From the NCBI GenBank assembly GCA_017397925.1, contig JAFQHO010000006.1, positions 1 through 64,000 of the forward strand: DNA of 64,000 nt. The letters are read 5' to 3'. Below, piece by piece: positions 1 through 64,000 of the stretch (its first letter is position 1; every line of letters begins with the position of its first letter). The notes under the pieces were generated by a model. The model was not told the DNA's origin, made no database searches, and was given only the letters and a program-made list of their open reading frames with translations. This DNA comes from Ruminococcus sp. (GTDB lineage Bacteria; Bacillota; Clostridia; Oscillospirales; Ruminococcaceae). A program made the translations under genes and the position numbers.

Positions 1-71
1 ATTTTTCTGCCGGTGTGTTCGTTATACCCTGTTTTCAACAATTTTGTACTTTTTCACTTTTTACATTTTAA

Positions 72-116
72 AAAAGTCCGAGTGGACCATTTCCATGGCT
101 CACTCGGACTTTTGGT
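72..116. terminator. bidirectional intrinsic terminator
   Basis: A perfect 13-bp stem pairs 72-84 with 101-113. It starts with an A run and ends with a T run, so it can stop transcription on either strand. It probably closes a gene lying left of the window. Confidence 0.8.
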
Positions 117-347
117 TTCACTTTTTTTACAGCGCCTTTTTTATGTCTTATTTTCTGTCTGTGTGATATACCCCTCTATATAAGGGCAAAAATCGGCCTT
201 TTTTCAACCAAAAATGGTTGATTATTCAAAAAAACTTTTTAAATTCTACTTTATCACTAATTATCAACAGGCGAATTTATAGAAATTATATAGAATTTAC
301 TGTTATATATTTTTCTTAAACAAGTTATATTATATTACCTTTGCGCA

Positions 348-364
348 GGGCGGATATTATCCGC
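348..364. repeat. GCGGATATTATCCGC palindrome, dispersed hairpin family
   Basis: The short hairpin shares its core (GGGCGGATATTATCCGC) with the second half of the repeat at 21349-21403, so it is probably a degenerate member of the same dispersed family. Confidence 0.45.
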
Positions 365-370
365 TTGAAT

Positions 371-400
371 TGTATAACAGTATATAACAGTGTATAACAG
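371..400 (+). repeat. three tandem decamers TGTATAACAG
   Basis: Three direct 10-bp units lie head to tail; the middle one differs by one base (TATATAACAG). An inverted copy of the middle unit lies at 300-309. The 10-bp period places the copies on one helix face, as in a protein-binding array, but no adjacent regulator identifies the protein. Confidence 0.5.
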
Positions 401-522
401 TTGACGAAGGTGACACTTAAAATATCACCTGTTTATGGGCAGTATTTTTGCTATAATCATAGGGTTTGTGAAAATGCACAAAATCAACAATGAAATTTAT
501 ATGTTTTGTTGGCTGTTTTCTC

Positions 523-551
523 TTGAAATTTCCTTAAAAATGTGATATAAT
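523..551 (+). promoter_or_regulatory. sigma-A promoter of the HD-domain gene
   Basis: TTGAAA (523-528) and TATAAT (546-551) are separated by 17 bp, with TG in the extended -10 position. The string TGTGATATAAT recurs exactly in the purA promoter. Confidence 0.8.
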
Positions 552-586
552 ATATTGTATATCAAATTCATATAGGAGTATTGCTT

Positions 587-1183
587 ATGACTGCCAAAGA
601 AGAATTTATTCAGATATATACCGAAAATATAAAGCGGCAGGGTGCCGATAAACTGCTGGAATACCTGAAAAAATCCGATTTTTTTACTGCTCCCAGCAGT
701 ACACGATATCACGGCTCCTATGAGGGCGGTCTTGTAGAGCATAGTGTGAATGTCTATCACTGCCTTAAGGACTATCTCTCACGCCCAAGAGTGAAAGAAA
801 TGTACGGTATGGACTTCTCCGAGGAAAGTATTGCCATTGTGGCTCTGCTCCACGATTTGTGTAAAATTAATTTCTATACCACCGAGCTTCGCAATAAAAA
901 GAATGAAGCTACGGGACAATGGGAAAAAGTTCCGTTTTACGCTATAAATGACACTTTGCCATACGGTCACGGTGAAAAATCCGTATACATCATTTCAGGT
1001 TATCTCTACGGAGAGGGCAGACTTACCCGTGATGAAGCCTGTGCTATTCGCTGGCATATGGGCTTTTCGGGCATTGAGGACAAAAATACTATCGGCAAGG
1101 CTCTGGAAATGTATCCTCTTGCCTTTGCTCTCCACGTTGCAGATATGGAAGCCTCATATTTCATTGAGGGTTCAAATAAATAA
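587..1183 (+). CDS. HD-domain phosphohydrolase-like protein
   Basis: This 198-residue soluble protein has the metal-ligand pattern of HD-superfamily phosphohydrolases: His52, the doublet His89-Asp90 (LLHDLCK), His128, His157 and Asp186. Such enzymes hydrolyse phosphoester bonds in nucleotides or nucleic acids; the substrate cannot be read from the sequence. The start is placed at the ATG at 587, 8 nt after AGGAG, rather than at an in-frame TTG six bases earlier that has no spacing for a ribosome site. It has its own promoter and lies 14 nt before the GH13 gene, so the two are probably co-transcribed. No signal peptide or membrane segment is present. HD family membership is firm; the specific function is unknown. 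Confidence 0.8.
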   Translation: MTAKEEFIQIYTENIKRQGADKLLEYLKKSDFFTAPSSTRYHGSYEGGLVEHSVNVYHCLKDYLSRPRVKEMYGMDFSEESIAIVALLHDLCKINFYTTELRNKKNEATGQWEKVPFYAINDTLPYGHGEKSVYIISGYLYGEGRLTRDEACAIRWHMGFSGIEDKNTIGKALEMYPLAFALHVADMEASYFIEGSNK

Positions 1184-1197
1184 AAGGGGTTTTAATT

Positions 1198-2793
1198 ATG
1201 AATTGGTACGATGACGCCATAATTTATCACATCTATCCGCTTGGTTTCTGCGGTGCGCCGAAATTCAACGATTTCAGCGGCGAGGTATCTTATCGCCTTG
1301 ATAAGGTGATTGACTGGATTCCTCACCTTAAAGAAATGAACGTTGACGCTGTTTACTTCGGCCCTGTTTTTGAATCCGTAGAACACGGCTATGATACAGT
1401 TGATTACAAGAAAATAGACCGCCGTCTTGGCGATAACAACTCATTCCGCTTCATCTGCGATAAGCTTCACGAGGCAGGTATCAGAGTTATCCTTGACGGT
1501 GTTTTCAACCACGTTGGAAGAAAATTTCCTCAGTTTGTGGATATACAGGAAAAAGGACAGGGTTCAGGTTACTGCGGTTGGTTCCAAAATCTCAACTTCG
1601 GCGGTCAGTCACCCTGCGGCGATCCTTTCTGGTATGAGGGCTGGAATGGTCATTATAACCTTGTTAAGCTCAATCTGCAGAATGTAGGCGTTTGTGACCA
1701 CTTAATCGACGCTGTGAACTACTGGATTGAGTCATTCGGCATTGACGGTATACGCTTTGACGCGGCTGATTGTATCGACTTCAACTTCTTCAAGAGAATA
1801 CGCGATTTCTGCAAGGGCAAAAAACCTGATTTCTGGCTTATGGGTGAGATTATCCACGGAGATTACAATCGCTGGGCTAATCCCGAAATGCTGGACAGCG
1901 TTACAAACTATGAATGCTACAAGGGACTTTATTCCTCCCACAATGACAAGAACTATTTCGAAATAGACTATTCAATCAATCGTCAGTCGGGAGCAAATGG
2001 CGGTATATACAGAAATATCAACCTTTATACATTTGTTGACAATCACGATGTAAATCGTCTTGCAAGCACTGTAAGCAATCCTGCACATTTGCCGCTTATC
2101 TATACTCTTATGTATACAATGCCCGGTATTCCGTCCATTTACTACGGAAGTGAATACGGCGTTCAGGGTCGCAAGGAAAATAATTCCGATGATAATCTCC
2201 GTCCCTGTCTCCACCTTGCGGATATGGAGCGTGAGAATACAGACCTTTACAAGCACATTGTAAAGCTGGGAAGAATTTACAAGGCTTATCCTGCACTCCG
2301 CACGGGCGCTTATGAGAAAATGCAGATTACTAATCAGCAGCTGCTTTTCAAGAAAACTCTCGGCGACCAGACAGTATATATTGCCCTCAACCTTGCTGAT
2401 TATCAGTACGATTTCAACTTTGGCACACATCTCCCTGCTCTTGTTGATGTTCTCAGCGGACAAAAGGTTGATATCAACAACGGCAATGCGCATATCTCTA
2501 TGCCGCCTTTCTCTGCTATGATTATCGTATCTGATGATATTGTCAATAATCAGCCTGAGGCTATTCCTGCTTATGAGGAAAAAATTGAGGAGACAGAGGT
2601 TATTGTAGGCGGATATTACCGCCACTACAAAGGAAACGAGTACGAGGTTATTGCAGTTGCACGTCATACCGAGAATAACGAGGAGCTTGTAATCTATAAG
2701 AGCCTTTCCGATGGCTGTATATGGGCAAGACCTAAGGCTATTTTCTGCGGAAAATCCAGTGACGGCTCTGTTATGAGGTTTACTAAAATATAA
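1198..2793 (+). CDS. cytoplasmic GH13 alpha-amylase-family enzyme with C-terminal DUF1653
   Basis: This 531-residue protein has all four GH13 signature regions: Asp100...Asn104-His105 (region I), Asp188 as nucleophile in GIRFDAAD, Glu217 as acid/base in LMGEI, and Asn282-His283-Asp284. It should therefore be active on alpha-glucans or maltodextrins. With no signal peptide, it acts inside the cell, most likely in the cyclomaltodextrinase/neopullulanase/maltogenic-amylase group. After the barrel and a small beta domain, residues from about 471 to the end match the DUF1653 pattern (YYRHYKGNEYEVI...ARHTE..EELVIYKSL), normally a stand-alone small domain. The gene lies 14 nt after the HD gene and is followed by a palindromic repeat and a terminator. 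Family is certain; exact specificity is not. Confidence 0.88.
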   Translation: MNWYDDAIIYHIYPLGFCGAPKFNDFSGEVSYRLDKVIDWIPHLKEMNVDAVYFGPVFESVEHGYDTVDYKKIDRRLGDNNSFRFICDKLHEAGIRVILDGVFNHVGRKFPQFVDIQEKGQGSGYCGWFQNLNFGGQSPCGDPFWYEGWNGHYNLVKLNLQNVGVCDHLIDAVNYWIESFGIDGIRFDAADCIDFNFFKRIRDFCKGKKPDFWLMGEIIHGDYNRWANPEMLDSVTNYECYKGLYSSHNDKNYFEIDYSINRQSGANGGIYRNINLYTFVDNHDVNRLASTVSNPAHLPLIYTLMYTMPGIPSIYYGSEYGVQGRKENNSDDNLRPCLHLADMERENTDLYKHIVKLGRIYKAYPALRTGAYEKMQITNQQLLFKKTLGDQTVYIALNLADYQYDFNFGTHLPALVDVLSGQKVDINNGNAHISMPPFSAMIIVSDDIVNNQPEAIPAYEEKIEETEVIVGGYYRHYKGNEYEVIAVARHTENNEELVIYKSLSDGCIWARPKAIFCGKSSDGSVMRFTKI

Positions 2794-2965
2794 TTAAGGG
2801 AACCTCTAAAAACCTCCCTCACGGCGAACTTTCTATGACAAATATCATTTACTGCGTTGCCAAACCTTGCAATACATCAAGTATTACTGCGGTTTGTCGC
2901 CTTGTAACTGATATTTGTCATATACGAAATTCCGCTCGTGTTCCGGTTTTTAGAGAACCCCTTAA
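2794..2965. repeat. ~170-bp imperfect palindrome (MITE-like or structured repeat)
   Basis: The termini are 21-bp inverted repeats with three mismatches (2794-2814 against 2945-2965). Internally TATGACAAATATCA (about 2834-2847) is repeated inverted at about 2909-2922, and the centre is also partly self-complementary, so almost the whole stretch can fold as one long hairpin. It encodes no plausible protein. The form fits a miniature inverted-repeat element or a retained intergenic hairpin. No clear target duplication is visible. Confidence 0.6.
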
Positions 2966-2967
2966 TC

Positions 2968-3003
2968 AAATCCGCCTGAATTGTTTTCGGGCGGATTTTT
3001 TAC
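2968..3003 (+). terminator. intrinsic terminator after the GH13 gene
   Basis: AAATCCGCC (2968-2976) pairs with GGCGGATTT (2990-2998) and the stem runs into a T tract. It closes the HD-GH13 unit just beyond the palindromic repeat. Confidence 0.8.
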
Positions 3004-3115
3004 ATTATGAAACCTCTGAAAAAATTTTTTTTGAGAAATTTTAAAAATTGTGTGATATTTTACCCTTCAAATTCGTTTTATATATAGAACCGGTTCAAAA
3101 GAAAGGAGGATGCCC

Positions 3116-3598
3116 ATGACGAATGCTGAATTGGAATTGCTGTATGATAAGTACAGCGGCTCTGTGTATCGCCTTGCGTTCAGCTACTTTAAAAATACTG
3201 CCGACGCGGAGGATATGGTTCAGGAAGTCTATATGAAGCTTATTTCTGCTGATATGTCTTTCTCCGATGAATCCGCTGAAAAAGCGTGGCTTATGACTGT
3301 AACTGCAAACAAATGCCGCGATACGCTCCGTTCTCTTGCATACAGATGCTTTTGCCGTTCCGTTGCACTTGAAGATGCTGACCTGATATATGAGACCCCT
3401 GAGGAAAGTGCTGTTCATCAGGCTGTTATGGAGCTTCCTCCAAAATATCGCATTGTTATACATCTTTATTATTATGAGGGATATTCCACAGCGGAAACAG
3501 GCAAAATTCTCGATATATCTGAAACCTCGGTGCAGACACGGCTGTTCCGAGGAAGAAATCTGCTGAAAAAATCTCTCGGAGAGGATGTGTGTTTATGA
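3116..3598 (+). CDS. ECF-type RNA polymerase sigma factor (sigma-70 family)
   Basis: This 160-residue protein has the ECF plan: region 2 at about residues 8-75, including the DAEDMVQEVYMKL helix for -10 recognition and core binding, and region 4 at about 105-155 with the helix-turn-helix YSTAETGKILDISETSVQTRL for the -35. The start is placed at the ATG at 3116 because the Shine-Dalgarno AAAGGAGG (about 3102-3109) abuts an earlier ATG at 3110 with no spacing. The stop overlaps the next ATG (ATGA), coupling it to a membrane protein typical of an anti-sigma partner. A perfect palindrome GAACCGGTTC lies at 3087-3096 in the leader. The signal sensed is unknown. Confidence 0.9.
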   Translation: MTNAELELLYDKYSGSVYRLAFSYFKNTADAEDMVQEVYMKLISADMSFSDESAEKAWLMTVTANKCRDTLRSLAYRCFCRSVALEDADLIYETPEESAVHQAVMELPPKYRIVIHLYYYEGYSTAETGKILDISETSVQTRLFRGRNLLKKSLGEDVCL

Positions 3599-4719
3599 AT
3601 ATCAACGACTATAAAAAGGTCACTGACCGACTTTCGCCAAGTGCGGAATGCAGAAATGAGGTTCTGAATATGAAAAAGAAACAGAAGAAAAATATTAAAC
3701 TGAGCAGAAAGGGAATTGCCGTTATTATTGCCGCTGCTGTAACTGCCTGCGGTGGTACTGCGGTTTATGCGGCGGAGAAGCTTGGAGCTTTTGACAGGAT
3801 GAACAAAACACTTGAAGAAACGATTGTTCTTTCCGATGGCACAGAGCTTGAAAAGGATAAATTTGCCGAACTGGATTACAATCAGATTGCACAGACTGCA
3901 CAGACTTTTACAAAGCCAATAAGCTTTGAGGGCGAGGATATATCAATCACAATTGAAAGTGTATACTGTGACGGATATACGGTGATTTTAGGACTTACGG
4001 GAAGTCTTAAAAACGGCAATCCCGAGGGTTATGAGTATATCCCGTTCAGACCTGTAATCAAATTAAATGACAAGGTATACAGTGATGATTTTAACATCAG
4101 CAAAGGTGTTTTAATGGCAAAGGGTAAGCTTTATCTCGACGAGGGAACAGAAAACAGCTTTGCAGGACAGTTTCAGTTCACATTTGACGAAAAAAATAAA
4201 ATAGCAGAGCCTGTAGATATTACCTTTACTTTGAAGGAATTTATTCCCAACAGTGAAATTTATGGAAGTGTTTACAAAGATATGCCGACGCTTAAAGATG
4301 AATTTTCTGTATGCTTTAATGTTGCACCTGATGAAAGCCTTACACGTCGTATTAACCATACATTTACCGATAGTGAGGGCTATTCCGTTACAATTTTTGA
4401 TATAACTCCTGTGGCAATGCTGGAGCAGTGTTTCAGTTCAGCGGAAGAAATTGCCGAGCGTAATCCTTATATTAAAAATCAAAGCGACAGCAAGGTTTTT
4501 GCTGTATATACCGACGGAAACGGCAAAGAACTTGAAGTTATCGGTATGCATCATCCGCTGTACCGCGAGGACGGCACTTTAGCCTCTTTCAGACAGCCTC
4601 CCACATCGGATATAATCAATATAAAATATTATGATGCATATCACCCTGACGAAAACGGTGAGCCTGCCTTTATTCACGAAATGACAATTGACCTTGAAAA
4701 TCTTGCTGTTATTGAATAA
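3595..4719 (+). CDS. membrane-anchored anti-sigma factor-like protein (DUF4179-type)
   Basis: This 374-residue protein has a basic cytoplasmic segment (about residues 1-35), one membrane helix (about 36-58, GIAVIIAAAVTACGGTAVYA) and a large external domain of about 310 residues. It overlaps the sigma gene by 4 nt (ATGA), with GGAGAGG just upstream, so translation of the two is coupled. This arrangement is typical of sigma/anti-sigma pairs in Firmicutes, and the N-terminal segment would bind and hold the sigma factor. The external part resembles DUF4179-class domains but has no catalytic motif. The anti-sigma role is inferred from topology and position rather than from a zinc-binding ASD motif, which is absent. 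Confidence 0.7.
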   Translation: MNINDYKKVTDRLSPSAECRNEVLNMKKKQKKNIKLSRKGIAVIIAAAVTACGGTAVYAAEKLGAFDRMNKTLEETIVLSDGTELEKDKFAELDYNQIAQTAQTFTKPISFEGEDISITIESVYCDGYTVILGLTGSLKNGNPEGYEYIPFRPVIKLNDKVYSDDFNISKGVLMAKGKLYLDEGTENSFAGQFQFTFDEKNKIAEPVDITFTLKEFIPNSEIYGSVYKDMPTLKDEFSVCFNVAPDESLTRRINHTFTDSEGYSVTIFDITPVAMLEQCFSSAEEIAERNPYIKNQSDSKVFAVYTDGNGKELEVIGMHHPLYREDGTLASFRQPPTSDIINIKYYDAYHPDENGEPAFIHEMTIDLENLAVIE

Positions 4720-4802
4720 TCCACAATTTTCTGTTAATAATATCATCAAGGGTATCAACTCCCTATCAAATTCCGCTATATATGCGGTGAAAGGTGATAT
4801 TT

Positions 4803-4949
4803 ATGAGCAAGAATAAGTCAACACAGCCCGATTTCAACAGCAAGTCAGGCAGCAGCTACTCCAACTCCAATTACAACCAGCCTGATTTCGGCGATAAGCC
4901 TGAGAAAAGCACATCTACAAGTTCAAAGAACTCCGACGACTGCGAATAA
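4803..4949 (+). CDS. 48-residue hydrophilic Ser/Asn-rich small protein
   Basis: A short open frame (MSKNKSTQPDF...) starts at the ATG at 4803, 6 nt after AAGGTG, and ends in DDCE. It is polar, low in complexity, carries a single Cys next to the C-terminus and repeats the motif QPDF (residues 8-11 and 26-29). It has no membrane segment. A good ribosome site, an intact frame and a terminator immediately downstream support expression. It may belong to the sigma/anti-sigma unit or stand alone. No family is recognised. Confidence 0.55.
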   Translation: MSKNKSTQPDFNSKSGSSYSNSNYNQPDFGDKPEKSTSTSSKNSDDCE

Positions 4950-4958
4950 CTGAACGTG

Positions 4959-4983
4959 AAAAGCTCCCGTATGGGGGCTTTTT
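4959..4983 (+). terminator. intrinsic terminator
   Basis: AAAAGCTCCC pairs with GGGGGCTTTT around a GTAT loop, followed by T. It closes the unit that includes the small protein. Confidence 0.85.
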
Positions 4984-5089
4984 GCTGTATATAAAGGTAT
5001 GGCGTGTGGGGCACAAGTCCTGCAAAATAACAATATACCGCAATTTCAATTGCAGGAATTAACGCTTGAAAAAAATTTTCAGTTTTTTG

Positions 5090-5118
5090 GAATAATTGTA
5101 CATGCCTGTGAATATAAT
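5090..5118 (+). promoter_or_regulatory. candidate sigma-E (sporulation) promoter for sipL-spoIVA
   Basis: GAATAATT (5090-5097) and AATATAAT (5111-5118) are 13 bp apart. This resembles mother-cell sigma-E promoters of Clostridia (GHATATT and CATAYWMT), which normally drive spoIVA and sipL. The match is imperfect and read by eye. Confidence 0.35.
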
Positions 5119-5145
5119 GGTACAAAGCTTTTAAGGAGGTTAATT

Positions 5146-6687
5146 ATGAATCTGAAAATCAACAGAGAAACTATATCAACCGAGGAAATCATTTACAGCG
5201 GCTTGCAGGAGCAGGGCGTGGAGCTTGACTACATACTCCCCGATTACTTTCCCGATATCTTCCGACTTGTCCGCTGTGAGGTTATCCCGACCGTTGCAGA
5301 CTATTCCATTATGGGCAGCACACTTTCATATGAGCTTTGCTGCGAAATCCGCCTTATTTATTGCGGCGAGGAAAATTCTGCGCTCCAGTGCATCACTCAG
5401 AAGCAGAACTTTACAAAAACCGTGGAGCTGGGAAAATCTCCCGAATCCCCTGAGGCTGTGATATCTCCCAAAACCGACCACGTCAACTTTCGTGCGGTAA
5501 ATAAGCGCCGCCTTGATGTCCGCGGTGCCGTGTCTGTGAAAATCAGCGTCAGCGGGGTAAAAAAGCAGGAAGTCATATGCGACGCTTCGGGTATGAATAT
5601 CCAGCTGAAAAAAGCTCCTATGAAGTATATTTCACAGAAGCTCTGCGCCGATAAGACTATTCAGCTTTCCGAGGAAACAGAGATTTCAGCCGCCCAGCCG
5701 CCTGTTATCAGCATTATCCGCTGTGATACGAAAATATGCGGCGTTGAAAAGAAAATCATTTCGGGTAAGCTCCTTGCAAAGGGCGATGTTTCGCTGAAAA
5801 TTCTTTATGCAAGCGAAAACGGCCCCGAACCCCTCGAACTTACCGTTCCGTTCAGCCAGATTGTGGATATGGACGGCATTGATGAAGCATTTACCTGCAA
5901 TGTCACCGCCGAACCACTTAGCTGCAACATAACTCTCATAGCCGATAAAAACGGCGAAAACCGTACACTCAGAATTGAACCCGAAGTAAAGCTCATCTGC
6001 CGCTGTGTGAAGTTATCCGAAGCTATGATTGTATGTGACGCTTATTCAACGGTTTATCCCTGTGATACTGAGTTTTCAGAAATACATACCGACCAGCTGC
6101 CTGCGGTTTATGCCGAAAACTTCCGCCATACCGCACAGCTTGCACAGGGCGATGCTGTTCCTGCAAAGATTTTCTCAATGTGGTGCAGTCCGAAGAATAT
6201 CAACACAAGGCTTGGAAATGACGGTAAATCCGTGGTAATTTCGGGTATGCTCACCTATTCTATGGCTGCGGAGGACAGCAGCGGCTCTATAACTATGCCA
6301 GACCGTGACGAAGCTTTTGAGGAAACTGTAAATATCGGCGATGATATTTCAGAAGGGGCAGTATCTGCGGAAATCAGCGATATATCTGTGTCCTACAATA
6401 TATCCGACCAGGGGGTACTTACTGCAAGAGCAGATGTTTCCGTTAATATTACCGCTTTCGGCTCAACGGGCTTTAACGCCCTCACAGACATTTCCGTGGA
6501 CGATTCCATCAAGAAACAGCGTGACGGGGACTACGCTGTGAAGCTGTATTTCGGTACAGATAACGAGGATATATGGAATATCGCCAAGCGTTTCAGCACC
6601 GAGGTTGACGCTGTAATGGAGGAGAATGACCTCTCCGATACAACTCTCGAAAACGGCAGAATGTTGCTTATACCCATTAAAGAATAA
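5146..6687 (+). CDS. sipL: SipL-like spore coat morphogenetic protein (DUF3794 + LysM)
   Basis: This 513-residue protein has repeated DUF3794-type modules (about 30-130, 170-290 and 330-440) and a C-terminal LysM domain (about 465-511, VKLYFGTDNEDIWNIAKRF...). That is the SipL architecture: in Clostridia SipL binds SpoIVA and anchors the coat to the forespore surface, the role SpoVID plays in Bacillus. The start is the ATG at 5146, 6 nt after AAGGAGG; the frame is open upstream but has no ribosome site there. It lies 13 nt before spoIVA, its expected interaction partner, which strongly supports the call and implies co-expression in the mother cell during sporulation. Confidence 0.88.
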   Translation: MNLKINRETISTEEIIYSGLQEQGVELDYILPDYFPDIFRLVRCEVIPTVADYSIMGSTLSYELCCEIRLIYCGEENSALQCITQKQNFTKTVELGKSPESPEAVISPKTDHVNFRAVNKRRLDVRGAVSVKISVSGVKKQEVICDASGMNIQLKKAPMKYISQKLCADKTIQLSEETEISAAQPPVISIIRCDTKICGVEKKIISGKLLAKGDVSLKILYASENGPEPLELTVPFSQIVDMDGIDEAFTCNVTAEPLSCNITLIADKNGENRTLRIEPEVKLICRCVKLSEAMIVCDAYSTVYPCDTEFSEIHTDQLPAVYAENFRHTAQLAQGDAVPAKIFSMWCSPKNINTRLGNDGKSVVISGMLTYSMAAEDSSGSITMPDRDEAFEETVNIGDDISEGAVSAEISDISVSYNISDQGVLTARADVSVNITAFGSTGFNALTDISVDDSIKKQRDGDYAVKLYFGTDNEDIWNIAKRFSTEVDAVMEENDLSDTTLENGRMLLIPIKE

Positions 6688-6700
6688 AAAGGAGCAGAAT

Positions 6701-8176
6701 ATGGCTAAAGATATTTACACAAGCATTGCACAGCGTACAGGGGGAGATATTTACATCGGAGTTGTAGGCCCTGTCCGCACAGGAAAATCCACCTTTATCA
6801 AGCGTTTTATGGAATCTCTCGTCATACCCAACATCAAAAGCGAGTTTATGCGTGAAAGGGCATTGGACGAATTGCCTCAGTCCGCCGCAGGAAAGACTAT
6901 TATGACAACAGAGCCGAAATTCATCCCCGAGGAAGCTGTTGAAATCAGCATTGGTGACGGTGCTGTATTCAACGTCCGTCTTATTGACTGCGTGGGATAT
7001 ATCGTCCCAAGCTCCATTGGCTATATCGAAAACGAACAGCCGCGTATGGTTATGACATCCTGGTTTGACGAGGAAATCCCATTTAATATGGCGGCTGAAA
7101 TCGGCACACAGAAGGTTATTACCGACCATTCGACTATAGGACTTGTTGTGACCACTGACGGCTCTATTTCGGATATCCCCCGTGAGGAATACGAGGAGTG
7201 CGAGGAGCGTGTTATACGCGAGCTGAGGGATTTAGGAAAGCCCTTTGTGGTAGTTATGAATACGGTTAACCCGTCAGCTCCCGAGGCAAAGGCAATGGCG
7301 GCACAGCTGTCGGAGAAGTATGATACAACGGTTATCCCTGTAAACTGTCTTAGCCTTGACGAGGAGGATATCAGGGAGATTATCAGCGAAATCCTGTACT
7401 CTTTCCCTGTCCGTGAGATAAATATCCGTATGGCGCGGTGGATCAATACCCTTGAAAAGGGGCATTGGCTGAAATCAGAAATCCTTGGCTGTATACGTGA
7501 AGCTGCAAAGGATATCCGCCTCGTCCGTGAAGCGAAATATGCCGCTGAGGCTATGGAGCAGTGTCCCCATATTATAAGTGCCGTTACTACAGGTATCGAC
7601 CTTGGAAAAGGCACAGTGACAATAACTGCCGACCTGGACAGCAGCCTTTTCTATAAAATCCTCGGAGAGGCTACAGGCATTCAGATTGAAAGCGAAAGCG
7701 ACCTTATGCCCCTGCTTATGGAGCTTAACGACATCAAAAAGAAGTACAGCCGCATTGCCCCTGCCCTTGAAGAAGTTGAAGCAACGGGTTACGGAATTGT
7801 TATGCCCGAGCTGGAGGAGCTTACCCTTGAGGAACCGAAAATCATCAAGCAAGGCGGAAAATACGGCGTTAAACTGAAAGCCTCTGCACCCTCCATACAT
7901 ATGATGAAAGCCAATATAAACACAGCTGTAGCGCCTATTGTAGGCACAGAAAAGCAGTCTGAGGAGCTTGTTATGTATCTTCTTGACGGCTTTGATGATG
8001 ACCCAACGAAGATATGGGAGAGCAATATTTTCGGCAAATCCCTCCACGAGCTTGTCAATGAGGGACTTCACAGCAAGCTGTACAAAATGCCTATTGACGC
8101 CCGTATGAAGCTTCAGGAAACACTTGAACGCATTATCAATGACGGCTGCGGAGGACTTATCTGCTTTATATTATAG
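6701..8176 (+). CDS. spoIVA: stage IV sporulation protein A, coat-base ATPase
   Basis: This 491-residue protein matches SpoIVA throughout: an N-terminal TRAFAC-class P-loop at residues 23-30 (GPVRTGKS), a Walker B-like LIDCVGY, a middle domain, and a C-terminus ending in GLICFIL, close to the ending of the family. SpoIVA hydrolyses ATP to polymerise on the forespore outer membrane and forms the platform for coat assembly. The length agrees with the family's roughly 490 residues. The start at 6701 follows AAAAGGAGC. With sipL directly upstream it forms a spore-coat operon, which is good evidence that the organism can, or recently could, form spores. Confidence 0.95.
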   Translation: MAKDIYTSIAQRTGGDIYIGVVGPVRTGKSTFIKRFMESLVIPNIKSEFMRERALDELPQSAAGKTIMTTEPKFIPEEAVEISIGDGAVFNVRLIDCVGYIVPSSIGYIENEQPRMVMTSWFDEEIPFNMAAEIGTQKVITDHSTIGLVVTTDGSISDIPREEYEECEERVIRELRDLGKPFVVVMNTVNPSAPEAKAMAAQLSEKYDTTVIPVNCLSLDEEDIREIISEILYSFPVREINIRMARWINTLEKGHWLKSEILGCIREAAKDIRLVREAKYAAEAMEQCPHIISAVTTGIDLGKGTVTITADLDSSLFYKILGEATGIQIESESDLMPLLMELNDIKKKYSRIAPALEEVEATGYGIVMPELEELTLEEPKIIKQGGKYGVKLKASAPSIHMMKANINTAVAPIVGTEKQSEELVMYLLDGFDDDPTKIWESNIFGKSLHELVNEGLHSKLYKMPIDARMKLQETLERIINDGCGGLICFIL

Positions 8177-8216
8177 AAACAAGGAAGATGAAAATAACGG
8201 GAAATTCATACTGACA

Positions 8217-8247
8217 CTGAAAAAGCTCCCGTCATGGGAGCTTTCAG
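8217..8247. terminator. shared bidirectional terminator
   Basis: CTGAAAAAGCTCCC pairs with GGGAGCTTTCAG around a short loop. It lies between the ends of the convergent spoIVA and GIY-YIG genes and can serve both. Confidence 0.8.
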
Positions 8248-8553
8248 TTACATATTACGTTTTATCTGATTTTCATCACCGAAGAAATCAGAAAGCTGAA
8301 TTTCGCTGTTTATAAGCCGCATTTTATCCTCGCGGCGGAGCTTTTTAATAGCACATTCAAGCTTTGAAGCGATACTTCTGCCGTCACAGCTCCATACAGC
8401 CATGATTTCCGTCGGAGGATTGGCGCGGGTAAACTTTGCACCCTTAGGACTTCCGGAATGTTCGGCAAATCGCCTTCCCATATCAGTGGTAATCCCTGTG
8501 TAGAGCCGTTCATCGCGGCATTTTATGATGTACACGAAGTATTCTTTGCTCAC
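8248..8553 (-). CDS. GIY-YIG nuclease superfamily protein (UPF0213/YhbQ-like)
   Basis: This 101-residue protein carries the GIY-YIG signature near its N-terminus: Tyr in FVYIIKC, then LYTGIT, and a downstream Arg in GRRFAEH. It has the stand-alone domain size of the UPF0213/YazA group, whose roles in DNA or RNA transactions are poorly defined. The start is a GTG that overlaps the stop of tex by four bases (GTGA), so translation is coupled to tex. It is the last gene of the leftward hydrolase-tex operon and ends at the shared terminator. Confidence 0.88.
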   Translation of the reverse strand: MSKEYFVYIIKCRDERLYTGITTDMGRRFAEHSGSPKGAKFTRANPPTEIMAVWSCDGRSIASKLECAIKKLRREDKMRLINSEIQLSDFFGDENQIKRNM

Positions 8554-10823
8554 TTCTGCTTGATTCTGAACGCGCTGTTGCTTATCTTGGAAGCGTCAAA
8601 GCCTTTTTTCTCGCGCTTTTCACGGCGTGGCTTATTCTGCTTCTTCTGCTCCTTTTTCTGCTGTTCTCTCTTTTCAGCCTCATCGTCAAGTCGCATTGTA
8701 AGGGCGATTCTGTTACGCTTTACGTCAACTTCAAGTACGCGTACTTTTACGATTTCGCCAACCTTTACAGCTTCAAGAGGATGCTTGATGTATCTGCTGC
8801 AAATCTGTGAGATATGGACAAGTCCGTCCTCGTGAACACCGATATCAACAAACGCACCGAAGTCAATAATATTGCGGACAGTTCCCACAAGCTCCATACC
8901 GGGCTTTAAATCCTTTATTTCCATAACGTCGCCGCTTCTGAGAAGGGGAGGGGGGAGTTCATCACGGAGGTCACGTCCGGGCTTTTTAAGCTCGCCGATA
9001 ATATCAGTAAGTGTGGGTACACCAATACCAAGCTTTTCGCTTACGCTTTCGATGTTTACGCTGTCAGATACAGCAATTCCGCCGCCTGCAACGTCAGCAA
9101 GAGTAAATCCGCTTTCGCTGATGAGTGCCTCTGCAGCCTTATAGCTTTCGGGGTGAACAGCTGTATTGTCAAGGGGATTTTTTCCGTCACGTACACGGAG
9201 GAAGCCTGCACACTGCTCAAATGCCTTTTTGCCCAGCTTCGGAACCTTCATAAGCTCCTTTCTGTCGGTAAATCTGCCGTTTTCCTCACGGTATGCAACG
9301 ATATTCTTTGCAACAGCCGAGTTGATACCTGCAACGTATGAAAGAAGTGAATGTGAAGCTGTATTAAGGTCAACACCAACGGAGTTAACGCAGTCCTCAA
9401 CAACTCCCGAAAGAGCGTCGCTCATACGCGCCTGCGGCATATCGTGCTGATACTGTCCTACACCGATAGCCTTTGGCTCGATTTTTACAAGCTCAGCAAG
9501 GGGATCCTGCAAACGTCTTGCAATAGATACGGCACTTCTGAGGGAAACGTCATAATCGGGGAATTCCTCAGCTGCAAGCTTTGAAGCGGAATAAACGGAA
9601 GCTCCTGCCTCGCTTACAACGATGTAGCTTACTTTCTGGGGAATTTCGCTGATTACCTCAGCTGCAAACTGCTCTGTTTCACGGGAAGCTGTACCGTTTC
9701 CTATAGAAATTGTAGTTACGTTGTGCTTTTCAATAAGCTCCTTGATGATCTTCTTGGAAAGGGCGATATTCGTCTTGGGGCCCGGTGTGCAGTATACTAC
9801 GTTAGTATCAAGCACCTTGCCTGTAGCGTCAATTACAGCAACCTTACAGCCTGTACGATAACCCGGGTCAAGTCCGAGAATAACGCTGTTTTTAAGCGGC
9901 GGCTGGAGAAGAAGCTGACGGAGATTTGAAGCGAATACCTTAATAGACTCCTCAGCGGCATTTGCAGTCATTTCTGAACGTATCTCACGCTCGATTGAGG
10001 GGAATATAAGGCGCTTGTAGCCGTCCTCTGCTGCGGCGCGTACAAGCTCTCCGCAGGCATTGTTAGCCTTTATGTATTTGCTGAAAATTATATCTGTAGC
10101 AACAGATTCGTCAAGAACGATTGCAACCTTTAAGAAGCCTTCTTCTTCGCCTCTGTCAAGGGCAAGAACACGGTGATTTGCCACGCTTGACACTGCCTCG
10201 GAATATTCGTAATAGTTAGTATAAACACTTTCAGCCTCAGGGTCAGATGCTTTGGAAGTTATAGTTCCCTTGTCATTTGCAGCTGAACGGAGCTTTTTAC
10301 GCAGTTCTGCGTCATCGGAGATATCTTCTGCGATAATATCCATAGCACCCTGAATAGCAGCAGCAGTATCTGCAACTTCCTTTTCCTCGTTTACAAAAGC
10401 AGCAGCCTCAGCTTCGGGATCTGTTGAATTTTCCTGAGCCATAAGTATAACAGCAAGGGGTTCAAGTCCCTTTTCACGGGCGATACTTGCACGTGTACGT
10501 CTTTTTGGCTTAAAGGGACGGTAGATATCCTCCACCTCAACGAGAGTAACAGCGGCAGCAATAGCGTTTTCGATTTCGGGAGTCATTTTCTCCTGCTCTG
10601 TAATAGCTGTGCGTACTTCCTCCTTGCGCTTTTCAAGGTTGCGGAGATATGTCAGTCTGTCGGAGAGTTCACGGAGAATCTGGTCGTCCAGAGAGCCTGT
10701 GACTTCCTTACGGTAACGGGCGATAAATGGGATTGTAGCGCCCTCATCAATGAGATTGACTGTATTGTCAACCTGCTCCTGTCTGAGTGAAAATTCCTGT
10801 GCTAAAGTTTTATTGATATCCAT
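8550..10823 (-). CDS. tex: Tex-family RNA-binding protein with S1 domain
   Basis: This 757-residue protein has the complete Tex layout: an N-terminal helical region (LAQEFSLRQEQV...FIARYRKE), a YqgF/RNase H-like domain (VILGLDPGYRTGCKVAVID), tandem helix-hairpin-helix motifs (SYVAGINSAVAKNIVAYREE) and a C-terminal S1 RNA-binding domain (about residues 640-715). The tail is highly charged. Tex proteins bind nucleic acid and are linked to transcription and translation quality control and to stress fitness. The ribosome site AAGGAAGGA lies at the end of the upstream hydrolase gene, whose stop is 5 nt from this start. It is operonic with the GIY-YIG gene downstream. Confidence 0.95.
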   Translation of the reverse strand: MDINKTLAQEFSLRQEQVDNTVNLIDEGATIPFIARYRKEVTGSLDDQILRELSDRLTYLRNLEKRKEEVRTAITEQEKMTPEIENAIAAAVTLVEVEDIYRPFKPKRRTRASIAREKGLEPLAVILMAQENSTDPEAEAAAFVNEEKEVADTAAAIQGAMDIIAEDISDDAELRKKLRSAANDKGTITSKASDPEAESVYTNYYEYSEAVSSVANHRVLALDRGEEEGFLKVAIVLDESVATDIIFSKYIKANNACGELVRAAAEDGYKRLIFPSIEREIRSEMTANAAEESIKVFASNLRQLLLQPPLKNSVILGLDPGYRTGCKVAVIDATGKVLDTNVVYCTPGPKTNIALSKKIIKELIEKHNVTTISIGNGTASRETEQFAAEVISEIPQKVSYIVVSEAGASVYSASKLAAEEFPDYDVSLRSAVSIARRLQDPLAELVKIEPKAIGVGQYQHDMPQARMSDALSGVVEDCVNSVGVDLNTASHSLLSYVAGINSAVAKNIVAYREENGRFTDRKELMKVPKLGKKAFEQCAGFLRVRDGKNPLDNTAVHPESYKAAEALISESGFTLADVAGGGIAVSDSVNIESVSEKLGIGVPTLTDIIGELKKPGRDLRDELPPPLLRSGDVMEIKDLKPGMELVGTVRNIIDFGAFVDIGVHEDGLVHISQICSRYIKHPLEAVKVGEIVKVRVLEVDVKRNRIALTMRLDDEAEKREQQKKEQKKQNKPRREKREKKGFDASKISNSAFRIKQK

Positions 10824-10828
10824 TAATT

Positions 10829-11803
10829 TTATCCTTCCTTTATTTCATTATCAGCAGTATCAACAGACTGATTTATTCTGTCAATCCACGAAAACAGGGT
10901 TTTTGCAATATCCCTGTAAACAGTTATATTGTTTTTCTCGTTGAGAACCTCGTGACGCATATTGTCAAAAAGGCGGTGTGAGATACTTTCATAGCCTGTT
11001 TTGCGGAGCGCTTCCACAGCCTTGAAAAACCTTTTTTCCGACAGCATAACAGGGTCCTTTTTGCCTGATAAAAAGCGTATAGGCAGCTTCGGAGAGGTTA
11101 CTTTCCATCCTCTTTTGCTGTACGCCTCTTTCAGCAGAAACAGCAGTGATTCATATCCGCTGAGGGTATAGACGTAGTTAGAAAGAGGATTTGCATTAAG
11201 CTCCTCCACAACTTCCTTGCGGCTTGTAAGCCAGGAACGGGGAGTAGTACCGAAGCCTCTGTTAAACAGCTTTTCAGCTGCTGTCTCAACCTTGTCTATC
11301 TTATTGCGCACATCTCCGCCCTTTGATATAGCGGAGCCGATAGCTCTAACGGGGGCAGAAAACGCGCTGTATGCAGGAGTTCCCAGAAGCAGCAGACCGT
11401 CAATTGAGCTGTCATTTTCCTTGAGGAAGCATCTTGCACCGAGAGAACCCATACTATGTCCTAACATAAAGCAGGGAATTCCATGAAAAGCTTCACGTAC
11501 AAGTCTGTTGAACTGTGTTATATCCGCAACAAAGCCCTCTCCGCCGTTTTCGTACATAAAGCCCAGATCACCTTCTTCACGGACGCTGTGGCCGTGACCG
11601 CGGTTATCGTGTATAACAGTGATAAAGCCCTGTTCAGCGAGGTAATCCATAAAATCGAAATAGCGTTCCTTATATTCGTTCATACCGTGAATAATCTGAA
11701 CAACGCCGTATACCTCCCCGGGAGGAACGGCGGCAACGGCTGATATATTCAGTCCGTCAAAATCTGATATAAAACTGAAATCTTTTAAATCTGCATTTAT
11801 CAT
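10829..11803 (-). CDS. alpha/beta hydrolase (lysophospholipase/monoglyceride lipase type)
   Basis: This 324-residue protein has the alpha/beta hydrolase fold with the nucleophile elbow GHSMGS (Ser117), an oxyanion-side HGMNEY motif, an acidic residue in GKKDPV and a C-terminal catalytic His in MRHEVLNE. The serine hydrolase family that includes lysophospholipase L2 and monoacylglycerol lipase is the best fit. The start is the ATG at 11803, preceded by AGGTGA; 28 further in-frame codons upstream have no ribosome site. There is no signal peptide, so it acts in the cytoplasm. It is the first gene of the operon with tex and the GIY-YIG gene. Confidence 0.85.
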   Translation of the reverse strand: MINADLKDFSFISDFDGLNISAVAAVPPGEVYGVVQIIHGMNEYKERYFDFMDYLAEQGFITVIHDNRGHGHSVREEGDLGFMYENGGEGFVADITQFNRLVREAFHGIPCFMLGHSMGSLGARCFLKENDSSIDGLLLLGTPAYSAFSAPVRAIGSAISKGGDVRNKIDKVETAAEKLFNRGFGTTPRSWLTSRKEVVEELNANPLSNYVYTLSGYESLLFLLKEAYSKRGWKVTSPKLPIRFLSGKKDPVMLSEKRFFKAVEALRKTGYESISHRLFDNMRHEVLNEKNNITVYRDIAKTLFSWIDRINQSVDTADNEIKEG

Positions 11804-11858
11804 AATTTCACCTGTGTCACAATTGTTGAAGGGAATCGTCCCATAAGTGTACCTTACT

Positions 11859-11887
11859 ATTTTAACATATATTTTTATAAAAAGCAA
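11859..11887 (-). promoter_or_regulatory. promoter of the hydrolase-tex-GIY-YIG operon
   Basis: On the minus strand TTGCTT (11887-11882) and TAAAAT (11864-11859) are separated by 17 bp, about 55 nt before the start codon. Confidence 0.6.
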
Positions 11888-11959
11888 GTTTTTTATAATG
11901 AGAATAAAAAAATATCTGAAAAATTCCTCGGATTTAAGATTATTTTAAGGGATTTGCTG

Positions 11960-11965
11960 TATAAT
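11960..11965 (+). promoter_or_regulatory. -10 element upstream of the dockerin beta-helix gene
   Basis: A perfect TATAAT is preceded directly by TG, but no good -35 lies at 16-18 bp. The leader to the start codon is about 70 nt. An activator-dependent promoter would fit, but this is uncertain. Confidence 0.4.
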
Positions 11966-12038
11966 TCTTATAAAATAAAGATAAAAGAGCAATAGTGTAA
12001 CAAGTAAATTCAAAAAAAGAAAAAAGGAGTTTTTTGTT

Positions 12039-15000
12039 ATGAATAAGAAAAAATTATTGTCAGGATTATCAACTGCAGCAGTTGCAGCAGTTGCGGCTCT
12101 TTCTCTTACAGCTGCATCTTCACAGGCTGCCGACATTATTTACGGTGACGCTAACTGCGACGGTGCAGTTACTATGGCAGATGCTGCTTCAATCTTTCAG
12201 AGCATAGGAAATCCCGACAAATACGGATTGTCAGAAAGCGGTAAAACAAATGCGGATGTATTCAACAGAGGCGACGGTATTACAGCAGCTGACGCTATTT
12301 CCGTACAGAAGTTTACAGCTTCAATTATTTCAGAGCTTCCTGAAAGCTGGAAGGAAGGACAGGGTACAACAGACCCTGTTACTGCTAAGACAATGATACA
12401 CCTCAATGGTGCATCAGCAACAGTTGAGGGCGACTATGCCGAGGTAAACGGCGGTATCATCACAATCAGCCATTCAGGCGAATTCTGGATTGACGGTACT
12501 CTCACCGACGGTCAGATTAATGTAAATATCGCTGACGAAGTGGCTGACGCTGAAACTGTTAAAATCTTCCTCAACGGAGTAAACATCACAGGTAAGACAG
12601 CTCCTGCAATTGTTGTCACAAATGCCGAAAATACGTCAATCAATATCGTTGACGGCACAGAGAATACAATTACAGACGGCGATGCTGCATATGCAGGCGA
12701 CTGGCTTGGTACAGCTCTTATTGAGGCTAAGGACGATATCACATTCAAGGGCAGCGAAAAGGGTACAGGCGTACTTACAATCACAGCAAATATGCAGGAT
12801 GCCCTTGTATGCAACAATGATATCAAGTTCACAGGCGGTACTGTAAATATTGACACACTCAACGATACTGACAAGACAAATGCAGTAAACGGCAAGACAT
12901 CCGTAACTGTAAAGGAAACAGCAGTCCTCAATATTGACGCAGAGGGCGACGGTCTGAAATCCTCAAAGGGCGATGTTGCAATTGAGGGCGGTGCAGTTAC
13001 AATCAAGGCAGGAAATGATGCCATTCAGTCAGGCACTACCATTGATATCTCAGGCGGAACTGTTGTTGCAGGCGGCGACAGAGGCCTTACAGCTGCTATC
13101 GGTCTGAATATCACAGGCGGTAGGGTTGCAGCTACTGCTACGGATAATCAGACAGATTCCACACTTATGACAGGCACAACACAGGGAACATTCCTCCTTA
13201 ATTGTGTTGATGATACTTCAAATACTGACGGCTGCTGGAAAAAGACTAATTCTTTCGGCGGATTTGAGTTTACAAAGAAGTTCAAGTATGTTCTGCTCAG
13301 CACTCCGGATTACACAAAGGGTAAGGAAATTACATTTGATGTTGCTTCAAATGGCACTGCTTTTGGCCCTGCTGTTATGCACAGCGGAAACAATACTAAA
13401 TTCGCTGTTTCGGGAATTATCAATACTTTCAACGAAGTTACCATTTTAACGGCACTTCCTCCCTCAGATGTAACAGACACACCTACACCTGCCGACGGCT
13501 ACAGCGTAACTCTCAGCGGAACTTCAATTCTCTCAGACGCTCCCGCAGATGTTGCTTCATCGGCTGACGGTAAGCTTACAATTTCTCAGCCGGGAACATT
13601 TGCAGTTTTGGGTGCAGCTAAGGACGTTCAGATTTACATTGATGTTGACAAGACTGCATATCCCGAGGGCGTTGTTCAGCTTGACTTTATGGGAGCTGAT
13701 ATTTCAAACAGCACAACTTCACCTATCTACGTAAATTCCATAGGTGATGAGGTGCAGATAGTTGCAAAGGCTGGTACTGTAAATATAATTTCTGACGGTA
13801 CTACACATACCGAAAGCTACACAAACAGTGACGGCGAAACCGTTACCGTTGAGGGTGCAATCTTCTCAAAAGATGACCTTAAAATTAAAGGCTCAGGCAC
13901 TCTCACGGTTAACGGCAACGTGTCGGACGCAATCGTTTGCAAGAACGATTTGAAAATTTACAACGGAACAATTACAGTTAATGCCGTTGACGACGGTTTG
14001 AGAGGAAAGGACAGCGTAACTGTGGGAAATGCCGCAGATACAGACTTTTCTGCTCTTAAACTCACAGTAAACACAACACAGGGCGACGGTATCAAGTCCA
14101 CGGGCACTGACGCTTCAACAGCTGATAAGGCTTACGGAAATGTCACAATCAACGGCGGTACACTTGATATTAACTCTTACGCAGACGGCATACAGGGCGA
14201 GCAGAGCGTTGTTATCAACGGCGGTACTATCGACATTTACACCTACGAGGGAGCAGGCTTCTCAGGCACAGTATCAGGCAATACAGGCGGCTGGGGCGGC
14301 AGTACATCCACAGCATCTCCCGACGTTTCCGCAAAGGGCATAAAGGCGGTTGGTCTTTACGATGCGGCAGGTACAACCTGGCAGAGCGTTGGCGATATTA
14401 CCATAAATGGCGGCACAATTACCGTTGATTCCTCCGATGACGCTATTCATTGCGGCGGTGCTATGAATCTTTTAGGCGGTGTTATGAAGCTTGCCACAGC
14501 CGATGACGGTGTACATTCCGACCACGATGTAACCATCGGAAAGGGCAGTGCTAACACCTTTGACGATGTACAGATTATCGTATCCAAGGGCTATGAGGGC
14601 ATCGAGGGACTTAATATCACAATGAACAGCGGTACAGTTATCTGTAATACAACCGATGACGGTTTCAATGCAGCCGGCGGTGCTGACGGTTCAGGCACAG
14701 GCAACAATATGGGCTGGCGACCTGGTGGAATGCAGACTGGCAGCGGCAGCTATTCCCTCAACCTCAAAGGCGGATTTGCCCTTGTAAACGTAACCGACGG
14801 AGACCACGACGGCTTTGACTCCAACGGCTCACTTACTATTTCAGGCGGATATTGCGTAACAAACGGCAATGAAGCATTCGACTGTGACGGTACAAAAAGC
14901 TGCACAGGCGGTATATGGGTTGAAAATACAGGCTCAGGCGGAATGGGCGGCGGATTTGGCGGTATGGGAGGCGGAAGCCTTACCGCATCTGTCAGTGCAA

Positions 15001-15233
15001 GCGGCTCAGCAAGCAAGGGTACAAGAATAAGCCTTGTAGGCTCAGACAACAAGGTTATCGTATCATTTATTGCAGGCAAGAATGTCAGCAATTTCAAGGC
15101 AGGCGGAAGCAATGTCAGCGGAACATTCTACACAGGCGGCGAATTAAGCGGCGCAGCTTATTTTCAGAACGTTGATGATACACAGCTTGCAGCATATGGC
15201 GGAACACTTACAGGCGGCACAGCTGTTAAGTAA
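12039..15233 (+). CDS. secreted dockerin-bearing beta-helix carbohydrate-binding protein (Cthe_2159/DUF4353-like)
   Basis: This 1064-residue exported protein has a signal peptide (residues 1-31, cut after SSQA), then a dockerin-like pair of Ca-binding repeats (about 33-100: YGDANCDGAVTMADA... and ...NRGDGITAADAISVQKF), then two long beta-helix units. The units repeat phrases such as ITINGGT, GDGLKSSKGDV and DDGLRGKDSV, the pattern of the Cthe_2159/DUF4353 family, whose founder binds acidic pectic polysaccharides. A Gly/Met-rich linker (GGMGGGFGGMGGG) precedes a compact C-terminal domain. The dockerin suggests docking to a cohesin scaffold. An N-terminal dockerin is unusual, since most sit at the C-terminus. 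The ribosome site is AAAAAGGAG. Binding specificity is inferred from the family only. Confidence 0.82.
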   Translation: MNKKKLLSGLSTAAVAAVAALSLTAASSQAADIIYGDANCDGAVTMADAASIFQSIGNPDKYGLSESGKTNADVFNRGDGITAADAISVQKFTASIISELPESWKEGQGTTDPVTAKTMIHLNGASATVEGDYAEVNGGIITISHSGEFWIDGTLTDGQINVNIADEVADAETVKIFLNGVNITGKTAPAIVVTNAENTSINIVDGTENTITDGDAAYAGDWLGTALIEAKDDITFKGSEKGTGVLTITANMQDALVCNNDIKFTGGTVNIDTLNDTDKTNAVNGKTSVTVKETAVLNIDAEGDGLKSSKGDVAIEGGAVTIKAGNDAIQSGTTIDISGGTVVAGGDRGLTAAIGLNITGGRVAATATDNQTDSTLMTGTTQGTFLLNCVDDTSNTDGCWKKTNSFGGFEFTKKFKYVLLSTPDYTKGKEITFDVASNGTAFGPAVMHSGNNTKFAVSGIINTFNEVTILTALPPSDVTDTPTPADGYSVTLSGTSILSDAPADVASSADGKLTISQPGTFAVLGAAKDVQIYIDVDKTAYPEGVVQLDFMGADISNSTTSPIYVNSIGDEVQIVAKAGTVNIISDGTTHTESYTNSDGETVTVEGAIFSKDDLKIKGSGTLTVNGNVSDAIVCKNDLKIYNGTITVNAVDDGLRGKDSVTVGNAADTDFSALKLTVNTTQGDGIKSTGTDASTADKAYGNVTINGGTLDINSYADGIQGEQSVVINGGTIDIYTYEGAGFSGTVSGNTGGWGGSTSTASPDVSAKGIKAVGLYDAAGTTWQSVGDITINGGTITVDSSDDAIHCGGAMNLLGGVMKLATADDGVHSDHDVTIGKGSANTFDDVQIIVSKGYEGIEGLNITMNSGTVICNTTDDGFNAAGGADGSGTGNNMGWRPGGMQTGSGSYSLNLKGGFALVNVTDGDHDGFDSNGSLTISGGYCVTNGNEAFDCDGTKSCTGGIWVENTGSGGMGGGFGGMGGGSLTASVSASGSASKGTRISLVGSDNKVIVSFIAGKNVSNFKAGGSNVSGTFYTGGELSGAAYFQNVDDTQLAAYGGTLTGGTAVK

Positions 15234-15270
15234 TTAAGAATTAAGATTTAAGAGTTAAGATTTTGAAGTG

Positions 15271-15285
15271 CTATCATTATGGTAG
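15271..15285. repeat. CTATCATTATGGTAG palindromic repeat, copy 1
   Basis: This 15-bp near-palindrome is followed by CCTTTAA and recurs exactly at 15435-15449 with similar flanks. The two copies bracket the GC-rich hairpin pair at 15321-15393. Confidence 0.5.
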
Positions 15286-15320
15286 CCCTTTAAGTCTGTA
15301 AAAAAGGCATATTTTATTTT

Positions 15321-15393
15321 AGGGCGAGCAATGCTCGCCCCTACAATTGGCTATATTTCGTTATTTTGTGTAGGGGCGACCATTGGTCGCCCG
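15321..15393. repeat. paired GC-rich hairpin repeat (GGGCGAGCAATGCTCGCCC ... GGGCGACCATTGGTCGCCC)
   Basis: Two perfect hairpins point outward from a linker reading CTACAATTGGCTATATTTCGTTATTTTGTGTAG in two adjoining parts. The same linker core joins a similar element at 21349-21403. Members vary in the hairpin loop and arm but keep compensatory pairing, so the structure appears to be what is preserved. Confidence 0.65.
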
Positions 15394-15434
15394 CAATTTC
15401 GGAACGAAATTCAAGTTTTTCGACAATTTGAGGG

Positions 15435-15449
15435 CTATCATTATGGTAG
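15435..15449. repeat. CTATCATTATGGTAG palindromic repeat, copy 2
   Basis: Exact second copy of the 15-bp near-palindrome at 15271-15285, in the same orientation. Confidence 0.5.
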
Positions 15450-15681
15450 TCCTTTTAAATTTGCTCAATTAACTTAGTACAATTGCACAAACTGAGAGAC
15501 GTTATTATGTGCAAAACGCAGATTTTTGAAAAATCTGCAAAAAAAATGTGACCTTTTGGCCTTCTCGTGCGTTATATATATGAAAGGGATAAAAAATCCA
15601 CTTTTGAAAGAGAAAAGAAATCGCAGCAATGAATTCTGATATATTTTAATTTTACATAAATTGCTTTTTTTCCAAAAGCAC
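15450..15681. other. intergenic stretch without a gene
   Basis: AT-rich, with no supported reading frame, clear terminator or further repeat. It lies between the repeat cluster and the purA promoter. Confidence 0.4.
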
Positions 15682-15710
15682 TTGAAATATTATTCATACT
15701 GTGATATAAT
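15682..15710 (+). promoter_or_regulatory. sigma-A promoter of purA
   Basis: TTGAAA (15682-15687) and TATAAT (15705-15710) are separated by 17 bp, with the same TGTGATATAAT as at 541-551. A leader of about 105 nt follows, with a possible stem-loop at 15764-15793 (AATCTG/CAGATT plus CGGA/TCCG). No purine-riboswitch consensus was seen in the leader. Confidence 0.8.
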
Positions 15711-15823
15711 AAAGTGTAAAGAACTTTACGGATACAGTTTAATGGTATCAGTAGGGTAAAATACGGAAAAATCTGTATTGAGCAGATTATCCGAAAAAAT
15801 TTTATGGAATGAGGTTTTGAATA

Positions 15824-17098
15824 ATGCCTGCTAATATTGTAGTTGGAACACAGTGGGGAGATGAAGGAAAGGGTAAGATTATCGATATCATTTCCTCTCG
15901 TGCAGATGTTGTTGTACGTTCACAGGGCGGTAACAACGCAGGTCACACAGTTGTAAATAACGGAGAAGTTTATAAGCTTCACCTTATCCCTTCGGGTATT
16001 CTCTATAAGGATACTCTCTGCCTTATCGGTGCAGGAGTTGTACTTGATCCCAAGGATTTCATCGGCGAGCTTGACGGACTTGAAGCAAGAGGTATATCCA
16101 CAGCTTCCCTTAAAATCGACCCCAGAGCTCACGTTGTAATGCCATGGCACATTACACTTGACGGCCTTTCAGAGGCATTCAGAGGCGGTAAGGACATCGG
16201 TACAACAAAGAGAGGTATCGGCCCTACATATATGGACAAGTACGAGAGATGCGGTATCAGAGTATACGACCTTGTACATCCTGAGGTACTTGCAGAGAAA
16301 ATTCAGGCTACAGGCAAGCTTAAGAATAAGATTATCACAGACGTATACGGCGGCGAAGCATTCGACCTTGACGCAGTAACAGCTGAATATATCGAGTACG
16401 GAAAAAGACTTGCTCCCTATGTGGACGACGTATCTGTACTCACATTCGAGGCTGACAAGGCTGGCAAGACAATTATGTTCGAGGGCGCACAGGCTACCCT
16501 TCTTGATATCGACTTTGGTACATATCCCTATGTTACATCATCACACCCCCTTTCAGCAGGTGTGTGCGTAGGTACAGGCGTAGGCCCCAAGATGATTACA
16601 AATATCATTGGTGTTGCAAAGGCTTACACAACAAGAGTAGGCAAGGGACCATTCCCCACAGAGCTTGATGACGAAATTGGCGACCAGATTAGAACAGTGG
16701 GCGGCGAATTTGGTACAACAACAGGCAGACCAAGACGTACAGGCTGGTTTGACGCAGTAATTGTACGTCATTCCGTAAGAGTTAACGGACTTGACAGTCT
16801 TGCTATCAACAAGCTTGATACCCTTGCAAATATTGACACATTAAAGATATGCGTTGCATATCAGAAGCCCGACGGTACAGTTACAGAGCATTTCCCTGCT
16901 GCACTGGAGGATTTAGAGGGCTGCACACCTATTTACGAGGAATTCCCCGGATTTACAGAAGATATCTCCGCTTGCAAGAGCTTCGATGAGCTTCCCGAGA
17001 ACTGCAAGAAGTACATTGCACGCCTTGAAGAGCTTGTTGGATGTAAGGTAAGTATGGTAGGCACAGGCCCTGACAGAACACAGATACTTGAAAGATAA
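15824..17098 (+). CDS. purA: adenylosuccinate synthetase
   Basis: This 424-residue protein is full length for PurA. It opens with the GTP-binding loop GTQWGDEGKGKI (residues 8-19) and the IMP-site GGNNAGHTV, and retains the GTTKRGIGPTYMDK segment and the C-terminal VSMVGTGPDRTQIL. It joins IMP and aspartate with GTP hydrolysis to give adenylosuccinate, the first committed step to AMP, in the cytoplasm. It has its own sigma-A promoter and a long leader. The ribosome site is GAGG 9 nt upstream. A weak 7-bp hairpin (17098-17126) follows the gene. Confidence 0.98.
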   Translation: MPANIVVGTQWGDEGKGKIIDIISSRADVVVRSQGGNNAGHTVVNNGEVYKLHLIPSGILYKDTLCLIGAGVVLDPKDFIGELDGLEARGISTASLKIDPRAHVVMPWHITLDGLSEAFRGGKDIGTTKRGIGPTYMDKYERCGIRVYDLVHPEVLAEKIQATGKLKNKIITDVYGGEAFDLDAVTAEYIEYGKRLAPYVDDVSVLTFEADKAGKTIMFEGAQATLLDIDFGTYPYVTSSHPLSAGVCVGTGVGPKMITNIIGVAKAYTTRVGKGPFPTELDDEIGDQIRTVGGEFGTTTGRPRRTGWFDAVIVRHSVRVNGLDSLAINKLDTLANIDTLKICVAYQKPDGTVTEHFPAALEDLEGCTPIYEEFPGFTEDISACKSFDELPENCKKYIARLEELVGCKVSMVGTGPDRTQILER

Positions 17099-17144
17099 TC
17101 AGGGAGCGTTCAGATAGCACCCTGATATGACAGGAGTGATTTAT

Positions 17145-18341
17145 ATGAAGCTTTGGAAAAGTCTGGTATCAGCTGCTATGGCTCTGACAATGGTTGGAAC
17201 AGTTGTACCTGCAAGCACATCCGCCTTTGCCGTAACAACGGATATTTCACCTGTAAGAGTAGTCGAAAAAGCTGATTTATCGCAGAATGCAGAGAGTTTT
17301 GATACTGTAGAGGCTGCGGCGCGGTATGTTAGGGAGTGTATCAGAACAAGAGATACTGAATTTGTATATTCGCTCCCTGCAAGCCTTGATTATGAAAAAA
17401 CCTTCCACGATGTTATGCTTGGAGCCGTTGAGGAAACATATAATGCCGATGAGGGCGATTATATCAAGTATGACATAAGCAGCGTCTACTGCAAGGGAAA
17501 ATATGACGGAGTGAGGTATTATTACTACATCACAATGGAATACTACACCACAGCCCTTCAGGAGCAGTATGTTGACAACAAGGTTAAGCAGCTCATCAGT
17601 ACTCTTGACCTTGAAAGCAAGGACGATTACGGTAAGATATGTGCTATATACGAGTATATTATCAATAACGTAGGATATGACTACAACGAGGACGAGGAAA
17701 ACAAGGAAAGATTTTCGGCATATGGTGCTTTGCACAATGGTAAGGCAGTATGTCAGGGCTTTTCACAGCTTTTCTACCGCCTTGCAAAAGAGGTAGGTGT
17801 ACCCTGCCGCATAATTTCGGGTACTGCTGACGGCGGTCATGCCTGGAATATTGCTGCGGTAGACGGTATATATTACCTTGTAGACTCCACATGGGATATA
17901 TTCAGTGATAATGTTTCTCAATGTGATTATTTTATGAAGGGCAGCCTTGATTTTGACGATGCTGACCCTGAAAAGCCCCATATTGCGTCGGGAGCTGATC
18001 CTGATAATTTCATACTTACGGATTTTTCAACAGCTGAATTCAAAGCTGAATATCCTGTTGCTGATTATGCTTTTGATGCGAATGACAGAAAAAAAGGCTA
18101 TGTTCTGGGAGATGTCAACAATGACGAAGTAATTGATTCTGTTGACGCCTCCGTGATACTCAGCGCTTATGCAAATTTGTCTATATACGGCGTAAGTTAT
18201 ATATCAGCGGCACAGGAACTGGCAGCTGATGTAAATATGAATAATACCATTGATTCCACCGACGCGTCTGTCGTTATGGAATATTACGGTTATGTTTCCA
18301 CGGGAGGGGAGCTTCCCTTTACAGATTTTTTAAGAAGGTGA
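17145..18341 (+). CDS. secreted transglutaminase-like protein with C-terminal dockerin
   Basis: This 398-residue protein has a signal peptide (1-29, cut after SAFA) and a transglutaminase-like cysteine-protease fold with the triad Cys203 (KAVCQGFSQ), His232 (GGHAWN) and Asp247 (YLVDSTWD). At about 318-390 are two dockerin-like Ca-binding repeats (GDVNNDEVIDSVDASV and ADVNMNNTIDSTDASV). Such modules probably cleave or remodel protein or peptide bonds outside the cell; the dockerin would place it on a cohesin-bearing scaffold or the cell surface. The ATG at 17145 has AGGAG 8 nt upstream and is preferred to an ATG six codons earlier that lies before it. It lies 4 nt before the APVLDD membrane-protein gene. 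Confidence 0.85.
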   Translation: MKLWKSLVSAAMALTMVGTVVPASTSAFAVTTDISPVRVVEKADLSQNAESFDTVEAAARYVRECIRTRDTEFVYSLPASLDYEKTFHDVMLGAVEETYNADEGDYIKYDISSVYCKGKYDGVRYYYYITMEYYTTALQEQYVDNKVKQLISTLDLESKDDYGKICAIYEYIINNVGYDYNEDEENKERFSAYGALHNGKAVCQGFSQLFYRLAKEVGVPCRIISGTADGGHAWNIAAVDGIYYLVDSTWDIFSDNVSQCDYFMKGSLDFDDADPEKPHIASGADPDNFILTDFSTAEFKAEYPVADYAFDANDRKKGYVLGDVNNDEVIDSVDASVILSAYANLSIYGVSYISAAQELAADVNMNNTIDSTDASVVMEYYGYVSTGGELPFTDFLRR

Positions 18342-18345
18342 AATA

Positions 18346-19449
18346 ATGAACGAAGAAAACATCTATGGCGGTACTGCACCGGTTCTCGATGATATTGAGT
18401 ATACTGCACCTGCCCCGAAAAAAGGAGGTCCCACAGGAGTATCTGCTCCCGTTCTTGACGATATGGACACGTATGTGCCTCCAACAGCTCAGAAAAAGGG
18501 CGCTCCTACAGGAGTATCAGCACCTGTTCTTGATGATGACAATGCACCATATGTTGCTGAAAAGCGGGAAGTTAAAATTATGACTGACGAGGAGCTGATT
18601 GCTACATTCACTCCCGAACAGCTTGATACTTACAACAGATTCCCCGAGGAAAACCGTGCAAGAGTTCTTGAACAGCTCAGAAAGCAGCTTGGAGTTGAAG
18701 CTCCTCCTGTTGAGATAAAGGCTCCTGTTCTTGATGATGACACTTATACCCCTCCTGTAAAGGAGACTGTCAGTGAGCCTGCACAGCCTGCGGAGGAAAT
18801 AAAGGCTCCTGTCCTTGATGACGCGCCTGAGCCTCCCGCATATAAGCCTAAATACGTGGATGAAGACCTTGAACGTGCAAAACGTGAGGCTAAGGTAAAG
18901 GCAGCGGCAGGACAGCTTGTATCCGACCAGAAAGACCCTAAGGAGAGCCTTAGAAAGATGCTTGCCCTCAAAGAGGAACAGCGTCGTGAAGCAGCTGCAA
19001 AGGGCTTTAAGCTTTGTTTTGTGATATCTGCAATAGGAATTGTTGCAGGAGTTGTATTCTACCTCCTTTACAGCGGTGCGCTGGGACTTACCTACAAGGA
19101 CGGTCTTGACGGATTTGCCGCAAAGCTGAAAGATGGTTCACTTTATATTGCCGCAGCTATGGTTGTATCGGGACTTACCCTTGCAACAGGTGTTGGCTTC
19201 CTTAAATCCCTTACATCCTTTATTTATATTGTAGCAGGAATATTGCAGATTTTCCCCGGATTGCTTATGATACCTCAGCACAACGGAAATATCGCACTTG
19301 TAATTGCTCTTTACGCAGTTTCTCTGGGTGCTACTATCGGTGTAATCTTTATGCTTTCAGGTTCTGAGGCAGTCGGAGCATATTTCAGTAAGGGCAGTTC
19401 AAAGTCGTATGACTATTCAACAACAAATTCTTCAAAAGATTTCACATAA
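18346..19449 (+). CDS. APVLDD-repeat multi-pass membrane protein, unknown function
   Basis: This 367-residue protein has a long acidic, Pro-rich cytoplasmic N-terminus with five copies of APVLDD (residues 11-16, 34-39, 59-64, 126-131 and 154-159), a charged helical stretch (170-220) and four membrane helices (about 222-243, 266-286, 290-308 and 316-337). The five copies use different synonymous codons, so the peptide rather than the DNA is conserved. A phrase PTGVSAPVLDD occurs twice. The gene lies 4 nt after the dockerin-transglutaminase gene and just before the pspA promoter. The repeats look like short linear binding motifs. No known family is recognised. Confidence 0.7.
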   Translation: MNEENIYGGTAPVLDDIEYTAPAPKKGGPTGVSAPVLDDMDTYVPPTAQKKGAPTGVSAPVLDDDNAPYVAEKREVKIMTDEELIATFTPEQLDTYNRFPEENRARVLEQLRKQLGVEAPPVEIKAPVLDDDTYTPPVKETVSEPAQPAEEIKAPVLDDAPEPPAYKPKYVDEDLERAKREAKVKAAAGQLVSDQKDPKESLRKMLALKEEQRREAAAKGFKLCFVISAIGIVAGVVFYLLYSGALGLTYKDGLDGFAAKLKDGSLYIAAAMVVSGLTLATGVGFLKSLTSFIYIVAGILQIFPGLLMIPQHNGNIALVIALYAVSLGATIGVIFMLSGSEAVGAYFSKGSSKSYDYSTTNSSKDFT

Positions 19450-19465
19450 TTCACACAAAATTCAC

Positions 19466-19494
19466 TTGACAAATGGATTGAAATATAGTATAAT
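19466..19494 (+). promoter_or_regulatory. consensus sigma-A promoter of pspA
   Basis: Perfect TTGACA (19466-19471) and TATAAT (19489-19494) are separated by 17 bp. The leader begins with a hairpin, ACGGCA (19501-19506) pairing with TGCCGT (19536-19541) plus an inner stem. High basal expression is expected. Confidence 0.9.
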
Positions 19495-19583
19495 ATACTT
19501 ACGGCAGGAATGATATATACATTTCAAATGGGGTTTGCCGTCCGAAATATTATTTTTATACATGAAACAGGAGGATTAAAAAA

Positions 19584-20264
19584 ATGGGAGTATTCAGCAG
19601 ATTAAGTGATATTCTTAAGTCAAACATCAACGACCTTCTCGACAAGGCAGAAGATCCGGAGAAGATGGTCAAGCAGATCATTATTGATATGCAGAAGGAG
19701 CTTACAATAGCTACTCAGAATCTCGGAAAGGCTAAGGCAAGCGAGCGCCTTGCTCAGAAGAAGATGGACGATGCAGTAAAGGTTGCTGCCGGTTGGGAAG
19801 CTAAGGCTAAGGCTGCTCTTTCTCAGGGCAATCAGGACCTTGCAAAGCAGGCACTTGCTAAGAAGGTAAGAGCTGACGAGGAAGTTGCTTCATACACAGA
19901 GATGTATGAGTCTATCTCAACTCAGACAGACGCTATTGAGGATCAGGTTGAGGTTCTCAAGGCTAAGCTTGATGAGGCTAAGTCCAGACAGGCTATGCTT
20001 ATTGCTCGTTCACAGATGGCAGATACAAAGAAGGCTCTTGCTAAGTCACAGGGCGGTTTCGATGGTGCATCTGCTCTTGAAAAGTTTGACCGTATGGAAG
20101 AAAAGATACAGCGTAAGGAGGCTGAGGCTGACGCATTCGCAGAAATCGGCGGCGGCGGTGATGCAGACCTTATAGAGTCCTTCGATCAGATTGAAAAGGA
20201 CGCAAAGGTTGATGCAGAGCTTGCAAGACTTATGGCTGAGATGAATGGCGGAACAGCCGAGTAA
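19584..20264 (+). CDS. pspA: PspA/IM30 family membrane-maintenance protein
   Basis: This 226-residue protein has the PspA/IM30 N-terminus (GVFSRLSDILKSNINDLLDKAEDP) followed by an almost continuous coiled coil rich in Ala, Lys and Glu. PspA proteins are ESCRT-III-like; they polymerise on the inner face of the membrane and protect it from leakage and envelope stress. It has a consensus promoter and a hairpin leader and is preceded by AGGAGG. The next gene encodes a 56-residue single-pass membrane protein three bases after the stop. No pspBC or liaIH regulators are nearby, so the membrane receptor may be one of the two unusual neighbours. Confidence 0.93.
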   Translation: MGVFSRLSDILKSNINDLLDKAEDPEKMVKQIIIDMQKELTIATQNLGKAKASERLAQKKMDDAVKVAAGWEAKAKAALSQGNQDLAKQALAKKVRADEEVASYTEMYESISTQTDAIEDQVEVLKAKLDEAKSRQAMLIARSQMADTKKALAKSQGGFDGASALEKFDRMEEKIQRKEAEADAFAEIGGGGDADLIESFDQIEKDAKVDAELARLMAEMNGGTAE

Positions 20265-20267
20265 AAT

Positions 20268-20438
20268 ATGGCTAATAAAAATCAGGATATGAGTCCAAAC
20301 AGAGTTCTCAATATGTTTTTACCAATTGTCGGAGCAGTATTTATTGCAGTAATTTCAATTCTGTACATTCTGTACAAGAGCTGGAGCAACAAGATATACT
20401 TCGAAAAGTGGAAAGATTACGAGGACTGCGGCGTATAA
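20268..20438 (+). CDS. 56-residue single-pass membrane protein
   Basis: This short frame begins three bases after the pspA stop and ends at the 13-bp terminator below. One hydrophobic helix (about residues 16-37, MFLPIVGAVFIAVISILYIL) is followed by a charged tail (KWKDYEDCGV). The Shine-Dalgarno is weak, suggesting translational coupling to pspA. Its position suggests a membrane partner for PspA, but no family is recognised. Confidence 0.6.
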   Translation: MANKNQDMSPNRVLNMFLPIVGAVFIAVISILYILYKSWSNKIYFEKWKDYEDCGV

Positions 20439-20456
20439 GCCGAAAAATATGAATAT

Positions 20457-20492
20457 AACGGCTTCTGACGTTGTGTCAGGAGCCGTTTTTTT
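20457..20492 (+). terminator. strong terminator of the pspA unit
   Basis: A 13-bp stem (20457-20469 with 20475-20487, one wobble) has a 5-nt loop and is followed by a T tract. Confidence 0.93.
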
Positions 20493-20501
20493 GGAGAAAT
20501 T

Positions 20502-21302
20502 ATGAATAATATCGCAATTGCAAAAGAAACAATTAAGATAACAAATGACAGAAAATATGCCGTAAACGGGGAGGAAATCGCCCTTCCCGATGTGGATTTT
20601 TCTGCGGTGGAGGTTATATCCCCTGAGGTGGGAGTAACCCTTCTTGAATGGGATTTATCTGAGAAATTTGGTGACGATATGTGCCTATTTACCGTTACAG
20701 ATGAGGATTCATTTCAGGCGGCAAGGCGGTATCAAAATCCCTTTGTTATGAATTTCGCCAACGCCCATAAGGCTGGCGGTGGATTTATGCTTGGCGCAAA
20801 CGCTCAGGAGGAGGCTCTGTGCCGCTGCAGCACGCTGTATGCTTCTATATCCTCCGAGAAGGCGGGGGAGATGTATCGCTATAATAACGCCCATTTAAGC
20901 AGTGTAGACTCCGATTATATGCTGTATTCGCCGACTGTTTGCGTATTCCGTGACGAGAAATGCAATCTGATTAAGGAGCATTTTATGGCGGCTGTGATGA
21001 CTATTGCTGCCCCTAACCGCAATGGCGGGGCGATGTTTACAGGCGAAAAAAAGCTTGCGGAAACTATGATGCGTCGAATCAGAATTATGCTCCGTGTGGC
21101 TGTGAAGAATGGGCATAGAAATCTTGTCCTCGGAGCGTGGGGATGCGGAGCATTTCGCAATAATCCCCGAAATGTAGCGGAATATTTCAGGTCAATCCTC
21201 ATTGACGAGGGCTATGGCAGGTGCTTTGACGAGGTATGCTTTGCGGTATACGGCAAAGAGGACGGACGGAATATAACGGAATTCAGAAATGCGTTTAAAT
21301 AA
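20502..21302 (+). CDS. microbial PARG-like macrodomain protein (TIGR02452/DUF2263)
   Basis: This 266-residue protein carries the bacterial poly(ADP-ribose) glycohydrolase signature: NFANAHKAGGGF, then GANAQEEALCR with the catalytic Glu-Glu pair, and the later GAWGCGAFRNNP typical of TIGR02452. Members are predicted to remove ADP-ribose from proteins or nucleic acids, or to process ADP-ribose derivatives. It acts in the cytoplasm. The ribosome site is GGAG, close after the pspA terminator. No ADP-ribosyltransferase is visible in the window, so its partner is unknown. Confidence 0.87.
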   Translation: MNNIAIAKETIKITNDRKYAVNGEEIALPDVDFSAVEVISPEVGVTLLEWDLSEKFGDDMCLFTVTDEDSFQAARRYQNPFVMNFANAHKAGGGFMLGANAQEEALCRCSTLYASISSEKAGEMYRYNNAHLSSVDSDYMLYSPTVCVFRDEKCNLIKEHFMAAVMTIAAPNRNGGAMFTGEKKLAETMMRRIRIMLRVAVKNGHRNLVLGAWGCGAFRNNPRNVAEYFRSILIDEGYGRCFDEVCFAVYGKEDGRNITEFRNAFK

Positions 21303-21348
21303 TTCAGTTTGTAGAAATAGGTGTTCTGTATAACGGACACGGCACAGC

Positions 21349-21403
21349 CTATCCCTACGAATTGGCTATATATCGTAATTATGTGTAGGGGCGGATATTA
21401 TCC
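21349..21403. repeat. hairpin repeat, family member at 21.35 kb
   Basis: CCCTACGAATTGGCTATATATCG... runs into TGTGTAGGGGCGGATATTATCCGCCC. The linker matches the element at 15321-15393 while the hairpin arm is different, keeping pairing. A T tract follows, so the copy could act as a terminator for the PARG-like gene. Confidence 0.6.
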
Positions 21404-21465
21404 GCCCTTTTTAAATATCAGCATACATAAAAAAACGACGGAAATGGAATTTACCGTCCTAAAAA

Positions 21466-21499
21466 AGCTAAAGGCTAAAGGCTAACAGCTAATGGCTTT
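21466..21499 (+). repeat. degenerate heptamer repeat (AAAGGCT/AACAGCT)
   Basis: About four to five units of a 7-bp motif (AAGCTAA, AGGCTAA, AGGCTAA, CAGCTAA, TGGCTTT) lie in tandem. Similar 7-bp tandems of ATTAAGA type are at 15234-15262 and, inverted, at about 21540-21562. Confidence 0.45.
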
Positions 21500-21504
21500 T
21501 ATAC

Positions 21505-21536
21505 AAAAAATAGGCAGCAGAAATTAATCTGCCGCC
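21505..21536 (-). terminator. terminator of the ROK repressor gene
   Basis: On the minus strand GGCGGCAGA pairs with TCTGCTGCC and the stem is followed by TATTTTTTG. It lies about 25 nt beyond the stop codon. Confidence 0.8.
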
Positions 21537-21562
21537 CATAATTCTTAATTCTTAATTCTGAA

Positions 21563-22783
21563 TTATCTCATACCGCCCTTGGTATAGAAATTCTCCTGGA
21601 TAATGAGTGCGCATCCGCCGAGGAAGTTGTTCTTTCCGTCAAGGTTTGAGAGAACTACTCTGTCAGCGATTTCTTCGCTTACAAGGTGAATCATCTCGCG
21701 CTTAACGTAGTCAAACTGCTTCTCGTTAAGTTTATAGTTGTGGAGAACAATCTTCTTTGCAAAGTGGCTGATAGCGATGTTATTTACAAGTACAGTGAAC
21801 TTAGCGATGATATCATCAACGACATTCTTTACAGACTCCTCGCCACGCATAAGAGCCATAAATACGTTATCCATATTAATTTTGTTCTTATCGCCTTCTG
21901 TGAGGTCCCAGAGAACAGGTGTGTTATCCTTGGAATAAATTTCCCACATAGCAGAGAGCATAGCGTTGCGTGAAAGCTCGCCCTTTACAGAGCCGTTTGG
22001 ATATCCCTCGTAAGCTCTGCCGTTGGGGCATACGATAAATCTCTCAATCATTGAAGTATAGGAGATATAGTCGCTTGAAAGCTCGTTCTTGTTAACGATA
22101 GCGAGGTTAACCTGGTTGCCGTTGTGGATGAATGCTGTATTTGTCTGGTATCCGCCGTTTGTTCTGAAATCGTTGCTTGCAAGAGCCATAAGGCCTACAG
22201 CGTTTCCGCAGCAGATATCAACGTCAAGGCCGCTTGAAAGCTTATCTATAAAGCTGGAGAAATCGAGAACGCCGTCTTTGTAGAATATCTTGAGTTTGCC
22301 CCACATTGAGGGAACGACGCCTACGCCAAGTCCGAGAATCTTATCCTTTGTAAGAGCTGAATTCTCGATCATTGTATTACAAGCCTTGATTATGTAGCTG
22401 ATAATATCCTTGCTTGTTGTTCTTTCGTCGATGACCATACTGGATTTATCGAGAACCTCTGAATTGAGGTTTGTAAGGCCTACTGTAACTTCCTTTTCGT
22501 CAACTGTAGCGCCGAGAGCAAAGCGGCTGTTTACGTTGATGTCGATAAGAATCTTTCTTCTGCCCTTCTGAAGCTTTTCAGCGTTTACAGGAGCTTCGCC
22601 TATTTCTGTAAGAACGCCTTCTTCAATCATCTCGTTAGTGATGATTGTAACAGCTGCACGTGTGATTTCCAGAACGCTTGCAACATCTACTCTTGAGATA
22701 GGACCGTATTCTCTGATAATGCGGAGAATCTGCATTCTGTTGCGCCTTTTCAGGTCAAGTTTACTAATTCCTCTTTTTTCCAT
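21563..22783 (-). CDS. ROK-family transcriptional regulator (NagC/XylR-like)
   Basis: This 406-residue protein has an N-terminal winged helix-turn-helix (residues about 12-70, ILRIIREYGPISRVDVASVLEITRAAVTIITNEM) and a C-terminal ROK/actin-like domain (GLGVGVVPSMWGKL). ROK regulators repress sugar-uptake or catabolic genes until a sugar or sugar phosphate binds. The canonical ROK zinc-binding Cys cluster and an obvious kinase DxGGT motif are absent, so it should be a pure regulator. The start at 22783 is chosen because GGAG lies 9 nt upstream; twelve further codons upstream have poorer spacing. No sugar gene adjoins it, so the targets are unknown. Confidence 0.87.
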   Translation of the reverse strand: MEKRGISKLDLKRRNRMQILRIIREYGPISRVDVASVLEITRAAVTIITNEMIEEGVLTEIGEAPVNAEKLQKGRRKILIDINVNSRFALGATVDEKEVTVGLTNLNSEVLDKSSMVIDERTTSKDIISYIIKACNTMIENSALTKDKILGLGVGVVPSMWGKLKIFYKDGVLDFSSFIDKLSSGLDVDICCGNAVGLMALASNDFRTNGGYQTNTAFIHNGNQVNLAIVNKNELSSDYISYTSMIERFIVCPNGRAYEGYPNGSVKGELSRNAMLSAMWEIYSKDNTPVLWDLTEGDKNKINMDNVFMALMRGEESVKNVVDDIIAKFTVLVNNIAISHFAKKIVLHNYKLNEKQFDYVKREMIHLVSEEIADRVVLSNLDGKNNFLGGCALIIQENFYTKGGMR

Positions 22784-22819
22784 TTTTAAAAACTCCATTT
22801 CCTTATTAATTGCCGCCAA

Positions 22820-23469
22820 AATGATTGGATTGACGCACTATTGGGGCTATAGTACGTAACCTTTTTTTGTTTTCCGCTATTATACTTGTTCCGTGTCCTG
22901 TTGAACTGTCGGAAAGGGGTGGGCGCTTTTTTTATTTCTCTTATTATCCTGTTGTGTGTGCCTTACAATCAGGATTTTTGCGCTGGTATACATTGCGGAA
23001 GAACTGAATACAGGAGTTGATATCTATTGCTCCGAATGATTTATAAAAATTATATCACCCGTATTTAGTTTTTTGATTTCTTTATTCCCACTTCATTTAT
23101 TTACAAATACATTATATCATACATTCGAAAAAAATAAAACCTTTTTTTATTAATTTTTCTAAAAATCAGCGTTATTGACAAACAGACCTTAATTTTTTTG
23201 TTAAAAATTCCGTGTTTTATATAAAAAACGAGAGAGTTTTCTTAAAAGAAATGTACCCTAAGTAAAAAATATGAGAAGTATATTATTTGTATATGAGTGT
23301 GGTGAGATTTATATAATTTTGGAAAATAAACGGTAAACTGGCATTATCAGAGAATAAAACGTCATATATCAAAAAAGAGTTGATTATAAATGTTATCTAA
23401 AATATATACTAACTGTAAAATTTGTTTTTAAGAACACAAAGGGTATATTGAAACAAAATGGCAAATATT
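22820..23469. other. 650-bp AT-rich intergenic region upstream of the ROK gene
   Basis: No gene is supported. On the minus strand a TATAAT lies at 22884-22879 with a weak upstream TTCAAC at 15 bp, and another extended -10, TGATATAAT, lies at about 23119-23111; either could start the ROK transcript. The rest is A/T tracts without clear repeats. Confidence 0.4.
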
Positions 23470-23497
23470 AAGGCATCGGCTTATTAACCGATGCCTT
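23470..23497. terminator. hairpin at the end of the zinc-ribbon gene
   Basis: A perfect 10-bp stem AAGGCATCGG/CCGATGCCTT has an 8-nt loop, five bases after the stop codon of the leftward gene. The T run is poor on the minus strand, so it is a terminator or a 3' end stabiliser. Confidence 0.6.
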
Positions 23498-23501
23498 GTG
23501 T

Positions 23502-24188
23502 TTATTCAAATTTAATTGCTGCGTCAATGAAATTAAAGTTGTCGGGACTATACTGTGGACAGTATTTCCAACCGTCGCCTTTGAGCTTAACAACGCAAAG
23601 CCAGCCTGTTACAGTCTTTTTCTCACCGTTTTCTTTATACGTAAACTCAACCTCTACGCGGTAAGCCTTTTTAGCATCGGCATTGTATGTATCTTTATAG
23701 TACTTTTCAATGTTGTCAAAATTGCTTCCGCTTAACTTTTCTTTTGCCAATACCTCGGATTTCAGACGTTTTATTCCGAGTCCGTCTATTGTGGATTCTA
23801 TAGCCTTATCATTCGTTTTGAGATATTCTTCCCAGGTAAGACCGTTATCTTTTGCCTTTAAGCGAAGCTCAGCTGCTGTTGACTCTGTATACATCGACTC
23901 AATCAGAAGCTGTGAATTCCCCTTTCGTATACCTTTGGTAAGGTCTTTTATCGGAGTTTTGTAGGAATTAGAGGCGCATATAATAACGATAACTAAGGCA
24001 ATAATTAAAACTACTGCAAGAATAGCTATGATATATTTTAATGTGCCGCCTCTTTTTATAGGGGTATCTTCAGTTGGTTCGACGGATTTTACGAAAACTT
24101 CAGCGTTTCTCTCGTTATCCTGGAATTCGGCGCAGGTACATTTGTTGTCCTCACCAAGTTCTTTTCCGCAGAATTTACAAAAAGCCAT
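23502..24188 (-). CDS. zinc-ribbon single-pass membrane protein, unknown function
   Basis: This 228-residue protein begins with a small zinc ribbon (Cys4-x2-Cys7 and Cys17-x-Cys19), has a membrane helix at about residues 49-70 (KYIIAILAVVLIIALVIVIICA) and a C-terminal external domain of about 155 residues that contains a TWEEYLK segment and ends in a beta-rich fold. The plan recurs in Firmicutes as zinc-ribbon domain membrane proteins of unknown role. It has its own promoter and a terminator-like hairpin and stands alone, divergent from the pilus operon. No enzymatic motif is visible. Confidence 0.75.
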   Translation of the reverse strand: MAFCKFCGKELGEDNKCTCAEFQDNERNAEVFVKSVEPTEDTPIKRGGTLKYIIAILAVVLIIALVIVIICASNSYKTPIKDLTKGIRKGNSQLLIESMYTESTAAELRLKAKDNGLTWEEYLKTNDKAIESTIDGLGIKRLKSEVLAKEKLSGSNFDNIEKYYKDTYNADAKKAYRVEVEFTYKENGEKKTVTGWLCVVKLKGDGWKYCPQYSPDNFNFIDAAIKFE

Positions 24189-24269
24189 ATTAATTACCTC
24201 TCTTTGAATAACAATTTCTCTCCTCTATATAATAATGTAAGGAGGGTTCGGAAATTATCCCTTGAATAA

Positions 24270-24298
24270 ATTTTACCATATTATTTGTTTTAAGTCAA
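24270..24298 (-). promoter_or_regulatory. promoter of the zinc-ribbon gene
   Basis: On the minus strand TTGACT (24298-24293) and TAAAAT (24275-24270) are separated by 17 bp, about 75 nt before the start codon. Confidence 0.7.
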
Positions 24299-24552
24299 TA
24301 GCATAATGTGTTTGAAGGTGCTTTGAAGTTATGAATTTTTTGTAAATATAAAAAGAACAAAGTAAGAATTAGACACATTAACAAAAAATACAAATTTACA
24401 ATTTATACATCTTGAATTAATATTGAGAAAATAAACGACACTTCCGAGTAATAATCGTCTTAAATAATACAAATAGTAAAACAGTTATTTGTGCATAATG
24501 TATATAAAAACATCAAAGCTTTGTATTAAATGTAGATTATAAACTCAAATTA
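24299..24552. other. divergent intergenic region before the pilus operon
   Basis: Very AT-rich. Apart from the two outward promoters that flank it, no gene or repeat is visible. It is the natural place for any regulator of the pilus operon to bind. Confidence 0.4.
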
Positions 24553-24581
24553 TTGACTTTTGTCGATACTTGTAGTATAAT
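24553..24581 (+). promoter_or_regulatory. sigma-A promoter of the pilus operon
   Basis: TTGACT (24553-24558) and TATAAT (24576-24581) are separated by 17 bp. The start codon of the first gene lies about 55 nt downstream. No other strong promoter or terminator is visible before 42268, implying a transcript of about 17.7 kb. Confidence 0.85.
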
Positions 24582-24636
24582 TATAAAAACAAAGAAATTT
24601 ACTATGTCTTTAGTTAAATGAGATGGAGAAATAAAA

Positions 24637-24933
24637 ATGACAGATAAAGAAATACGAAAATTAAAACGTGCCGACCTTCTTGAAATACTCTATTATCTCC
24701 AGAAGGAAATAGAGGAACTCACAAAGGAAAACGAATCCCTTAAGAATCAGCTTGAAAATTCAAAGGTAAGTTTTTCAGAAAACGAACTTAAAAGAATTAT
24801 AAAGGCTGTTAAATCAGCTACAAGGGATGCTGTAAGAGAAACGGCACAGAATAATAAAAACGAATCTACTATTGATAAGGCTAATGAAAAGGGTAAGCAA
24901 AATAATGGAGATGGAAAAACAAACGAAACGTGA
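24637..24933 (+). CDS. small coiled-coil protein at the head of the pilus operon
   Basis: This 98-residue hydrophilic protein has a strong coiled coil at about residues 15-45 (LEILYYLQKEIEELTKENES...) and a polar Lys/Asn-rich tail. It has no signal peptide or membrane segment, so it is cytoplasmic. It is the first gene behind the pilus promoter and overlaps the signal-peptidase start by about 29 nt. The position suggests a role in expression or secretion of the pilus proteins, but no catalytic feature exists. The ribosome site is GGAG. Confidence 0.7.
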   Translation: MTDKEIRKLKRADLLEILYYLQKEIEELTKENESLKNQLENSKVSFSENELKRIIKAVKSATRDAVRETAQNNKNESTIDKANEKGKQNNGDGKTNET

Positions 24934-25492
24934 TATCCCGACTGCTAATCAGTTTTATGCTGAAATGAAGCGTGTCAGATATAAGAAGAATTTCAGAAAG
25001 ACAATCATTGCTACAGTTAATTCGCTAATTGTTGTTGCAGCGGTTTCAGTTCTGATTTCTATGCTGTTCCTCCCGGTATTGAGAGTAACAGGTACAAGTA
25101 TGACTCCTACGCTTTATAATGATGAACTTGTAATATGTAACAAGCGCAGTAATTATAAACAGGGGGATATGATAGCATTCTACTTTAATAATAAGATTCT
25201 TCTTAAGAGAGTAATCGGACTTCCGGGTGACTGGGTAGACATCACAGAGGACGGAACGGTATACGTCAACGGCGAGGCGCTGGATGAACCGTATATCGAC
25301 GAAAAGGCACTTGGTGAATGCGATATAGATTTACCGTATCAGGTTCCCGAGAGCAGAATATTTGTAATGGGTGACCACAGAGCAACATCCATTGACAGCC
25401 GAACAAGTATGGTTGGCTGTATAGCTGATGAGTATATCATCGGCAGATTGATATTCAGGGTATGGCCCTTCAAGGCTATAAGCCCGCTTTAA
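24905..25492 (+). CDS. lepB: signal peptidase I
   Basis: This 195-residue type I signal peptidase has one N-terminal membrane helix (about residues 30-55), the catalytic Ser65 in GTSMTP and Lys101 in LLKRVIGLPGD, and the closing box GDHRATSIDSR. It removes signal peptides from exported precursors. The start at 24905 follows AAGGGTA within the end of the previous gene; a second ATG at 24911 is possible. Placement inside the pilus operon suggests dedication to the pilins or the giant adhesin, as in Firmicutes pilus islands that carry their own peptidase. Its distance from the adhesin start is about 40 nt. Confidence 0.93.
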   Translation: MEMEKQTKRDIPTANQFYAEMKRVRYKKNFRKTIIATVNSLIVVAAVSVLISMLFLPVLRVTGTSMTPTLYNDELVICNKRSNYKQGDMIAFYFNNKILLKRVIGLPGDWVDITEDGTVYVNGEALDEPYIDEKALGECDIDLPYQVPESRIFVMGDHRATSIDSRTSMVGCIADEYIIGRLIFRVWPFKAISPL

Positions 25493-25532
25493 TACGCAGC
25501 GTTTGTTCAAAATCTGAAGAGAGGTGATATCT

Positions 25533-28500
25533 GTGAAAGAGCTGCAGAATTATATTTACAGACATATGGACGCATTGAAGCACCACAAGAGATATCTTGC
25601 TATGCTCACCGCTTTATCAATGCTCGTTACTTTCATAGTTCCGCTTATTCTTATTGAGCCTGCGGATAGTATGTCGGGTATACTTATTTGTGGTCAAGAA
25701 GAACATACCCACAACGATGAATGTTATGATGGCGATACTCTTGTTTGTGGACTTAATGAGCATATCCACACAGAAGATTGTTACCTTAAATATTCCTCTG
25801 CTTTGAGGGGTAATGGGAATAACGACGGCGGACAAAACGTTGATGTATATAATGCTTTTGGTGCAGATGCTAACTATGATGCTAAAACCGATAAGTACTA
25901 TAGCCCTGAATCTGTTCCGCTTTACACACTTCTTTTCGGTGAAGGTACTGGTCATTGGGTTGATTCCGGAGCTTCTCTTGAGGATAACCTGCTGCGTGTA
26001 GGTCAGGAGTACTTCTTAGGTTATGCAAGTGACTTCTGTGCTTTCATCGAAGGCGACTTTATCGCTTATGATGCCGATGCCGAAGGACGTATGTTTGTCG
26101 GTGGTGACCTTATTTTCAGAGGTCAGCCCGGAGGCAGTGAATGGAACTATCAGGTTGGTGCAGGTGACTACGGTCATTCAATACCTATCTGGGAAACAGA
26201 TGAATACAACGGTATAACTGGATTTGCATCAGGTATTATCGGTGGTAAGGTTTACCGTTTAGGTACGATGACTACATTTTCTACAGTTACGAGAGATTAT
26301 GGTCTTGAGCATCCATTACCTGAAAATCGTACTCTTGACAGACATTTTTCCGGATATGATATTTTCTTGTATCCAGAGGAAGGTGCTTATAAGAAGTTTA
26401 TTGTAGGAAACCTTGAGGATTCACTTCATCTTGATGAAGATTATTTAGAACGAAACCCAGATGGATTAAAGGATGTTCCATACGAAACAAGCTGTAATCA
26501 TTTATATTTCAAAAAAGAAGGACAAGCTGATAATACGTATTGTGGCTTGTGTAACAATAAGACTGATGAAGCTATGGAAGCCGAGCATAAATATTTAAGT
26601 AATGTAAATGAGAAGGCTCAGTTTTACAATTATAGCGGTGTAAATACAATTCTTGAAAAAACCTTCGATACTTTAAGAGCTCGTTCTATGAGTCTTGGTT
26701 CTATTGATGCACTTGAAACTACGATAAACGGTGATACACTTGTATTGAATGCTACAAATATAGGTGACGCTAAAACAGTATATTTCAATGTCAGAGATTG
26801 GGACAAAATAGCTGATACGACAATACGGAATATTCAGATTATTGTTCCTCCTGAAAGAGTTACATTTACTGAAGATGGCGATAAAGAAGAAGAGTTTGCC
26901 TTAAATAGTGCTAAAACTATCAAGAATCTTGACTTGAATATTATTATCAGTTGTGATGACCCAACCATAGAAATCCCTAGAAGTATAAGTACATACATCA
27001 AAGCGGGCGAAAATGGAGAAACACCTGATGATGGTAAAGGCTACAGAATAAGCAATGCCGGTACACCTAATGTTGCACAGTCAAATGCAACTAACAATCA
27101 CCACGTTTCATCTAATATTCTTTATAACTTCTATAATGCAACATTAGTAGATTTCTCAGGTGAGCAAGGTGGTATTGGTGCAGGTGAAGGTGCTAACTTT
27201 AACGGAACAATTTTAGCTCCGAATGCACACGTTGAATCAGAAAAATTGTGTCCCGGACATCTTTCGGGTGCGTTGATTGCGAAGTCGTTTGAGGGCGGTC
27301 TTGAATTCGGTTACAGACCTTACCGTGGCGGCGTTGATATTTTCGGTATGGTTTCCGGTTACGGAATTCCTGTAAATAAGTATGTGGAAGGTAAGCTTGA
27401 GGATGGCGAACCTGTCTATCTCCCAGGTGCATTGTTCGCTATTAAAGAGGACGCTAAGTTTGTAAGCTTGTTTGAAAGCGGAAAAGAAACAAACTTCGCA
27501 GCACTCCCTTCAAGAGTCGATTTTTCAGGCAATGGACCGTATAAGGCTGAAAAGATTGACCAGAATAAAGGTGACAGACCTTATATCGGAACGGAAATTC
27601 AAGGCGAAAAGCTTACAGCATCAGTTTCATACGAATTGTATTCAGATTCAGGTTGCACTAATAAGATTGGTGAAAACGTAGGTAATGTACTGCCTAAGTT
27701 CTATCTCAAAGCTAATCAGGAATTGAATTTCGATTTTAATGAAAATTATAACGCTACTCTGATTGATGAAACTAATCACATTTATGAAATTCAACTTCTT
27801 AAACCTGTAACAGGTCTGACAATTACTGCACGAAACAAAGGCGATAGTGAAGTTCTGAAGACTGCAACAGTTAATTTCGGTGCTATGACATTAAGTGTTG
27901 GAATGAAAAATGGAAACGCTGAAGATGGATATACTGTTGGTGAAACAGTTAACTTTACTATTGACAAAGCTCCTGCAGGCGACGTTACTTATAAGTATTT
28001 TATAAATGGTAGTGAGATAGAAAATTATAATAATAATGAAGGCTATCAATTTAAGCCTGAAAATCTGGGTGGTGTGACATTTAGCGTAAGCGCATATGTC
28101 GATGGGTATGAAATAGCACAGGCTACAGCTACAAAGATAAATGTAACAGATTTCAGTTTCTCATCAGATATGGCTTTTATAGTTCCAGATTCGATTATAT
28201 CCGGTAATGATTTGACGTTAAATGTTGAAAATGCTCCTGAAGATGCAACAATAGAATATTATATCGGTCAAGGCGGAAATTTCACAAAGATTGATAATAA
28301 CGTTTACAATACATATGGTGTTGTCGGAAAAGACTTTGTTGTAAAAGCAGTAATAAAAGCTAATGGTAAGGAAATAACATTACAAGACTCAGTAACAATA
28401 AACTTTGGTACTGATATAGAATATGGTGCTTATCCTAATACATCTGATCCTGAAACAGCTACAAAATACAACTATGATGTTAGCCCCTACGATAATTTCA

Positions 28501-31500
28501 ATTTCTGGTTAACAAACGTCGGAAATTATTTGGATAGAGTTGCAGAAAATAATAAAAAGATAACATTCTACTTCAATGATAAACCTCTTACAAACACCGG
28601 TTTTAACAATGCTACTAAAGACCATAAGCAGATTGGCGATTATTACACATATGCTATTATTGAAGCTAACGGATTGCAGCATACAGTTTATGGTCCAAGC
28701 GGTACAATTAAGTACAATGACAAATTAGGCTTGTTTGTTCCGGATGGACCTCATACAGCTGGCAACAACATCAACGTAAACGTTTTTGATGCTCCTGACG
28801 GTGCAAAGGTTAAATTTGAAGCGTATGATTCAAATGGTACTAAAGTAGAATGGTCAGAAGAAAGAGATATTAGCGGTTGTACTTGTAACGTTGTATTTAC
28901 ACCTCAAAAATCAGGTGATTACACAATCATAGCAACTCTGAAGTTTGCAGAGAATGATAATAAAATCTTAACCGCTACAATCCCCGTTGTTGGTAGACCT
29001 GTTACCGGTGACTTGTACATCAGTGCTAACGAGGCTAATACAGGTGTTGAAGTTGGACTTAAAGTTACTAACGCTCCTGAAGATGCTGACGTTGTATTTA
29101 CAATAACTGATCCATATGGAAGTACAAGTACACTTACAGGAAATTATGATAACGGTGAGTACAAGAATACATTTACACCTAAACTTGCAGGCGATTATTC
29201 CATAGTAGCTAAGATTTCTAAGGATAATGTTTCCAAAACGACAGAAGCTAAGACCCTTAAAGTAAATGAAAAAACAACAACACTTACAGGTTATTTATCA
29301 CTAAGCAGTGGCGGAATAACAGATCCTGAAACAGTTGCTCCCGGAACCTCAATCATGGTTAATGTAACAGACATTACTATCGGTGCTACACTTTACATTT
29401 GTGTTAGAAATCCAGGTGGTAATGTAGTATGGGAAGAAACAGTAACTAACAACAGTGGTACTTATAATCGTGAGTTTATTGCAAATGATGTTGGTACTTA
29501 CACAGTTACCGGTTCGATTTCGTCAGGTGCTCAGAATCAGCCATTGAGTGAGAAGAAGGTTATCGCAACAGGTACAATTGAAATTGAAGCTAAAAGTGGT
29601 ACAAATGAACAAGGCAAATTCGTAGTGGGTACTCCTGTTACATTGGGCTTGGCAAATATTCCAAGTAATGCAGTTCGTGTTGATTACTATCTGAGTAGTT
29701 ATAACTCAAATAGTCCAATGCAGGACGTTGGAATTGATGCTACATACAATGCTGATATGACTATTACATTCCCTCCAAAACAGGCTGGTACACATGAATA
29801 TACTGCTAAAGCGATTGATGCTAACGGAAACGTAATTGCTACTGTAACAGAATACTTTGAAACAGTACAGAAATCATATGACGACTTTACAATTACACTT
29901 GATAAAGAATTTTATTACCACGGTGAAACAGTTACAGTTACATTATCTGGAACGCCGGAAAACTTAAACAACGTGCAAACTTATATTGAGGACATAGGCG
30001 GTGTAAATAACTTCGTAATAGTAGAAAGTGGAAAAACATATACCTTTACAGCACCTAGTCACATTAATGTTGAAACAACACGTGAATTAACTTTTTCTGT
30101 TTTCCTTAATGATGGTAGTTCAGTTTCGGTATCAACTAACATTACAATTAAACCACCTGAACAAGCTTCTAATGTTCAACCGGCTTCACTTTCCTACGCA
30201 TTCAGAAGATACCTTGAAATTCTTGCAGAGCAGAACTTAGAAGATAATGTGGTATCAATTAAAGATGAGCAAAACAGAAGAATAGGTGATCTTAGAATTA
30301 CATTCTTAGGTAACATTTATGAAAGCCAAGGAAAATTTAAGATTAATGTAGAATTTATACACAGAGATGGTTCTAAAACTAATAAGGATTATGACACAGT
30401 AAGCGGTTCAAATCCATATTATATTGATATTCCGGCCGGAGATTTTACCGGTGATGTAACTGAAATTAAGATTACTCCTGTTGAGGGCGCAGTAACAATT
30501 GATAAGTGTTATCCGACATTTTACAAGAATGAAAACAAGATAACCAAGACATCTTCAAGAGGATTTACGCTTCTGAAAGATGAGGTACAGGAAATTCCTG
30601 TTGAAGAATGGGTAAAGGCACTTGATTCAATAACACTCAATCTCGGAAGTGACCAAAATGCAACTATTTCCTACGCATTGGTTGAAAAGGTTGAAGAAGG
30701 TGGAGAACCTAAGGCTCCTGTATTCAAAGAGGTTACTGTTCAAAATGCTTCTTCGATAGGTGCTACTAATCTTAATGTAGAAAATATCGAGAAAATCCTG
30801 GTTTATACCACAGCAGCTTCATTGACAGTAAAAGATTACACAATAAGTGGTTTTACAGAAAAGGAATATACTCCTGACGAGCAAGAAAACTTAAAGAACC
30901 ACGATTATGACATAATCAACTTCTACACACTGGTTGAGCAGCAGGCTCCGACAGGTTACTTCAAGGAAGAAACTATCTATAACATTGAAGTAAAAGAAAC
31001 TATCAAGCTTAATGAGCTTCAAGTAATCGGTGAAGGTGAAGGTGAAGAAGTATATCCGACAGTGGTTTATACTACGATTACTGTAAAGAAAAAAGATGGT
31101 ACTATAGCATTGCAGTATACCGTTGAAGTACATCCTGAAACAGATGGCGTTTATGATGCTAATTCAAGAAAGCTTACCATTCACAACACTGACGGTACAA
31201 CAACTTTCAAAGTGAGAAAGGACGCTAATGACGAGGTTGAAGTACTTTCAGCTGACAACAACCCAATAGCAAAATCATCATCTACATTTAAATTCGATTA
31301 CGATGGTAAGGACTATTATTTAGACCCAGGCGCTTTGATGATAGTTCCTGTACCAGATCCGATTGAATATAAGAATAGAACAGGTCTTCTTTTCAGAAAG
31401 GTTGATAACAATGGTATTCCTGTTCAGGATGCTCTTATTGAACTGTACAAAGAAGTAAATGGTGAGTTTGTCAACGTCGAAGGCGTGAGAAATGATGATG

Positions 31501-34500
31501 ATACTGGCTGGATAACACAGCCTGACCCGATTGGAAGCTACTGGAACTGGACTCAAGGTTCCACAACGGAATGTCTGTTGCCAATTGAAGAGTTAGAATC
31601 AAATGTAACCTACAAATTCCATGAAGCTAATGTAAGCGATAAATACGAGCTTGCGAAAGACATTTTCTTTAAGAAGATTAGCGACACCCAAATAGAGTAT
31701 TGGGAAGAGGGAGGAGATTCAGTTACAATTGATATTTCGACTAATAACGTAATTCGTATGTCGGACTACAAGATTCCCGGTATAAAGCTTAAAATTGGTA
31801 AAGTTGGTGAAAATAATCAGGCTCTTGAAGGTGCAGTTTTCGATCTCTATGCTGAAGGCGATTTTAAAATCAAAGAAAACATAAATGCCGGCGACGGAAA
31901 AGGTGTTGAGATTGATTTTAGTGATACTACAAAGCTCGAAGAAGGCGCTGAAAGGTACGTTGAAAGAGGTTATCTGAAACCCGGTTCATACTATCTGATT
32001 GAAACAACAATTCCTGAACATACTGATAACGACAAGTGGTATGAAGATCCAGGTAAGATAGGTTTTAGGGTTAAGGATGATTTTACGGTTGAGTGTTATG
32101 ATTATAGTGCTACAGCCAGTCAGCTTAAAACAGGTAACGGTTCAGATAATCCTTGGGGATATTGGTTGATTTTTAATGATAAATCAATGAAGGAACCAGA
32201 TTCCGGAGGTAAAATCGAGAATGTTACAAATATTTATGTAGTATTGACACCATATCAGGGTAATACTATCAATATCAAAGAATGTTGGACTAATAATAAT
32301 CCTATCAGTAACGAACCAATTACAACAAGTTCAAGTACTGTGAAATTTGAACAATCAGGTAATAATTATACATTGAATTGGACAATGGATTCACCAAAGG
32401 ATTTTACTCAATTCAAAATAACCGGTAGTGATATGGTAGTTTCATATGTTAAGATAACAACTGCCGACGGTACCGAACATATTTTCAAGGAACCGGATTA
32501 CGTTCTTGAAGATTCTGGAAATACTCCAGAGAATGAAGATGAGAAGATACCTGCTCTTACTGTAGACGGCAACACAATTACAGTTGGTAACAATGTTGGC
32601 GAAAACAGCAGAGATATTAAGGTAAACAAAAAGTGGCTTGGCGATAATGGATTTGAAGAATTCCGTAAACCTGTAACAATTACTCTTTATCAATCAAGGA
32701 CAGAAATAACAGACAGAGATAAATTGACAGATGCCATGAAGTACAAGAAGAATGGCGAAGTATACACCATAACACTTAACGAAGCTTCAAACTGGACAGG
32801 TGCTTTCGAGGATGTTGAGGTAAAGTATCTAGATGAATCTGACGGAAAATACAAGGATTATTACTATTACATCAAGGAAGCAACCATTGAAAACTATGCA
32901 ACAACATATGAAACTAAACCCGATGGTACATTAATTGTAAATAATACTCTTGAAACAGTAGAAATTCCTGTTCAAAAGCATTGGGCCAATGATACCGGTC
33001 AAGAGATTGCGTATCCGGAAAACATTACAGTTCAGCTTCAGATGCTTGTTGACAATGACGGTTCAGGTCCTGCAATTCCACAATGGGAGGATGTTCCTGA
33101 TAAGTTACTTACTTTAACACAGGCAGGCGAATGGAAGGGAACTTTCAGTGGTCTTGCCAAAGGTCATTCCTATCGTGTTAAGGAAGCTTCTGTAAAGATA
33201 GGTTGGCAGGTTGATGATAGCCTTACGGATATTGTTACAGTAGATGAAAATGGTAATATCAGTGAGCAGAAAGGTTCAGTTGATAACACTCTTGAAATCA
33301 CAAATAAACCCCAGGCAGAAAACCTTTCTAACCTGGAAATTCAGAAGTTGTGGGATTCATATGAGAACTTACCTGATTCAATCAAAGTAAGATTATTCCG
33401 AAAGACTCTATACGCAACATATCCAATAGGTCAGCCGGCTACAAGTGTTACAAATGAGGATGGTTCAGTTACTGTAGGCGTTCAGGATGACTACGCAAGA
33501 CTTCTCCAATATTCGCTCTACTTCTACGACGCAAATATGTGTGGCGATACTGCGGCAGAAAACAGTGCAATAGCATGGCGTGGTGATTGTCATACAGACG
33601 ATGAAATAAAGGGTGGCTTCCACGATGCAGGTGACCATGTAATGTTTGGTTTACCACAGGGTTATTCAGCATCAATGCTTGGATGGAGCTTTTACGAATT
33701 TAAGGACGCATATGACGAACTTAATCAGACAGAACATATTAAGAAAATTACTGAACATTTCTGTGACTTCTTTGTTCAAGCTGCTCATTTTGTAGACGGG
33801 AACGAAGAAAATGCAATATCTGAAATCCTTGTTCAAAAGGGTGCAGGAAATCCTGACCATCAGTACTGGGGACCTCCCGAAAACCAACCTTCTCGAAACG
33901 ATTCAGTAACATTAACTGATGACGGAAGAGGTGCAACAGGCTGGAATAACGGTCAATGGACTCTTGATAATGAAATGTTCTGGACAAGTAGCGGCGGTGA
34001 TATAGCAGCTGAATATGCAGCAGCTCTGGCTCTTGCTTACTTGAATTTCAATGATGGTTCTGATAAGTATAGTAATTATCTCGCAATGGCAGAAAAGTTT
34101 TATCAGTTTGCACAGGGAAAAGGTGTACTTGACGATTGGGGTATTAACAAGGACGAACTTGCAACGATACAGCAATATCCCGGTTTCTATAAATCTGATG
34201 GAGCTGATGATGACAGAGCTTGGGCAGCAGGTTGGTTATACTTAGCGACGGGCAGAAATAATAATGATTACAAAACAGCTTGTTTCAATCTTGATAATGA
34301 TGTTGGAAGCTGGGCATTCAGCTGGAATGACGTTAAACTTGCAGCTGCTTGTGTAAGCGCTCATGTTAATAGTAATGATAAAGCTGACCCATGGAAAAAG
34401 GTAAGAGAATACGTTAGCGGTAAAGCCGGTGATGGTTTTTACCGCCCCGAAGCTAATAATTGTTGGGGTACTGCAAGATATAATGCGGCATTACAGATGG

Positions 34501-37490
34501 CGGCTCTTGCTTTAACTAAAAACGATTCACAGTCTGATTATAAAAACTGGGCAAAAGCACAGATGGCTATGATTCTTGGTAATAATAATTGGAACGGCGG
34601 AAAATCAGTTTGCTTGGTAACAGGCTTCGCTGAAAACTCTGCTAAGTATGCACACCACAGAGCTGCTTCAGGTTGGCAGAGCCTTGAGGAATATAAAAAT
34701 CCTGCTCATACAACTTATGCTGCAGATAGTCAGACGTTAATCGGTGCAATGGTTGGTGGTCCGTACTTCGGAGCTCATACTGATGCTCAAATGACGAATT
34801 ACGGTCATAAAAATCTTTTAGAATCTCATAATTATCTGGATGACCTCCACGACTACTGCTGTAACGAAGTTGCTCTCGACTATCAGGCAGGTCTTGTAGG
34901 TGCAGCAGCAGGTCTTTATCACTTCTTTAAAACCGGTAGTACGTTTGAAATCCCAGGCAATAGCATTGAAACACAGTATGTAACTGCTTCTGCTGCAAGT
35001 ATTCCGACATTGTTAATGGGGCCACAGGTGGTTTCAATGCAGAAAACTGCGGTTAGTGTGTTGGCAGCTGGAGATGAAATGTGCTATCCTGCGTTAGAAG
35101 CTGGTGAAGCTAAGCATGTATTCCAAAATAAAGACGGTGATTCAAAGACTTACTCTGGTACAATTTATGATAATGTTACAAGAATAGAAATTGATCTCGG
35201 TTGTTCAAACAGTAGCAAAAATGTTTGGAATGATGATTTCGGTGGTATGGAATTTGAATATACAGAGATTGAATCAAATGGAAATTCAAAATCTGTAAAT
35301 ACAGGTTGGATGCAAAATCCGTCAAATAATGGCGGCTTTTCACGAATGCGCTCTATATCATTTGATGAACCTAAGACCATTTCTCAATTAAGATTTCATA
35401 ATGTAAAATGGTGGAATGGTGGCGATAATATAATTATTGAAGAAATTCGTTTATATTATGAATCATCAGGTCCCTCAATAAGCTCACCAAAATCAACAAT
35501 AGCAGTTGGCGATAGCATGACACTTACCTACAGTGAAGCTGGTGTTACTCCAAATTGGAGCGTTGATGATACTAATTTAGCAACAATTGATAGTAACGGT
35601 CAACTTACAGCAAAGGCTGCAGGAACAGTTGTAGTTACAGCAAATGAAGCTACTAAGAATATTATCATTGAAGAGCTTGAAATCGGCGGTAGCGAAACAA
35701 TGAAAAAAGACAGCACACAAGAACTTACAATCAACAGTATTAACGGAATAAGCGGTTTTACTTGGAATTCAAGTGATACAAATGTTGTTGAGGTAAATGG
35801 AGGTGTTGTAACAGCTAAGGCTGCAGGTACGGCAACAATTACAGCTACTAATAACGGTTATACCGATACGTTTGATATAACAGTTGTTGATATTCGCTCT
35901 GTGACAATTAATGTTAATCAGGCATTAAATATTCATAATGGTCCAAAAGAACATACTATTAAATTTGCTAATAATGACGAACCAATATTTAATGGCAATG
36001 AAAAAATTATGAATATTATAGTGAATTTAAGTGCATCCGGTAACATTAGTACAACTCAGGGTTTATACAGACTTAAGGTAAAACCTGGTACTGGAAATAA
36101 TCAGGAAAAAGATAAACACGAACAAACAAATCAAACATTCAATATAACAATTACCGACGGTAAAGGATCACATAAGATTAATACAAGTGAAATTAATGAT
36201 ATTGATTTAACAAAGGATGGACAGTTTGAATTTGGTTCTTGGTACGGTAATCCTGCAGATATTACAATTGATAGCATAGTTATTGAGTATATAATTGACC
36301 GTAGGATTACATCCGATAAGGACACAGTAATGGTTAAACTTCCTGTTAATTTCACTGCGGTAGGCTTTGCGGATAACACAACGTGGACTGTTACCGATGA
36401 AAGTGGTACACAGATAAATGTTGACAACGCAACAGGCACAGCATTTACATTCACACCAACTGCTGTTGGCACTTATACAATCACAGCAACTGATGAAGGA
36501 GGCTCTTTACAAAAAATTATAACAGTAACACCATACGAGTTGAAATTTGAAGATAACACTACAGAAAAGGCGTTCACACTTCGTAAAAACAACAGCTTAG
36601 ATATTGATTTCAATGTCGAAAGCGACCAGGTAAGCATTACCGAAGTGGATACCGAGTACTTGATAATTAATGGAACAACAGTCAGCGTAAAAGATGATAC
36701 TCCCGTTGGTACGATAATTCACTTCCGGGCAGAGTATATTGGTGATAACAACGCTACTACATTCGCTCTATTAAGGAATGGAAGTGGTTCAGTAGTAACC
36801 GGTACAATTGAAGTTTTAGAAGAATTACAAATCACAGCAGAAGATTTAATTTATAACGGTGAAACAATTGAGCTTTCTGCTAATGGCGATGTTAACTGGT
36901 CGATAGAATCAGGTGAAGAATACGCTTCACTTAACGGCAATAAGCTTACAGGTATCAAAAAGGGTACAGTTGTAGTCAAAGCAACAGACCAAACAGACGG
37001 CTCAACAGCTACAATTTCAATTGCAGTAAAAATCGGAGCAGTTGGTCCCGGATTTGATATATCTAAGGGATATGAGCCTGTACTGGTTGATGGAAAAGAA
37101 GTAATCGATATCTTAGCTTCAGAAGATTGGACAAAGAAAATCACCAATTTAGAGATTAAGGACTCGGACGGCAATTACTATATGTATTTCTTTGCTGAAT
37201 GTGATCAAACAGGTAAATTGATAAGTGGCGGTTCAGGCGACCAGATCGCAGGTAAAAACGGGGCTTGCTTTGTTCCTCTTGAATATCAAAACGGCACAGT
37301 ACTTACACAAGGCATTTCCACAGGGCTTTCTGTAAAGAATTCACTTGCAGTTGAAGCTCAAGGCACTCTCCCCTCCACCGGCGGAAGCGGAGTGACGACA
37401 TATTATTACTTAGGAGGTGTAATCATGCTTCTGAGTATAGCCGGGTTCACAGGTCTTAAGCGACGTGATAGAAAGCGTCGTAAAGAATAA
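25533..37490 (+). CDS. giant LPXTG pilus-tip adhesin with internal GH9 cellulase domain
   Basis: This 3985-residue surface protein starts at a GTG 8 nt after GAGAGG. Order of parts: membrane-type signal (about 21-42); two Cys/His motifs CG.xEH.H...CY (51-86); a choice-of-anchor-A-like domain (about 104-600); some seven Ig-like repeats with VxLxVxNAPxDA cores (about 800-1480); Cna-B domains (about 1950, 2086, 2360, 2475 and 2599); a GH9 domain (about 2653-3137) with His2697-Asp2698-Ala-Gly-Asp2701-His, His3041-His-Arg and the general acid Glu3112 in DYCCNEVALDYQAG; a beta-sandwich (about 3180-3310); Big-2-type repeats (3314 to about 3830); and LPSTG at 3946-3950 with a hydrophobic helix and basic tail. 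The frame is unbroken over 12 kb. It would be linked by sortase to the pilin downstream and bind and probably cut cellulose. Confidence 0.9.
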   Translation: MKELQNYIYRHMDALKHHKRYLAMLTALSMLVTFIVPLILIEPADSMSGILICGQEEHTHNDECYDGDTLVCGLNEHIHTEDCYLKYSSALRGNGNNDGGQNVDVYNAFGADANYDAKTDKYYSPESVPLYTLLFGEGTGHWVDSGASLEDNLLRVGQEYFLGYASDFCAFIEGDFIAYDADAEGRMFVGGDLIFRGQPGGSEWNYQVGAGDYGHSIPIWETDEYNGITGFASGIIGGKVYRLGTMTTFSTVTRDYGLEHPLPENRTLDRHFSGYDIFLYPEEGAYKKFIVGNLEDSLHLDEDYLERNPDGLKDVPYETSCNHLYFKKEGQADNTYCGLCNNKTDEAMEAEHKYLSNVNEKAQFYNYSGVNTILEKTFDTLRARSMSLGSIDALETTINGDTLVLNATNIGDAKTVYFNVRDWDKIADTTIRNIQIIVPPERVTFTEDGDKEEEFALNSAKTIKNLDLNIIISCDDPTIEIPRSISTYIKAGENGETPDDGKGYRISNAGTPNVAQSNATNNHHVSSNILYNFYNATLVDFSGEQGGIGAGEGANFNGTILAPNAHVESEKLCPGHLSGALIAKSFEGGLEFGYRPYRGGVDIFGMVSGYGIPVNKYVEGKLEDGEPVYLPGALFAIKEDAKFVSLFESGKETNFAALPSRVDFSGNGPYKAEKIDQNKGDRPYIGTEIQGEKLTASVSYELYSDSGCTNKIGENVGNVLPKFYLKANQELNFDFNENYNATLIDETNHIYEIQLLKPVTGLTITARNKGDSEVLKTATVNFGAMTLSVGMKNGNAEDGYTVGETVNFTIDKAPAGDVTYKYFINGSEIENYNNNEGYQFKPENLGGVTFSVSAYVDGYEIAQATATKINVTDFSFSSDMAFIVPDSIISGNDLTLNVENAPEDATIEYYIGQGGNFTKIDNNVYNTYGVVGKDFVVKAVIKANGKEITLQDSVTINFGTDIEYGAYPNTSDPETATKYNYDVSPYDNFNFWLTNVGNYLDRVAENNKKITFYFNDKPLTNTGFNNATKDHKQIGDYYTYAIIEANGLQHTVYGPSGTIKYNDKLGLFVPDGPHTAGNNINVNVFDAPDGAKVKFEAYDSNGTKVEWSEERDISGCTCNVVFTPQKSGDYTIIATLKFAENDNKILTATIPVVGRPVTGDLYISANEANTGVEVGLKVTNAPEDADVVFTITDPYGSTSTLTGNYDNGEYKNTFTPKLAGDYSIVAKISKDNVSKTTEAKTLKVNEKTTTLTGYLSLSSGGITDPETVAPGTSIMVNVTDITIGATLYICVRNPGGNVVWEETVTNNSGTYNREFIANDVGTYTVTGSISSGAQNQPLSEKKVIATGTIEIEAKSGTNEQGKFVVGTPVTLGLANIPSNAVRVDYYLSSYNSNSPMQDVGIDATYNADMTITFPPKQAGTHEYTAKAIDANGNVIATVTEYFETVQKSYDDFTITLDKEFYYHGETVTVTLSGTPENLNNVQTYIEDIGGVNNFVIVESGKTYTFTAPSHINVETTRELTFSVFLNDGSSVSVSTNITIKPPEQASNVQPASLSYAFRRYLEILAEQNLEDNVVSIKDEQNRRIGDLRITFLGNIYESQGKFKINVEFIHRDGSKTNKDYDTVSGSNPYYIDIPAGDFTGDVTEIKITPVEGAVTIDKCYPTFYKNENKITKTSSRGFTLLKDEVQEIPVEEWVKALDSITLNLGSDQNATISYALVEKVEEGGEPKAPVFKEVTVQNASSIGATNLNVENIEKILVYTTAASLTVKDYTISGFTEKEYTPDEQENLKNHDYDIINFYTLVEQQAPTGYFKEETIYNIEVKETIKLNELQVIGEGEGEEVYPTVVYTTITVKKKDGTIALQYTVEVHPETDGVYDANSRKLTIHNTDGTTTFKVRKDANDEVEVLSADNNPIAKSSSTFKFDYDGKDYYLDPGALMIVPVPDPIEYKNRTGLLFRKVDNNGIPVQDALIELYKEVNGEFVNVEGVRNDDDTGWITQPDPIGSYWNWTQGSTTECLLPIEELESNVTYKFHEANVSDKYELAKDIFFKKISDTQIEYWEEGGDSVTIDISTNNVIRMSDYKIPGIKLKIGKVGENNQALEGAVFDLYAEGDFKIKENINAGDGKGVEIDFSDTTKLEEGAERYVERGYLKPGSYYLIETTIPEHTDNDKWYEDPGKIGFRVKDDFTVECYDYSATASQLKTGNGSDNPWGYWLIFNDKSMKEPDSGGKIENVTNIYVVLTPYQGNTINIKECWTNNNPISNEPITTSSSTVKFEQSGNNYTLNWTMDSPKDFTQFKITGSDMVVSYVKITTADGTEHIFKEPDYVLEDSGNTPENEDEKIPALTVDGNTITVGNNVGENSRDIKVNKKWLGDNGFEEFRKPVTITLYQSRTEITDRDKLTDAMKYKKNGEVYTITLNEASNWTGAFEDVEVKYLDESDGKYKDYYYYIKEATIENYATTYETKPDGTLIVNNTLETVEIPVQKHWANDTGQEIAYPENITVQLQMLVDNDGSGPAIPQWEDVPDKLLTLTQAGEWKGTFSGLAKGHSYRVKEASVKIGWQVDDSLTDIVTVDENGNISEQKGSVDNTLEITNKPQAENLSNLEIQKLWDSYENLPDSIKVRLFRKTLYATYPIGQPATSVTNEDGSVTVGVQDDYARLLQYSLYFYDANMCGDTAAENSAIAWRGDCHTDDEIKGGFHDAGDHVMFGLPQGYSASMLGWSFYEFKDAYDELNQTEHIKKITEHFCDFFVQAAHFVDGNEENAISEILVQKGAGNPDHQYWGPPENQPSRNDSVTLTDDGRGATGWNNGQWTLDNEMFWTSSGGDIAAEYAAALALAYLNFNDGSDKYSNYLAMAEKFYQFAQGKGVLDDWGINKDELATIQQYPGFYKSDGADDDRAWAAGWLYLATGRNNNDYKTACFNLDNDVGSWAFSWNDVKLAAACVSAHVNSNDKADPWKKVREYVSGKAGDGFYRPEANNCWGTARYNAALQMAALALTKNDSQSDYKNWAKAQMAMILGNNNWNGGKSVCLVTGFAENSAKYAHHRAASGWQSLEEYKNPAHTTYAADSQTLIGAMVGGPYFGAHTDAQMTNYGHKNLLESHNYLDDLHDYCCNEVALDYQAGLVGAAAGLYHFFKTGSTFEIPGNSIETQYVTASAASIPTLLMGPQVVSMQKTAVSVLAAGDEMCYPALEAGEAKHVFQNKDGDSKTYSGTIYDNVTRIEIDLGCSNSSKNVWNDDFGGMEFEYTEIESNGNSKSVNTGWMQNPSNNGGFSRMRSISFDEPKTISQLRFHNVKWWNGGDNIIIEEIRLYYESSGPSISSPKSTIAVGDSMTLTYSEAGVTPNWSVDDTNLATIDSNGQLTAKAAGTVVVTANEATKNIIIEELEIGGSETMKKDSTQELTINSINGISGFTWNSSDTNVVEVNGGVVTAKAAGTATITATNNGYTDTFDITVVDIRSVTINVNQALNIHNGPKEHTIKFANNDEPIFNGNEKIMNIIVNLSASGNISTTQGLYRLKVKPGTGNNQEKDKHEQTNQTFNITITDGKGSHKINTSEINDIDLTKDGQFEFGSWYGNPADITIDSIVIEYIIDRRITSDKDTVMVKLPVNFTAVGFADNTTWTVTDESGTQINVDNATGTAFTFTPTAVGTYTITATDEGGSLQKIITVTPYELKFEDNTTEKAFTLRKNNSLDIDFNVESDQVSITEVDTEYLIINGTTVSVKDDTPVGTIIHFRAEYIGDNNATTFALLRNGSGSVVTGTIEVLEELQITAEDLIYNGETIELSANGDVNWSIESGEEYASLNGNKLTGIKKGTVVVKATDQTDGSTATISIAVKIGAVGPGFDISKGYEPVLVDGKEVIDILASEDWTKKITNLEIKDSDGNYYMYFFAECDQTGKLISGGSGDQIAGKNGACFVPLEYQNGTVLTQGISTGLSVKNSLAVEAQGTLPSTGGSGVTTYYYLGGVIMLLSIAGFTGLKRRDRKRRKE

Positions 37491-37537
37491 ACGCAAAACG
37501 AACAAAGGCAAATCACACGAAAAGCAAACAATGAAAG

Positions 37538-37568
37538 GGGAGGGCGTGTATAGGCTCACGCTCTTCCC
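37538..37568 (+). promoter_or_regulatory. intercistronic hairpin between adhesin and major pilin
   Basis: GGGAGGGCGTG pairs with CACGCTCTTCCC (one bulge) and is not followed by a T tract, so it is not a normal terminator. Such hairpins often mark RNA processing or protect 3' or 5' ends, which could raise major pilin above tip protein. Confidence 0.5.
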
Positions 37569-37601
37569 GAAACCGAAAAATTATTTTAAAGGAGAATTAT
37601 T

Positions 37602-39506
37602 ATGAAAAAAACTAACAAAACTTTTAAGAGATTCGCAGCCATCACTTCCGCTTCACTTTTAGCAGCTTGTGCTGTTGCTCCAGCTTTTACATCTGCTGAA
37701 GACAAACCATTCACTATTACAGTTAATGAGACAGAAACAGGACATGAGTATTCTGCTTATCAGATTTTTAAAGGTACTGTAGACGGAAACACAATGACAG
37801 GTATTACATGGGGCGACGGAGTAAACTCAGCTACAGTTACTGGTGCAAATAACGATTTAATTGATGAGCTTAACGCATTAACAATTGGTACCCCAGATAT
37901 TTTTGAAGGATTAAGTGATGCAGCATCAGTTGCTAATGCAATTTCACAGCTCGCAAATGGTGATTCTAATGTATATGGTGATCTTGATAAGGTAGCTACT
38001 GTTTTTGCAAAGTATGCGGCTACTGCTAAAGCAACATCTTCATACGCTGAAAGCAAATATACATTGAGTTTTACAAATTCGGATGATGCTGATAAAGGTT
38101 ATTATCTCGTACTTGATGGAGAAAAAGGTGATGGTTCCAAAGCTATATCAAAGTATATCCTTAAAGTTCTAGGTGATTCTGAAATAACTGTTAAAAAAGA
38201 CGCTCCTGAGGTAATAAAGAAAATCAAGGAAAATGATTATAATGGTGACACGCCAACATTTGATGGCGAAGAAATGTCAACCGATGTTGGATATAACGAT
38301 ACAGCTGACTATTGTATAGGTGATTATGTTCCATTTAAGCTTTATGGTTCATTACCTTCAACACTTGGAAATTATGAAAAATATAAGTATGTGTTCCATG
38401 ATACAATGGACGAACAGTTTGGTAACCCAGAAAATGTTGTAGTAAAAATTAAGGTTGAAGGTACATGGTATTATGTTAAAGAAGTTAACACTATAGCTGA
38501 TGCTACTGGATATAAGAAAACTATAGCAGAAAATAATAATGATATGGATATTAGCTTTGCAGATATTAAAAATGTTAATCTTTATACGGATGCAGAATGT
38601 ACTACGCTGGCTGTGACTGGAGGAACTTCACCTGTTGCAATAAGACCTAATGCTAATAGCATAGTAACAGTTGAATATGATGCTCAGCTTAAATCTAGTG
38701 CAGAGTTAGGTACTCCAGGTCAGAAAAATGCTGTTAAGCTTGAATATGCATATAATTCAAACTATAGATTTGAGGGCGATGGTATTGGTGATGATGATGC
38801 TGAGGAAGAGTATAATGAAACACCTACAACTGAAACACCTTTTGATACTGTTATCGCTTTCACATATCAGCTCGATTTAACAAAGGTTGATGGCAAGAAT
38901 CCGGACAAAACACTTAAGGATGCTAATTTTGTACTTAGAAGAACTGTTGATACCGCAACACAGTATGCTGTACTTGAGGGCAGCACAATCGTAGATTGGG
39001 TAAGTCCAACTGGAACAGTTACGATAGATACTGATGCAGGTACAATTGCTTCTTCTGCTGGATGGACACCTGTTAACTCAACTGAAGAAGGTTTAGTTCC
39101 AACAGTTGTAACAACTCCCGAAGATGGTAAATTCAGCTTTATCGGATTAGATGCTGATGAATATGAACTCGTCGAAATAAAGGCACCATCAGGATACAAG
39201 ATTCCTGAAACAGGTAAGGTATTTGCTCTTGAAGTTGAAGCTGATACATCAAACTCTCAGAACGATTCTGCTATAGATGGTACTGAGTTAATATCATTAA
39301 CATTGAACGGCACAGAAGGAAAATTGGCTGATGGTAATTTAGAAACTGGCGTTCTTGCTACACAGATTACCAATACATCAAGCGCAGAACTCCCCGGCAC
39401 TGGTGGTATCGGTACAACAATCTTCTACCTTGGCGGTGGTGCAATGGCTGCAATCGGCGGCATTTACCTCATTTCCAAGAGAAGAATGAGAAAGTCTGAG
39501 GAATAA
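37602..39506 (+). CDS. SpaA-type major pilin backbone, LPGTG-anchored
   Basis: This 634-residue protein has a signal peptide (1-31, ending ...APAFTSA), an N-terminal domain, a D2-type isopeptide domain (about 190-400) and a C-terminal Cna-B domain (about 425-585) whose E-box is visible in YELVEIKAPSGYKIP. LPGTG lies at 597-601, followed by a membrane helix and the basic tail KRRMRKSEE. This is the standard backbone pilin of sortase-assembled pili, joined head to tail through a pilin Lys and self-stabilised by isopeptide bonds. It follows the adhesin and precedes the class C sortase. AAAGGAG gives a strong ribosome site, as expected for the most abundant subunit. Confidence 0.93.
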   Translation: MKKTNKTFKRFAAITSASLLAACAVAPAFTSAEDKPFTITVNETETGHEYSAYQIFKGTVDGNTMTGITWGDGVNSATVTGANNDLIDELNALTIGTPDIFEGLSDAASVANAISQLANGDSNVYGDLDKVATVFAKYAATAKATSSYAESKYTLSFTNSDDADKGYYLVLDGEKGDGSKAISKYILKVLGDSEITVKKDAPEVIKKIKENDYNGDTPTFDGEEMSTDVGYNDTADYCIGDYVPFKLYGSLPSTLGNYEKYKYVFHDTMDEQFGNPENVVVKIKVEGTWYYVKEVNTIADATGYKKTIAENNNDMDISFADIKNVNLYTDAECTTLAVTGGTSPVAIRPNANSIVTVEYDAQLKSSAELGTPGQKNAVKLEYAYNSNYRFEGDGIGDDDAEEEYNETPTTETPFDTVIAFTYQLDLTKVDGKNPDKTLKDANFVLRRTVDTATQYAVLEGSTIVDWVSPTGTVTIDTDAGTIASSAGWTPVNSTEEGLVPTVVTTPEDGKFSFIGLDADEYELVEIKAPSGYKIPETGKVFALEVEADTSNSQNDSAIDGTELISLTLNGTEGKLADGNLETGVLATQITNTSSAELPGTGGIGTTIFYLGGGAMAAIGGIYLISKRRMRKSEE

Positions 39507-39575
39507 GTTAAAATATAACATTATTAAATCGGAATAGAAAACATAAACTAACTAAAGGCTAATTAACCTAATTAT

Positions 39576-39603
39576 GCCGCCGACGGTGAAAGCTGTCGGC
39601 GGC
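39576..39603 (+). promoter_or_regulatory. intercistronic hairpin between major pilin and class C sortase
   Basis: GCCGCCGAC (39576-39584) pairs with GTCGGCGGC (39595-39603). The loop is about 10 nt and no T tract follows, so it is a likely processing or stabilising element that uncouples pilin from sortase levels. Confidence 0.5.
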
Positions 39604-39619
39604 CATTAGGGAGGATCCC

Positions 39620-40507
39620 ATGAAGAAAAAAATCAATAAAGCAAGCTTATTTACAACAATATTTTTTACATTAATGCTGTTCGTGGGAGTCTCCGTGATG
39701 CTTTACCCAATCGTAAGCGATTGGTGGAACTCCAAGGTACAAAGCCGAGCAGTTGCCAACTATGAAGTGGCAGTTGCCAATATGGACACAAGCAGAACAG
39801 ACAGAATGATTGAAAAGGCAAATGAGTATAACAAGAAAATCGCCCGACTTGAAGCACCTTTCGTGGATTTCGACAAGGTTGCGGGCTATGACTCAATCCT
39901 CAATATTTCAGGTACGGGAGTTATGGGCTATATTTCAATTCCTGTAATTCAGGTTGAATTGCCTATCTACCACGGCACAAGTGAAGAAGTTCTGAATATT
40001 GCCGCAGGTCATCTCGAGGGTTCATCCCTCCCAGTAGGCGGAGCGAATACCCATTCAGTAATATCCGCCCACAGAGGATTGCCCTCAGCACGACTTTTCA
40101 CCGACCTTGACAAAATCGAAAAAGGCGATGTATTCACAGTCAACATTCTCGACCGAATTTATACCTATGAGGTTGAGGAAATACTCATTGTAGAGCCTCA
40201 CGAAATTAACACGCTTTCAATTATCCCCAACAGCGATTATGTAACACTTATGACTTGTACCCCCTACGGTATCAACACACACCGTTTGCTGATACGCTCA
40301 CACCGTATCGAAACCGTGTACAAGAAAGAGTACAGAGTTGTTGCGGAAATGGTAAAAATTGACCCTATGCTTGTAATTCCGTTTATCTGCGCTCCATTTG
40401 TATTAATACTGGTGTGCTATTGGGTATTCGGCGGCAAGCGTAAACCGAAATCACCACGAGAAATTGCAGCACGTCTGATACTGGACGGAAGGGAGGTTGT
40501 AAAATGA
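39620..40507 (+). CDS. class C (pilin-polymerising) sortase
   Basis: This 295-residue transpeptidase has an N-terminal membrane helix (about 9-30), the catalytic His151 (SVISAHRG) and Cys213 (TLMTCTPYG) and the Arg in HRLLIRSHR, followed by a second membrane helix near the C-terminus (about 253-275, LVIPFICAPFVLILVCYWVF). Two membrane helices and the TLxTC active site are typical of class C sortases, which cut LPXTG pilins and link them into a covalent fibre. The stop overlaps the next gene by four bases (ATGA). GGGAGG provides the ribosome site. The usual DP(W/F/Y) lid is not obvious; the segment LEAPFVDFDKVAGYD may replace it. Confidence 0.94.
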   Translation: MKKKINKASLFTTIFFTLMLFVGVSVMLYPIVSDWWNSKVQSRAVANYEVAVANMDTSRTDRMIEKANEYNKKIARLEAPFVDFDKVAGYDSILNISGTGVMGYISIPVIQVELPIYHGTSEEVLNIAAGHLEGSSLPVGGANTHSVISAHRGLPSARLFTDLDKIEKGDVFTVNILDRIYTYEVEEILIVEPHEINTLSIIPNSDYVTLMTCTPYGINTHRLLIRSHRIETVYKKEYRVVAEMVKIDPMLVIPFICAPFVLILVCYWVFGGKRKPKSPREIAARLILDGREVVK

Positions 40508-41628
40508 CAACAGCGAGAAAAAGAATCGGCGCTGTGCTAATAGTTACAGGTATGATGATTATGTTCTGCCTTAGCTGTATGTGTACTGTTGCCTCGGCTA
40601 AAACAAATGGAACGCTGACTCTTATATGCGAATGTGAAAATCAGCCTGTAAAAGGCATAGATTGGAGTCTTTACCGAATCGGCTCTTATGACGGAGAAAA
40701 AATTATTCTTGAAGGTGAATTTGCAAATCTTCCTGTTGACATGAGAGATCTTTCCGCCTCAGGACTTGCAGATGCTGCATCAACTCTGGACGGCTATGCC
40801 TGTGTTTACAAGTATAAAACAACGGATACTGCAAAAACTAAAAAGGACGGCACAGTTCAGCTTAAATTTGATGAAGCAGGAGCGTATCTCATAGTTGGAA
40901 GTTATGTCGTAGACGGTAACACAAGATATTATCCAACTCCTGCAATTTTCATTCTTGACCCTGAAAAGGAAACTGAAACAACTATATATCCAAAAATTAA
41001 AAAGGATGACGTTGTTGACGGCGGAATAAATGAATATCATCTTATGAAAATCTGGAATAACGAAGATGATGAAAATGCTGTATATACTGAAATCATAGTA
41101 GATATTTACCGTGATTCAAAGTATTATAAAACGGTAACTCTTTCTAAAGAGAATAACTGGAGTTATTTTTGGGAATCAGATGAGTATCATAAATGGACAA
41201 TGATTGAACGCAAGATTCCGAAAGAGTACGCTGTAATTTACAGAGAAAACGGCAAGCAGTATATAGTTGTCAATGTATACGTTCCTGATTTTGATTTTGA
41301 CTGGGAATTGAATTTCCCACCTCCTGTAGCCGAGGAGCAGACAACTACAACTACAACCGATGTTACAACAACAGACGGTACAACAGCTGAAACTACTACA
41401 ACAGCAACTGAAACTACAACTACAACAGAAGATATCGCTGCACAGGCTTCAAAAACAACAACTCAAACAACACAAAAAGTTACAACCAAGAAAACTACCA
41501 CAACAAGCAAGCTTCCGCAGACGGGACAGTTATGGTGGCCTGTGCCTGTAATGGCAATTGGCGGTCTTGTACTTGTTGCAACAGGTGCGAGAATAATCAG
41601 CGGTTCTAAGAGGGACGAAGATGAATAA
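40504..41628 (+). CDS. minor or anchor pilin with Thr-rich stalk, LPQTG-anchored
   Basis: This 374-residue protein has a signal peptide (1-32, ending in VASA), an Ig/Cna-B-like N-terminal domain (about 35-150), a second Cna-B-like module (about 175-275) and a Thr-rich linker (about 283-335) built of TTTT, TTE and TTD runs. LPQTG lies at 337-341, then a membrane helix and a charged tail. The layout is that of the basal pilin that joins a pilus to the peptidoglycan. The Thr-rich stalk would span the cell wall. It overlaps the sortase genes on both sides (4 and 8 nt), so expression of the three is tightly coupled. Confidence 0.85.
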   Translation: MTTARKRIGAVLIVTGMMIMFCLSCMCTVASAKTNGTLTLICECENQPVKGIDWSLYRIGSYDGEKIILEGEFANLPVDMRDLSASGLADAASTLDGYACVYKYKTTDTAKTKKDGTVQLKFDEAGAYLIVGSYVVDGNTRYYPTPAIFILDPEKETETTIYPKIKKDDVVDGGINEYHLMKIWNNEDDENAVYTEIIVDIYRDSKYYKTVTLSKENNWSYFWESDEYHKWTMIERKIPKEYAVIYRENGKQYIVVNVYVPDFDFDWELNFPPPVAEEQTTTTTTDVTTTDGTTAETTTTATETTTTTEDIAAQASKTTTQTTQKVTTKKTTTTSKLPQTGQLWWPVPVMAIGGLVLVATGARIISGSKRDEDE

Positions 41629-42265
41629 AAAACACGGATTATTTTGTGTAGTACTTGGGACATTGCTGCTAATAGCGGCAATGTCCCTTGTTTTCTACAA
41701 CAGGCATGAAAATAAAAAAAGCGGTGAGGCTGCGGAAACGGTTCTAATGGAGCTTGTGGAGGTAATTCCTGCACAGCCGCCAACTGAGCCGCCTACGGAA
41801 ATTCCTACAGCAGGGGATATTCTTGCAGAATATGACATTGAGCCTACGACTGTTCCCAAAGAGGAAACAACAGTTGTAATCGCTGAAAACGGCTATATCG
41901 GAATAGTGAAAATTCCCGATTTACAGCTTGAACTGCCGGTTATGAGCGATTGGAGCTACCCGAAGCTGAATATTGCACCCTGCCGATACAAGGGAAGTGT
42001 AGCCGAGGGAGATATCATCATAGCGGCACACAACTATTGGTCACATTTCGGCAGATTGTCGGAGTTGGGCGGCGGTGAGGTGTTCACATTCACCGAGGCT
42101 GACGGCACAGTTCACAAATACGAGATTACGGAGATTATCCAGCTTGACGGCAGGGATATTGAGGGTATGGATTTCGGCTCTGCGGAGTCGTGGGATATGA
42201 CGCTGTTCACCTGTACTCTCAGTGGTCAGAGCAGAGTTACTGTTCGAGGTGTTGAAATAGAATAA
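41621..42265 (+). CDS. second sortase (housekeeping or class D-like)
   Basis: This 214-residue sortase has an N-terminal membrane helix (about 7-26), a Pro/Thr-rich spacer with repeated PTEPPTEIPT (about 50-80), the catalytic His137 (IIAAHNYWSHF), Cys198 (TLFTCTLSG) and the Arg in QSRVTVRG. Unlike the upstream sortase it lacks a C-terminal membrane helix, so it is not class C. It most likely attaches the finished pilus to the wall through the minor pilin LPQTG signal. The exact class is uncertain. Its start overlaps the previous stop by 8 nt, and the operon terminator follows directly. Confidence 0.85.
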   Translation: MNKKHGLFCVVLGTLLLIAAMSLVFYNRHENKKSGEAAETVLMELVEVIPAQPPTEPPTEIPTAGDILAEYDIEPTTVPKEETTVVIAENGYIGIVKIPDLQLELPVMSDWSYPKLNIAPCRYKGSVAEGDIIIAAHNYWSHFGRLSELGGGEVFTFTEADGTVHKYEITEIIQLDGRDIEGMDFGSAESWDMTLFTCTLSGQSRVTVRGVEIE

Positions 42266-42267
42266 CA

Positions 42268-42306
42268 AAAATCCCCTGTGTCGGAAAATCCGATACGGGG
42301 GATTTT
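42268..42306 (+). terminator. terminator of the pilus operon
   Basis: AAAATCCCC pairs with GGGGATTTT, with an inner stem TCGG/CCGA, immediately after the sortase stop. Confidence 0.85.
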
Positions 42307-42438
42307 GATTATATTGCATCAAGTGATAATAATGTCTTTTTAGTTCTCGGTAGGTGTGAATGTATATTGAATTTTAGATTATATGGCTACTATAATGAAC
42401 GTTATTATTTGGTTAAGATGATCAAGATAGTCGATTCA

Positions 42439-43065
42439 TTAAGTAGAATCGCTATGTTTAGCTCTTTTTGTGAGAATAGAAATAATTTCGCTAACAACGG
42501 CGATGAACTCTGAATTAGTTGGATAACTTGTATAATTCTCTGTGTTGCAGCCAAATAATTTGTTTATGGATACTTTGTCATTTCTGTTCCATGCTGTTTT
42601 TATAGCGTGACGGATTGCTCTTTCAACATTAGTAGGCTTGGTATTATAAATTTTAGCAATGCAAGGGTACAATTTCTTAGTAACACCGTCAAGATACGTT
42701 GAATCCGCAACACATTCAAGAATGGCTGAACGAAGATATTTATAACCTGCCATATGTGCTGGAACACCGGCTTGTCGTATAAGGTTCGTGGTTAAAAGTT
42801 CTACGTCATTTTCATACATCTGATTTTTGATATTGTCGATGATATCGTCATATTTCGGATTACTTATTTCAACACACGATGCGTTGTTTTCAACAAGTTG
42901 TTGAAAGAGTTTTTCTGCACTTGTTTCTAAAATAATAAATTGTGGACAATTTGTTTCATTTGTTATGAGTGGTTTAATGACATTTGATGAAGCGTTTAGC
43001 TCTAAAAAGCTTTTGAATTTTGCTAGAAAGACTTCGTTATTGTGTACAATTGCAATTTTAAGCAT
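42439..43065 (-). CDS. Spo0A-like DNA-binding protein with degenerate receiver
   Basis: This 208-residue protein ends in a clear Spo0A C-terminal effector domain (about residues 100-205): AGVPAHMAGYKYLRSAI, TKKLYPCIAKIYNTKPTNVERAIRHAIKTAWNR and LFG...PTNSEF. The N-terminal half starts like a receiver (LKIAIVHNNEVF) but is shorter, lacks the acidic pocket and has no obvious phospho-acceptor Asp, so it cannot be controlled as normal Spo0A. The start at 43065 follows GGGAGG. It lies head to head with the end of the pilus operon. It may be a phosphorylation-independent Spo0A-box competitor or local regulator. Confidence 0.82.
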   Translation of the reverse strand: MLKIAIVHNNEVFLAKFKSFLELNASSNVIKPLITNETNCPQFIILETSAEKLFQQLVENNASCVEISNPKYDDIIDNIKNQMYENDVELLTTNLIRQAGVPAHMAGYKYLRSAILECVADSTYLDGVTKKLYPCIAKIYNTKPTNVERAIRHAIKTAWNRNDKVSINKLFGCNTENYTSYPTNSEFIAVVSEIISILTKRAKHSDST

Positions 43066-43204
43066 ATTATTCACACCTCCCACTTTGTAAAAATAAGTTA
43101 TTTATAACAGTGAAGTTATAATAAATGTAAGCCCCAAAAATGAACAATCAATTTGTAGCCACATAATCTACTATAAGAGGGTAAAAAGCGAGTGTCAGAA
43201 ATAC

Positions 43205-43276
43205 ACAATAAGTGAAACAGCCGTACATGTGAGCGATGTAATGTCATTGCTTCTGTACGGCTATTTCACTTATTGT
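43205..43276. repeat. long inverted repeat between Spo0A-like and AAA-ATPase genes
   Basis: A 23-bp arm (43205-43227) is repeated inverted at 43254-43276 with one mismatch, enclosing 26 bp. On the plus strand it is followed by ACTTTTTG. It may be the terminator of the leftward ATPase gene or the footprint of a small mobile element. Confidence 0.6.
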
Positions 43277-43331
43277 AACTTTTTGCTTATTTAGTTTGAG
43301 TGTGTCAAATAATAGACAGCAAGTGGATTTA

Positions 43332-44927
43332 TTATGAGTTATAATTGAATTTTTCTATATTACAGCTATGCTCTTTTGCTTTTTCATCATAATTAATACC
43401 AACCAGAAGAATATCGCCGCCGTAATTCTGAATCGAATCACAGTAGCCTTTTTCTTTAATCTGCTCAATTGCACCGCCTGCGGAATGATTCCATTTCAGC
43501 TCAATTAACAGTGCAGGCTTGCGGGATTTCTTCTTCGGGAAGAACAGAATATCTGCATACCCCTTGCCACTCGGTAATTCCTGAAATGTTGTGTAATCGT
43601 CCACTCTGCTTACATAGGCAAGCATAATGACCATTCTGAGGGCTTGCTCGTTGTTGTAGAACTGCGATGTGGTATAATACTGATGTGCAAGCTGAATTCG
43701 CTTTGCAACCTCGTCACCATCCATACGGAGAGTGGCTTCAATCAGTTTGTCGGATTCCTGTATCAGATTCGCAAGCTCAGGTCTGCTGCTGTTTCTTGTC
43801 GTGCGGAGGAACTCCTCACGCACTTCTTCATTCGGAATATATACTGAACGTTCTTCACCATTATACGCCAAATAACCGAGATGCACAAGCAACGTCAGAA
43901 CATCATCACGGGATTTGATGGTTACCATATCATTCTGGAATGTTTTAGTGTCAATCTTCACAGAACCGCCAGCCAGCATTTCCGCAAGTGAGTCCTTGAC
44001 TTTATCGTAATTGATGTCAATATATAATAAAAGCGATTCATAAGTTTCAGTTTTTGTCCAGTAACTGCCGAATTCTCCGTTATTCATGGCATTAATCACA
44101 GAATTGGGGCTATAAACAGACTTCACACGATTAAAGGAATATCCATCATACCAACGCTTGCATTCATCAAAGTCCATATTATAACGCTCACACAAATCCT
44201 GCACTTCATCTTCGGTGAAACCGATATACTCCGCCAACCTATATGGCTGAACCATTGTATATTCATCAAAATTATTTAATGCAGACTGTGTACCATATTT
44301 CTTGATGGGTAAAATACCTGTAATGTACGCAAACTTGATGAAGGCATCGGATGACGCATTTTTAAACATACCACGGAGAAAGTTCACATATTCTGCCTGA
44401 ATTTTTTCGTTATCCTTGTCTTCACGGAACAGACAATCCCATTCATCGATGATGACGATGAATTGTTCTCCAATACGAATGAAAATATCACCCAATGCTC
44501 TTGGCAGGATTGTTTCAGTTTCAGAAAGAATCCCCGGAAACACTTCACGCAATTCATTGATAATCACAGTCTGCATATAGGATACAACTTCTGGCATTTT
44601 GTTATCATTATGCACAATGCTGCGAAACTCCTGCATATCAATAAATATAACTGTATTTTTATTCAACTCATCCTCAAAGGTCGGCAGTCCCGCAATTTTC
44701 AGCTTTGAGAAGATTTCTCTGGAATCGCAGCCTTTACTGTAATATGCTGTCAGCATATGCGCCGCTATGGACTTTCCGAAACGGCGCGGTCGGCTGAAAC
44801 AGATGAGCGGACGCATTCTTCCGATTCTGTTATTTGTAAATTCAATTAAACCGGATTTGTCAACGTAGGTGTCATCTCCTGCAACAATCGCAAATGCCTT
44901 ATTTCCGGGATTTACATACTTTCCCAT
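43332..44927 (-). CDS. AAA-ATPase-like protein with C-terminal PD-(D/E)XK nuclease (DUF1703)
   Basis: This 531-residue protein joins an AAA-ATPase-like domain (Walker A RPRRFGKS at residues 46-53; Walker B FIVIIDEWDCLF) to a C-terminal PD-(D/E)XK nuclease-like domain (GYADILFF...ALLIELKWNHSAGGAIEQI). The family is common and multi-copy in anaerobic gut Firmicutes and Bacteroidetes. Its role is unsettled; a mobile-element or defence-linked function is often suggested. The start is the ATG at 44927, 10 nt after AAAGGAG; a GTG nine bases earlier is too close to that site. It has its own promoter and stands between the Spo0A-like gene and the restriction-modification locus. Confidence 0.88.
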   Translation of the reverse strand: MGKYVNPGNKAFAIVAGDDTYVDKSGLIEFTNNRIGRMRPLICFSRPRRFGKSIAAHMLTAYYSKGCDSREIFSKLKIAGLPTFEDELNKNTVIFIDMQEFRSIVHNDNKMPEVVSYMQTVIINELREVFPGILSETETILPRALGDIFIRIGEQFIVIIDEWDCLFREDKDNEKIQAEYVNFLRGMFKNASSDAFIKFAYITGILPIKKYGTQSALNNFDEYTMVQPYRLAEYIGFTEDEVQDLCERYNMDFDECKRWYDGYSFNRVKSVYSPNSVINAMNNGEFGSYWTKTETYESLLLYIDINYDKVKDSLAEMLAGGSVKIDTKTFQNDMVTIKSRDDVLTLLVHLGYLAYNGEERSVYIPNEEVREEFLRTTRNSSRPELANLIQESDKLIEATLRMDGDEVAKRIQLAHQYYTTSQFYNNEQALRMVIMLAYVSRVDDYTTFQELPSGKGYADILFFPKKKSRKPALLIELKWNHSAGGAIEQIKEKGYCDSIQNYGGDILLVGINYDEKAKEHSCNIEKFNYNS

Positions 44928-44956
44928 ACGGCACACGCTCCTTTCCTATTATTGAT

Positions 44957-44985
44957 ATTATACCATAAATTTTACGTTATTGCAA
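44957..44985 (-). promoter_or_regulatory. promoter of the AAA-ATPase gene
   Basis: On the minus strand TTGCAA (44985-44980) and TATAAT (44962-44957) are separated by 17 bp, with TGG before the -10. Confidence 0.75.
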
Positions 44986-44988
44986 GGG

Positions 44989-45216
44989 TTATGAGCAGAG
45001 ATGTTTCTCAATCACCATCATAATCTCATCAAGCCTTTTCTCACCAACACCCTTGATACCGCCGATTTCTTTTCTCAGCTCATCAATGTCAAGCGTAGCT
45101 TCGCTTGCGTCCTGCATCACATTGTTATAATAATTCGTGAGGAAGCTCTGCATTTCTTCACGAGTCATGCCTTTGATTTTCTTGTAAGTCGCTCTGTCAA
45201 GCATTTTTTCTGCCAT
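44989..45216 (-). CDS. small helix-hairpin-helix-like partner of the MmeI-type enzyme
   Basis: This 75-residue helical protein ends in a likely helix-hairpin-helix element (GGIKGVGEKRLDEIMMVIEK), a fold that grips DNA without sequence specificity. The start at 45216 follows GAGGTG by 6-7 nt and lies 8 nt after the stop of the large methyltransferase-restriction gene, so the two form an operon. It may tune DNA binding of the large enzyme or belong with it as an accessory subunit. No known family was identified with confidence. Confidence 0.65.
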   Translation of the reverse strand: MAEKMLDRATYKKIKGMTREEMQSFLTNYYNNVMQDASEATLDIDELRKEIGGIKGVGEKRLDEIMMVIEKHLCS

Positions 45217-45224
45217 GCTGCACC

Positions 45225-48005
45225 TCATTCTGTTAATTTGCGATACATCCCCATAAGCTCCGCCACGCACTCGCTCTCGGTGATATTCCTTGCAAAGCCA
45301 TACGCCTGCATCACGGCGAAGTCATTTGCCTGATGAGCCTTACGGAGTTCGGGCGGCATAGTAAGTTCATCGTAGAGGTCGGCGAGGGAGCAGTCGGGGT
45401 ATTTCGCTCTTGCGTCGAGGATTGCCTGTGCGGTCTGCTCGATTTTCACTTTCTGTTCGGGGGTGGGGTTGCACCATGGGAAGTTGTTGTAGACGATGTT
45501 TATAGAATAGCGATAGTCGCTTTTTAATCTTCCGCAGACAGTACGCATCCAAGACATATGAACATTAGACGTAAGAACACCGAAATGATAAATTGTTGCA
45601 TTTGGTACAAATGAAGCAGCATTGCTTGCTATTACATCTTTGTTTACATATCCTATTGGTATATATCGTCTGTTTTCAGATGATGTCGCAGGAACTAAAA
45701 TATAATCTGTTTCTGGCTGTTTTATCTCCATAAATCTTGTTGGATAATCCGCAAATTTACGTGTTGCTTCTTTTACGCTTTCCAAACGAAAATTTCTTAC
45801 CGCTTCTACCCTTTCACGAACTAATGGCATACTTCTTAAATCACTTGGAGGGCATTTAATTAACCACAAGCACCAACGAGGATGATTGTTTATGTAATCA
45901 TCAGAGCCTACAAATGCTCTGAAATATTTAGCGGATTTAGGCTCTTTCTTTATAAATTCATCTTTTTCCTCGCTTGTAAATATTAAATGCCCACCTTCAA
46001 CGGGTTTTCCGCCACTTGACATTTTAGGAACATCACAAATAGGTTTAGATTGAGTTTCAACAAATACATTTACGGCATCAACAAGGAAAGGATTGATATT
46101 CTCCACAACCTTAACCGCACCATTATCAAAAATTTGTTTCTGAGCGTTGTTTTCAGCAATACTGAAACCAACAATTACAACGTGGACGTGTGCCTTTAAG
46201 CTTGCTTCGCTATCCCAACGGAAAGTGCGATGTGCAAAATCAATATGAATGCCGAAACGCTCAAAGAGTGGTTTCCATGCACCTGCAACCTGTTCGCCCT
46301 GTGTGATACTGTTTGTGGAAACAAAAGCCGTGCGGATTGCGGTATTCTCCATAAGCTGTGCCGCCTTGAAATACCAGCCCGCCACATAGTCAATCTTGCC
46401 TGCGGTCTTATAGGGTTTTCCCTTGTCATCCACATAAACACAAAGAATGTCGTTCTTCTGGTCTTTTGTCTGCAATGAATACCCCACAAACGGCGGATTA
46501 CCCATAATATAATTCAGCTCATTTTTAGGCACAACGCTCTCCCAATCCACACGAAGCGCATTGCCCTCCACAATATTGGCATAGCTTTTCAGCGGCAGAA
46601 AATCAAGGCTCATCTGCACGATTTCCTCGGTTTCCTTCATCATCTGACTTTCCGCAATCCACAACGCAGTTTTCGCAACCGTCACCGCAAAATCGTTGAT
46701 TTCAATACCGTAGAACTGCCCGATTGATACCTTAATCGGACTGAAATCGCCGTCACCAAACATCATCTGTCCTTGATTCAGCTCATAGAGAATATCATTT
46801 TCAAGTCGGCGCAAGGAAATATAAGTTTCCGTAAGGAAGTTTCCGCTTCCGCAAGCAGGGTCAAGGAATGTAAGTGTGCTGAGCTTTTTCTGAAAATCAT
46901 CCAGCTTATTCTTGCGGACATTCGACTGTTTTGCCTCCTTGATTTCCTCAAATTCAGCCTTTAACTCATCAAGGAAAAGTGGGTCGATAACCTTGTGGAT
47001 ATTCTCAATGGAGGTGTAGTGCATACCGCCGCTACGACGAGTTTCGGGGTTGAGAGTTGATTCAAAAACCGCACCGAAAATAGTCGGGGAAATCTCCGAC
47101 CAGTCGAAGTCTTCACTTGCATTTTCAAGAAGAACGCTCATAATTTCTTCCGTGAAATTTGGGATTTCAATGTTCTCGTCAGCGAACAAACCGCCGTTGA
47201 CATAAGGAAATTCAGAGAGTGCCGTTTCGTCATAAGGGTCACGCTCGTTAATTGGTGTATCAAGAATTTTGAACAGCTCAATCAAAGCCTTACGCACCTG
47301 TTTCACATCAAAGGCTTTCAGATAATCATGGAACATCTGATGCTTGCCGAAAATACCTGCGTCTTCTGCATAAAGGCAGAAAACAAGACGCACGCAGAGG
47401 ATATTGAGGCTGTGCAAAGATTCCGCAGAATCGGGGTTTTTATACTGCTTGATAAGTGCGTCATAAAGCTTGCCAACAAGCGCACCCGCCTCCAAAGAAA
47501 CACGCATTTCACTTTTCAAAAGCTCGCTACCTGTGTCAACAAGGAATTTCAGACGGTAGGCTTCTTTCGGCAGGTCTTTGAGGAAAATCTGCTCCGGCTC
47601 AGCGTTAGGCTTACTCATATTATAAATGAGGATTTCGGTGAAGTTTGAAACAATAATCCACTTTGCTTTTTCCTCATAGGGAAGATAGCTGTTGTAACGG
47701 AATGCCTGTCCGTAAGGTGTGAGGTTTTCGCCATCAGACTGGGTAGCAGTACGGCGTAGAGAAATATGGGATCCTTTCTGCTCAATAAGAACTTTTGTTG
47801 AAGGGATATATCCGTCAATATATTTCTGATTTTTCGCCACAATAACAGGCTTTTCAAACTCAATTATCGAAGTAGGGTCGTCTACGCCCAGAACCTTGCC
47901 GAGCAGGTCGAGCCAGTAATGCTGGGTTTCCTGTTTTTCGTTGCCTTTGTCTTTCCAGTATTCAGCGAATTTCTTTGCTGCGGATTTTTGTTCTTTTTCG
48001 GTCAT
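45225..48005 (-). CDS. MmeI-like single-chain restriction-modification enzyme (type IIL/IIG)
   Basis: This 926-residue protein has the MmeI order: an N-terminal nuclease domain with a D...EXK-type site around residue 72 (YIDGYIP...VLIEQKG), a helical spacer, an N6-adenine methyltransferase with SAM motif I FLDPACGSGNFLTET (about 380) and catalytic motif IV NPPF (about 503), then a target-recognition region and C-terminal helical tail. Such enzymes methylate one strand of an asymmetric site and cut a fixed distance away, giving both modification and restriction from one gene. The start at 48005 is fixed by AGGAGA 6 nt upstream. It has its own strong promoter. The recognition sequence cannot be predicted by eye. 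Confidence 0.87.
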   Translation of the reverse strand: MTEKEQKSAAKKFAEYWKDKGNEKQETQHYWLDLLGKVLGVDDPTSIIEFEKPVIVAKNQKYIDGYIPSTKVLIEQKGSHISLRRTATQSDGENLTPYGQAFRYNSYLPYEEKAKWIIVSNFTEILIYNMSKPNAEPEQIFLKDLPKEAYRLKFLVDTGSELLKSEMRVSLEAGALVGKLYDALIKQYKNPDSAESLHSLNILCVRLVFCLYAEDAGIFGKHQMFHDYLKAFDVKQVRKALIELFKILDTPINERDPYDETALSEFPYVNGGLFADENIEIPNFTEEIMSVLLENASEDFDWSEISPTIFGAVFESTLNPETRRSGGMHYTSIENIHKVIDPLFLDELKAEFEEIKEAKQSNVRKNKLDDFQKKLSTLTFLDPACGSGNFLTETYISLRRLENDILYELNQGQMMFGDGDFSPIKVSIGQFYGIEINDFAVTVAKTALWIAESQMMKETEEIVQMSLDFLPLKSYANIVEGNALRVDWESVVPKNELNYIMGNPPFVGYSLQTKDQKNDILCVYVDDKGKPYKTAGKIDYVAGWYFKAAQLMENTAIRTAFVSTNSITQGEQVAGAWKPLFERFGIHIDFAHRTFRWDSEASLKAHVHVVIVGFSIAENNAQKQIFDNGAVKVVENINPFLVDAVNVFVETQSKPICDVPKMSSGGKPVEGGHLIFTSEEKDEFIKKEPKSAKYFRAFVGSDDYINNHPRWCLWLIKCPPSDLRSMPLVRERVEAVRNFRLESVKEATRKFADYPTRFMEIKQPETDYILVPATSSENRRYIPIGYVNKDVIASNAASFVPNATIYHFGVLTSNVHMSWMRTVCGRLKSDYRYSINIVYNNFPWCNPTPEQKVKIEQTAQAILDARAKYPDCSLADLYDELTMPPELRKAHQANDFAVMQAYGFARNITESECVAELMGMYRKLTE

Positions 48006-48033
48006 AGCTGTTCTCCTATCCGATATAAAATAA

Positions 48034-48060
48034 GGCTCAGAACAGCGTTCCGTCTGAGCC
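48034..48060. terminator. hairpin in the leader of the MmeI-like gene
   Basis: GGCTCAGA pairs with TCTGAGCC around an 11-nt loop, with an A/T-rich run on both sides (TTATTTTATA on the minus strand). It lies between the promoter at 48078-48106 and the start codon at 48005, so it may end the upstream YolD operon or attenuate the restriction gene. Confidence 0.65.
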
Positions 48061-48077
48061 ATTTTTTCTCATATACA

Positions 48078-48106
48078 ATTATACCATATCCGGGTGGGAT
48101 TTTCAA
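48078..48106 (-). promoter_or_regulatory. promoter of the MmeI-like gene
   Basis: On the minus strand TTGAAA (48106-48101) and TATAAT (48083-48078) are separated by 17 bp, with TGG before the -10. Confidence 0.8.
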
Positions 48107-48125
48107 GTATCTTGATGCAATCATT

Positions 48126-48530
48126 TCATATCTCTGCTACCTCCACAATCTTCCCCACAGGCAGTTCAAAACCGTCCGTGAAGACATAGCACCTTGTATC
48201 CTCTCTGAAATATTTAAATGTTCCCTCATAGCTCGCATATCTGCCGCCGGCTTTCTTTTTGTCCGGTTCAAAATAACAGACCCGAAGCCGTACCTGTTCG
48301 TATTGATAGTCAAGAAGGGCGTATAGCTTTGCATTCAGCTTGTCACGCTCCTCTTCTGTCAGAATACGCTTCCTCTCGGTTTCTCTGCCTGCCTCCGCAA
48401 TCTTATCTTCATGACCATCAAGCGCCTTGAACGATGAAAATTTCGCTGCCCTGCTGTCAGCCGACATCGGCATATGCTGTGATGAAACATGATGCGGATG
48501 CGTGAGAATTTCTTTGTATATAGCCCTCAT
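48126..48530 (-). CDS. YolD-like protein paired with a Y-family polymerase
   Basis: This 134-residue protein contains the YolD-like pattern in its N-terminal half (ADSRAAKFSSFKALDGHEDKI...) and a basic helical middle, then a beta-rich C-terminal part (GRYASYEGTFKYF...CYVFTDG). YolD-type genes are usually found just downstream of UmuC/UvrX-type polymerases and are thought to assist translesion synthesis. The start at 48530 follows GGAGGTG. It lies 10 nt after the polymerase stop and is the last gene of the leftward repressor operon. Confidence 0.8.
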   Translation of the reverse strand: MRAIYKEILTHPHHVSSQHMPMSADSRAAKFSSFKALDGHEDKIAEAGRETERKRILTEEERDKLNAKLYALLDYQYEQVRLRVCYFEPDKKKAGGRYASYEGTFKYFREDTRCYVFTDGFELPVGKIVEVAEI

Positions 48531-48540
48531 AGAACACCTC

Positions 48541-50004
48541 CTATGCTCTGTGACCGCCAATCTGCATATTACGTTCCCTTGCCGTTGACTCCTCCAGATA
48601 ACTGCTACCCCTCAATATTGCATTTTTCCCGAATCTGTCCTTGATTTCAAGCAAGGCCTTCTGCACGGACTTTTCATGGGCAAGCTTCTTTTCCTTGATG
48701 AGTCGTTCTCTTTCAAGTGCTTCCACATCGCTGAACATATCATACTGGATATACTCTTCTTCAGTTTCCGTCTCAGGGATAATCTGATTCAGGCTGATAC
48801 CGATTTTTCGTATATACAATTCTTTATCTGCTTTTTCATAAAATAGACGCGTGAAAATATCCGTTAGCTCTCGATTGGACGATGTTGCTTTTATCTTCCT
48901 TGTAACCGTTGTCTGCTTCGGCATTCGTCTGTCATAAGCATCATTGGTCCATTGACCGCTGTAACCGTCATATACATTTCCGCCGTCATAGCTAATATAC
49001 AAGGAAACGCCACCTGCCGCATACTCTTTTGCAGCCATTCTCAGTACAAGCGATTCCACCATTTCCTTTAGGACAGTAATCGCCTCATCGAAAGTATATG
49101 CTCTTGACAGCACCTGACTTGTACTGATGGATTGAGATTTCGGCTTTCTTTTCTTGATATCTGCAATCGTACAGGTCTCCCAACCCCAGGCGTGGTCAAT
49201 TATCATTTCAGCATCTATGCCGAACTGCTTGTACAGCACCTCCTCATCACGAAGCGACTGGAGACAGATATCACCCATATTATACAGACCAAGCTCCTGT
49301 AGTCGAGAATTTGTACCCTTTGCCAACTGCCAGAAATCCGTCAGTGGCGTATGCTCCCACAGTTGTTCACGATAGGACAACTCATCAAGTTCTGCGATAC
49401 GGACGCCATCCTCATCGGCAGGCATCTTCTTTGCAATAATATCCATTGCCACTTTACATAGATACATATTTGTTCCGATTCCTGCCGTAGCGGTGATACC
49501 CGTTTCCTTCAGTACATCACGCACTACCGTCATCACAAGATCATGTGGGGTCATGCGATAGGTATTCAAATATGGCTTGATGTAAATAAAAGCCTCATCG
49601 CAGGAATACACATGGATATCCTCGACAGAGAAATATTTTAGGAAAACAGAGTAAATTCTTGCACTGTAATCCTCATAGAGTGCCATCTGCGGCGGTGCAG
49701 TAAGATAATCAAGTCTGAGCCCGCAATCGGCAATCAGCTCACTTCTGAAACAGCTTGTTCCTGTAAAGCTCTCCGTCACTTTCAATCTCTGTCGGTTAAT
49801 ATTTTCAACTGTCTGCACTACTTCAAATAAGCGTGGTCTACCGGGAATACCGAAAGCTTTCAACGCAGGTGATACTGCAAGACAGATTGTTTTTTCAGTA
49901 CGACTTTCATCCGCTACAACAAGATTTGTATCAAGCGGATTCAGGTTTCTTTCAACACATTCCACCGATGCATAAAATGACTTCATATCAATCGCTGCGT
50001 ACAT
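48541..50004 (-). CDS. Y-family translesion DNA polymerase (UmuC/UvrX type)
   Basis: This 487-residue polymerase has the Y-family catalytic carboxylates: Asp6 in AIDMKSFYASVE and Asp136-Glu137 in YSCDEAFIYI. A thumb/HhH region (about 220-260) and a little-finger domain (about 300-420) follow. It is the UmuC/UvrX branch found on Firmicutes mobile elements, which copies damaged DNA with low fidelity. It lies 14 nt after the peptidase gene and 10 nt before yolD, downstream of a LexA-like repressor, so it should be induced by DNA damage. The residue order and length fit an intact enzyme. Confidence 0.92.
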   Translation of the reverse strand: MYAAIDMKSFYASVECVERNLNPLDTNLVVADESRTEKTICLAVSPALKAFGIPGRPRLFEVVQTVENINRQRLKVTESFTGTSCFRSELIADCGLRLDYLTAPPQMALYEDYSARIYSVFLKYFSVEDIHVYSCDEAFIYIKPYLNTYRMTPHDLVMTVVRDVLKETGITATAGIGTNMYLCKVAMDIIAKKMPADEDGVRIAELDELSYREQLWEHTPLTDFWQLAKGTNSRLQELGLYNMGDICLQSLRDEEVLYKQFGIDAEMIIDHAWGWETCTIADIKKRKPKSQSISTSQVLSRAYTFDEAITVLKEMVESLVLRMAAKEYAAGGVSLYISYDGGNVYDGYSGQWTNDAYDRRMPKQTTVTRKIKATSSNRELTDIFTRLFYEKADKELYIRKIGISLNQIIPETETEEEYIQYDMFSDVEALERERLIKEKKLAHEKSVQKALLEIKDRFGKNAILRGSSYLEESTARERNMQIGGHRA

Positions 50005-50018
50005 TCATATTCCTCCAA

Positions 50019-51878
50019 TCAATATTCTGTTTCCTCCACCAGAGGCTTAAAGCCCGCACTGGTCATTGCAAAATTAAAATCATCAATATCTCTGCCAAAA
50101 AGTGCATATACGCATCTGGTAATAAAACGTTGCTCTACTGTTTGGTATGTGCAGTATCCTGCCTTTTCAGTCAAGTCAATGACAAGATCCGGCGTCGGAC
50201 AAAGCGTCATGCCAAGTGCTGTAGCGTCATAATAGCAAGGATGCTGACGCTTCTGCTCATTGCTGTTTGCAATACGGTCAACACGGGATTTTGCGATATG
50301 CGACACAAGGGATATTACCAGATTGGAATATTTTTTCTTTTTCTTGTAATATACAAAAGCGTCAAAAAATGTATCCGGCACTCGACCGACCTCTGCACGG
50401 CTCTCTTTTATTTCTGCAAGAAGATCCTGATAATATTCCGTGGAATGATGATACTCCGGCTCTTCAGATGAAGCCTTATTCAGCACTCCCGATATATACG
50501 GCGTATCAGAGCTGCGGTGACAGACCTCGAAAAGCAGACAGCATTCATTCAGATGTGCATGTGCATAACCAGTAAGCATCAGCTTTCCATCTACTGATGC
50601 CACATATTTTTCGTCACGAATACACAAATGGCTCTCGACATAAATGTATCGCCCTGATGTCAGCAGTTTGTCAAAATCTGCATTTCTTTCTGCTTCTTCC
50701 ATCAATCCTATCAGCGGTACTGTATACGTTGTATTAATCGGGATATTGGCATCTGCATGAAAATGTGGAACATATCTTCCATCTGCATATTCCAACACAC
50801 CCTGTGCCTGAAAGCCAAGCTCCTGCATACGATGCTTGGTCATATCAACAGACGCATCAAAAAAATCCGCTAACGCCCTTATCGTTCTCTCCATTTGTAC
50901 CTCAAGAGAAAAATCCGTATAAAACGCAAGATATTCCTTTGCTTTTGCAACAAACGTTTCCTCCGGCATCAGAACTCTTGGAGTCAGTCTTGCGGCTTGT
51001 TGCTCCATAAGGCGGACGCAGAATGCGGCTTCATTATTCTGGAGAAAATCTTCAAACGATTGCCCCGCATACTCCTCCATTCTTTCACAATACGCCTTTT
51101 GCAGGTCAAAGAACAGATAATGCTCAAATGCATGAATACATTCATGGATAATGGCGGTTCTGACGCTGCCTCCGTATTTCTTACAAGCTTCCTTGTCTAT
51201 GAGGATTGTGTTTTCTTCTATTTCCTCAATATACACATCTCCGTTTTCATTATACAGTTTCAGTATCGCTTTTGAAAAAATAATTTTTCCTTGTACAGAG
51301 CTATCTGCGGATAATCGGACATATCGGATTGAATAGCCCATAGCCTTTGCAAGTGATTCAGCGTCTACACGATAGGACTTTTCAAGTACATCCGGCTGAA
51401 ATTCGGAAAGTATTGCTTTTGCTTCCGCTTCAAAATTACTCAGCCATGGTATAAGATGCAGCGTCATATCGCTATGCGGCGCGTCAGTGCTGTTGTATAT
51501 ATCAATATTTTGAAACAGAGATGTACCCTCTTTTACGTCGTACTGACCAGGAACGATATACCACTCAGATACAGTAATACAGCCGGAAACGGTCGCTACA
51601 GAAAAAATCACTTGGATAACGCTGCTGAATCTGAATGTCCGATTGCTTATTCTGTTTAGACGGATTGTTTTGAATTCAATATCCTGAACGCAAATATCCT
51701 CATATACATACTTATTCAATTTCCCCAAGGGTAGCGTTTTCTTTTGAAGGAGAACATATATCAGATACTTGTATTCATCCTTGTACTCCGCTTCGTGCAT
51801 CTCCCTGAATGTAATAATAGGAGAAGAAAAGCGTGGATCAAATTCAGTTCTTTCGTCTGCTTCATAAAGATATTTCAA
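50019..51878 (-). CDS. ImmA/IrrE-type zinc metallopeptidase, extended form
   Basis: This 619-residue protein has the zinc-peptidase motif HECIH (His245, Glu246, His249) in a COG2856-like context (TAIIHECIHAFEHYL), with further acidic ligands likely downstream. ImmA/IrrE peptidases cleave or inactivate phage and mobile-element repressors after DNA damage. At 619 residues it is far longer than classical ImmA (about 150-250), with an additional 200-residue N-terminal beta-rich region and a long C-terminal part. It lies 15 nt after the LexA-like gene, its likely target, and before the polymerase genes. The start at 51878 has a GAGGTGA site in the upstream gene's end. Confidence 0.85.
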   Translation of the reverse strand: MKYLYEADERTEFDPRFSSPIITFREMHEAEYKDEYKYLIYVLLQKKTLPLGKLNKYVYEDICVQDIEFKTIRLNRISNRTFRFSSVIQVIFSVATVSGCITVSEWYIVPGQYDVKEGTSLFQNIDIYNSTDAPHSDMTLHLIPWLSNFEAEAKAILSEFQPDVLEKSYRVDAESLAKAMGYSIRYVRLSADSSVQGKIIFSKAILKLYNENGDVYIEEIEENTILIDKEACKKYGGSVRTAIIHECIHAFEHYLFFDLQKAYCERMEEYAGQSFEDFLQNNEAAFCVRLMEQQAARLTPRVLMPEETFVAKAKEYLAFYTDFSLEVQMERTIRALADFFDASVDMTKHRMQELGFQAQGVLEYADGRYVPHFHADANIPINTTYTVPLIGLMEEAERNADFDKLLTSGRYIYVESHLCIRDEKYVASVDGKLMLTGYAHAHLNECCLLFEVCHRSSDTPYISGVLNKASSEEPEYHHSTEYYQDLLAEIKESRAEVGRVPDTFFDAFVYYKKKKKYSNLVISLVSHIAKSRVDRIANSNEQKRQHPCYYDATALGMTLCPTPDLVIDLTEKAGYCTYQTVEQRFITRCVYALFGRDIDDFNFAMTSAGFKPLVEETEY

Positions 51879-51893
51879 TTGAGCATCACCTCA

Positions 51894-52499
51894 TCATTCA
51901 AAATCCTTGATACACTTCACCAGAATCCCTTGAATTACAAAATCTTCATATAAATCTTCATATTCTTCATTTTCAGCCAGCAGATATGCTCGTCCTCGTT
52001 CTTCATCATACATCAGGCGTTTCAGTGTTGTTCCGCCATTTTTGTCAAGACCAACTACAATCTGATGATACTCAGCATGATCCTGTTTTCTTATGATAAG
52101 AAGGTCTCCGTCATCAATTCCGGCGTCAATCATGGAAAATCCGCTTGCGCGAAGGAAATAATGCTGTCCATGTCCTAAGCATCCCTTTGGTACAGGCTTC
52201 CAGCCAAGAATAGCTCCTTCCGCAAGGGCAGGCTCTCCGCAAGCAACTCCTCCTAATTCGGGAAGCATCTCATATTCCACATCATCGTCATAATCGTGAA
52301 TGACTCTTAATATATGACGGGGTTCATACTCAATCAAGCCTTCTTTCGCCATATATGGGATATACCTCGATATAGTACCCGAATTCAGTCCTGTTTCATG
52401 AATAAGCTCTGTTTGCGTGGGCGCACGGCCGAATTCATCATTCAACGCATCTATGGCTTCCAGTATCAATTCTATTGTTTCTTGTTTTTTATGCTGCAT
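51894..52499 (-). CDS. LexA/CI-like self-cleaving phage repressor
   Basis: This 201-residue protein has an N-terminal helix-turn-helix (about residues 26-58, RAPTQTELIHETGLNSGTIS) and a C-terminal S24 peptidase domain. The scissile bond is Cys87-Gly88 in GVACGEP, the nucleophile is Ser122 (ASGFSMID) and the general base is Lys160 (TTLKRL). RecA-stimulated self-cleavage would switch off repression. The first gene of the leftward operon, it sits back to back with the rightward replication operon in the classical repressor position. A palindrome at 52520-52537 over its start site is a likely self-operator. The ribosome site is GAGGTG. Confidence 0.9.
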   Translation of the reverse strand: MQHKKQETIELILEAIDALNDEFGRAPTQTELIHETGLNSGTISRYIPYMAKEGLIEYEPRHILRVIHDYDDDVEYEMLPELGGVACGEPALAEGAILGWKPVPKGCLGHGQHYFLRASGFSMIDAGIDDGDLLIIRKQDHAEYHQIVVGLDKNGGTTLKRLMYDEERGRAYLLAENEEYEDLYEDFVIQGILVKCIKDFE

Positions 52500-52519
52500 A
52501 AAAACACCTCAATTTTCTA

Positions 52520-52537
52520 TGTGGGGTATTTACCACA
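52520..52537. promoter_or_regulatory. candidate operator of the LexA-like repressor
   Basis: TGTGGGGTATTTACCACA is an interrupted palindrome with 5-bp arms just downstream of the -10 of the repressor promoter, where binding would block its own transcription. No Gram-positive LexA box (CGAAC-N4-GTTCG) was found in the region. Confidence 0.5.
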
Positions 52538-52542
52538 CTTAT

Positions 52543-52571
52543 AGTATAGCACATACGTTTCACTTTGTCAA
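52543..52571 (-). promoter_or_regulatory. sigma-A promoter of the repressor-polymerase operon
   Basis: On the minus strand TTGACA (52571-52566) and TATACT (52548-52543) are separated by 17 bp, close to consensus. It serves the four-gene leftward operon. Confidence 0.88.
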
Positions 52572-52777
52572 GACTAAAAATAATTCGTGTACTTCGATTT
52601 TCACGATTGCTCAAAGTACCGATTTAAGGGGCTTTCATGATTTTTTGCTTCACTTTTCGTGATATATTTCCGGTGAAAATTTCTCTATTTTTGTTGTAAT
52701 TGCACAAGTAACAAATATAAATACAAGCAAATCTACAGCATTTTCGCTAAAATCAACTACAAAAACGCCTCAAATCT

Positions 52778-52796
52778 CACTTCGCTTTTCGAAGTG
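52778..52796. promoter_or_regulatory. CACTTCG/CGAAGTG hairpin or operator palindrome
   Basis: A perfect 7-bp inverted repeat with a 5-bp spacer lies between the divergent operons. Related half-sites (ACTTCGATTTTCACGA at about 52590 and CACTTTTCGTGA at about 52650) suggest a set of control sites, not proven. Confidence 0.4.
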
Positions 52797-52868
52797 CGAT
52801 ATTTTTTTCGATGTGTTATGATATACACACAGTCAAACAAACGACTGAAAACAAAAGAGCATCAAACC

Positions 52869-53009
52869 GCCTGATTTGCAATAGGGCGATAAGGATATGC
52901 GGAATAACAGCTTATTAGAACCTCCCATTTTTATGGGCTGACTTCATCTATTTTCTGTAAAGCTGTATCTGCATACCCGTGGATTCCTATTGTCAGATCG
53001 GGCTTTTTT
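52869..53009 (+). ncRNA. rod-shaped structured RNA ending in a U-run (probable DUF2800 RNA motif)
   Basis: Four nested stems: P1 pairs 52869-52885 with 52986-53003 (about 17 bp, one bulge, two wobbles); P2 52893-52900 with 52971-52978 (one mismatch); P3 ACAGCTT 52907-52913 with AAGCTGT 52960-52966; P4 CCCAT 52924-52928 with ATGGG 52933-52937. A six-T run follows P1 directly. I recall a published DUF2800 RNA motif lying upstream of DUF2800 genes in Firmicutes, and the second gene downstream here is DUF2800; the match to that model was not tested. Confidence 0.65.
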
Positions 53010-53033
53010 GTTGCTCGGACAAGGAGTGAAAAT

Positions 53034-53345
53034 ATGAGTCAAATCAAGCTGCTCCTCGATGTCGTCAGCGATTTACAGCATCTTGCAGACAGTCTGAAGG
53101 AATATGCACAGGCTGCTGTCAGCAATGAAAAGCTGAACATTGATGATTTTGAGGAAATCTACACATCGGAGGAAGAACCAATGCTACCGTCAGCTGAGGA
53201 AGTTCGCAGTAAGCTCGCCCGAAAGTCCCGTGAGGGCTATCAGAAGCAGGTAAGAGAACTGATTACCAAATACGGCGGCGAGAAGTTCTCCGATCTGCCT
53301 GCAACGGTGTACCCTGAACTTCTCGCAGAACTGGAGGCGATGTGA
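53034..53345 (+). CDS. small phage protein at the head of the replication operon
   Basis: This 103-residue acidic protein has an N-terminal coiled-coil-like helix (IKLLLDVVSDLQHLADSLKEYAQA), a linker rich in Glu (EEIYTSEEEP) and a C-terminal segment (REGYQKQVRELITKYGGEKFSDLPATVYPELLAELE) suggestive of a small DNA- or protein-binding unit. It appears at the same position in many Firmicutes phages just before DUF2800. AAGGAG gives the ribosome site. Its stop shares one base with the next start codon. Its biochemical role is unknown. Confidence 0.7.
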   Translation: MSQIKLLLDVVSDLQHLADSLKEYAQAAVSNEKLNIDDFEEIYTSEEEPMLPSAEEVRSKLARKSREGYQKQVRELITKYGGEKFSDLPATVYPELLAELEAM

Positions 53346-54463
53346 TGAAAGCACATGCCTGGGTAGGACCTTCTTCCATTGCAAGAGTGCTTGCCTGCCC
53401 TCCTTCCGCACGATTTTCAGAGCAATTTCCCGATACGGCAAGCGATTATGCCGCTGAAGGAACTGAGGCACATGAGCTGTGTGAATATCTTGTCCGCAAG
53501 GCACTGGGAGAAAAGGTGCGAAAGCCGAAGGGAAAATTCCATTGTGAGGAGATGCAGGAATGTGCCGAGGGTTATGCCGCTTTTGTCATGGAAATGTACG
53601 AAACGGCAAAGCAGACAACACCCGACGCAGTGCTTGTACTGGAACAGCGTGTAGATGTTTCAGAATACATCCCCGAATGTTTCGGGACGGCTGACTGTAT
53701 TCTCATTGCTGACGGCACCATGACCATATGCGATTACAAGCATGGAATGGGAGTAAAAGTCGATGCTGAAGATAATCCACAGCTGAAAACTTATGCGTTG
53801 GGTGCATTGGAGATGTTCGGTTGCCTGTATGACATTGATACAATTAAGCTGGTAATCTATCAGCCACGTATCGAAAATATCAGCGACTGGACAATTTCCA
53901 AAGCAGAGCTTCTCCAATGGGCAGAGGAAACATTAAAACCCACAGCACAGCTTGCCTACAAGGGTGAAGGTGAATTCTGTGCAGGAAGTCACTGCCGTTT
54001 CTGTAAGGCAAAGGCTGTCTGCCGCAAAAGAGCCGAGCAGAACCTCATGCTTGCACAGTATGATTTTGCACCACCTATAGAACTGGAAAATTCGGAAATT
54101 CCGATTATTCTCTCCAAGGCAAGCGATCTGGTGGCATGGGTGAACGACATAAAGGATTATGCACTTTCACAGGCACTCAGCGGCGTCCGTTATGACGGAT
54201 ATAAGCTTGTGGAGGGCAGAAGCAACCGCAAGTACACTGATAAGGACGCTGTGGCGAAGGCAGTCACCGAGGCAGGCTTTAATCCATACAGCGAGCCTGA
54301 GATTCTCGGTATTACCGCTATGGAAAAGCTGCTCGGCAGGAAGAAATTTTCAGAGGTTCTCGGTCAATATATCGAAAAGCCTCATGGCAGTCCGACGCTT
54401 GTGCCGGATACGGATAAGCGTCCTGAGTACACAACTGTAAATAATGAATTTGAAGGAGAATGA
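53345..54463 (+). CDS. DUF2800 RecB-like PD-(D/E)XK nuclease with Fe-S-type cysteines
   Basis: This 372-residue protein opens with the DUF2800 phrase (HAWVGPSSIARVLACPPSARF). A nuclease core is visible with Glu41-His43, Asp117 (GTADCIL) and Asp130-Tyr-Lys132 (CDYKHG). Cys19 together with Cys217, Cys220 and Cys226 (HCRFCKAKAVCRKRA) matches the split Cys1+Cys3 pattern of Cas4/AddB-type Fe-S nucleases. It is likely a phage recombination or end-processing exonuclease. Start at 53345 follows GGAGG by 7 nt. It precedes DUF2815, probably its annealing/ssDNA-binding partner, in the same operon. Confidence 0.88.
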   Translation: MKAHAWVGPSSIARVLACPPSARFSEQFPDTASDYAAEGTEAHELCEYLVRKALGEKVRKPKGKFHCEEMQECAEGYAAFVMEMYETAKQTTPDAVLVLEQRVDVSEYIPECFGTADCILIADGTMTICDYKHGMGVKVDAEDNPQLKTYALGALEMFGCLYDIDTIKLVIYQPRIENISDWTISKAELLQWAEETLKPTAQLAYKGEGEFCAGSHCRFCKAKAVCRKRAEQNLMLAQYDFAPPIELENSEIPIILSKASDLVAWVNDIKDYALSQALSGVRYDGYKLVEGRSNRKYTDKDAVAKAVTEAGFNPYSEPEILGITAMEKLLGRKKFSEVLGQYIEKPHGSPTLVPDTDKRPEYTTVNNEFEGE

Positions 54464-54468
54464 AAACT

Positions 54469-55029
54469 ATGAAAATGAAGAATCCAACAAAGGTAATCAC
54501 AGGTCCCAAGACACGCTGGTCATATGCAAATGTATGGGAGGCAAAGGCAATCAATGACGGCAAGCCGAAGTTCAGCGTTTCTCTCATCATCCCCAAGAGC
54601 GATACCGTAACTGTTCAGAAAATCAAGGCTGCCATTCAGGCGGCGTATGACGAAGGACAGTCCAAGCTCAAGGGTAACGGTAAGTCCGTACCTCCGCTTG
54701 CGGCAATCAAGACGCCCCTCCGTGACGGTGATATTGAACGTCCGGATGATGAGGCGTATCACAATGCGTTTTTTATCAACGCCAACAGCACCACTGCTCC
54801 GCAGATTGTTGACGCTGACCGTCAGCACATCATCGACCACAGCGAGGTGTACAGCGGCGTCTACGGCAGAGCCTCCATCAACTTCTACGCATTCAATTCC
54901 AACGGCAATAAGGGTATCGCCTGCGGTCTGGGTAATCTTCAGAAGATTGCCGACGGCGAACCCCTCGGCGGCAGAAGCAGTGCGGAGGATGATTTCGCTG
55001 ATGATGAAGATGATGATTTCCTCGATTAA
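54469..55029 (+). CDS. DUF2815 ssDNA-binding/annealing-like phage protein
   Basis: This 186-residue protein matches DUF2815 (SYANVWEAKAINDGKPKFSVSLIIPKSD...). The middle is beta-rich, as in single-stranded DNA-binding OB folds, and the C-terminal tail is very acidic (AEDDFADDEDDDFLD), like SSB tails that recruit partner proteins. In phages it travels with DUF2800, so the two probably act together in recombination or replication. The ATG at 54469 is 10 nt after AAGGAG and is preferred to one at 54460 that overlaps the previous stop but has too short a spacer. Confidence 0.87.
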   Translation: MKMKNPTKVITGPKTRWSYANVWEAKAINDGKPKFSVSLIIPKSDTVTVQKIKAAIQAAYDEGQSKLKGNGKSVPPLAAIKTPLRDGDIERPDDEAYHNAFFINANSTTAPQIVDADRQHIIDHSEVYSGVYGRASINFYAFNSNGNKGIACGLGNLQKIADGEPLGGRSSAEDDFADDEDDDFLD

Positions 55030-55092
55030 GCAATAACGAATGTCGGGAGGGCGACAAACGGTACAGCCGTTCGGGTGGGAAGAAAGGTATTT

Positions 55093-57069
55093 ATGAAAGA
55101 ACTGACAATAGACATTGAAACTAAAAGCGACCGTGACATTGTAAAATGCGGTGTTTACGCCTATGCAGACTCACCGCATTTTGCGGTTACACTTTTCTCT
55201 GTATCCGTTGACGGCGGTGCGGTACAGCTTTATGATTTGACGGCAGGTGATGTAATTCCTACTGAAATTCTGAAAGCACTTGCAGATGAAAGCATCATCA
55301 AACGTGCCTTTAATGTACAGTTTGAGAGAATTTGTTTATCAAAATATCTGCAAGTGCATTATCCTAAAATCTTCAGTAGTTACAGCATTAATGAAGATAC
55401 TGTTCATGATTATCTCTGCCCTCGCAGTTGGCAATGCACCATGATTCATGCAAGGTATTTAGGACTTCCTTCTTCTCTGGCACAGGTTGGAGAGGTACTG
55501 AAACTGGAACAGCAGAAAATGTCAGAGGGAAAGGCACTCATCAAATTTTTCTGTATGCCTTATGAGTATAAGGATGGCAATCCTATTTTTCATAATACTG
55601 CCGATTATCCCGAAAAATGGGAGCTTTTCAAGAAATATAATATCCGTGATGTGGAAGCGGAATTGGAAATCGACCGCAGACTTTCAAAATATCCTGTTCC
55701 CGACTTTATCTGGGAAGAATTCTATCTCGACCAGGAAATCAATGACCGAGGCATTGCGGTGGATATGAAATTTGTAGAGGCCGCACTTCTTCTTGACGAA
55801 CAGGCGAAAGCAAAGCTGTCGGCGGATATGCGAAGACTCACAGGAATTGAAAATCCGAACTCTGTATATCAGCTGCTTGAATGGCTGGAAAAGCAAGGCT
55901 ATGCGTCGGATACGCTGGATAAGGCAAAAGTAAAAGAACTGCTGAAGACAGCCCATGACCCTGTAAAGTCCGTACTTGAAATCCGTCAGCAGCTTTCAAA
56001 ATCCTCCGTCAGAAAATATACAGCGATGCAGACCGCCGTCTGCTCCGACCATAGGGCAAGAGGAATGTTCAGTTTTTATGGTGCAAATAGGACTGGCAGA
56101 GAAGCGGGGAAAATTATCCAGCTGCAAAACCTCCCTCAGAATCATATTCCCGACCTCACAGAAGCACGTAATACCGTCAAATATGGCTATTACGATGAAG
56201 TGGAAATGCTATATGATGATGTGCCGGATACACTATCGCAGCTGATAAGGACTGCTTTTGTTCCTCGAAAAGGATATAAGTTTATTGTTGCTGACTTTTC
56301 TGCAATCGAAGCAAGAGTAATAGCATGGCTTGCGAGAGAGCAGTGGGTACTAGATACCTTTGCGTCCGGCGGTGACATTTACTGTGCAACAGCGTCCCGA
56401 ATGTTCCATTGCAATGTTGTGAAAAACAGTGAGAACGGAGACCTTCGTCAGAAAGGAAAACAGGCAACGCTGTCATGCTCATATGGTGGTTCTGTGGGTG
56501 CATTAAAAGCGATGGGTGCTATTGAGAACGGTATGAAGGAAGAGGAACTGCAGCCGTTGGTAGACTCGTGGAGAGAAGCAAATCCAAACATTGTTAACCT
56601 TTGGTGGTCTGTTGACCGTGCTGTTAAAAAGGCTATCAAGGAAAAAAACACAACTGTAACGCACGGAATACGCTTTATTTATGAAAAGGGATTCCTGTTT
56701 ATCGAACTACCATCGGGTAGACGACTTGCCTATGTAAAGCCAAAAATCGGTGAAAACAAATTCGGTGGCGAGTCTATTCATTATATGGGCATTGGTGCAA
56801 ATAAGAAATGGGAATGGCTTGAAAGCTACGGTCCAAAGTTTGTGGAGAACATTGTTCAAGCAATTGCCCGTGACCTGCTGTTTTATGCTATGCAGACATT
56901 ATCCCATTGCTTTATTGTTGCAACCGTGCATGATGAAATTATCATTGAAGCGAGCAAGCGTATGGCGGTAGAAGCAGTCTGCGAACAAATGGCAAGAGTA
57001 CCTGCATGGGCAGAAGGGTTATTGCTCCGTGCGGATGGATATGAATGTGAATTTTATAGAAAGGATTAA
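55093..57069 (+). CDS. phage family A DNA polymerase with 3'-5' exonuclease
   Basis: This 658-residue polymerase has an N-terminal 3'-5' exonuclease (Exo I TIDIETKSDRD, with Asp7 and Glu9) and a C-terminal Pol I-type palm/fingers: motif A DFSAIEARV, an O-helix segment RQKGKQATLSCSYGG and motif C ATVHDEIIIEA. No 5' nuclease domain is present, as is usual for phage enzymes. It would replicate the element's DNA. The start at 55093 follows AAAGG. A short hairpin (CGGTACAGCCG) lies in the 63-nt gap after DUF2815. It is intact. Confidence 0.94.
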   Translation: MKELTIDIETKSDRDIVKCGVYAYADSPHFAVTLFSVSVDGGAVQLYDLTAGDVIPTEILKALADESIIKRAFNVQFERICLSKYLQVHYPKIFSSYSINEDTVHDYLCPRSWQCTMIHARYLGLPSSLAQVGEVLKLEQQKMSEGKALIKFFCMPYEYKDGNPIFHNTADYPEKWELFKKYNIRDVEAELEIDRRLSKYPVPDFIWEEFYLDQEINDRGIAVDMKFVEAALLLDEQAKAKLSADMRRLTGIENPNSVYQLLEWLEKQGYASDTLDKAKVKELLKTAHDPVKSVLEIRQQLSKSSVRKYTAMQTAVCSDHRARGMFSFYGANRTGREAGKIIQLQNLPQNHIPDLTEARNTVKYGYYDEVEMLYDDVPDTLSQLIRTAFVPRKGYKFIVADFSAIEARVIAWLAREQWVLDTFASGGDIYCATASRMFHCNVVKNSENGDLRQKGKQATLSCSYGGSVGALKAMGAIENGMKEEELQPLVDSWREANPNIVNLWWSVDRAVKKAIKEKNTTVTHGIRFIYEKGFLFIELPSGRRLAYVKPKIGENKFGGESIHYMGIGANKKWEWLESYGPKFVENIVQAIARDLLFYAMQTLSHCFIVATVHDEIIIEASKRMAVEAVCEQMARVPAWAEGLLLRADGYECEFYRKD

Positions 57070-57072
57070 TGC

Positions 57073-57270
57073 TTGAGAAATAAATACAGGATTTGTGGTT
57101 CTAAAGTATATATTGAAATGAAATGCAGAAAAGTTTGCATTATCTCTCTTGAATCATTACCGTTAGTTTTGCCCTACTTTAATACCAAAGAGGAAGCTGC
57201 AAAAGCATACAACAAAAAAGCAAAAGAACTCTTTGGTGATTTCGCTCGATTGGATCAGTATGCCGGCTGA
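57073..57270 (+). CDS. short AP2-like fragment, possible homing-endonuclease remnant
   Basis: This 65-residue protein with a TTG start ends in PYFNTKEEAAKAYNKKAKELFGDFARLDQ, which looks like the C-terminal half of an AP2 DNA-binding domain (FxTxEEAAxAYDxAAxxLFGxFAxLN). In phages AP2 domains normally sit behind an HNH nuclease, of which nothing remains here. AAAGGA lies 7 nt upstream, so the piece may be translated as a tiny DNA-binding protein. It may equally be a pseudogene of a homing endonuclease. Confidence 0.5.
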   Translation: MRNKYRICGSKVYIEMKCRKVCIISLESLPLVLPYFNTKEEAAKAYNKKAKELFGDFARLDQYAG

Positions 57271-57322
57271 ATTGAAATAGCACTGGTAAAGACGCACAAA
57301 CAACCAATACAAAAAGTATACA

Positions 57323-57347
57323 GACTGTCCTCCACACAAGGACAGTC
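57323..57347 (+). promoter_or_regulatory. hairpin just before the DUF4406 ribosome site
   Basis: GACTGTCC pairs perfectly with GGACAGTC around a 9-nt loop and lies directly before GGAAAGGGA. It could hinder or stabilise translation initiation. Confidence 0.5.
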
Positions 57348-57361
57348 GGAAAGGGACTAAA

Positions 57362-57790
57362 ATGGCAAGCTTATACAACTCAGAAGGCTACTTCTCACCA
57401 ACAGAGCATGAAGCCTTCACCCGAATCGAAAAGGAAGAAAGGGTGGCTGCAAAAGCCGCTGCCTTCCGCCCTATCGTTTATATCTGCTCTCCCTATGCAG
57501 GAGATGTAGAGAGAAATACAGAAAATGCGCGCCGCTATAGCCGCTTTGCGGTAGAACAGCACTGCGTTCCCATAACACCACATATTTACTTTACGCAGTT
57601 TATGAATGATAGCATCCCCGATGAGCGTGATACAGCTGTTTTTATGAACTGGGTGCTGATGAGCAAGTGTGCAGAACTGTGGGTGTTCGGCTCGGCTATC
57701 TCAAAAGGAATGCAGGCTGAAATCGACCGTGCAAAGCGTAAGCATATGAAAATCAGATACTTTTCAGAGGAATTGGAGGAACTGAAATGA
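57362..57790 (+). CDS. DUF4406 nucleoside deoxyribosyltransferase-like protein
   Basis: This 142-residue protein contains the pattern IYICSPYAGDVERNTENARRY...VPITPHIYF, typical of DUF4406 and related to the nucleoside 2-deoxyribosyltransferase fold (SPY motif and acidic site). It is expected to act on nucleotides or deoxynucleosides, perhaps adjusting pools during phage replication. It ends by overlapping the primase start by four bases (ATGA). Substrate is unknown. Confidence 0.8.
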   Translation: MASLYNSEGYFSPTEHEAFTRIEKEERVAAKAAAFRPIVYICSPYAGDVERNTENARRYSRFAVEQHCVPITPHIYFTQFMNDSIPDERDTAVFMNWVLMSKCAELWVFGSAISKGMQAEIDRAKRKHMKIRYFSEELEELK

Positions 57791-60012
57791 AATTTACAAT
57801 TTACACCGCCGATTGCAGTGGCAATCCGAAGAACAGAAGTTATCCACATGAGGTAGTTGTTACATCGACTGCCGACTTGAAAAAGGCAGTCCGCTTTGAC
57901 CATGTGTGTGCAAGGTATACGGATAATCTCCGCAGTGAGGCGAACTTTCAGATGTCCGATGTGTATGTGCTTGACTGCGATAATACGCACAGTGATAATT
58001 CTGAAGACTGGATTGACGCTGAAAAGCTCTCGGCAATTCTGCCCGACGTTGCCTATGCCGTTGTTTACAGCCGCAGTCATATGCTCCCGAAGAATGGAAA
58101 AACGGCACGTCCGAAAATGCATATATATTTCCCCTCCTGCATTTGCAATGACGCCACTGTGCATAAGGAACTGAAACGCCGTATTCAGCGTGAACTGTCG
58201 TTCTTTGACAGTAACGCCCTTGACGCCGCACGATTTTTCTTCGGCAGTACAGGAGATGTGGAGTGGCATGAAGGCTCTCTTTCCATTGAGGACTGGCTGC
58301 TGTTTATGAAATCGAACCGTAGCATCCCACAGGGACAGCGTAACGCCACTATGTCCCGTGCGGCGGGTCGTATTGTCAAGCGTTTTGGTATCGGTGATGA
58401 CGCTCATGAAAAATTCCTTGAAAGAGCCGCTGAATGTGAGCCTCCTCTGGATGATGAAGAACTGGAAACCATTTGGCATTCCGCTTGTAAATTCGGCAAA
58501 AAAGTAGCAAAGCAGGAGGGATATGTATCTCCCGAAGAATATGGCAAACACAGTATGATACCCGATGATTTCTCTGATGTAGGAGAGGCACGTACCCTTG
58601 CGGATTGTTTCGGTGATGAACTTGTATTTACAAAAGCTACGGATTATCTTCGTTATAACGGTGTTTATTGGGAGGAAAACGAGCAGTCTGCGATTCTTGC
58701 CATGATGGAACATACCGATGCGCAGCTTACTAAGGCGGATGAACTGGAAGCCGCGGCACTTGAAAAAATGCAGATTGCAGGTATTAACATAGAAGCGGCA
58801 ATGAAAGGCGGTAAAAAGTTTGTAGATAGCTTGTCGGATGAACAACTTGATGCATATAACGCCTATGCTTTTGCAAAATCGTTCAAGGCTTATGTTATGA
58901 AATATCGCAATATGCGTGGTCTGAACAATGCCCTTGACGCGGCAAAGGCTCTTGTGCAACGGCCACCCGAAGCACTTGACAGTCAGGCGATGTTGCTGAA
59001 TACACCCGGCGGCACATATTATCTGCCCGATGGCATGGACGGCTGGAGGGCAACGGACCCTGCTGACCTGCTGACAAAGGTTACTGCCGTTGTGCCTTGT
59101 GATGAGGGTATGCAGTTATGGATTAATGCGTTGAAGGTGTTTTTTTGTAACGATTCCCAGCTTATTGATTATGTACAGATGATATGCGGACTTTGTATTG
59201 TGGGAAAGGTGTATGTGGAATCCATGATAATCGCCTATGGTGACGGACGTAATGGTAAATCTACCTTCTGGAATGTGATTTACAAGGTACTTGGCAGTTA
59301 CAGCGGAAATATGTCAGCGGATGCGTTGACAGTCAATTGCAAACGTAATGTAAAACCCGAAATGGCAGAGCTGAAGGGAAAAAGAATGATTATCGCCGCA
59401 GAATTGCAGGAAGGAATGAGGCTGAACACTTCCGTAGTAAAGCAACTGTGCAGCACCGACAGCATTTTTGCAGAAAAAAAGTTTAAAGCTCCATTTGATT
59501 TTGAACCTTCTCACACGCTGATTTTGTATACTAATCACTTGCCAAAAGTAGGTGCTTCTGATGACGGAACTTGGCGTAGATTGATAGTGATTCCATTTCA
59601 TGCAAAGATACATGGGTCAGCGGATATTAAGAATTATACTCAGTATCTGATTGATAATGCGGGCGGCGCAGTTCTCAAATGGTTGATTGAAGGTGCTAAA
59701 AAGGTTATTGCGGCGAATTATCAGATTGCGCCTCCCGACTGCGTCAAAGCTGCTATCGGTTCCTATCGTGATGATAACGATTGGATGGGTACTTTCATCA
59801 ATGAATGCTGTGAGGTAGACAAGACCTACACTGAAAAGTCAGGAGACCTCTATCAGGAGTACAGAAACTACTGTGCACAGAACGGCGAATTTGCAAGAAG
59901 TACTACGGATTTTTATGCCGCCTTGGAACAGGCAGGTTTTAGCAAAAAGAGGACAAATGCAGCACGTTATATTTGCGGTCTTAGACTAAAGAGCGACGAT
60001 TTCCTTAATTGA
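57787..60012 (+). CDS. P4/D5-type primase-helicase of the phage element
   Basis: This 741-residue replication protein has an N-terminal primase-like domain (VLDCDNTHSDN..., KMHIYFPSC), a middle D5_N-like segment and a C-terminal SF3 helicase with Walker A GDGRNGKST at residues 485-493 and motif ELQEGMRLN, followed by LYTNHLPKVGASDDGTWRRLIVIPF, the hallmark of P4-family phage/plasmid primases. It would prime and unwind DNA at the element's origin. It overlaps the DUF4406 gene by 4 nt. A large hairpin (60054-60156) directly downstream may be its origin or another control element. Confidence 0.9.
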   Translation: MKFTIYTADCSGNPKNRSYPHEVVVTSTADLKKAVRFDHVCARYTDNLRSEANFQMSDVYVLDCDNTHSDNSEDWIDAEKLSAILPDVAYAVVYSRSHMLPKNGKTARPKMHIYFPSCICNDATVHKELKRRIQRELSFFDSNALDAARFFFGSTGDVEWHEGSLSIEDWLLFMKSNRSIPQGQRNATMSRAAGRIVKRFGIGDDAHEKFLERAAECEPPLDDEELETIWHSACKFGKKVAKQEGYVSPEEYGKHSMIPDDFSDVGEARTLADCFGDELVFTKATDYLRYNGVYWEENEQSAILAMMEHTDAQLTKADELEAAALEKMQIAGINIEAAMKGGKKFVDSLSDEQLDAYNAYAFAKSFKAYVMKYRNMRGLNNALDAAKALVQRPPEALDSQAMLLNTPGGTYYLPDGMDGWRATDPADLLTKVTAVVPCDEGMQLWINALKVFFCNDSQLIDYVQMICGLCIVGKVYVESMIIAYGDGRNGKSTFWNVIYKVLGSYSGNMSADALTVNCKRNVKPEMAELKGKRMIIAAELQEGMRLNTSVVKQLCSTDSIFAEKKFKAPFDFEPSHTLILYTNHLPKVGASDDGTWRRLIVIPFHAKIHGSADIKNYTQYLIDNAGGAVLKWLIEGAKKVIAANYQIAPPDCVKAAIGSYRDDNDWMGTFINECCEVDKTYTEKSGDLYQEYRNYCAQNGEFARSTTDFYAALEQAGFSKKRTNAARYICGLRLKSDDFLN

Positions 60013-60053
60013 GACTGTCATTTTAGGTATTGAAAAACATCGTAAAATAGGGA

Positions 60054-60156
60054 TGTGACATTCTGTGACTATTATATCTATACTTTACGCAGGCGAGGAA
60101 AAAGTAAAAAAGTGTATATATGTAAGGTATAGAAATGAGTATCACGGAATGTCACA
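60054..60156. repeat. 103-nt two-stem hairpin after the primase gene
   Basis: TGTGACATTCTGTGA (60054-60068) pairs with its inverted copy ending at 60156 over 15 bp (one wobble), and CTATACTTTAC pairs with GTAAGGTATAG further in over 11 bp (one wobble). The apical loop is A-rich. There is no T tract, so it is not a plain terminator. Candidate replication origin, regulatory RNA element or protein-binding site. Confidence 0.65.
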
Positions 60157-60185
60157 AGCCTTAAAAAGGTTTAGGAGATTTTTAT

Positions 60186-60413
60186 ATGATGAAACTGAAT
60201 TTTTATCACTGGGTTATAAAAAGCTTTCTTGGGCATGATGCCCCTGCAGGCGCTTTAGCTTATGACATGTCAAGGGATGTCTATTTCCCGAAAGAAAATA
60301 GCTATGATGATATTTACGATTATCTTGTATATCAGCGTGAAGCATCACAGGAATTTATTGATATTTTCAAGTCGTTATGGACTGTTTACTGCAGGGTGAT
60401 GGCATATGCGTGA
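60186..60413 (+). CDS. YozE-like small phage protein
   Basis: This 75-residue protein matches the YozE/SAM-like pattern: FYHWVIKSFLGHDAPAGALAYDMSRDVYFPKE, then YDDIYDYLVYQ and a final aromatic helix. YozE-type domains are short helical bundles of unknown biochemical role, common in Firmicutes and their phages. The ribosome site is AGGAG. It overlaps the VRR-NUC gene start by 8 nt, so the two are coupled. Confidence 0.8.
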   Translation: MMKLNFYHWVIKSFLGHDAPAGALAYDMSRDVYFPKENSYDDIYDYLVYQREASQEFIDIFKSLWTVYCRVMAYA

Positions 60414-60693
60414 AAAGAACATTGAAATTAGCCTTCGTGATGCGGTAAAAGCTAAGGGTGGTCTTTGTTGGAAGTTTGTTTCTCCCGGCACAGTAGGTGT
60501 ACCCGACCGCATTATATTGATGCCGAAAGGACAAATTGTCTTTGTGGAAACGAAAGCAACGGGTGAAAAGCCAAGAAAAATACAACTGAAGAGGCACAGA
60601 CAGTTAAAAGCACTCGGCTTCCATGTTTATGTACTGGATGATAAAGAAAAAATCACAGAATTAATCTATAGGATTGGAAGTGATGAAGATTGA
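60406..60693 (+). CDS. VRR-NUC domain nuclease
   Basis: This 95-residue stand-alone VRR-NUC protein belongs to the PD-(D/E)XK superfamily: GTVGVPDRIILM supplies the Asp, and VFVETKATG gives the Glu-x-Lys. Its size and position in phage replication operons, before an SNF2 helicase, are typical; the family probably resolves branched DNA or acts with the helicase. Overlaps: 8 nt with the YozE-like gene and 4 nt with the helicase. It is complete. Confidence 0.92.
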   Translation: MREKNIEISLRDAVKAKGGLCWKFVSPGTVGVPDRIILMPKGQIVFVETKATGEKPRKIQLKRHRQLKALGFHVYVLDDKEKITELIYRIGSDED

Positions 60694-62057
60694 AGAAATT
60701 TACACCTCATGAGTACCAGAGATATGCAATCGAATACATCAAAAGTCATCCTATCACAGCCCTGTTCCTTGATATGGGTCTTGGGAAAACAGTCACAACC
60801 CTGACCGCCATCAACGACCTGATGTATGACAGCTTTGAGGTCTCTCGTGTGCTGATCATCGCACCGCTGAGAGTGGCAAGAGATACATGGCCTGCGGAAA
60901 TTGAGAAGTGGGAGCATTTAAGCAATCTGACATATTCCGTTGTAGTCGGTACTGCGGAGGAGCGAAAGGCGGCACTGCAGAAGCAAGCCGATATTTACAT
61001 CATCAACCGTGAAAATGTGCAGTGGCTGATTGAAGAAATGCCCTTTGACTATGACATGGTAGTTATTGATGAGCTGAGTTCCTTCAAAAATCATCAGACC
61101 AAGCGTTTCAAGGCATTGATGAAAGCAAGACCGAAGGTGAAACGCATTGTCGGGCTGACTGGTACACCTTCAAGCAATGGCTTGATGGATTTATATGCGG
61201 AGTTCAGACTTCTGGATATGGGAGAGCGTTTAGGACGATTCATAGGGCAGTATCGTCTGCTATATTTTACACCCGATAAGCGTAATGGCATGGTGGTGTA
61301 TTCCTACAAGCCTCTGCCCGGTGCGGAGGATGCGATATATGAAAAAATTTCCGACATAACCATTTCCATGAGGGCGAAAGACCATTTGAATATGCCGGAG
61401 CTTGTGAACTCCGAATATGCAGTTACATTATCCGCAGAGGAAAAAGAAAAATACATGAAACTGAAAAAAGAACTGATGCTGGAGCTTCCCAATGGTGAAG
61501 TGACTGCCGCTAATTCCGCCAGTCTGAGTAACAAGCTGTCGCAGATGGCAAATGGTGCGATTTACGATGACAGCGGCGAGGTTATCGGCATTCACGACCG
61601 CAAGCTTGACGCACTGGAAGATATCATCGAGGCGGCAAACGGAAAGCCTGTACTTGTAGCGTACTGGTTTAAGCATGATTTACAGCGTATACAGGAGCGT
61701 CTGAAAAAACTGCATATTCCACACAGCACTATGGACAAGCCTGACAGTATCCGCAGATGGAATAACGGTGAAATCCCTGTTGCACTGATACATCCCGCAT
61801 CGGCAGGACATGGCTTGAATCTGCAATCGGGCGGCAGCTGTCTTGTCTGGTTCGGGCTGACGTGGAGTCTGGAGTTATATCAGCAGACCAATGCAAGGCT
61901 ATGGCGACAGGGACAGCAGTCTGAAACAGTGGTCATTCAGCATATCATCGCCAAAGGCACGGTTGATGAGCGTATGATGAAGGCATTGCAGGAAAAGGAT
62001 AAAACACAATCTGCATTGCTGGAGGCAGTGAAGGCGGAGTTGGAGGACATGAAATGA
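60690..62057 (+). CDS. SNF2-type DNA helicase/ATPase
   Basis: This 455-residue SF2 helicase of the SNF2 class has motif I DMGLGKT, motif II DELSSFKN (the DExx position), motif III GLTGTP and C-terminal motif VI QQTNARLWRQGQ. It is a compact phage form without accessory domains. The TTG start overlaps the VRR-NUC stop (TTGA). It follows a nuclease, so branched-DNA processing or replication restart is plausible. The stop overlaps the next start by four bases. Confidence 0.94.
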   Translation: MKKFTPHEYQRYAIEYIKSHPITALFLDMGLGKTVTTLTAINDLMYDSFEVSRVLIIAPLRVARDTWPAEIEKWEHLSNLTYSVVVGTAEERKAALQKQADIYIINRENVQWLIEEMPFDYDMVVIDELSSFKNHQTKRFKALMKARPKVKRIVGLTGTPSSNGLMDLYAEFRLLDMGERLGRFIGQYRLLYFTPDKRNGMVVYSYKPLPGAEDAIYEKISDITISMRAKDHLNMPELVNSEYAVTLSAEEKEKYMKLKKELMLELPNGEVTAANSASLSNKLSQMANGAIYDDSGEVIGIHDRKLDALEDIIEAANGKPVLVAYWFKHDLQRIQERLKKLHIPHSTMDKPDSIRRWNNGEIPVALIHPASAGHGLNLQSGGSCLVWFGLTWSLELYQQTNARLWRQGQQSETVVIQHIIAKGTVDERMMKALQEKDKTQSALLEAVKAELEDMK

Positions 62058-62281
62058 TTAAAGCAGAGAATTCTCCGAGAAAAACAGAGACAGTTTATAT
62101 GCGCCTTGCGGCTGCAATTGTGGAGAGAGCAGTTATTGATTTCCGCTCCGCTGTAAAACACAGGGATTATGAGGAGATGGAACAGCTGAAGAAGTTCTTT
62201 ACTTCGGATTGGTTTCAGATGCTTTGCGATATTGACGGCAAGCTGATTATCAGAACTTTGGAAATGGAGGATGTGGCATGA
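62054..62281 (+). CDS. small phage protein of unknown function
   Basis: This 75-residue helical protein contains RLAAAIVERAVIDFRSAVKH and a short acidic-aromatic segment EEMEQLKKFFTSDWFQMLCDI; similar short products sit between the helicase and DUF1492 genes in related prophages. It overlaps both neighbours by 4 nt (ATGA), so it is translated as part of the operon. No function can be assigned. Confidence 0.72.
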   Translation: MIKAENSPRKTETVYMRLAAAIVERAVIDFRSAVKHRDYEEMEQLKKFFTSDWFQMLCDIDGKLIIRTLEMEDVA

Positions 62282-62721
62282 CAGCAAAAGAATTATTGAA
62301 TCAACCTTGGGAACTGAATCAAAAGATAAACGATAAGCTGGAAAAGGCTGAAAGATTACGACAGGAACTGTATGGCAGAGGTGTCAATTACGATAACACT
62401 TCCCATAGTCCGAATTCCAGTACCGATGCATTGGGCAGAGCTATTGCAAGGATTGTTGATTTTCAGAAAGAAGCCGATGAAATGATTGACCGCCTTGTTG
62501 CACTGAAAATTGAGGTGGAGCATCAGATTGCAATTCTGGATGACCGCCGTTACCGCAGGATTCTTGAGGAGCGTTATTTGTTCTTCGCATCATTCGACAA
62601 GATTGCGGCAGAGCTGGGATACAGCAAGAAGCATATCTATCGATTGCATGATGAGGCGGTAAATACCCTTGATGAAAAGTTGCGACAAAATGCGACTGGA
62701 TGTCCCTTGACTGTCCAATGA
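62278..62721 (+). CDS. DUF1492/ArpU-like late regulator
   Basis: This 147-residue protein matches DUF1492: a coiled coil in the middle and a C-terminal sigma-70 region-4-like helix-turn-helix (ERYLFFASFDKIAAELGYSKKHIYRLHDEAVNTL). The class is proposed to control phage late gene expression. It sits directly before a promoter and an early terminator ahead of the HNH and terminase genes, the natural target for such a factor. It is the last gene of the early operon. Confidence 0.83.
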   Translation: MTAKELLNQPWELNQKINDKLEKAERLRQELYGRGVNYDNTSHSPNSSTDALGRAIARIVDFQKEADEMIDRLVALKIEVEHQIAILDDRRYRRILEERYLFFASFDKIAAELGYSKKHIYRLHDEAVNTLDEKLRQNATGCPLTVQ

Positions 62722-62735
62722 AAATGTGATAGAAT
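62707..62735 (+). promoter_or_regulatory. candidate late promoter before the packaging genes
   Basis: TTGACT (62707-62712) and TAGAAT (62730-62735) are separated by 17 bp, with TG in the extended -10 position. It overlaps the end of the DUF1492 gene. Confidence 0.7.
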
Positions 62736-62758
62736 ATATAATAGCAAATAATATATAC

Positions 62759-62793
62759 AGCCTTTGTGGGAGAAATCCTGCAAGGGCTTTTCT
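62759..62793 (+). terminator. terminator within about 50 nt of the late promoter
   Basis: AGCCTTTG pairs with CAAGGGCT (one wobble), with an inner GGA/TCC pairing, followed by TTTTCTT. It lies before the HNH ribosome site, so late transcription must read through it or be stopped there. Confidence 0.75.
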
Positions 62794-62813
62794 TATACCC
62801 CAAGGAGGAAACC

Positions 62814-63167
62814 ATGCCACGAAAATCCAAGCACCCCTGCAATCACCCAGGCTGTCCCAATCTTACGGAACAGCGATACTGTGAACAGCATAAATCCTTA
62901 CACCCCGACAGACCTTCGGCTGACAGCCGTGGGTACAATAGCCGTTGGCGTAGAGTTCGTGCTGCATATCTTCGCAAGCATCCGCTGTGTGTGCGGTGCA
63001 TGGCTGACGGTCTGTATGTGAAGGCGACGGTGGTCGATCACATCGTTCCTCATCGTGGCGACCAAAGATTGATGTGGGATGAGAGCAATTATCAATCCCT
63101 TTGCAAGCGGTGTCATGATAAAAAGACATGGACGGAGGATAAAAATCCGATTTATGGCTATAAATAG
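62814..63167 (+). CDS. phage HNH endonuclease
   Basis: This 117-residue nuclease has a His/Cys-rich N-terminus (CNHPGCPNLTEQRYCEQH) and a classic HNH core: VVDHIVPHRGD, then NYQSLCKRCHDKKTW with two CxxC-type pairs that bind structural zinc. In HK97-like phages the HNH protein beside terminase is needed for packaging-linked cleavage. The ATG at 62814 follows AAGGAGG; sixteen codons upstream are open but lack a ribosome site. A strong terminator separates it from the terminase gene. Confidence 0.93.
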   Translation: MPRKSKHPCNHPGCPNLTEQRYCEQHKSLHPDRPSADSRGYNSRWRRVRAAYLRKHPLCVRCMADGLYVKATVVDHIVPHRGDQRLMWDESNYQSLCKRCHDKKTWTEDKNPIYGYK

Positions 63168-63284
63168 CCCCTGGGGGTCGATTTATCCCTACAGGGTAAT
63201 CGGAAGAACACCGGCGCCCCCTCTCACGCAGATTTTTCAAATTTCAAACGGGGTATTGACCCCCCAGATACTAAAAATACGAAT

Positions 63285-63333
63285 AAATCCCGATAACACG
63301 GCGTTTCTACCGAAACTGTTATCGGGATTTTTT
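63285..63333 (+). terminator. strong terminator between HNH and terminase genes
   Basis: A perfect 14-bp stem pairs 63285-63298 with 63317-63330 and is followed by T. Its strength inside a packaging operon is unusual and suggests antitermination or a separate terminase promoter. Confidence 0.88.
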
Positions 63334-63378
63334 ATGCTCATTTTTTGAATTTCTTTGATTTTTGGAGGTGAATAGGAT

Positions 63379-63900
63379 ATGGCGAAGGACGGTACAAACC
63401 GTGGAGGTGCAAGGCTGGGTGCAGGACGACCAAGAAAGGCTCTTGCGGATAAAATCGCAGAGGGTAAAACGGCACAGGTCATAATGCAGCCTGTGGATTT
63501 GGAATCCGTGGACACACCGCCTGTCCGTGAGTTTATGCAGGAGCTGCAGCGTGACGGCACAAAGCTGCTCGCCGATGAGGTGTACACGGAAACCTATCAA
63601 TGGCTGAAAGAACGCTCCTGTGAGAAGATTGTCAGCCGACAACTGGTGGAGCAGTATGCTATGAGCATTTCCCGTTGGATACACTGTGAACAGATTGTCA
63701 CGAAATTTGGATATATTTCAAAGCATCCGACCACTAACGCTGCCATAGCTTCTCCCTATGTTGCCATGTCGCAGAATTACATGAAACAGGCAAATCAAAT
63801 CTGGAATCAGATTTTTCAGATTGTCCGTGAGAATTGCAGCGTGGACTTCCAGGGCAATCCACAGGACGATATGATGGAACGACTACTCAGGAGCCGATAA
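63379..63900 (+). CDS. phage terminase small subunit (P27 family)
   Basis: This 173-residue protein has the basic start typical of P27-type small terminases (MAKDGTNRGGARLGAGRPRKA), then an alpha-helical segment that binds DNA (LKERSCEKIVSRQLVEQYAMSI) and a C-terminal part with a conserved pattern FQGNPQDDMMERLL. It recognises the packaging start site and hands DNA to the large subunit, which should lie to the right, beyond the edge. It follows GGAGGTG and sits after a strong terminator; no own promoter is evident. Confidence 0.9.
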   Translation: MAKDGTNRGGARLGAGRPRKALADKIAEGKTAQVIMQPVDLESVDTPPVREFMQELQRDGTKLLADEVYTETYQWLKERSCEKIVSRQLVEQYAMSISRWIHCEQIVTKFGYISKHPTTNAAIASPYVAMSQNYMKQANQIWNQIFQIVRENCSVDFQGNPQDDMMERLLRSR

Positions 63901-63912
63901 GGAGGAACTTTT

Positions 63913-64000
63913 ATGAAATCAGCAGATGTATCTTTCTGGAGAGAACTGAAAGCCAGCAGACCTATGCTCACCAAGCAACAGTACCGCACGATTAAGGGAC
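63913..64000 (+). CDS. start of the next phage gene (partial at right edge)
   Basis: An ATG at 63913, 7 nt after GGAGGA, opens a frame (MKSADVSFWRELKASRPM...) that runs off the right edge. About 29 residues are visible. It lies 12 nt after the terminase small subunit, and may be a morphogenesis or packaging gene, but too little is present for a call. Confidence 0.55.
   Translation, partial: MKSADVSFWRELKASRPMLTKQQYRTIKG

Follow-up and report, generated by a model that had tools for sequence, protein, structure and literature searches.

Gram-positive pili are generally regarded as adhesive, and class C sortase pili of the SpaA/RrgB type have tip adhesins such as SpaC and RrgA. Such pili share with the locus described here genes for an LPXTG tip protein, a backbone, and a base subunit, a class C sortase, and an isopeptide-forming backbone domain; they differ from it in that the tip-type subunit here bears an intact glycoside hydrolase and that the first gene of the operon is for a signal peptidase and the last for a second sortase. 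A predicted pilus island of the rumen fibre degrader Butyrivibrio proteoclasticus B316 (Bpr_I0893–I0898), likened to ours by description and not by sequence, also combines a signal peptidase and two sortases with three LPXTG proteins, with no catalytic domain mentioned in the available part of that account (PMC2914790). In Bacillus cellulosilyticus, a GH9 enzyme is likewise anchored by sortase to a Gram-positive cell, via an LPXTA motif, but the sortases are of class D, pilin genes are not reported in the available part of the source, and the enzyme is a single wall-anchored protein (PMC3617157). Ruminococcus flavefaciens has other routes that bring cellulases or cells to cellulose, namely the ScaE scaffoldin, which holds its complex non-covalently through a cohesin, and type IV pili, a different kind of pilus for which the available parts of these sources describe no attached enzyme (PMC2930009, PMC3672088). 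The genome paper of R. flavefaciens FD-1 counted 12 GH9s, and the terms pili, sortase, LPXTG, adhesin, and collagen are absent from its main text, as far as that text was available (PMC2721979).

Here, we describe a locus within a 64,000-nucleotide stretch of DNA (hereafter, the window) from a Ruminococcus genome of 2.71 Mb in 87 contigs, that of a fibre degrader of the gut. The locus probably encodes a sortase-assembled pilus, the giant minor pilin of which bears a working family-9 cellulase. A sequence-only reading of this DNA had supposed such an appendage to be undescribed, and we likewise found no account of a cellulase-bearing sortase pilus in open-access full texts. If the reading is correct, a pilus subunit with a cellulase would add a further route to secretion, wall anchoring, and cellulosomes, letting cellulases reach fibre away from the cell; it suggests a hair-like appendage that could hold on to plant fibre as well as cut it, and it bears on how ruminococci grip and attack plant cell walls.

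Organization of the pilus operon

The six genes of the operon encode, in order, a signal peptidase, the adhesin, an LPGTG backbone pilin, a class C sortase, an LPQTG pilin, and a second sortase (Table 1). The backbone, the class C sortase, and an anchor pilin had been recognized in the sequence-only reading and were recovered in our analysis, which adds the upstream signal peptidase I and the second sortase. The adhesin had been described as a 3,985-residue LPSTG protein; its ORF is uninterrupted and the LPSTG motif is present, but the start then used (25533) lies three codons inside a GTG (25524) that is likelier, because most aligned relatives begin with an MISVKELQN-like sequence. Residues are numbered here from 25524, which adds 3 to the earlier numbering.

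The sorting signal of the adhesin exceeds the cut-off of the NCBIfam LPXTG model, and the Pfam match to the Gram-positive anchor is below its cut-off. A Pfam scan found no dockerin in the adhesin, and the dockerin matches listed for the genome all lie outside it. The backbone also exceeds the TIGR01167 cut-off and scores 66.2 bits with the SpaH/EbpB model NF033902, below its cut-off of 95; its candidate pilin-motif lysine lies outside a canonical YPK context, and, as judged by eye, most of 46 aligned backbones have a lysine at this position, in a VKK or PK context and not YPKN. The LPQTG pilin gave no Pfam match at E ≤ 0.01.

Table 1. Features of the pilus locus in the window (positions in the window; E, expectation value; z, folding z-score).
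Feature	Positions	Strand	Evidence or remark
Promoter-like TTGACT-17-TATAAT	24553..24581	+	Consensus 11/12; chance-frequent (69 found vs 61.7 expected)
Signal peptidase I (opens the operon)	24872..25492	+	TIGR02227 122.4 bits, cut-off 47
Giant LPSTG adhesin with internal GH9	25524..37490	+	3,988 aa, GTG start
N-terminal ice-binding-like adhesive domain, pAdhesive_15 / choice-of-anchor A	26016..27311	+	PF20597 E=3.6e-19; TIGR04215 52.8 bits, cut-off 29
SpaA prealbumin-like stalk domain	31785..32021	+	PF17802 E=5.3e-07
Intact Cna_B stalk domain, directly 5' of the split one	32964..33209	+	PF05738 E=1.5e-08
First half of the apparently split terminal Cna_B (approximate)	33324..33413	+	Intact-Cna_B profile positions 14-42/114, E=4.4e-4 among 36 halves
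GH9 catalytic domain	33480..34979	+	PF00759; genus GH9 profile; catalytic columns; model
Catalytic codons D2701; D2704; H3044; E3115	33624-33626; 33633-33635; 34653-34655; 34866-34868	+	
Module of unassigned kind, beta-rich in the model	35073..35579	+	Adhesins L034 and L036 have related segments; modest model confidence
Big_2 Ig-like domain	35742..35867	+	PF02368 E=1.9e-09
CBM79-like module (DUF5620), putative glucan binder	35946..36287	+	Weak: 4d3l E=0.0012; PF18522 18.8 bits
Second half of the apparently split terminal Cna_B (approximate)	37068..37349	+	Weak in the window protein: profile positions 57-72, E=0.16
LPSTG sorting signal, then hydrophobic stretch and basic tail	37368..37382	+	TIGR01167 19.7 bits, cut-off 15.9
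RNA hairpin, 12-bp, in the adhesin-backbone gap	37537..37568	+	z=-3.22; -2.74 for the exact gap
Backbone (major) pilin, LPGTG, 634 aa	37602..39506	+	TIGR04226 48.5 bits, cut-off 30
Backbone-sortase gap with strong RNA hairpin	39507..39619	+	z=-4.43
Class C sortase	39620..40507	+	NF033745 272.8 bits, cut-off 160
LPQTG pilin, probably base/anchor	40504..41628	+	Sequence; TIYPK stretch; NCBIfam matches below cut-off
Second sortase, of unassigned class	41621..42265	+	PF04203 E=1.4e-12; TIGR01076 33.5 bits, below cut-off 39.35
Intrinsic-terminator-like hairpin, directly 3' of the last stop	42268..42306	+	18-pair stem; 5 sites in the region vs 11.0 expected by chance

Of the 15 linked GH9 operons, 12 were folded, and each of these has hairpins flanking the backbone gene on either side, with z-scores of −2.7 to −4.9 in the adhesin–backbone gap and below −3.2 in the backbone–sortase gap. 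In the three other linked operons, the first gap is 33 bases long and holds no hairpin (L023), spans 19 bases (L039/FD-1), or is replaced by overlapping genes (L170). Because 13 operons that lack a GH9 give first-gap z-scores from +0.9 to −6.1, this hairpin is not peculiar to GH9 operons. Such hairpins would suit a polymer subunit produced in excess of the tip and the sortase.

A complete GH9 domain in the adhesin

An internal GH9 domain had been placed at about residues 2653–3137 of the earlier numbering, and an HMM search bears this out: PF00759 matches residues 2654–3124 of that numbering (E = 1.1e-81; 275.8 bits, cut-off 27.7) over profile positions 1–443 of 444, as a single complete GH9. 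A GH9 profile of the genus, which includes the window protein, matches the domain over positions 2–439 of 447 with 545 bits. Alignment with 27 enzymes showed that the catalytic set is kept, with D2701 and D2704 (HDAGDH), H3044 (H-x-R), and the acid E3115, so that the Asp pair, the His of HHR, and the Glu3112 (E3115 here) named in the sequence-only reading are all present; the roles given to these residues follow the GH9 literature.

The best solved relative of the domain by sequence is 2yik (E = 9.4e-67). Structure prediction, which the sequence-only reading had suggested, yielded a model (residues 2595–3610 of the earlier numbering; mean pLDDT 61.2) in which most of the GH9 is predicted with confidence and much of the stretch after it poorly. 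The model matches GH9 structures: Foldseek returned 2yik (E = 8.6e-23, TMt 0.77), with the (alpha/alpha)6-barrel fold of GH9, and for the model of a relative, L148, it returned 1ia6 (TMt 0.86). The two models match the clostridial cellulases CelT (the window at E = 8.6e-23) and Cel9M. A chance or miscalled GH9 is ruled out by the PF00759 match, the 2yik match, and the fold of the model. The architecture, a GH9 within the adhesin, is established at the level of sequence, as are its conservation and integrity.

Apparent insertion of the GH9 in a terminal Cna_B domain

The GH9 had been described as lying between Cna-B and Big-2 domains. These domains do flank it, but the GH9 appears to be inserted within the terminal Cna_B domain itself, the second half of which would lie beside the LPSTG motif. 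A Cna_B start (K-x-W ... LYR) precedes the GH9, and a Cna_B-like end (W ... YYYY ... E ... N) adjoins the LPXTG motif, after the whole insert. The halves were scored against a profile of 114 positions built from the intact Cna_B domains nearby. Each of the 18 first parts matched inside positions 9–51, all but one at E ≤ 0.005. Of the 18 last parts, 7 reached E ≤ 0.01, inside positions 44–113 (for example, L150 at 44–87, 1e-5, and L159 at 45–113, 2.9e-4); the other 11, the window's among them, are weak, and one of these ends early with its contig. The same Cna_B split, with a short Ig-like stretch inside, is found in a related adhesin without GH9 (L158), and the model of L148 over residues 1680–2381, with a mean pLDDT of 76.8, begins and ends with strands, as expected for Cna_B halves.

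Other modules of the insert are less clearly assigned. The beta-rich module that follows the GH9, queried in slightly shorter form, gave no PDB relative at E ≤ 1. The CBM79-like module is below the PF18522 cut-off of 25 bits and matches PDB 4d3l, which we take to be CBM79, weakly by phmmer; a stretch of L014 matches the same entry strongly (E = 2.3e-36). The module is related to DUF5620 modules located 3' of GH9 in some other GH9 enzymes (best E = 5.1e-07), its region of the window model has a pLDDT mostly below 50, and no relative of the segment (near residue 3500) was found among the other pilus adhesins compared. From this weak CBM79-like match and the N-terminal adhesive domain, we infer that the protein may bind cellulose.

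Distribution of GH9 adhesins and linkage to pilus genes

Across 125 Ruminococcus genomes, searches for GH9, for the adhesin N-terminus, and for sortases led to 84 regions that were examined. Class C sortase matches at E ≤ 1e-30 occur in 91 of the 125 genomes, and a GH9 inside the adhesin in at least 22, counting the window's own and including R. flavefaciens FD-1, with several adhesins stopping at contig ends. Two further GH9 adhesins, L163 and L170, come from named contigs, and L170 fits the strong match G499, a genome in another genus of the family. Given that separate assemblies carry the GH9 adhesin, a one-off gene fusion or an assembly artefact is ruled out. The adhesin N-terminus had a match in 26 of 396 family genomes drawn, 21 of which belong to other genera; the 16 regions examined (from 14 of these 21 genomes and two of the genus) contained no GH9 adhesin, but 9 of the 16 adhesin ORFs were incomplete. 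At L173, a separate GH9 gene lies near the adhesin.

The backbone gene directly 3' and then the class C sortase follow 15 of the 18 GH9 adhesins with a visible 3' flank, and a signal peptidase lies less than 600 bp upstream of 16 of the 20 with a visible 5' flank, the window being included in both counts. In R. flavefaciens FD-1 (L147), the signal peptidase, a 2,470-aa adhesin, the backbone, and the class C sortase are consecutive, and because FD-1 encodes a GH9 adhesin, the reading is testable in a well-known cultured strain from the rumen. The adhesin does not adjoin pilus genes in the remaining three (L020, L027, and L028), and the genomes of the first two (G123 and G006) carry elsewhere a signal peptidase–backbone–sortase operon without an adhesin (L065 and L079). 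Since these three are unlinked and the GH9 of one relative is clearly degenerate, linkage to the pilus does not hold throughout, and catalysis does not either.

The three adhesins encoded apart from pilus genes would fit an arrangement in which the protein is anchored singly by a wall sortase, outside the pilus, and projects the GH9 on its own long stalk. Single sortase-anchored cellulases exist, as illustrated by the LPXTA GH9 of Bacillus cellulosilyticus, apparently without pilin genes in the part of that report available (PMC3617157). Such anchoring is nonetheless unlikely: in 15 of 18 cases the adhesin gene is directly linked to those for the backbone and the class C sortase, and the layout, in which a signal peptidase and two sortases accompany three LPXTG proteins, is one that we liken to pilus islands of Butyrivibrio proteoclasticus as outlined in the accessible part of their description (PMC2914790).

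Origin and conservation of pilus GH9s

Two trees, both midpoint-rooted and with long-branch warnings on some rows, were built for the pilus GH9s. The first combined 24 distinct pilus GH9s, drawn from 41 ORF copies, with 27 enzymes filtered by BLAST length, E-value, and adhesin matches, and omitted close enzymes such as L010, L014, L129, and L131; the second, with 44 other enzymes, includes these, drops nine incomplete ORFs, and represents FD-1 by the larger GH9 piece only. The pilus GH9s occupy one side of a single branch in the first tree (99/97; 99% of bootstrap trees) and form one group in the second (98/99; 99% of bootstrap trees), and repeated independent captures of GH9 are not supported, with one group in both. 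In the second tree, they fall inside a 100/100 group with 11 enzymes, the order of which the tree does not resolve. Seven of the 11 were scanned: L010, L013, L014, L129, and L131 have the arrangement GH9–DUF5620(CBM79-type)–dockerin, the dockerin being above cut-off in L013, L129, and L131, and L011 and L018 have GH9 only. The five GH9–DUF5620–dockerin enzymes, with their related post-GH9 module, are presumably cellulosomal, whereas the pilus GH9 is without a dockerin and lies inside an adhesin. The simplest account of the trees and domain arrangements is that a cellulosomal GH9 was captured once, in the window lineage perhaps along with the CBM79-like module, and lost its dockerin.

In the window's own genome, ten matches to GH9 are accompanied by 97 to dockerin and six to cohesin (four of the six over cut-off), and seven of the nine other GH9 ORFs have a dockerin match by position, one of them under cut-off; because of these dockerin and cohesin matches and the dockerins on the other GH9 ORFs, the cell probably makes cellulosomes too. 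Cellulase would then be displayed both on cellulosomes and on pili of one cell. The substrate could instead be another beta-glucan (mixed-linkage glucan, xyloglucan, or a neighbour's exopolysaccharide), with the pilus serving attachment or community contact and not cellulose digestion: GH9 structures of different specificity exist (glucosaminidases are among the structure matches), the ligand of the adhesive domain is unassigned, and adhesins in the same operon layout differ widely. We consider this distinctly unlikely, as the nearest structures are the cellulases CelT and Cel9M, the group adjoins cellulosomal-type GH9 enzymes, and the genome has 10 GH9s and 97 dockerin matches.

The catalytic set is complete in 21 of the 24 pilus GH9s. 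The exceptions are L026, a degenerate domain without the His and the Glu; L028, in which the His is replaced by Gln; and L032, the contig of which ends short of the Glu. Changes of H to Y or F were ruled out as losses of the catalytic His, for they fall on the middle x of H-x-R. Values of dN/dS for the GH9 are 0.14–0.25 in five pairs, two of which have saturated or near-saturated dS; because the ratio is also low in the pair with the degenerate L026 (0.154, with saturated dS), the low values are evidence of constraint on the domain and not of catalysis as such. Many pilus GH9s are on longer terminal branches than the related enzymes. That the GH9 has turned into a lectin-like glucan-binding module with little or no hydrolysis, as might be read from L026 and L028, the longer end branches, and the low dN/dS of the L026 pair, is very improbable with all four catalytic residues kept in 21 of 24, the window included.

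Proposed assembly and action of the pilus

In the reading that we prefer, that of a sortase-assembled pilus with a cellulase-bearing minor pilin, the adhesin would bind and hydrolyse cellulose, and from known sortase pili we infer its incorporation at the end of the pilus as follows. After secretion of the adhesin, the class C sortase would link its LPSTG motif to a lysine of the backbone pilin, making it the distal subunit; the backbone would polymerise and would then be attached to the wall via the LPQTG pilin. The N-terminal adhesive domain would face outward, and the GH9 would sit at the adhesin–shaft junction, towards the sorting signal, and would cut beta-glucan chains touched by the pilus.

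Circular permutation and other cargo

The GH9 of FD-1 is circularly permuted, profile positions 43–432 matching residues 1455–1846 (457.5 bits) and positions 3–43 matching residues 1872–1912 (67.8 bits). FD-1 is the only such case among the 24 pilus GH9s, and its basis is one draft genome; no permuted GH9 was found in the open-access literature by title or abstract. Because insertion into a loop needs neighbouring termini, a permutation would be tolerable at this position.

In a Pfam scan of 16 adhesins without GH9, none had a GH9 match and 5 matched a GDSL esterase family. Fourteen of the 16 sit in pilus operons, L041 and L060 being without pilus genes in the sequence examined. In the two proteins looked at closely, the esterase precedes a Cna_B match and lies outside the split Cna_B. 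We tentatively propose, as a plausible generalization, that the sortase pili of Ruminococcus could be a modular enzyme-display organelle beside the cellulosome, with giant adhesins that share an operon layout and bear hydrolases varying by lineage (a GH9 captured once, in the split Cna_B, and GDSL esterases), and that insertion as a closed loop allowed the FD-1 permutation. Beyond the 16 scanned proteins, further adhesins without GH9 are L080, L091, L093, L099, and L181.

Uneven sequence identity within the pilus operon

The genes of the pilus operon are conserved to very different extents between the window and G045, a genome of the same genus in which the operon lies on two contigs (L084 and L031) that we infer to be adjoining. 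The class C sortase and the LPQTG pilin are ~98% identical between the two, whereas identity falls to ~48% over the aligned part of the GH9 domain and to ~32% for the backbone pilin. From these sequence comparisons, the adhesin and backbone appear to change, through divergence or exchange, far faster than the assembly genes. The backbone gene of the window is flanked by strong RNA hairpins (see table), which recur at matching places in all 12 GH9 operons that were folded, out of 15 in which backbone and class C sortase genes directly follow the adhesin gene.

Variants of the adhesin and of the operon layout

The pilus GH9 domain itself varies among relatives. In Ruminococcus flavefaciens FD-1 (L147:14363-15736), it is circularly permuted, with the N-terminal helix segment placed behind the C-terminal end. 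The GH9 domain of another adhesin (L026:4160-11911) is full length despite His-to-Phe and Glu-to-Gly changes at the active site; because of these replacements, it is likely a pseudoenzyme, as judged from sequence.

GDSL esterase domains were found in 5 of the 16 giant adhesins without GH9 in alignment A1 (including those of L069 and L071), and most of these esterase adhesins are surrounded by the same operon layout. At four further loci (L065, L070, L079, and L083), the signal peptidase gene immediately precedes the backbone and class C sortase genes, with no adhesin in between. Ruminococcus-type pilus operon genes were also present on contigs labeled Lachnospira and Alistipes (L140 and L150), and these metagenome-assembled genome names are probably wrong.

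Other genes of the window

Genes outside the pilus operon include a run similar to those of phage replication modules (table, last row).

Features of the window
Feature	Position	Basis
Cthe_2159-type carbohydrate-binding protein with a dockerin match below the cut-off	12039-15233	
Transglutaminase-like protein, dockerin-bearing	17127-18341	
Strong RNA hairpin, one side of the backbone pilin gene	37491-37601	Folding
Strong RNA hairpin, other side of the backbone pilin gene	39507-39619	Folding
MmeI-like restriction-modification protein	45228-48062	
Consecutive genes for DUF2800 (which also matches a nuclease), family A DNA polymerase, and D5_N	53342-60009
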